Shown here: in pieces, positions 1 through 33,669 of the stretch | How positions within the stretch are numbered: the stretch's first letter is position 1 | How the letters are laid out: each line of letters begins with the position of its first letter | Assembly (NCBI GenBank): GCA_002189035.1 | Contig: NEEC01000123.1 | Coordinates: 1-33,669 of the forward strand | Length of the DNA: 33,669 nt | Direction of reading: 5' to 3' | Origin: Utricularia gibba | Taxonomy: Eukaryota; Streptophyta; Magnoliopsida; Lamiales; Lentibulariaceae | Translations under genes and position numbers: made by a program | The notes under the pieces: model-generated | What the model was told of the DNA's origin: nothing | Databases searched by the model: none | The model's input: only the letters and a program-made list of their open reading frames with translations

Positions 1-137
1 TTGTATACTCAGGATATGCGTAAATATTTATTTTAACAAATCCGGTGCACGTGTGATTTTTAGGCTGCACCCGAATGGTGATGCGCAATGAAATGACTAT
101 GTCGCACATCCTGGTCCACGAAGCACCTCTTCAAAAC
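1..137. repeat. Partial satellite unit, right end of the preceding monomer
   Basis: This is the last part of a unit before anchor M1. Its AT-rich tract reads TATACTCAGGATATGCG, then TAAATATTTA and AACAAATCCGG, which is the divergent form seen mainly in the right-hand mixed domain (for example near 24300, 25900 and 28020) and not in the neighbouring core. It also carries CACCCG (one C shorter than CACCCCG) and CTATGTCGC, again as in the right domain. Confidence 0.95.
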
Positions 138-669
138 ATGCAGATGCCTAACTCTTCATAGCACACCATTGGGAAGCCCTATTCGTGCTCCAAGTAGTAT
201 AATTTGGAGTTACGTTTGTCCCTAACTTGGACATATTAAAAACAAACCACAACGAAAAGTGTCTTACGTGTCCTTCCTTGGTGGCTGCGTTTAATAATGT
301 GCTTCTCGTTCTCGAAATTGATGCAAATGGGATACACGGCAAAAGAATCAATAGCCACTAGAGACATGGTGTAAGGGAATGGTGCATCAAGAATCAGAAG
401 TATCATGCAACTAATTGCATCAATCAACAGCCAAAACATATGGTGTCAAACTTCATCGGATATGCGATCAAGATGGAAAAAAGTCACATGTTACATCATG
501 AATTTCGTGGCATCACTTATCCCAACACTATTATACTCCAGGTACGCAAAAATGTTTACTTTTTAACGAATCCAGTGCACGTGTGATTTTTAGGCTGCAC
601 CCCGAATGGTGATGCGCAATGAAATGACTAGGTCGCACATCCTGGTCCACGAAGCACCTCTTCCAAAAC
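138..669. repeat. Monomer M1, B-type, left edge of the window
   Basis: A 532-bp unit of the B subfamily: CTATTCGTGC, GTTACG, a CCCTAACTTGG form of the TAACTGTGG site, AATAATGTG, GCAAATGGG, GTAAGGG, ATGCAAC and TTGCATC. The anchor itself is slightly altered (GATGCCTAAC), and it has a T-run expansion after GTTTAC (562-568). Its right end (TACTCCAGG, AACGAATCCAG, CTAGGTCGC) is already A-like, so the subfamily switch happens inside or at the end of this unit. Confidence 0.93.
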
Positions 670-990
670 ATGCAGATCCTAACTCTTCATAGCACACCAT
701 TGGGAAGCCCGATTCGAGCTCCAAGTAGTATAATTTGGAGTTTCGTTTGTCCGATAACTGTGGACATATTAAAAACAAACCACAACGAAAAGTGTCTTAC
801 GTGTCCTTCCTTGGTGGCTGCGTTTAATATTGTGCTTCTCGTTCTCGAAATTGATGCAACAAGATACACGGCAAAAGAATCAAATAGCCACTAGAGACAT
901 GGTGTATGGGAATGGTGCATCAAGAATCAGAAGTATCATGGCAACTAATTGAATCAATCAACAGCCAAAACATATGTGTCAAACTTCATC
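604..990. repeat. Possible ancient internal duplication inside the monomer (M2 as example)
   Basis: GAATGGTG occurs at 604 and at 910 (offset 306), and CCAAAACAT followed by a CTTCAT-ending segment occurs at 663 and at 964 (offset 301). The order and near-equal offset hint that the 532-bp unit arose from a smaller element of about 300 bp plus extra sequence. Similarity between the two islands is weak, so this is tentative. Confidence 0.25.
719..740. other. Conserved dyad CTCCAA-N10-TTGGAG (representative copy, M2)
   Basis: Arms at 719-724 and 735-740 form a perfect 6-bp inverted repeat around GTAGTATAAT. The same dyad is present in every regular unit examined, in both A and B types, even though bases just upstream (CGAG versus CGTG) differ between them. 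One arm is damaged in M41 (ATAATTGG). It may be a protein-binding dyad or a small cruciform; no specific factor is recognised and it is not the CENP-B box. Confidence 0.6.
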
Positions 991-1067
991 GGATATGCGA
1001 TCAAGATGGAAAAAAGTCACATGTTACATCATGAATTTCGTGGCATCACTTATCCCAACACTATTAT

Positions 1068-1106
1068 ACTCCAGGTACGCAAAAATGTTTACTTTTAACG
1101 AATCCA
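1068..1106. other. Variable AT-rich tract of the monomer (representative, M2)
   Basis: The stretch from TACTCCAGG to AATCCA is where most length and subfamily variation falls. Forms include TACTCCAGG, TACACCAGG, TACTCAGG and TACCCAGG, followed by TACGCAAAAATG in the core or TATGCG plus TAAATATTTA and AACAAATCC in the divergent type. It serves as the best marker for unit phase and for higher-order structure. Confidence 0.75.
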
Positions 1107-1115
1107 GTGCACGTG
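1107..1115. other. Conserved GTGCACGTG motif (representative copy, M2)
   Basis: GTGCAC and CACGTG palindromes overlap. The nine bases are unchanged in nearly all units although the AT-rich tract directly upstream is the most variable part of the monomer; M40 has GTGCACGCG. CACGTG is a general E-box/G-box core, but in a satellite this is only a suggestion of a bound site. Confidence 0.5.
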
Positions 1116-1381
1116 TGATTTTTAGGCTGCACCCCGAATGGTGATGCGCAATGAAATGACTAGGTCGCACATCCTGGTCCACGAAGCACCTCTTCCAAAA
1201 CATGCAGATCCTAACTCTTCATAGCACACCATTGGGAAGCCCGATTCGAGCTCCAAGTAGTATAATTTGGAGTTTCGTTTGTCCGATAACTGTGGACATA
1301 TTAAAAACAAACCACAACGAAAAGTGTCTTACGTGTCCTTCCTTGGTGGCTGCGTTTAATATTGTGCTTCTCGTTCTCGAA

Positions 1382-1489
1382 ATTGATGCAAAAGATACAC
1401 GGAAAAAGAATCAAATAGCCACTAGAGACATGGTGTATGGGAATGGTGCATCAAGAATCAGAAGTATCATAGCAACTAATTGCATCAAT
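1382..1489. other. Long-loop inverted repeat ATTGATGCAA / TTGCATCAAT (representative, M3)
   Basis: ATTGATGCAA at 1382-1391 pairs with TTGCATCAAT at 1480-1489 across an 88-bp loop. A shorter alternative partner, TGCATCAA, lies at 1447-1454 within GGTGCATCAAG and is present in all regular units. The distal arm is perfect only in units with TTGCATC (M1, M3, M7, M9, M28, M38 and nearly all right-domain units); the common core form TTGAATCAAT has one mismatch. Confidence 0.5.
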
Positions 1490-4400
1490 CAACAGCCAAA
1501 ACATATGGTGTCAAACTTCATCGGATATGCGATCAAGATGGAAAAAAGTCACATGTTACATCATGAATTTCGTGGCATCACTTATCCCAACACTATTATA
1601 CACCAGGTACGCAAAAATGTTTACTTTTAACGAATCCAGTGCACGTGTGATTTTTAGGCTGCACCCCGAATGGTGATGCGCAATGAAATGACTAGGTCGC
1701 ACATCCTGGTCCACGAAGCACCTCTTCCAAAACATGCAGATCCTAACTCTTCATAGCACACCATTGGGAAGCCCGATTCGAGCTCCAAGTAGTATAATTT
1801 GGAGTTTCGTTTGTCCGATAACTGTGGACATATTAAAAAAAACCACAACGAAAAGTGTCTTACGTGTCCTTCCTTGGTGGCTGCGTTTAATATTGTGCTT
1901 CTCGTTCTCGAAATTGATGCAAACAAGATACACGGCAAAAGAATCAAATAGCCACTAGAGACATGGTGTATGGGAATGGTGCATCAAGAATCAGAAGTAT
2001 CATGGCAACTAATTGAATCAATCAACAGCCAAAACATATGGTGTCAAACTTCATCGGATATGCGATCAAGATGGAAAAAAGTCACATGTTACATCATGAA
2101 TTTCGTGGCATCACTTATCCCAACACTATTATACTCAGGTAAAAATTTTATTTTTAACGAATCCGTGCACGTGTGATTTTTAGGCTGCACCCCGAATGGT
2201 GATGCGCAATGAAATGACTAGTCGCACATCCTGGTCCACGAAGCACCTCTTCCAAAACATGCAGATCCTAACTCTTCATAGCACACCATTGGGAAGCCCA
2301 TTCGAGCTCCAAGTAGTATAATTTGGAGTTTCGTTTGTCCGATAACTGTGGACATATTAAAAACAAACCACAACGAAAAGTGTCTTACGTGTCCTTCCTT
2401 GGTGGCTGCGTTTAATATTGTGCTTCTCGTTCTCGAAATTGATGCAAAATACACGGCAAAAGAATCAAATAGCCACTAGAGACATGGTGTATGGGAATGG
2501 TGCATCAAGAATCAGAAGTATCATGCAACTAATTGAATCAATCAACAGCCAAAACATATGGTGTCAAACTTCATCGGATATGCGATCAAGATGGAAAAAA
2601 GTCACATGTTACATCATGAATTTCGTGGCATCACTTATCCCAACACTATTATACACCAGGTACGCAAAAATGTTTACTTTTAACGAATCCAGTGCACGTG
2701 TGATTTTTAGGCTGCACCCCGAATGGTGATGCGCAATGAAATGACTAGGTCGCACATCCTGGTCCACGAAGCACCTCTTCCAAAACATGCAGATCCTAAC
2801 TCTTCATAGCACACCATTGGGAAGCCCGATTCGAGCTCCAAGTAGTATAATTTGGAGTTTCGTTTGTCCGATAACTGTGGACATATTAAAAACAAACCAC
2901 AACGAAAAGTGTCTTACGTGTCCTTCCTTGGTGGCTGCGTTTAATATTGTGCTTCTCGTTCTCGAAATTGATGCAAACAAGATACACGGCAAAAGAATCA
3001 AATAGCCACTAGAGACATGGTGTATGGGAATGGTGCATCAAGAATCAGAAGTATCATGGCAACTAATTGAATCAATCAACAGCCAAAACATATGGTGTCA
3101 AACTTCATCGGATATGCGATCAAGATGGAAAAAAGTCACATGTTACATCATGAATTTCGTGGCATCACTTATCCCAACACTATTATACTCCAGGTACGCA
3201 AAAATGTTTACTTTTAACGAATCCAGTGCACGTGTGATTTTTAGGCTGCACCCCGAATGGTGATGCGCAATGAAATGACTAGGTCGCACATCCTGGTCCA
3301 CGAAGCACCTCTTCCAAAACATGCAGATCCTAACTCTTCATAGCACACCATTGGGAAGCCCGATTCGAGCTCCAAGTAGTATAATTTGGAGTTTCGTTTG
3401 TCCGATAACTGTGGACATATTAAAAACAAACCACAACGAAAAGTGTCTTACGTGTCCTTCCTTGGTGGCTGCGTTTAATATTGTGCTTCTCGTTCTCGAA
3501 ATTGATGCAAACAAGATACACGGAAAAAGAATCAAATAGCCACTAGAGACATGGTGTATGGGAATGGTGCATCAAGAATCAGAAGTATCATAGCAACTAA
3601 TTGCATCAATCAACAGCCAAAACATATGGTGTCAAACTTCATCGGATATGCGATCAAGATGGAAAAAAGTCACATGTTACATCATGAATTTCGTGGCATC
3701 ACTTATCCCAACACTATTATACACCAGGTACGCAAAAATGTTTACTTTTAACGAATCCAGTGCACGTGTGATTTTTAGGCTGCACCCCGAATGGTGATGC
3801 GCAATGAAATGACTAGGTCGCACATCCTGGTCCACGAAGCACCTCTTCCAAAACATGCAGATCCTAACTCTTCATAGCACACCATTGGGAAGCCCGATTC
3901 GAGCTCCAAGTAGTATAATTTGGAGTTTCGTTTGTCCGATAACTGTGGACATATTAAAAACAAACCACAACGAAAAGTGTCTTACGTGTCCTTCCTTGGT
4001 GGCTGCGTTTAATATTGTGCTTCTCGTTCTCGAAATTGATGCAAGATACACGGCAAAAGAATCAAATAGCCACTAGAGACATGGTGTATGGGAATGGTGC
4101 ATCAAGAATCAGAAGTATCATGCAACTAATTGAATCAATCAACAGCCAAAACATATGGTGTCAAACTTCATCGGATATGCGATCAAGATGGAAAAAAGTC
4201 ACATGTTACATCATGAATTTCGTGGCATCACTTATCCCAACACTATTATACTCCAGGTACGCAAAAATGTTTACTTTTAACGAATCCAGTGCACGTGTGA
4301 TTTTTAGGCTGCACCCCGAATGGTGATGCGCAATGAAATGACTAGGTCGCACATCCTGGTCCACGAAGCACCTCTTCCAAAACATGCAGATCCTAACTCT

Positions 4401-7400
4401 TCATAGCACACCATTGGGAAGCCCGATTCGAGCTCCAAGTAGTATAATTTGGAGTTTCGTTTGTCCGATAACTGTGGACATATTAAAAACAAACCACAAC
4501 GAAAAGTGTCTTACGTGTCCTTCCTTGGTGGCTGCGTTTAATATGTGCTTCTCGTTCTCGAAATTGATGCAAAGATACACGGCAAAAGAATCAAATAGCC
4601 ACTAGAGACATGGTGTAAGGGAATGGTGCATCAAGAATCAGAAGTATCATGCAACTAATTGCATCAATCAACAGCCAAAACATATGGTGTCAAACTTCAT
4701 CGGATATGCGATCAAGATGGAAAAAAGTCACATGTTACATCATGAATTTCGTGGCATCACTTATCCCAACACTATTATACTCAGGTACGCAAAAATGTTT
4801 ACTTTTAACGAATCCAGTGCACGTGTGATTTTTAGGCTGCACCCCGAATGGTGATGCGCAATGAAATGACTAGGTCGCACATCCTGGTCCACGAAGCACC
4901 TCTTCCAAAACATGCAGATCCTAACTCTTCATAGCACACCATTGGGAAGCCCGATTCGAGCTCCAAGTAGTATAATTTGGAGTTTCGTTTGTCCGATAAC
5001 TGTGGACATATTAAAAACAAACCACAACGAAAAGTGTCTTACGTGTCCTTCCTTGGTGGCTGCGTTTAATATTGTGCTTCTCGTTCTCGAAATTGATGCA
5101 AACAAGATACACGGAAAAGAATCAAATAGCCACTAGAGACATGGTGTATGGGAATGGTGCATCAAGAATCAGAAGTATCATGGCAACTAATTGAATCAAT
5201 CAACAGCCAAAACATATGGTGTCAAACTTCATCGGATATGCGATCAAGATGGAAAAAAGTCACATGTTACATCATGAATTTCGTGGCATCACTTATCCCA
5301 ACACTATTATACTCCAGGTACGCAAAAATGTTTACTTTTAACGAATCCAGTGCACGTGTGATTTTTAGGCTGCACCCCGAATGGTGATGCGCAATGAAAT
5401 GACTAGGTCGCACATCCTGGTCCACGAAGCACCTCTTCCAAAACATGCAGATCCTAACTCTTCATAGCACACCATTGGGAAGCCCGATTCGAGCTCCAAG
5501 TAGTATAATTTGGAGTTTCGTTTGTCCGATAACTGTGGACATATTAAAAACAAACCACAACGAAAAGTGTCTTACGTGTCCTTCCTTGGTGGCTGCGTTT
5601 AATATTGTGCTTCTCGTTCTCGAAATTGATGCAAGCAAGATACACGGAAAAGAATCAAATAGCCACTAGAGACATGGTGTATGGGAATGGTGCATCAAGA
5701 ATCAGAAGTATCATGGCAACTAATTGAATCAATCAACAGCCAAAACATATGGTGTCAAACTTCATCGGATATGCGATCAAGATGGAAAAAAGTCACATGT
5801 TACATCATGAATTTCGTGGCATCACTTATCCCAACACTATTATACTCCAGGTACGCAAAAATGTTTACTTTTAACGAATCCAGTGCACGTGTGATTTTTA
5901 GGCTGCACCCCGAATGGTGATGCGCAATGAAATGACTAGGTCGCACATCCTGGTCCACGAAGCACCTCTTCCAAAACATGCAGATCCTAACTCTTCATAG
6001 CACACCATTGGGAAGCCCGATTCGAGCTCCAAGTAGTATAATTTGGAGTTTCGTTTGTCCGATAACTGTGGACATATTAAAAACAAACCACAACGAAAAG
6101 TGTCTTACGTGTCCTTCCTTGGTGGCTGCGTTTAATATTGTGCTTCTCGTTCTCGAAATTGATGCAAACAAGATACACGGAAAAGAATCAAATAGCCACT
6201 AGAGACATGGTGTATGGGAATGGTGCATCAAGAATCAGAAGTATCATGGCAACTAATTGAATCAATCAACAGCCAAAACATATGGTGTCAAACTTCATCG
6301 GATATGCGATCAAGATGGAAAAAAGTCACATGTTACATCATGAATTTCGTGGCATCACTTATCCCAACACTATTATACTCCAGGTACGCAAAAATGTTTA
6401 CTTTTAACGAATCCAGTGCACGTGTGATTTTTAGGCTGCACCCGAATGGTGATGCGCAATGAAATGACTAGGTCGCACATCCTGGTCCACGAAGCACCTC
6501 TTCCAAAACATGCAGATCCTAACTCTTCATAGCACACCATTGGGAAGCCCGATTCGAGCTCCAAGTAGTATAATTTGGAGTTTCGTTTGTCCGATAACTG
6601 TGGACATATTAAAAACAAACCACAACGAAAAGTGTCTTACGTGTCCTTCCTTGGTGGCTGCGTTTAATATTGTGCTTCTCGTTCTCGAAATTGATGCAAC
6701 AAGATACACGGAAAAGAATCAAATAGCCACTAGAGACATGGTGTATGGGAATGGTGCATCAAGAATCAGAAGTATCATGGCAACTAATTGAATCAATCAA
6801 CAGCCAAAACATATGGTGTCAAACTTCATCGGATATGCGATCAAGATGGAAAAAAGTCACATGTTACATCATGAATTTCGTGGCATCACTTATCCCAACA
6901 CTATTATACTCAGGTACGCAAAAATGTTTACTTTTAACGAATCCAGTGCACGTGTGATTTTTAGGCTGCACCCCGAATGGTGATGCGCAATGAAATGACT
7001 AGGTCGCACATCCTGGTCCACGAAGCACCTCTTCCAAAACATGCAGATCCTAACTCTTCATAGCACACCATTGGGAAGCCCGATTCGAGCTCCAAGTAGT
7101 ATAATTTGGAGTTTCGTTTGTCCGATAACTGTGGACATATTAAAAACAAACCACAACGAAAAGTGTCTTACGTGTCCTTCCTTGGTGGCTGCGTTTAATA
7201 TGTGCTTCTCGTTCTCGAAATTGATGCAAACAAGATACACGGCAAAAGAATCAAATAGCCACTAGAGACATGGTGTATGGGAATGGTGCATCAAGAATCA
7301 GAAGTATCATGGCAACTAATTGAATCAATCAACAGCCAAAACATATGGTGTCAAACTTCATCGGATATGCGATCAAGATGGAAAAAAGTCACATGTTACA

Positions 7401-8104
7401 TCATGAATTTCGTGGCATCACTTATCCCAACACTATTATACTCCAGGTACGCAAAAATGTTTACTTTTAACGAATCCAGTGCACGTGTGATTTTTAGGCT
7501 GCACCCCGAATGGTGATGCGCAATGAAATGACTAGGTCGCACATCCTGGTCCACGAAGCACCTCTTCCAAAACATGCAGATCCTAACTCTTCATAGCACA
7601 CCATTGGGAAGCCCGATTCGAGCTCCAAGTAGTATAATTTGGAGTTTCGTTTGTCCGATAACTGTGGACATATTAAAAACAAACCACAACGAAAAGTGTC
7701 TTACGTGTCCTTCCTTGGTGGCTGCGTTTAATATTGTGCTTCTCGTTCTCGAAATTGATGCAAACAAGATACACGGAAAAGAATCAAATAGCCACTAGAG
7801 ACATGGTGTATGGGAATGGTGCATCAAGAATCAGAAGTATCATGGCAACTAATTGAATCAATCAACAGCCAAAACATATGTGTCAAACTTCATCGGATAT
7901 GCGATCAAGATGGAAAAAAGTCACATGTTACATCATGAATTTCGTGGCATCACTTATCCCAACACTATTATACCCAGGTACGCAAAAATGTTTACTTTTA
8001 ACGAATCCAGTGCACGTGTGATTTTTAGGCTGCACCCCGAATGGTGATGCGCAATGAAATGACTAGGTCGCACATCCTGGTCCACGAAGCACCTCTTCCA
8101 AAAC

Positions 8105-10229
8105 ATGCAGATCCTAACTCTTCATAGCACACCATTGGGAAGCCCGATTCGAGCTCCAAGTAGTATAATTTGGAGTTTCGTTTGTCCGATAACTGTGGAC
8201 ATATTAAAAACAAACCACAACGAAAAGTGTCTTACGTGTCCTTCCTTGGTGGCTGCGTTTAATATTGTGCTTCTCGTTCTCGAAATTGATGCAAAAGATA
8301 CACGGCAAAAGAATCAAATAGCCACTAGAGACATGGTGTATGGGAATGGTGCATCAAGAATCAGAAGTATCATGGCAACTAATTGAATCAATCAACAGCC
8401 AAAACATATGGTGTCAAACTTCATCGGATATGCGATCAAGATGGAAAAAAGTCACATGTTACATCATGAATTTCGTGGCATCACTTATCCCAACACTATT
8501 ATACTCCAGGTACGCAAAAATGTTTACTTTTAACGAATCCAGTGCACGTGTGATTTTTAGGCTGCACCCCGAATGGTGATGCGCAATGAAATGACTAGGT
8601 CGCACATCCTGGTCCACGAAGCACCTCTTCCAAAACATGCAGATCCTAACTCTTCATAGCACACCATTGGGAAGCCCGATTCGAGCTCCAAGTAGTATAA
8701 TTTGGAGTTTCGTTTGTCCGATAACTGTGGACATATTAAAAACAAACCACAACGAAAAGTGTCTTACGTGTCCTTCCTTGGTGGCTGCGTTTAATATTGT
8801 GCTTCTCGTTCTCGAAATTGATGCAAACAAGATACACGGCAAAAGAATCAAATAGCCACTAGAGACATGGTGTATGGGAATGGTGCATCAAGAATCAGAA
8901 GTATCATGGCAACTAATTGAATCAATCAACAGCCAAAACATATGGTCAAACTTCATCGGATATGCGATCAAGATGGAAAAAAGTCACATGTTACATCATG
9001 AATTTCGTGGCATCACTTATCCCAACACTATTATACTCCAGGTACGCAAAAATGTTTACTTTTAACGAATCCAGTGCACGTGTGATTTTTAGGCTGCACC
9101 CCGAATGGTGATGCGCAATGAAATGACTAGGTCGCACATCCTGGTCCACGAAGCACCTCTTCCAAAACATGCAGATCCTAACTCTTCATAGCACACCATT
9201 GGGAAGCCCGATTCGAGCTCCAAGTAGTATAATTTGGAGTTTCGTTTGTCCGATAACTGTGGACATATTAAAAACAAACCACAACGAAAAGTGTCTTACG
9301 TGTCCTTCCTTGGTGGCTGCGTTTAATATTGTGCTTCTCGTTCTCGAAATTGATGCAAACAAGATACACGGAAAAGAATCAAATAGCCACTAGAGACATG
9401 GTGTATGGGAATGGTGCATCAAGAATCAGAAGTATCATGCAACTAATTGATCAATCAACAGCCAAAACATATGGTGTCAAACTTCATCGGATATGCGATC
9501 AAGATGGAAAAAAGTCACATGTTACATCATGAATTTCGTGGCATCACTTATCCCAACACTATTATACTCCAGGTACGCAAAAATGTTTACTTTTAACGAA
9601 TCCAGTGCACGTGTGATTTTTAGGCTGCACCCCGAATGGTGATGCGCAATGAAATGACTAGGTCGCACATCCTGGTCCACGAAGCACCTCTTCCAAAACA
9701 TGCAGATCCTAACTCTTCATAGCACACCATTGGGAAGCCCGATTCGAGCTCCAAGTAGTATAATTTGGAGTTTCGTTTGTCCGATAACTGTGGACATATT
9801 AAAAACAAACCACAACGAAAAGTGTCTTACGTGTCCTTCCTTGGTGGCTGCGTTTAATATTGTGCTTCTCGTTCTCGAAATTGATGCAAAAGATACACGG
9901 CAAAAGAATCAAATAGCCACTAGAGACATGGTGTATGGGAATGGTGCATCAAGAATCAGAAGTATCATGGCAACTAATTGAATCAATCAACAGCCAAAAC
10001 ATATGGTGTCAAACTTCATCGGATATGCGATCAAGATGGAAAAAAGTCACATGTTACATCATGAATTTCGTGGCATCACTTATCCCAACACTATTTATAC
10101 TCAGGTATGCGTAAAATTTACTTTTAACAAATCCAGTGCACGTGTGATTTTTAGGCTGCACCCCGAATGGTGATGCGCAATGAAATGACTAGTCGCACAT
10201 CCTGGTCCACGAAGCACCTCTTCCAAAAC
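8105..10229. repeat. Tetramer copy 1 (M16-M19), ~2.12-kb higher-order repeat
   Basis: Four A-type units. M16: GCAAAAG, TTGAATC, TACTCC. M17: GCAAACAAG and a two-base loss in ACATATGGTCAAAC. M18: GCAAACAAG, ATGCAAC and TTGATC. M19: GCAAAAG, ending in ATTTATACTCAGGTATGCG (c at 10100), AACAAATCC and CTAGTCGC. The altered TACTCAGG tract in the fourth unit is the marker that defines the tetramer phase. Confidence 0.72.
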
Positions 10230-12354
10230 ATGCAGATCCTAACTCTTCATAGCACACCATTGGGAAGCCCGATTCGAGCTCCAAGTAGTATAATTTGGAG
10301 TTTCGTTTGTCCGATAACTGTGGACATATTAAAAACAAACCACAACGAAAAGTGTCTTACGTGTCCTTCCTTGGTGGCTGCGTTTAATATTGTGCTTCTC
10401 GTTCTCGAAATTGATGCAAACAAGATACACGGCAAAAGAATCAAATAGCCACTAGAGACATGGTGTATGGGAATGGTGCATCAAGAATCAGAAGTATCAT
10501 GCAACTAATTGATCAATCAACAGCCAAAACATATGGTGTCAAACTTCATCGGATATGCGATCAAGATGGAAAAAAGTCACATGTTACATCATGAATTTCG
10601 TGGCATCACTTATCCCAACACTATTATACTCCAGGTACGCAAAAATGTTTACTTTTAACGAATCCAGTGCACGTGTGATTTTTAGGCTGCACCCCGAATG
10701 GTGATGCGCAATGAAATGACTAGGTCGCACATCCTGGTCCACGAAGCACCTCTTCCAAAACATGCAGATCCTAACTCTTCATAGCACACCATTGGGAAGC
10801 CCGATTCGAGCTCCAAGTAGTATAATTTGGAGTTTCGTTTGTCCGATAACTGTGGACATATTAAAAACAAACCACAACGAAAAGTGTCTTACGTGTCCTT
10901 CCTTGGTGGCTGCGTTTAATATTGTGCTTCTCGTTCTCGAAATTGATGCAAACAAGATACACGGAAAAAGAATCAAATAGCCACTAGAGACATGGTGTAT
11001 GGGAATGGTGCATCAAGAATCAGAAGTATCATGGCAACTAATTGAATCAATCAACAGCCAAAACATATGGTGTCAAACTTCATCGGATATGCGATCAAGA
11101 TGGAAAAAAGTCACATGTTACATCATGAATTTCGTGGCATCACTTATCCCAACACTATTATACTCCAGGTACGCAAAAATGTTTACTTTTAACGAATCCA
11201 GTGCACGTGTGATTTTTAGGCTGCACCCCGAATGGTGATGCGCAATGAAATGACTAGGTCGCACATCCTGGTCCACGAAGCACCTCTTCCAAAACATGCA
11301 GATCCTAACTCTTCATAGCACACCATTGGGAAGCCCGATTCGAGCTCCAAGTAGTATAATTTGGAGTTTCGTTTGTCCGATAACTGTGGACATATTAAAA
11401 ACAAACCACAACGAAAAGTGTCTTACGTGTCCTTCCTTGGTGGCTGCGTTTAATATTGTGCTTCTCGTTCTCGAAATTGATGCAAGCAAGATACACGGAA
11501 AAAGAATCAAATAGCCACTAGAGACATGGTGTATGGGAATGGTGCATCAAGAATCAGAAGTATCATGGCAACTAATTGAATCAATCAACAGCCAAAACAT
11601 ATGGTGTCAAACTTCATCGGATATGCGATCAAGATGGAAAAAAGTCACATGTTACATCATGAATTTCGTGGCATCACTTATCCCAACACTATTATACTCC
11701 AGGTACGCAAAAATGTTTACTTTTAACGAATCCAGTGCACGTGTGATTTTTAGGCTGCACCCCGAATGGTGATGCGCAATGAAATGACTAGGTCGCACAT
11801 CCTGGTCCACGAAGCACCTCTTCCAAAACATGCAGATCCTAACTCTTCATAGCACACCATTGGGAAGCCCGATTCGAGCTCCAAGTAGTATAATTTGGAG
11901 TTTCGTTTGTCCGATAACTGTGGACATATTAAAAACAAACCACAACGAAAAGTGTCTTACGTGTCCTTCCTTGGTGGCTGCGTTTAATATTGTGCTTCTC
12001 GTTCTCGAAATTGATGCAAAAGATACACGGCAAAAGAATCAAATAGCCACTAGAGACATGGTGTATGGGAATGGTGCATCAAGAATCAGAAGTATCATAG
12101 CAACTAATTGAATCAATCAACAGCCAAAACATATGGTGTCAAACTTCATCGGATATGCGATCAAGATGGAAAAAAGTCACATGTTACATCATGAATTTCG
12201 TGGCATCACTTATCCCAACACTATACTCAGGTACGCAAATATTTATTTTAACGAATCCAGTGCACGTGTGATTTTTAGGCTGCACCCCGAATGGTGATGC
12301 GCAATGAAATGACTAGGTCGCACATCCTGGTCCACGAAGCACCTCTTCCAAAAC
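10230..12354. repeat. Tetramer copy 2 (M20-M23)
   Basis: M20: GCAAACAAG, ATGCAAC, TTGATC. M21: GCAAACAAG followed by CGGAAAAAG. M22: GCAAGCAAG followed by CGGAAAAAG. M23: GCAAAAG, ATAGC with TTGAATC, ending in ACTATACTCAGG (12226) and AAATATTTATTTTAACG. M21 and M22 are both 534 bp and differ essentially by A/G at the GCA-site, so they look like a recent duplication. The marker in M23 is 2126 bp after that in M19. Confidence 0.72.
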
Positions 12355-14462
12355 ATGCAGATCCTAACTCTTCATAGCACACCATTGGGAAGCCCGATTC
12401 GAGCTCCAAGTAGTATAATTTGGAGTTTCGTTTGTCCGATAACTGTGGACATATTAAAAACAAACCACAACGAAAAGTGTCTTACGTGTCCTTCCTTGGT
12501 GGCTGCGTTTAATATGTGCTTCTCGTTCTCGAAATTGATGCAAGGGATACACGGCAAAAGAATCAAATAGCCACTAGAGACATGGTGTATGGGAATGGTG
12601 CATCAAGAATCAGAAGTATCATGCAACTAATTGAATCAATCAACAGCCAAAACATATGGTGTCAAACTTCATCGGATATGCGATCAAGATGGAAAAAAGT
12701 CACATGTTACATCATGAATTTCGTGGCATCACTTATCCCAACACTATTATACACCAGGTACGCAAAAATGTTTACTTTTAACGAATCCAGTGCACGTGTG
12801 ATTTTTAGGCTGCACCCCGAATGGTGATGCGCAATGAAATGACTAGGTCGCACATCCTGGTCCACGAAGCACCTCTTCCAAAACATGCAGATCCTAACTC
12901 TTCATAGCACACCATTGGGAAGCCCGATTCGAGCTCCAAGTAGTATAATTTGGAGTTTCGTTTGTCCGATAACTGTGGACATATTAAAAACAAACCACAA
13001 CGAAAAGTGTCTTACGTGTCCTTCCTTGGTGGCTGCGTTTAATATTGTGCTTCTCGTTCTCGAAATTGATGCAAACAAGATACACGGAAAAAATCAAATA
13101 GCCACTAGAGACATGGTGTATGGGAATGGTGCATCAAGAATCAGAAGTATCATGGCAACTAATTGAATCAATCAACAGCCAAAACATATGGTGTCAAACT
13201 TCATCGGATATGCGATCAAGATGGAAAAAAGTCACATGTTACATCATGAATTTCGTGGCATCACTTATCCCAACACTATTATACTCCAGGTACGCAAAAA
13301 TGTTTACTTTTAACGAATCCAGTGCACGTGTGATTTTTAGGCTGCACCCCGAATGGTGATGCGCAATGAAATGACTAGGTCGCACATCCTGGTCCACGAA
13401 GCACCTCTTCCAAAACATGCAGATCCTAACTCTTCATAGCACACCATTGGGAAGCCCGATTCGAGCTCCAAGTAGTATAATTTGGAGTTTCGTTTGTCCG
13501 ATAACTGTGGACATATTAAAAACAAACCACAACGAAAAGTGTCTTACGTGTCCTTCCTTGGTGGCTGCGTTTAATATTGTGCTTCTCGTTCTCGAAATTG
13601 ATGCAAGCAAGATACACGGAAAAGAATCAAATAGCCACTAGAGACATGGTGTATGGGAATGGTGCATCAAGAATCAGAAGTATCATGGCAACTAATTGAA
13701 TCAATCAACAGCCAAAACATATGGTGTCAAACTTCATCGGATATGCGATCAAGATGGAAAAAAGTCACATGTTACATCATGAATTTCGTGGCATCACTTA
13801 TCCCAACACTATTATACTCCAGGTACGCAAAAATGTTTACTTTTAACGAATCCAGTGCACGTGTGATTTTTAGGCTGCACCCCGAATGGTGATGCGCAAT
13901 GAAATGACTAGGTCGCACATCCTGGTCCACGAAGCACCTCTTCCAAAACATGCAGATCCTAACTCTTCATAGCACACCATTGGGAAGCCCGATTCGAGCT
14001 CCAAGTAGTATAATTTGGAGTTTCGTTTGTCCGATAACTGTGGACATATTAAAAACAAACCACAACGAAAAGTGTCTTACGTGTCCTTCCTTGGTGGCTG
14101 CGTTTAATATGTGCTTCTCGTTCTCGAAATTGATGCAAGCAAGATACACGGAAAAAGAATCAAATAGCCACTAGAGACATGGTGTATGGGAATGGTGCAT
14201 CAAGAATCAGAAGTATCATGCAACTAATTGAATCAATCAACAGCCAAAACATATGGTGTCAAACTTCATCGGATATGCGATCAAGATGGAAAAAAGTCAC
14301 ATGTTACATCATGAATTTCGTGGCATCACTTATCCCAACACTATACTCAGGTACGTAAATATTTTTTTTAACGAATCCAGTGCACGTGTGATTTTTAGAA
14401 TGGTGATGCGCAATGAAATGACTAGTCGCACATCCTGGTCCACGAAGCACCTCTTCCAAAAC
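12355..14462. repeat. Tetramer copy 3 (M24-M27)
   Basis: M24: AATATGTG, GCAAGGG, ATGCAAC, TACACCAGG. M25: GCAAACAAG with CGGAAAAAATC. M26: GCAAGCAAG. M27: AATATGTG, GCAAGCAAG, ATGCAAC, ending in ACTATACTCAGG (14346) and a T-rich AAATATTTTTTTTAACG tract. After it, 12 bases (GGCTGCACCCCG) are missing between TTTTTA and GAATGGTG at about 14398, which with other small losses makes M27 only 513 bp. The marker in M27 is 2120 bp after that in M23. Confidence 0.72.
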
Positions 14463-16535
14463 ATGCAGATCCTAACTCTTCATAGCACACCATTGGGAAG
14501 CCATTCGAGCTCCAAGTAGTATAATTTGGAGTTTCGTTTGTCCGATAACTGTGGACATATTAAAAACAAACCACAACGAAAAGTGTCTTACGTGTCCTTC
14601 CTTGGTGGCTGCGTTTAATATGTGCTTCTCGTTCTCGAAATTGATGCAAATGATACACGGCAAAAGAATCAAATAGCCACTAGAGACATGGTGTAAGGGA
14701 ATGGTGCATCAAGAATCAGAAGTATCATAGCAACTAATTGCATCAATCAACAGCCAAAACATATGGTCAAACTTCATCGGATATGCGATCAAGATGGAAA
14801 AAAGTCACATGTTACATCATGAATTTCGTGGCATCACTTATCCCAACACTATTATACACCAGACGCAGTTTACAACGAATCCAGTGCACGTGTCTGCAAA
14901 ATGCGCAATGAAATGACTAGACATCCTAAGCTCTTCCATGCAGATCCTAACTCTTCATAGCACACCATTGGGAAGCCCGATTCGAGCTCCAAGTAGTATA
15001 ATTTGGAGTTTCGTTTGTCCGATAACTGTGGACATATTAAAAACAAACCACAACGAAAAGTGTCTTACGTGTCCTTCCTTGGTGGCTGCGTTTAATATTG
15101 TGCTTCTCGTTCTCGAAATTGATGCAAGCAAGATACACGGAAAAAGAATCAAATAGCCACTAGAGACATGGTGTATGGGAATGGTGCATCAAGAATCAGA
15201 AGTATCATGGCAACTAATTGAATCAATCAACAGCCAAAACATATGGTGTCAAACTTCATCGGATATGCGATCAAGATGGAAAAAAGTCACATGTTACATC
15301 ATGAATTTCGTGGCATCACTTATCCCAACACTATTATACTCCAGGTACGCAAAAATGTTTACTTTTAACGAATCCAGTGCACGTGTGATTTTTAGGCTGC
15401 ACCCCGAATGGTGATGCGCAATGAAATGACTAGGTCGCACATCCTGGTCCACGAAGCACCTCTTCCAAAACATGCAGATCCTAACTCTTCATAGCACACC
15501 ATTGGGAAGCCCGATTCGAGCTCCAAGTAGTATAATTTGGAGTTTCGTTTGTCCGATAACTGTGGACATATTAAAAACAAACCACAACGAAAAGTGTCTT
15601 ACGTGTCCTTCCTTGGTGGCTGCGTTTAATATTGTGCTTCTCGTTCTCGAAATTGATGCAAACAAGATACACGGAAAAGAATCAAATAGCCACTAGAGAC
15701 ATGGTGTATGGGAATGGTGCATCAAGAATCAGAAGTATCATGGCAACTAATTGAATCAATCAACAGCCAAAACATATGGTGTCAAACTTCATCGGATATG
15801 CGATCAAGATGGAAAAAAGTCACATGTTACATCATGAATTTCGTGGCATCACTTATCCCAACACTATTATACTCCAGGTACGCAAAAATGTTTACTTTTA
15901 ACGAATCCAGTGCACGTGTGATTTTTAGGCTGCACCCCGAATGGTGATGCGCAATGAAATGACTAGGTCGCACATCCTGGTCCACGAAGCACCTCTTCCA
16001 AAACATGCAGATCCTAACTCTTCATAGCACACCATTGGGAAGCCCGATTCGAGCTCCAAGTAGTATAATTTGGAGTTTCGTTTGTCCGATAACTGTGGAC
16101 ATATTAAAAACAAACCACAACGAAAAGTGTCTTACGTGTCCTTCCTTGGTGGCTGCGTTTAATATTGTGCTTCTCGTTCTCGAAATTGATGCAAAAGATA
16201 CACGGCAAAAGAATCAAATAGCCACTAGAGACATGGTGTATGGGAATGGTGCATCAAGAATCAGAAGTATCATAGCAACTAATTGAATCAATCAACAGCC
16301 AAAACATATGGTGTCAAACTTCATCGGATATGCGATCAAGATGGAAAAAAGTCACATGTTACATCATGAATTTCGTGGCATCACTTATCCCAACACTATT
16401 TATACTCAGGTACGCAAAATGTTTACTTTTAACGAATCCAGTGCACGTGTGATTTTTAGGCTGCACCCCGAATGGTGATGCGCAATGAAATGACTATGTC
16501 GCACATCCTGGTCCACGAAGCACCTCTTCCAAAAC
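14463..16535. repeat. Tetramer copy 4 (M28-M31), first unit shortened
   Basis: M28 is 475 bp and B-leaning: AATATGTG, GCAAATGAT, GTAAGGG, ATAGC, TTGCATC, TACACCAG; its right end is eroded (separate entry). M29: GCAAGCAAG with CGGAAAAAG. M30: GCAAACAAG with CGGAAAAG. M31: GCAAAAG, ATAGC, TTGAATC, ending in ATTTATACTCAGG (16405). M31 matches M23 at every marker before the tract, as expected if they occupy the same tetramer position. M30 looks identical to M10, about 10.5 kb away. Confidence 0.72.
14861..14937. repeat. Eroded segment within M28 (many small losses)
   Basis: Against other units, the stretch from TACACCAG to the next anchor has lost roughly 60 bases as many separate short gaps rather than one deletion. 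Recognisable islands in correct order are ACGCA, GTTTAC, AACGAATCC, GTGCACGTGT, CTGCA, ATGCGCAATG, AAATGACTAG, ACATCCT, AAGC and CTCTTCCATG. Such a lace-like pattern is unusual for real deletion and resembles a poor local consensus, but it could be true decay. Confidence 0.85.
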
Positions 16536-18661
16536 ATGCAGATCCTAACTCTTCATAGCACACCATTGGGAAGCCCGATTCGAGCTCCAAGTAGTATAAT
16601 TTGGAGTTTCGTTTGTCCGATAACTGTGGACATATTAAAAACAAACCACAACGAAAAGTGTCTTACGTGTCCTTCCTTGGTGGCTGCGTTTAATATTGTG
16701 CTTCTCGTTCTCGAAATTGATGCAAAAGATACACGGCAAAAGAATCAAATAGCCACTAGAGACATGGTGTAAGGGAATGGTGCATCAAGAATCAGAAGTA
16801 TCATAGCAACTAATTGATCAATCAACAGCCAAAACATATGGTGTCAAACTTCATCGGATATGCGATCAAGATGGAAAAAAGTCACATGTTACATCATGAA
16901 TTTCGTGGCATCACTTATCCCAACACTATTATACACCAGGTACGCAAAAATGTTTACTTTTAACGAATCCAGTGCACGTGTGATTTTTAGGCTGCACCCC
17001 GAATGGTGATGCGCAATGAAATGACTAGGTCGCACATCCTGGTCCACGAAGCACCTCTTCCAAAACATGCAGATCCTAACTCTTCATAGCACACCATTGG
17101 GAAGCCCGATTCGAGCTCCAAGTAGTATAATTTGGAGTTTCGTTTGTCCGATAACTGTGGACATATTAAAAACAAACCACAACGAAAAGTGTCTTACGTG
17201 TCCTTCCTTGGTGGCTGCGTTTAATATTGTGCTTCTCGTTCTCGAAATTGATGCAAACAAGATACACGGCAAAAGAATCAAATAGCCACTAGAGACATGG
17301 TGTATGGGAATGGTGCATCAAGAATCAGAAGTATCATGGCAACTAATTGAATCAATCAACAGCCAAAACATATGGTGTCAAACTTCATCGGATATGCGAT
17401 CAAGATGGAAAAAAGTCACATGTTACATCATGAATTTCGTGGCATCACTTATCCCAACACTATTATACTCCAGGTACGCAAAAATGTTTACTTTTAACGA
17501 ATCCAGTGCACGTGTGATTTTTAGGCTGCACCCCGAATGGTGATGCGCAATGAAATGACTAGGTCGCACATCCTGGTCCACGAAGCACCTCTTCCAAAAC
17601 ATGCAGATCCTAACTCTTCATAGCACACCATTGGGAAGCCCGATTCGAGCTCCAAGTAGTATAATTTGGAGTTTCGTTTGTCCGATAACTGTGGACATAT
17701 TAAAAACAAACCACAACGAAAAGTGTCTTACGTGTCCTTCCTTGGTGGCTGCGTTTAATATTGTGCTTCTCGTTCTCGAAATTGATGCAAACAAGATACA
17801 CGGCAAAAGAATCAAATAGCCACTAGAGACATGGTGTAAGGGAATGGTGCATCAAGAATCAGAAGTATCATAGCAACTAATTGAATCAATCAACAGCCAA
17901 AACATATGGTGTCAAACTTCATCGGATATGCGATCAAGATGGAAAAAAGTCACATGTTACATCATGAATTTCGTGGCATCACTTATCCCAACACTATATA
18001 CTCCAGGTACGCAAAATGTTTACTTTTAACGAATCCAGTGCACGTGTGATTTTTAGGCTGCACCCCGAATGGTGATGCGCAATGAAATGACTAGTCGCAC
18101 ATCCTGGTCCACGAAGCACCTCTTCCAAAACATGCAGATCCTAACTCTTCATAGCACACCATTGGGAAGCCCGATTCGAGCTCCAAGTAGTATAATTTGG
18201 AGTTTCGTTTGTCCGATAACTGTGGACATATTAAAAACAAACCACAACGAAAAGTGTCTTACGTGTCCTTCCTTGGTGGCTGCGTTTAATATTGTGCTTC
18301 TCGTTCTCGAAATTGATGCAACAAGATACACGGAAAAGAATCAAATAGCCACTAGAGACATGGTGTATGGGAATGGTGCATCAAGAATCAGAAGTATCAT
18401 GGCAACTAATTGAATCAATCAACAGCCAAAACATATGGTGTCAAACTTCATCGGATATGCGATCAAGATGGAAAAAAGTCACATGTTACATCATGAATTT
18501 CGTGGCATCACTTATCCCAACACTATTATACTCAGGTACGCAAAAATGTTTACTTTTAACGAATCCAGTGCACGTGTGATTTTTAGGCTGCACCCGAATG
18601 GTGATGCGCAATGAAATGACTATGTCGCACATCCTGGTCCACGAAGCACCTCTTCCAAAAC
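16536..18661. repeat. Tetramer copy 5 (M32-M35)
   Basis: M32: CTATGTCGC just before its anchor, GCAAAAG, GTAAGGG, ATAGC, TTGATC, TACACCAGG. M33: GCAAACAAG, GTATGGG, ATGGC, TTGAATC; it matches M6 at every marker and in length (534 bp). M34: GCAAACAAG, GTAAGGG, ATAGC, with a changed ACTATATACTCC tract and CTAGTCGC. M35: GCAACAAG, ATGGC, ending in TACTCAGG (18531), CACCCG and CTATGTCGC; it matches M13 at every marker. Marker spacing to copy 4 is 2126 bp. Confidence 0.7.
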
Positions 18662-20788
18662 ATGCAGATCCTAACTCTTCATAGCACACCATTGGGAAGC
18701 CCTATTCGAGCTCCAAGTAGTATAATTTGGAGTTACGTTTGTCCGATAACTGTGGACATATTAAAAACAAACCACAACGAAAAGTGTCTTACGTGTCCTT
18801 CCTTGGTGGCTGCGTTTAATATGTGCTTCTCGTTCTCGAAATTGATGCAAATGGGATACACGGCAAAAGAATCAAATAGCCACTAGAGACATGGTGTAAG
18901 GGAATGGTGCATCAAGAATCAGAAGTATCATAGCAACTAATTGATCAATCAACAGCCAAAACATATGGTGTCAAACTTCATCGGATATGCGATCAAGATG
19001 GAAAAAAGTCACATGTTACATCATGAATTTCGTGGCATCACTTATCCCAACACTATTATACTCCAGGTACGCAAAAATGTTTACTTTTAACGAATCCAGT
19101 GCACGTGTGATTTTTAGGCTGCACCCCGAATGGTGATGCGCAATGAAATGACTAGGTCGCACATCCTGGTCCACGAAGCACCTCTTCCAAAACATGCAGA
19201 TCCTAACTCTTCATAGCACACCATTGGGAAGCCCGATTCGAGCTCCAAGTAGTATAATTTGGAGTTTCGTTTGTCCGATAACTGTGGACATATTAAAAAC
19301 AAACCACAACGAAAAGTGTCTTACGTGTCCTTCCTTGGTGGCTGCGTTTAATATTGTGCTTCTCGTTCTCGAAATTGATGCAAACAAGATACACGGCAAA
19401 AGAATCAAATAGCCACTAGAGACATGGTGTAAGGGAATGGTGCATCAAGAATCAGAAGTATCATGGCAACTAATTGAATCAATCAACAGCCAAACATATG
19501 GTGTCAAACTTCATCGGATATGCGATCAAGATGGAAAAAAGTCACATGTTACATCATGAATTTCGTGGCATCACTTATCCCAACACTATTATACTCCAGG
19601 TACGCAAATGTTTATTTTTAACGAATCCAGTGCACGTGTGATTTTTAGGCTGCACCCCGAATGGTGATGCGCAATGAAATGACTATGTCGCACATCCTGG
19701 TCCACGAAGCACCTCTTCCAAAACATGCAGATCCTAACTCTTCATAGCACACCATTGGGAAGCCCGATTCGAGCTCCAAGTAGTATAATTTGGAGTTTCG
19801 TTTGTCCATAACTGTGGACATATTAAAAACAAACCACAACGAAAAGTGTCTTACGTGTCCTTCCTTGGTGGCTGCGTTTAATATTGTGCTTCTCGTTCTC
19901 GAAATTGATGCAAACAAGATACACGGCAAAAGAATCAAATAGCCACTAGAGACATGGTGTATGGGAATGGTGCATCAAGAATCAGAAGTATCATAGCAAC
20001 TAATTGCATCAATCAACAGCCAAAACATATGGTGTCAAACTTCATCGGATATGCGATCAAGATGGAAAAAAGTCACATGTTACATCATGAATTTCGTGGC
20101 ATCACTTATCCCAACACTATTATACTCCAGGTACGCAAAATGTTTACTTTTAACGAATCCAGTGCACGTGTGATTTTTAGGCTGCACCCCGAATGGTGAT
20201 GCGCAATGAAATGACTATGTCGCACATCCTGGTCCACGAAGCACCTCTTCCAAAACATGCAGATCCTAACTCTTCATAGCACACCATTGGGAAGCCCTAT
20301 TCGTGCTCCAAGTAGTATAATTTGGAGTTTCGTTTGTCCGATAACTGTGGACATATTAAAAACAAACCACAACGAAAAGTGTCTTACGTGTCCTTCCTTG
20401 GTGGCTGCGTTTAATATTGTGCTTCTCGTTCTCGAAATTGATGCAAACAAGATACACGGCAAAAGAATCAAATAGCCACTAGAGACATGGTGTATGGGAA
20501 TGGTGCATCAAGAATCAGAAGTATCATGGCAACTAATTGAATCAATCAACAGCCAAAACATATGGTGTCAAACTTCATCGGATATGCGATCAAGATGGAA
20601 AAAAGTCACATGTTACATCATGAATTTCGTGGCATCACTTATCCCAACATATATACTCCAGGTACGCAAAAATGTTTACTTTTAACGAATCCAGTGCACG
20701 TGTGATTTTTAGGCTGCACCCCGAATGGTGATGCGCAATGAAATGACTATGTCGCACATCCTGGTCCACGAAGCACCTCTTCCAAAAC
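18662..20788. repeat. Monomers M36-M39, A/B transition end of the core
   Basis: The tetramer register holds less well here. M36 is a clear mosaic: CTATTCGAGC, GTTACG (B) but GATAACTGTGG (A), then AATATGTG, GCAAATGGG, GTAAGGG, ATAGC, TTGATC. M37 is A on the left but has GTAAGGG. M38 has CATAACTGTGG, then ATAGC and TTGCATC. M39 has the B start CTATTCGTGC followed immediately by A markers TTTCG and GATAACTGTGG, and a unique AACATATATACTCC tract. All four are preceded or followed by CTATGTCGC, the right-domain form, except the M36-M37 junction (CTAGGTCGC). Confidence 0.85.
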
Positions 20789-21264
20789 ATGCAGATCCTA
20801 TACTCTATCAAGTAGCACACCATTGTGGGTGGCTGCGTTTAATATGTGCTTCTCGTTCTCGAAATTGATGCAAAAGATACACGGAAAAGAATCAATAGCC
20901 ACTAGAGACATGGTGTAAGGGAATGGTGCATCAAGAATCAGAAGTATCATGGCAGTTGAATCAATCAACACCATCAAAATGTGTACATATTATCATCAAT
21001 GCCACAACGAAGAAATGGTCTTACGAAAGTCCATGTTGGTGGCTGCGTTTGGCATCACTGCTTATCCCAACAAATTGATGCAAAAGATACACGGCAAAAG
21101 AATCAAATAGCCACTAGAGACATGGTGTAAGGGCCATGGTACGCAACTCAAGAATCACTTTTAACGAATCACAGTGCACGCGTGATCAACATAGGCTGCA
21201 CCCCGAATGGTGATGCGCAATGAAATGACTATGTCGCACATCCCACGAAGCACCTCTTCCAAAC
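20789..21264. repeat. M40: scrambled satellite unit, 476 bp
   Basis: The first ~30 bases are normal but altered (CCTATACTCTATCAAG). About 110 bases are then missing between CCATTG and GGTGGCTGCG near 20826. A normal stretch follows to ATCATGGCA (about 20954). From there the sequence jumps to the middle of the unit in degraded form (GTACATATTATCATC, CCACAACGAAG, GTCTTACG), reaches GGTGGCTGCG a second time at about 21042, inserts GGCATCACTGCTTATCCC from the unit's 3' part, and returns to AAATTGATGC. A second GCCACTAGAGACATGG follows. Then TACGCAA, CTCAAGAATCA and CTTTTAACG, normally far apart, are interleaved. All parts derive from the satellite. Confidence 0.88.
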
Positions 21265-21781
21265 ATGCAGATCCTAACTCTTCATAGCACACCATTGGGA
21301 GCCTTTCGTGCTCCAAGTAGTATAATTGGAGTTACGTTTGTCCATAACTGTGGACATATTAAAAACAAACCACAACGAAAAGTGTCTTACGTGTCCTTCC
21401 TTGGTGGCTGCGTTTAATAATGTGCTTCTCGTTCTCGAAATTGATGCAAACATACACGGCAAAAGAATCAAATAGCCACTAGAGACATGGTGTAAGGGAA
21501 TGGTGCATCAAGAATCAGAAGTATCATAGCAACTAATTGCATCAATCAACAGCCAAAACATATGGTGTCAAACTTCATCGGATATGCGATCAAGATGGAA
21601 AAAAGTCACATGTTACATCATGAATTTCGTGGCATCACTTATCCCAACACTATTATACTCAGGTATGCAAAAATTTTATTTTTAACAAATCCGGTGCACG
21701 TGTGATTTTTAGGCTGCACCCCGAATGGTGATGCGCAATGAAATGACTATGTCGCACATCCTGGTCCACGCACGTGTGAAC
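21265..21781. repeat. M41: B-type monomer with small losses
   Basis: 517 bp. Preceded by ACATCCCACG (loss of TGGTC region bases). Losses include GGGAGCCTTTCGTGC and ATAATTGG. B markers: GTTACG, CATAACTGTGG, AATAATGTG, GTAAGGG, ATAGC, TTGCATC. Its 3' tract is the divergent TACTCAGGTATGC form with AACAAATCCGG, the same form as at the extreme left edge of the window. Confidence 0.9.
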
Positions 21782-21940
21782 ATGCAGAATGGTGAACTCT
21801 TCAATGAGCAATGACTAGGTCGCACATCCTGAGCTCCACGAGCACCATCTTCCAGTTACGTTTGTCTCTAACTGTCACCACATTGGGAAGCCCGATTCGA
21901 GCTCCAAGTAGTATAATTTGGAGTTTTACGTGTCCGATAA
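21771..21940. repeat. Scrambled segment at the start of M42
   Basis: After the normal GGTCCACG, the sequence reads CACGTGTGAACATGCAG, mixing the GTGCACGTGTG and anchor motifs. A second, degraded copy of the pre-anchor segment follows (GCAATGACTAGGTCGCAC, CCACGAGCACC, CTTCCA at 21808-21856). Next come GTTACGTTTGTCTCTAACTG, a normal CCATTGGGAAGC to TTTGGAG stretch (about 21881-21923), and a jump to TTACGTGTCC and GATAAATATGTG that removes about 100 bases. All pieces are satellite-derived. Confidence 0.86.
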
Positions 21941-22312
21941 ATATGTGCTTCTCGTTCTCGAAATTGATGCAAATGGGATACACGGCAAAAGAATCAAATA
22001 GCCACTAGAGACATGGTGTATGGGAATGGTGCATCAAGAATCAGAAGTATCATGGCAACTAATTGCATCAATCAACAGCCAAAACATATGGTGTCAAACT
22101 TCATCGGATATGCGATCAAGATGGAAAAAAGTCACATGTTACATCATGAATTTCGTGGCATCACTTATCCCAACACTATTATACTCCAGGTACGCAAAAT
22201 GTTTACTTTTAACGAATCCAGTGCACGTGTGATTTTTAGGCTGCACCCCGAATGGTGATGCGCAATGAAATGACTATGTCGCACATCCTGGTCGAAGCAC
22301 CTCTTCCAAAAC
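21941..22312. repeat. M42 remainder, regular satellite sequence
   Basis: Regular unit from TGTGCTTCTCG onward: GCAAATGGG, GTATGGG, ATGGC with TTGCATC, TACTCCAGG, CTATGTCGC, and a loss of CCAC in GGTCGAAGC before the next anchor. GTATGGG with TTGCATC is a combination otherwise rare in the core. Confidence 0.9.
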
Positions 22313-25300
22313 ATGCAGATCCTAACTCTTCATAGCACACCATTGGGAAGCCCGATTCGAGCTCCAAGTAGTATAATTTGGAGTTTCGTTTGTCCGATAA
22401 CTGTGGACATATTAAAAACAAACCACAACGAAAAGTGTCTTACGTGTCCTTCCTTGGTGGCTGCGTTTAATATTGTGCTTCTCGTTCTCGAAATTGATGC
22501 AAAAGATACACGGCAAAAGAATCAAATAGCCACTAGAGACATGGTGTAAGGGAATGGTGCATCAAGAATCAGAAGTATCATGGCAACTAATTGAATCAAT
22601 CAACAGCCAAAACATATGGTGTCAAACTTCATCGGATATGCGATCAAGATGGAAAAAAGTCACATGTTACATCATGAATTTCGTGGCATCACTTATCCCA
22701 ACACTATTATACTCAGGTACGCAAAAATGTTTACTTTTAACGAATCCAGTGCACGTGTGATTTTTAGGCTGCACCCCGAATGGTGATGCGCAATGAAATG
22801 ACTATGTCGCACATCCTGGTCCACGAAGCACCTCTTCCAAAACATGCAGATCCTAACTCTTCATAGCACACCATTGGGAAGCCCTATTCGAGCTCCAAGT
22901 AGTATAATTTGGAGTTACGTTTGTCCGATAACTGTGGACATATTAAAAACAAACCACAACGAAAAGTGTCTTACGTGTCCTTCCTTGGTGGCTGCGTTTA
23001 ATAATGTGCTTCTCGTTCTCGAATTGATGCAAATGGGATACACGGCAAAAAATCAAATAGCCACTAGAGACATGGTGTAAGGGAATGGTGCATCAAGAAT
23101 CAGAAGTATCATGGCAACTAATTGCATCAATCAAGCCAAAACATATGGTGTCAAACTTCATCGGATATGCGATCAAGATGGAAAAAAGTCACATGTTACA
23201 TCATGAATTTCGTGGCATCACTTATCCCAACACTATTATACACCAGGTACGCAAAAATGTTTACTTTTAACGAATCCAGTGCACGTGTGATTTTTAGGCT
23301 GCACCCGAATGGTGATGCGCAATGAAATGACTAGGTCGCACATCCTGGTCCACGAAGCACCTCTTCCAAAACATGCAGATCCTAACTCTTCATAGCACAC
23401 CATTGGGAAGCCCGATTCGAGCTCCAAGTAGTATAATTTGGAGTTCGTTTGTCCGATAACTGTGGACATATTAAAAACAAACCACAACGAAAAGTGTCTT
23501 ACGTGTCCTTCCTTGGTGGCTGCGTTTAATATTGTGCTTCTCGTTCTCGAATTGATGCAAACAAGATACACGGCAAAAGAATCAAATAGCCACTAGAGAC
23601 ATGTTGTAAGGGAATGGTGCATCAAGAATCAGAAGTATCATAGCAACTAATTGCATCAATCAACTGCCAAAACATATGGTGTCAAACTTCATCGGATATG
23701 CGATCAAGATGGAAAAAAGTCACATGTTACATCATGAATTTCGTGGCATCACTTATCCCAACACTATTTATACTCAGGTACGCAAAAATGTTTATTTTTA
23801 ACGAATCCAGTGCACGTGTGATTTTTAGGCTGCACCCCGAATGGTGATGCGCAATGAAATGACTATGTCGCACATCCTGGTCCACGAAGCACCTCTTCCA
23901 AAACATGCAGATCCTAACTCTTCATAGCACACCATTGGGAAGCCCTATTCGTGCTCCAAGTAGTATAATTTGGAGTTACGTTTGTCCCATAACTGTGGAC
24001 ATATTAAAAACAAACCACAACGAAAAGTGTCTTACGTGTCCTTCCTTGGTGGCTGCGTTTAATATTGTGCTTCTCGTTCTCGAAATTGATGCAAATGGAT
24101 ACACGGCAAAAGAATCAAACCACTAGAGACATGTTGTAAGGGAATGGTGCATCAAGAATCAGAAGTATCATAGCAACTAATTGCATCAATCAACTGCCAA
24201 AACGTATGGTGTCAAACTTCATCGGATATGCGATCAAGATGGAAAAAAGTCACATGTTACATCATGAATTTCGTGGCATCACTTATCCCAACACTGTTGT
24301 ATACTCAGGTATGCGTAAATATTTATTTTTAACAAAATCCAGTGCACGTGTGATTTTTAGGCTGCACCCCGAATGGTGATGCGCAATGAAATGACTATGT
24401 CGCACATCCTGGTCCACGAAGCACCTCTTCCAAAACATGCAGATCCTAACTCTTCATAGCACACCATTGGGAAGCCCTATTCGTGCTCCAAGTAGTATAA
24501 TTTGGAGTTACGTTTGTCCATAACTTTGGACATATTAAAAACAAACCACAACGAAAAGTGTCTTACGTGTCCTTCCTTGGTGGCTGCGTTTAATAATGTG
24601 CTTCTCGTTCTCGAAATTGATGCAATGGGATACACGGCAAAAGAATCAAATAGCCACTAGAGACATGGTGTATGGGAATGGTGCATCAAGAATCAGAAGT
24701 ATCATAGCAACTAATTGCATCAATCAACAGCCAAAACATATGGTGTCAAACTTCATCGGATATGCGATCAAGATGGAAAAAAGTCACATGTTACATCATG
24801 AATTTCGTGGCATCACTTATCCCAACACTATTATACTCAGGTACGCAAAAATGTTTACTTTTAACGAATCCAGTGCACGTGTGATTTTTAGGCTGCACCC
24901 CGAATGGTGATGCGCAATGAAATGACTATGTCGCACATCCTGGTCCACGAAGCACCTCTTCCAAAATGCAGATCCTAACTCTTCATAGCACACCATTGGG
25001 AAGCCCGATTCGAGCTCCAAGTAGTATAATTTGGAGTTTCGTTTGTCCGATAACTGTGGACATATTAAAAACAAACCACAACGAAAAGTGTCTTACGTGT
25101 CCTTCCTTGGTGGCTGCGTTTAATATTGTGCTTCTCGTTCTCGAAATTGATGCAAAAGATACACGGCAAAAGAATCAAATAGCCACTAGAGACATGGTGT
25201 AAGGGAATGGTGCATCAAGAATCAGAAGTATCATGGCAACTAATTGCATCAATCAACAGCCAAACATATGGTGTCAAACTTCATCGGATATGCGATCAAG

Positions 25301-25493
25301 ATGGAAAAAAGTCACATGTTACATCATGAATTTCGTGGCATCACTTATCCAACACTATTATACACCAGGTACGCAAAATGTTTACTTTTAACGAATCCAG
25401 TGCACGTGTGATTTTTAGGGCTGCACCCGAATGGTGATGCGCAATGAAATGACTAGTCGCACATCCTGGTCCACGAAGCACCTCTTCCAAAAC
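22313..25493. repeat. Mixed A/B domain, first part: M43-M48
   Basis: M43: A, GCAAAAG, GTAAGGG, TACTCAGG. M44: mosaic (CTATTCGAGC, GTTACG, GATAACTGTGG, AATAATGTG, CTCGAATTG), TACACCAGG. M45: A with CTCGAATTG, ATGTTGTAAGGG, ACTGCC. M46: CTATTCGTGC, GTTACG but AATATTGTG; ATGTTGTAAGGG, ACTGCC, ACGTATGG, and the long divergent tract with TATGCG and AACAAAATCC. M47: full B to AATAATGTG, TAACTTTGG, but GTATGGG; two bases missing at its right end (CCAAAATGCAG). M48: A, GCAAAAG, GTAAGGG, TACACCAGG, then AGGGCTGCACCC and CTAGTCGC. All six are ATAGC or ATGGC with TTGCATC except M43 (TTGAATC). Confidence 0.9.
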
Positions 25494-27081
25494 ATGCAGA
25501 TCCTAACTCTTCATAGCACCATTGGGAAGCCCGATTCGAGCTCCAAGTAGTATAATTTGGAGTTTCGTTTGTCCGATAACTGTGGACATATTAAAAACAA
25601 ACCACAACGAAAGTGTCTTACGTGTCCTTCCTTGGTGGCTGCGTTTAATATTGTGCTTCTCGTTCTCGAAATTGATGCAAACAAGATACACGGCAAAAGA
25701 ATCAAATAGCCCACTAGAGACATGGTGTAAGGGAATGGTGCATCAAGAATCAGAAGTATCATAGCAACTAATTGCATCAATCAACAGCCAAACATATGTG
25801 TCAAACTTCATCGGATATGCGATCAAGATGGAAAAAAGTCACATGTTACATCATGAATTTCGTGGCATCACTTATCCCAACACTATATACTCAGGTATGC
25901 GTAAATATTTATTTTTAACGAATCCAGTGCACGTGTGATTTTTAGGCTGCACCCGAATGGTGATGCGCAATGAAATGACTAGTCGCACATCCTGGTCCAC
26001 GAAGCACCTCTTCCAAAACATGCAGATCCTAACTCTTCATAGCACACCATTGGGAAGCCCGATTCGTGCTCCAAGTAGTATAATTTGGAGTTTCGTTTGT
26101 CCCATAACTGTGGACATATTAAAAACAAACCACAACGAAAAGTGTCTTACGTGTCCTTCCTTGGTGGCTGCGTTTAATAATGTGCTTCTCGTTCTCGAAA
26201 TTGATGCAAAAGATACACGGCAAAAGAATCAAATAGCCACTAGAGACATGTGTAAGGGAATGGTGCATCAAGAATCAGAAGTATCATAGCAACTAATTGC
26301 ATCAATCAACAGCCAAACATATGGTGTCAAACTTCATCGGATATGCGATCAAGATGGAAAAAAGTCACATGTTACATCATGAATTTCGTGGCATCACTTA
26401 TCCCAACACTATTATACTCCAGGTACGCAAAAATGTTTACTTTTAACGAATCCAGTGCACGTGTGATTTTTAGGCTGCACCCCGAATGGTGATGCGCAAT
26501 GAAATGACTATGTCGCACATCCTGGTCCACGAAGCACCTCTTCCAAAACATGCAGATCTAACTCTTCATAGCACACCATTGGGAAGCCCTATTCGTGCTC
26601 CAAGTAGTATAATTTGGAGTTACGTTTGTCCATAACTTTGGACATATTAAAAACAAACCACAACGAAAAGTGTCTTACGCGTCCTTCCTTGGTGGCTGCG
26701 TTTAATAATGTGCTTCTCGTTCTCGAAATTGATGCAAATGGGATACACGGCAAAAGAATCAAATAGCCACTAGAGACATGGTGTAAGGGAATGGTGCATC
26801 AAGAATCAGAAGTATCATAGCAACTAATTGCATCAATCAACTGCCAAAACATATGGTGTCAAACTTCATCGGATATGCGATCAAGATGGAAAAAAGTCAC
26901 ATGTTACATCATGAATTTCGTGGCATCACTTATCCCAACACTATTATACACCAGGTACGCAAAAATGTTTACTTTTAACGAATCCAGTGCACGTGTGATT
27001 TTTAGGCTGCACCCCGAATGGTGATGCGCAATGAAATGACTATGTCGCACATCCTGGTCCACGAAGCACCTCTTCCAAAAC
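25494..27081. repeat. Trimer copy 1 (M49-M51): A, hybrid, B
   Basis: 1588 bp. M49 is A on the left (GATTCGAGC, TTTCG, AATATTGTG, GCAAACAAG) with GTAAGGG, ATAGC, TTGCATC and the divergent TACTCAGGTATGCG tract. M50 is a fine-scale hybrid: GATTCGTGC, TTTCG, CCCATAACTG, AATAATGTG, GCAAAAG. M51 is full B with GATCTAAC, TAACTTTGG, TACGCGTCC, GCAAATGGG, ACTGCC and TACACCAGG. Confidence 0.7.
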
Positions 27082-28674
27082 ATGCAGATCCTAACTCTTC
27101 ATAGCACACCATTGGGAAGCCCGATTCGAGCTCCAAGTAGTATAATTTGGAGTTTCGTTTGTCCGATAACTGTGGACATATTAAAAACAAACCACAACGA
27201 AAAGTGTCTTACGTGTCCTTCCTTGGTGGCTGCGTTTAATAATGTGCTTCTCGTTCTCGAAATTGATGCAAACAAGATACACGGCAAAAGATCAAATAGC
27301 CACTAGAGACATGGTGTAAGGGAATGGTGCATCAAGAATCAGAAGTATCATAGCAACTAATTGCATCAATCAACAGCCAAAATATTGTGTCAAACTTCAT
27401 CGGATATGCGATCAAGATGGAAAAAAGTCACATGTTACATCATGAATTTCGTGGCATCACTTATCCCAACACTATTATACTCCAGGTACGCAAAAATGTT
27501 TACTTTTAACGAATCCAGTGCACGTGTGATTTTTAGGCTGCACCCCGAATGGTGATGCGCAATGAAATGACTAGGTCGCACATCCTGGTCCACGAAGCAC
27601 CTCTTCCAAAACATGCAGATCCTAACTCTTCATAGCACACCATTGGGAAGCCCTATTCGTGCTCCAAGTAGTATAATTTGGAGTTACGTTTGTCCGATAA
27701 CTGTGGACATATTAAAAACAAAACCACAACGAAAAGTGTCTTACGTGTCCTTCCTTGGTGGCTGCGTTTAATAATGTGCTTCTCGTTCTCGAAATTGATG
27801 CAAATGGGATACACGGCAAAAGAATCAATAACCACTAGAGACATGTTGTAAGGGAATGGTGCATCAAGAATCAGAAGTATCATAGCAACTAATTGCATCA
27901 ATCAACAGCCAAAACATATGGTGTCAAACTTCATCGGATATGCGATCAAGATGGAAAAAAGTCACATGTTACATCATGAATTTCGTGGCATCACTTATCC
28001 CAACACTATATACTCAGGTATGCGTAAAATATTTATTTTTAACAATCCAGTGCACGTGTGATTTTTAGGCTGCACCCGAATGGTGATGCGCAATGAAATG
28101 ACTATGTCGCACATCCTGGTCCACGAAGCACCTCTTCCAAACATGCAGATCCTAACTCTTCATAGCACACCATTGGGAAGCCCTATTCGTGCTCCAAGTA
28201 GTATAATTTGGAGTTACGTTTGTCCCATAACTGTGGACATATTAAAAACAAACCACAACGAAAAGTGTCTTACGCGTCCTTCCTTGGTGGCTGCGTTTAA
28301 TAATGTGCTTCTCGTTCTCGAAATTGATGCAAATGGGATACACGGCAAAAGAATCAAATAGCCACTAGAGACATGGTGTAAGGGAATGGTGCATCAAGAA
28401 TCAGAAGTATCATAGCAACTAATTGCATCAATCAACAGCCAAACATATGGTGTCAAACTTCATCGGATATGCGATCAAGATGGAAAAAAGTCACATGTTA
28501 CATCATGAATTTCGTGGCATCACTTATCCAACACTATTATACTCCAGGTACGCAAAAATGTTTACTTTTAACGAATCCAGTGCACGTGTGATTTTTAGGC
28601 TGCACCCCGAATGGTGATGCGCAATGAAATGACTATGTCGCACATCCTGGTCCACGAAGCACCTCTTCCAAAAC
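27082..28674. repeat. Trimer copy 2 (M52-M54): A, B, B
   Basis: 1593 bp. M52 is A but has AATAATGTG, and a damaged NdeI-type site (AAAATATTGTGTC instead of AAAACATATGGTGTC). M53 is B with GATAACTGTGG, ATGTTGTAAGGG and the divergent TACTCAGGTATGCG tract. M54 is B with CCCATAACTG, TACGCGTCC, GCCAAACATATGG and TTATCCAAC. Confidence 0.7.
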
Positions 28675-30263
28675 ATGCAGATCCTAACTTTCATAGCACA
28701 CCATTGGGAAGCCCGATTCGAGCTCCAAGTAGTATAATTTGGAGTTTCGTTTGTCCGATAACTGTGGACATATTAAAAACAAACCACAACGAAAGTGTCT
28801 TACGTGTCCTTCCTTGGTGGCTGCGTTTAATATTGTGCTTCTCGTTCTCGAAATTGATGCAAACAAGATACACGGCAAAAGAATCAAATAGCCACTAGAG
28901 ACATGGTGTAAGGGAATGGTGCATCAAGAATCAGAAGTATCATAGCAACTAATTGCATCAATCAACAGCCAAAACATATGTGTCAAACTTCATCGGATAT
29001 GCGATCAAGATGGAAAAAAGTCACATGTTACATCATGAATTTCGTGGCATCACTTATCCCAACACTATTATACTCCAGGTACGCAAAAATGTTTACTTTT
29101 AACGAATCCAGTGCACGTGTGATTTTTAGGCTGCACCCGAATGGTGATGCGCAATGAAATGACTATGTCGCACATCCTGGTCCACGAAGCACCTCTTCCA
29201 AAACATGCAGATCTAACTCTTCATAGCACACCATTGGGAAGCCCTATTCGTGCTCCAAGTAGTATAATTTGGAGTTACGTTTGTCCCATAACTGTGGACA
29301 TATTAAAAACAAACCACAACGAAAAGTGTCTTACGTGTCCTTCCTTGGTGGCTGCGTTTAATAATGTGCTTCTCGTTCTCGAAATTGATGCAAATGGATA
29401 CACGGCAAAAGAATCAAATAGCCACTAGAGACATGGTGTAAGGGAATGGTGCATCAAGAATCAGAAGTATCATAGCAACTAATTGCATCAATCAACAGCC
29501 AAACATATGTGTCAAACTTCATCGGATATGCGATCAAGATGGAAAAAAGTCACATGTTACATCATGAATTTCGTGGCATCACTTATCCCAACACTATTAT
29601 ACTCCAGGTACGCAAAAATGTTTACTTTTAACGAATCCAGTGCACGTGTGATTTTTCGGCTGCACCCCGAATGGTGATGCGCAATGAAATGACTAGGTCG
29701 CACATCCTGGTCCACGAAGCACCTCTTCCAAAACATGCAGATGCTAACTCTTCATAGCACACCATTGGGAAGCCCTATTCGTGCTCCAAGTAGTATAATT
29801 TGGAGTTACGTTTGTCCATAACTTTGGACATATTAAAAACAAACCACAACGAAAAGTGTCTTACGCGTCCTTCCTTGGTGGCTGCGTTTAATAATGTGCT
29901 TCTCGTTCTCGAAATTGATGCAAATGGGATACACGGCAAAAGAATCAAATAGCCACTAGAGACATGTTGTAAGGGAATGGTGCATCAAGAATCAGAAGTA
30001 TCATAGCAACTAATTGCATCAATCAACAGCCAAAACGTATGGCGTCAAACTTCATCGGATATGCGATCAAGATGGAAAAAAGTCACATGTTACATCATGA
30101 ATTTCGTGGCATCACTTATCCCAACACTATTATACCAGGTACGCAAAATGTTTACTTTTAACGAATCCAGTGCACGTGTGATTTTTAGGCTGCACCCGAA
30201 TGGTGATGCGCAATGAAATGACTATGTCGCACATCCTGGTCTACGAAGCACCTCTTCCAAAAC
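28675..30263. repeat. Trimer copy 3 (M55-M57): A, B, B
   Basis: 1589 bp. M55 is A with GCAAACAAG, GTAAGGG, ATAGC, TTGCATC. M56 is B with GATCTAAC, CCCATAACTG, GCAAATGGAT and ends with the rare ATTTTTCGGC (c at 29657). M57 is B with GATGCTAAC, TAACTTTGG, TACGCGTCC, ATGTTGTAAGGG, ACGTATGGCG and a TATACCAGG tract; a GGTCTACG variant (t at 30242) precedes the next anchor. Confidence 0.7.
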
Positions 30264-31859
30264 ATGCAGATCCTAACTCTTCATAGCACACCATTGGGAA
30301 GCCCGATTCGAGCTCCAAGTAGTATAATTTGGAGTTTCGTTTGTCCGATAACTGTGGACATATTAAAAACAAACCACAACGAAAAGTGTCTTACGTGTCC
30401 TTCCTTGGTGGCTGCGTTTAATATTGTGCTTCTCGTTCTCGAAATTGATGCAAACAAGATACACGGCAAAAGAATCAAATAGCCACTAGAGACATGGTGT
30501 AAGGGAATGGTGCATCAAGAATCAGAAGTATCATAGCAACTAATTGCATCAATCAACAGCCAAACATATGTGTCAAACTTCATCGGATATGCGATCAAGA
30601 TGGAAAAAAGTCACATGTTACATCATGAATTTCGTGGCATCACTTATCCCAACACTATTATACTCCAGGTACGCAAAATGTTTACTTTTAACGAATCCAG
30701 TGCACGTGTGATTTTTAGGCTGCACCCCGAATGGTGATGCGCAATGAAATGACTAGGTCGCACATCCTGGTCCACGAAGCACCTCTTCCAAAACATGCAG
30801 ATGCTAACTCTTCATAGCACACCATTGGGAAGCCCTATTCGTGCTCCAAGTAGTATAATTTGGAGTTACGTTTGTCCGATAACTTTGGACATATTAAAAA
30901 CAAACCACAACGAAAAGTGTCTTACGCGTCCTTCCTTGGTGGCTGCGTTTAATAATGTGCTTCTCGTTCTCGAAATTGATGCAAATGGGATACACGGCAA
31001 AAGAATCAAATAGCCACTAGAGACATGTTGTAAGGGAATGGTGCATCAAGAATCAGAAGTATCATAGCAACTAATTGCATCAATCAACAGCCAAAACATA
31101 TGGTGTCAAACTTCATCGGATATGCGATCAAGATGGAAAAAAGTCACATGTTACATCATGAATTTCGTGGCATCACTTATCCCAACACTATTTATACTCC
31201 AGGTATGCAAAATTTACTTTTAACGAATCCAGTGCACGTGTGATTTTTAGGCTGCACCCGAATGGTGATGCGCAATGAAATGACTATGTCGCACATCCTG
31301 GTCCACGAAGCACCTCTTCCAAAACATGCAGATCCTAACTCTTCATAGCACACCATTGGGAAGCCCTATTCGTGCTCCAAGTAGTATAATTTGGAGTTAC
31401 GTTTGTCCGATAACTGTGGACATATTAAAAACAAACCACAACGAAAAGTGTCTTACGTGTCCTTCCTTGGTGGCTGCGTTTAATAATGTGCTTCTCGTTC
31501 TCGAAATTGATGCAAATGGGATACACGGCAAAAGAATCAAATAGCCACTAGAGACATGGTGTATGGGAATGGTGCATCAAGAATCAGAAGTATCATGGCA
31601 ACTAATTGCATCAATCAACAGCCAAAACATATGGTGTCAAACTTCATCGGATATGCGATCAAGATGGAAAAAAGTCACATGTTACATCATGAATTTCGTG
31701 GCATCACTTATCCCAACACTATTATACTCCAGGTACGCAAAAATGTTTACTTTTAACGAATCCAGTGCACGTGTGATTTTTAGGCTGCACCCCGAATGGT
31801 GATGCGCAATGAAATGACTATGTCGCACATCCTGGTCCACGAAGCACCTCTTCCAAAAC
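30264..31859. repeat. Trimer copy 4 (M58-M60): A, B, B
   Basis: 1596 bp. M58 is A with GCAAACAAG, GTAAGGG, ATAGC, TTGCATC, GCCAAACATATGTG. M59 is B with GATGCTAAC, GATAACTTTGG, TACGCGTCC, ATGTTGTAAGGG and a TACTCCAGGTATGC tract. M60 is B on the left (GTTACG, AATAATGTG, GCAAATGGG) but GTATGGG with ATGGC on the right, so it switches inside the unit. Confidence 0.7.
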
Positions 31860-33669
31860 ATGCAGATCCTAACTCTTCATAGCACACCATTGGGAAGCCC
31901 GATTCGAGCTCCAAGTAGTATAATTTGGAGTTTCGTTTGTCCGATAACTGTGGACATATTAAAAACAAACCACAACGAAAAGTGTCTTACGTGTCCTTCC
32001 TTGGTGGCTGCGTTTAATATTGTGCTTCTCGTTCTCGAAATTGATGCAAAAGATACACGGCAAAAGAATCAAATAGCCACTAGAGACATGGTGTAAGGGA
32101 ATGGTGCATCAAGAATCAGAAGTATCATAGCAACTAATTGCATCAATCAACAGCCAAAACATATGGTGTCAAACTTCATCGGATATGCGATCAAGATGGA
32201 AAAAAGTCACATGTTACATCATGAATTTCGTGGCATCACTTATCCCAACACTATTATACACCAGGTACGCAAAAATGTTTACTTTTAACGAATCCAGTGC
32301 ACGTGTGATTTTTAGGCTGCACCCGAATGGTGATGCGCAATGAAATGACTAGGTCGCACATCCTGGTCTACGAAGCACCTCTTCCAAAACATGCAGATCC
32401 TAACTCTTCATAGCACACCATTGGGAAGCCCGATTCGAGCTCCAAGTAGTATAATTTGGAGTTTCGTTTGTCCGATAACTGTGGACATATTAAAAACAAA
32501 CCACAACGAAAAGTGTCTTACGTGTCCTTCCTTGGTGGCTGCGTTTAATATGTGCTTCTCGTTCTCGAAATTGATGCAAACAAGATACACGGCAAAAGAA
32601 TCAAATAGCCACTAGAGACATGGTGTAAGGGAATGGTGCATCAAGAATCAGAAGTATCATAGCAACTAATTGCATCAATCAACAGCCAAAACATATGTGT
32701 CAAACTTCATCGGATATGCGATCAAGATGGAAAAAAGTCACATGTTACATCATGAATTTCGTGGCATCACTTATCCCAACACTATTATACTCCAGGTACG
32801 CAAAAATGTTTACTTTTAACGAATCCAGTGCACGTGTGATTTTTCGGCTGCACCCCGAATGGTGATGCGCAATGAAATGACTAGGTCGCACATCCTGGTC
32901 CACGAAGCACCTCTTCCAAAACATGCAGATCTAACTCTTCATAGCACACCATTGGGAAGCCCTATTCGTGCTCCAAGTAGTATAATTTGGAGTTACGTTT
33001 GTCCCATAACTTTGGACATATTAAAAACAAACCACAACGAAAAGTGTCTTACGCGTCCTTCCTTGGTGGCTGCGTTTAATAATGTGCTTCTCGTTCTCGA
33101 AATTGATGCAAATGGGATACACGGCAAAAGAATCAAATAGCCACTAGAGACATGGTGTAAGGGAATGGTGCATCAAGAATCAGAAGTATCATAGCAACTA
33201 ATTGCATCAATCAACTGCCAAAACATATGGTGTCAAACTTCATCGGATATGCGATCAAGATGGAAAAAAGTCACATGTTACATCATGAATTTCGTGGCAT
33301 CACTTATCCCAACACTATTTATACTCAGGTACGCAAAATTTACTTTTAACAAATCCAGTGCACGTGTGATTTTTAGGCTGCACCCCGAATGGTGATGCGC
33401 AATGAAATGACTATGTCGCACATCCTGGTCCACGAAGCACCTCTTCCAAAACATGCAGATCCTAACTCTTCATAGCACACCATTGGGAAGCCCTATTCGT
33501 GCTCCAAGTAGTATAATTTGGAGTTACGTTTGTCCATAACTGTGGACATATTAAAAACAAACCACAACGAAAAGTGTCTTACGCGTCCTTCCTTGGTGGC
33601 TGCGTTTAATAATGTGCTTCTCGTTCTCGAAATTGATGCAAATGGGATACACGGCAAAAGAATCAAATA
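31860..33669. repeat. M61-M64, last trimer-like set and truncated final unit
   Basis: M61 is A (GCAAAAG, TACACCAGG) and is followed by the same GGTCTACG variant as after M57. M62 is also A but with AATATGTG, and ends with ATTTTTCGGC (c at 32845), as M56 does. M63 is B with GATCTAAC, TAACTTTGG, TACGCGTCC, ACTGCC and an AACAAATCC tract. M64 (33453-33669) is B with CATAACTGTGG and TACGCGTCC and is cut by the window end after AGAATCAAATA. The set starts in trimer register with A but has A in the second place too. Confidence 0.75.

Follow-up and report, generated by a model that had tools for sequence, protein, structure and literature searches.

The window analysed here, a 33,669-nucleotide stretch of Utricularia gibba DNA (contig C318, 1-33669, of the assembly), is occupied from end to end by a single head-to-tail array of a 534-bp satellite. 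We consider it likely that this array is part of a large, multi-subtype U. gibba satellite organised in multi-unit repeats, the order of which has been blurred by consensus merging, its core probably being a blurred four-unit form.

1..33669, + strand: head-to-tail array of the 534-bp satellite (64 anchor matches, alignment, consensus)

Across 33.7 kb, the array comprises 64 unit starts and 63 full units. The anchor ATGAAATGACTAG, allowing at most one mismatch, has 64 matches in the window versus 0.14 expected, and the unit set is backed by an alignment and a consensus of the units. As a long head-to-tail run of near-identical units, the window is satellite DNA. Tandem Repeats Finder reported nothing in the window, where the longest period it covers is 500. 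A search for inverted repeats (exact arms of 9-19 bases, separated by under 60 bases) found none, and 7400-9200 holds no known RNA family at gathering scores. A 178-bp ancestral third within the monomer was considered and rejected, offset 178 lying outside the eight best circular self-offsets (best 0.31 at offset 7, mean 0.26). The satellite appears to be made of several subtypes, namely H1, H3, H2 and a 523-bp short class.

In the core of the window, each fourth unit carries an altered tag. The initial annotation had assigned this alteration to M15, M19, M23, M27, M31 and M35, and to no other unit of M15-M36; both this distribution and the spacings it gave (2127, 2126, 2120, 2059 and 2126 bp) are exact, but its positions were 2 bases off, as the corrected coordinates show.

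7523..18610, + strand: core, M15-M35, with the altered tag in each fourth unit
7971..7978, + strand: TACCCAGG tag of M15
10098..10105, + strand: TACTCAGG tag of M19, with the linked H2 differences TATGCG and AACAAAT
12224..12231, + strand: TACTCAGG tag of M23, a partial H2 blend
12750..12758, + strand: TACACCAGG, the H3 tag, in M24
14344..14351, + strand: TACTCAGG tag of M27, a partial H2 blend
14413..15420, + strand: eroded units M28 and M29 (495 and 513 bp)
14855..14863, + strand: TACACCAGA in the eroded M28, H3-like but not the exact tag
16403..16410, + strand: TACTCAGG tag of M31, a partial H2 blend
16932..16940, + strand: TACACCAGG, the H3 tag, in M32
18529..18536, + strand: TACTCAGG tag of M35

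The motif that had been said to follow the tag three times in succession, at M24, M28 and M32, is thus exact at M24 and M32 but not at M28. The third units (M17, M21, M25, M29 and M33) are indeed uniform, but their states are the commonest ones, common to 12 of the 22 units; five of five by chance has a probability of 0.03. An unbroken four-step comb of six tags among 22 units arises by chance in 2 of 74,613 placements, with the end points picked post hoc. The whole window holds 18 such tag sites; M13 (6907) also carries TACTCAGG, two units ahead of M15, and the four-unit step recurs outside the core, where TACTCAGG stands at 6 and 2132, 2126 bp apart. The unit order is partly fixed, reading d111 in M15-M18, b111 in M19-M22, b311 in M23-M26, b-o-1-1 in M27-M30 and b-3-1-o in M31-M34.

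TACTCAGG marks a diverged subtype, H2, pure copies of which occur elsewhere in the same assembly. H2 behaves as a linked haplotype, with 10 identical 3' blocks in C165, and its 41-mer has 781 matches in the assembly at no more than one mismatch. As TACTCAGG goes together with many other linked differences of one subtype, a homopolymer sequencing error, which the initial annotation had named as a possible undoing of its own reading, is ruled out as the source of the tag. The majority of the window units carrying TACTCAGG are blends, and among the 59 of 63 units scored a single full unit has a nearly pure H2 3' block.

23854..24385, + strand: M46, with the nearly pure H2 3' block

Multi-unit repeats are present on other contigs of the assembly. 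The stretch of C97 that was read is a textbook two-unit repeat, with 2.4 edits at lag 2 versus 54.6 at lag 1, and C320 is three-unit, with 10.8 edits at lag 3 versus 17.0-18.5 at lags 1, 2 and 4. On C195, lag 4 is best (z -4.8) and lag 7 also stands out (z -3.9), which corresponds to mixed three- and four-unit runs and no uniform tetramer; unit pairs with at most 10 edits account for 11 of 53 at lag 4, versus 2 of 56, 3 of 55 and 4 of 54 at lags 1-3. The subtypes of C195 follow the order H3-H1-H2(-H2) in 3- and 4-unit runs, and its unit tags include the stretch 3122 312 3122 3122, flanked on both sides by irregular stretches. In fourth place the core has H1, where C195 has a second H2. Of the nine contigs examined, two (C80 and C185) lack any significant period, C165 is best at lag 1 and C171 at lag 8; C157 shows a gradient, with strong signals at lag 1 as well as lag 2. 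The earlier claim of a higher-order array is therefore upheld in that multi-unit organisation is real, as the 3- and 4-unit runs of C195 and the two-unit repeat of C97 demonstrate, but four is not the sole step, other contigs being two- or one-unit. Distinct monomer types succeed one another in a fixed order on C195 and partly in the window, and units one block apart are more alike than neighbours on C97, C320 and C195 and in M1-M39 of the window, weakly so in M15-M36 alone.

Treated as a 0/1 series, the tag has a lag-4 autocorrelation of +1.01 in M15-M36 (z 4.6) and +0.55 over the whole window (z 4.1), and none of 5000 shuffles reached either value after correction over lags 1-10 (59 of 63 units scored). 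The same test on a graded H2 score for these 59 units gave a weaker signal, with family-wise p of 0.02 in M15-M36 and 0.06 in the window, and M41-M63 alone gave no signal (0.34 and 0.89). An identity peak at lag 4 in M15-M36 using all variable sites, as had been predicted, was obtained in part: with M28 and M29 dropped, the lag-4 event distance is 4.90 versus 6.09 expected (single-lag p 0.010), and lag 4 is again best in a column-based test of 19 of the 22 units, but there with a family-wise p of 0.12. Over M1-M39, lag 4 is best with z -4.6 and a family-wise p of 0.0002. A uniform tetramer across the whole window is not supported by the unit tags and the regional lag tests.

These regional values bear on an account that we regard as unlikely, in which assembly alone created the comb: reads of multi-unit arrays elsewhere were drawn into a basically one-unit H1 array, so that the unit order is unreal. 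Consistent with such an origin, the 5' part of the core units looks class 1 outside the 3' block, even in tagged units; without the 3' tag block, lag 4 fades in M2-M35 (z -1.8, family-wise p 0.24); and two garbled stretches point to misjoins.

20738..21219, + strand: M40, garbled, with monomer pieces at several offsets, which we interpret as a consensus built from reads in differing registers
21738..22264, + strand: M42, garbled, with pieces at monomer offsets 0, -68, -64 and +6

However, lag 4 persists outside the 3' block over M1-M39 (z -3.1, p 0.007), and the H2-H3-H1 order at M23-M25 and M31-M33 is that of C195.

The distribution of small deletions suggests that consensus merging acted on the window. 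There are 181 deletions in 57 units (mean 3.2), and 132 of these deleted bases fall in the 63 of 534 columns where another contig's subtypes differ (odds ratio 20.9); circular shifts of these columns matched the observed count in 0 of 533 cases. The association with substitution-variable columns is lower, at 105 of 181 in 74 of 534 columns (odds ratio 8.8). Clustering at subtype columns is what one would anticipate had a long-read consensus combined reads from several subtypes; in a toy model with a half-coverage rule, 12-24% of diagnostic sites are lost when the mixture is 0.4-0.6, and none outside that range. As a control, 34 of 35 units of C80 and C97, divided by length into a long and a short class, were compared with their own class; median deletions were 1 (long) and 0 (short) and means 1.5 and 1.2, a control that is not clean, given that its classes were chosen by length, that 11 of 17 long-class and 6 of 17 short-class units have deletions, and that deletions occur in a homogeneous stretch of C165 as well (below).

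Quite improbable, in our judgement, is a true four-unit repeat of H1-like units in which mutation and gene conversion produced the small deletions and mosaics and no assembly blending took place. The tags would return at the four-unit step, as they do, the deletion pattern alone is likewise best at lag 4 over the window (z -3.4), and the H2-homogeneous end of C165 also has some deletions (mean 2.75 in its last 12 units). Yet mutation has no evident reason to remove single bases precisely where subtypes differ, M40 and M42 combine pieces from several registers, and other arrays of the same assembly hold pure subtypes. That there is no higher-order structure at all, with the comb explained by coincidence at a small number of variable sites or by miscalling of a CC homopolymer, is highly improbable, for although variable sites are few and the family-wise test in M15-M36 alone is not significant, the tag comb withstood all shuffles, H2 differs at many linked sites and exists in pure form elsewhere, and other arrays have multi-unit periods.

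Under the reading we favour, that of a multi-subtype satellite blurred by merging, subtypes on the real chromosome would succeed one another in two-, three- and four-unit repeats, which may have spread via recombination between registers one whole block apart, exchange being a plausible engine. The consensus of noisy long reads would then have merged reads of different subtypes in C318, drawing most units toward H1 and dropping disputed bases, while partial H2 and H3 tags preserved the four-unit order in the core. Since the window's units have the look of consensus blends, subtype divergence is probably greater than the window suggests, and the unequal exchange in multi-unit steps that had been deduced from it, plausible in itself, is something that the window alone cannot show.

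Toward the right end, the class-1 signature appears mostly in each third unit.

25970..33401, + strand: M50-M63, with the class-1 signature at M52, M55, M58 and M61, and also at M62

Here, lag 6 is best and lag 3 second, with a family-wise p for the best of 0.03 when deletions are counted and 0.075 for substitutions only, a weak hint that the right end may take a three-unit form.

The satellite extends well beyond the window. In the assembly (100.1 Mb, 516 contigs), it has at least 2301 copies, or about 1.2 Mb, counted as 1206+1095 matches to a 45-base anchor with at most two mismatches. PMC5793159 describes a U. gibba assembly made with PacBio/HGAP, 82 Mb in size and in 581 contigs. Of 2610 candidates for 5.8S rRNA, 39 were scored and none passed the cut-off. 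Its chromosomal role would be that of heterochromatin or centromere. No match to the CENP-B box, a motif not universal in plants, was found on either strand of the consensus at up to two substitutions. A subtelomeric position is not supported: in the first 6 kb of C1, C2 and C3, telomere repeats lead into satellite-free DNA in 3 of 3 cases, and the one array edge read, on C507, lies about 598 kb inward from a telomere-like end. The telomere ends mix TTTAGGG, TTTTAGGG and TTCAGGG types, in agreement with the U. gibba account in a portion of PMC6982007. A passage of PMC8333044 states the putative centromeres of U. gibba to be without satellite repeats, a statement that the present array qualifies, and the open-licence literature searched yielded no earlier description of this satellite. 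A broader proposal, tentative and held with less than even confidence, is that U. gibba has at least one satellite of more than 1 Mb in total with two-, three- and four-unit repeats that forms a centromere or major heterochromatic block, overlooked as it was split into short, blurred contigs, and that deletions at disputed columns can reveal buried multi-unit order in older long-read assemblies generally. The practical warning is that such assemblies can merge satellite subtypes, and that small deletions at subtype sites may betray the merging.

Higher-order satellite repeats have their type case in alpha satellite, which the U. gibba satellite resembles in that diverged monomers stand in a fixed order and the block is repeated; on the C97 stretch, and in parts of C195, successive blocks are far more alike than neighbouring units. 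Unlike alpha satellite, its blocks are short (2-4 units), several block types occur in one assembly, and no CENP-B-like box was found. Among plant satellites, VicTR-A of Vicia, as portrayed in part of PMC2543021, offers a likeness in a four-unit period emerging over a one-unit array, although its monomer is 69 bp versus 534 bp, and its dimer and tetramer circles come from circular DNA measured in Vicia, whereas the evidence for the U. gibba satellite is its sequence. Within the same plant family, Gn7c161 of Genlisea nigrocaulis is likewise a tandem repeat that is abundant in a tiny genome; it is a 161-bp (peri)centromere-associated repeat, differs from the 534-bp satellite in monomer length and is likened to it by description only, following an excerpt of PMC4542322. 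Higher-order repeats are a known kind of organisation, but the coexistence of two-, three- and four-unit versions of a single satellite within so small a plant genome would make it possible to trace how such blocks emerge and displace one another.

The window is a single head-to-tail satellite array, which alignment divides into 63 full units with a consensus of 534 bases; the anchor ATGAAATGACTAG has 64 matches in it at ≤1 mismatch, against 0.14 expected. Searches covered the whole assembly (100,091,633 bases in 516 contigs, of which the window is the whole of C318:1-33669; other contigs are named likewise), and the units are numbered M1-M64 as in the initial annotation. Relative to the consensus, units carry some substitutions, many small deletions and, with M40 and M42 excluded, rare insertions; M28 and M29 are eroded. 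The two excluded units are patchworks:

Window 20738-21219: M40, stitched from monomer pieces in several offsets or registers
Window 21738-22264: M42, stitched from monomer pieces in several offsets or registers

Such a patchwork is likely a misjoin or a mixed-register consensus.

A four-unit higher-order repeat of about 2.12 kb had been proposed for the core (M15-M35) from an altered site in the 3′ block, here termed the tag. The observation itself is confirmed with small corrections: the TACCCAGG/TACTCAGG sites are present with identical spacings, at positions shifted by two bases, and within M15-M36 the tag is confined to M15, M19, M23, M27, M31 and M35. The TACACCAGG variant ascribed to the unit after the tag is exact at M24 and M32, but M28 reads TACACCAGA. 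The third units, described as uniform, are alike in five of five cases (chance 0.03), but their states are the commonest, occurring in 12 of the 22 units of M15-M36. The interpretation is partly supported, as set out below.

TACTCAGG marks a subtype, H2, whose 3′ block (the reference combines M46 with the window's left end) is 11 edits apart from that of the common type, H1; in the same block a third subtype, H3, is separated from H1 by a single base (TACACC). In the assembly, 781 sites match a 41-base H2 pattern at ≤1 mismatch, ten H2 blocks near one end of C165 are all identical, and a 47-base H3 pattern has 100 exact matches across 12 contigs (complete list). Of the 63 window units, 59 were scored; M46 alone came out as nearly pure H2, and the left end of the window (87 bases) likewise reads as H2; M4, M19, M23, M27, M31, M41, M45, M49, M53, M59 and M63 are partial H2 blends, and M9, M13, M15, M35, M43 and M47 retain little beyond the tag. 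Writing b for an H2 blend, d for tag only and o for other, the order of M15-M34 is d111, b111, b311, b-o-1-1, b-3-1-o, with M28 being H3-like. Outside the 3′ block, core units resemble class 1 (M27-M29 left unclassified).

The excess identity at lag 4 (units four places apart) that the proposal entails over all variable sites was found across M1-M39, but within M15-M36 its support was modest. Event distance, tested against shuffled unit order with M28 and M29 dropped, was 4.94 versus 6.50 expected at lag 4 in M1-M39 (z −4.7) and 4.90 versus 6.09 in M15-M36 (p 0.010 for that lag alone). Column-based tests, using units with <12 deleted columns and family-wise p over lags 1-8, gave z −4.6 (p 0.0002) at this lag for M1-M39, and z −3.1 (p 0.007) once columns 445-491, the tag block, were removed. 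For M2-M35, lag 4 was significant with the block (z −2.9, p 0.019) and not significant without it (z −1.8, p 0.24); in M15-M36 (19 of 22 units) it also fell short (z −2.1, p 0.12), and M36-M63 had no significant lag (p 0.07 to 0.34). Lag 4 is thus real across the left part of the window, but inside the limits originally drawn it hinges for the most part on the tag block.

Whole units were compared by edit distance in nine contigs or contig parts. In a 10-kb stretch of C97 (17 units) distances fall from 54.6 at lag 1 to 2.4 at lag 2; this stretch is a two-unit repeat of a 535/536-base class and a 523-base class. The 523-base class, or short class, has about 87.5% identity to the window consensus and alternates with the 535/536-bp class on C80 and C97; across the assembly, a 43-mer from the short class occurs in 1056 exact copies. 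On C79 and C80 both classes are spaced near 1058 bp through long runs; the C80 stretch taken whole has no significant period (family-wise p 0.40). Lag 3 is lowest on C320 (18 units, 10 kb; 10.8 edits versus 17.0-18.5 at lags 1, 2 and 4). Over the whole of C195 (57 units) lag 4 is best (z −4.8) and lag 7 second (z −3.9), with pairs ≤10 edits apart numbering 11/53 at lag 4 and 2/56, 3/55 and 4/54 at lags 1, 2 and 3. Among the C195 tags is a stretch 3122, 312, 3122, 3122, flanked on both sides by less regular stretches. Lag 8 is best on C171 (family-wise p 0.009), where H2-blend and H3 tags alternate locally, not significantly (0.08-0.10). Units drift gradually along C165 and C157 (strongest lags 1 and 2), and C185 gave no significant lag (16 units, 10 kb; 0.11). 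Tandem Repeats Finder put a period of 1566 first in C185:20000-29999 (consensus 1575, three units, 95% matches), ahead of 524 (consensus 529, 90%). C83 and part of C126 hold H2 runs at about 535 bp; runs of the short class, at about 530 bp, occur on C100 and C147.

The core shares the order H2-H3-H1 with C195, the fourth place being H1 in the window versus H2 in C195. In the right part, class-1 units stand mostly at every third place (M52, M55, M58, M61, also M62), with class-3-like units among those between. In M50-M63 the best lag is 6, followed by 3 (family-wise p 0.03 counting deletions, 0.075 by substitutions only); M43-M63 and M36-M63 give 0.07-0.11. The window may thus join, across the garbled M40-M42, a four-unit-like region to one that is, more tentatively, three-unit-like.

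A consensus built from reads of several subtypes would lose bases exactly at columns where the subtypes disagree. Early PacBio consensus software scored bases against half of the coverage. Of the 63 window units, 58 aligned over their full length, and 57 of these together lack 181 bases, 105 of them in the 74 of 534 columns that vary by substitution (counted as whole homopolymer runs; odds ratio 8.8). With 63 diagnostic columns taken solely from the first 29 units of C195, an independent contig, the figure rises to 132 (odds ratio 20.9), a count reached by none of the 533 circularly shifted column masks (largest 105, mean 21); over 132 units from four other contigs the odds ratio is 7.0. Under a toy rule that retains a base only if it is present in more than half of the reads, 12-24% of diagnostic sites are lost when the mixture is 0.4-0.6 and 6% when it is 0.7, with no loss at other mixtures. 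Window units average 3.2 deletions, versus 1.5 in long (n = 17; range 0-6, six with none) and 1.2 in short control units (n = 17; 0-11, 11 with none), the controls being 34 of 35 units from the C80 and C97 stretches, each set against its own class, with classes assigned by length. The last 12 units at the H2-homogeneous end of C165 average 2.75 (one with none), which merging of subtypes alone does not explain. On these sequence patterns, such merging is nevertheless our best reading of how the eroded units would have arisen, and unit order and number in the window contig may be distorted.

With at least 2301 anchor matches, each standing for about 531 bp, the satellite amounts to some 1.2 Mb. 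It has no hits in the first 6 kb of C1, C2 and C3, where telomere repeats run into other DNA; these starts mix TTTAGGG repeats with TTTTAGGG and TTCAGGG variants, which fit Utricularia gibba. C1, C2 and C507 have lengths divisible by 500 (8,500,000, 6,192,500 and 642,500), which may reflect 500-base polishing windows. C507 carries satellite in every stretch read between bases 1 and 44,977 (1-2000, 20,000-22,000, 34,000-41,000 and 43,000-44,977) and its far end is telomere-like; the distance between one edge of the array and a chromosome end is thus about 598 kb. Past this edge (C507:44978-46177), where 40 of 385 candidate places were scored, the first 923 bases have no other match; a dispersed element some 260 bases long follows, with 73-78% identity at 39 further places. 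Among the frames at 50-60 and 100-110 kb are matches to Arm repeats and to an ABC transporter, plus one to SecA that falls below its cut-off. A passage in PMC8333044 describes putative centromeric regions of U. gibba as being without satellite repeats; since 14 of 15 sized satellite contigs are only 17.5-71 kb long (C507, at 642.5 kb, is the other), that remark may mirror what was assembled into chromosomes. A centromeric function of the array is a candidate role.

In satellites, unequal exchange or circle-mediated amplification copies multi-unit blocks, and equal positions in successive blocks grow alike. The proposed exchange in multi-unit steps would agree with the better resolved arrays, which have the expected high identity one block apart, as judged from sequence comparison. 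The structure in the window looks like one of this known kind, in an apparently blurred assembly.
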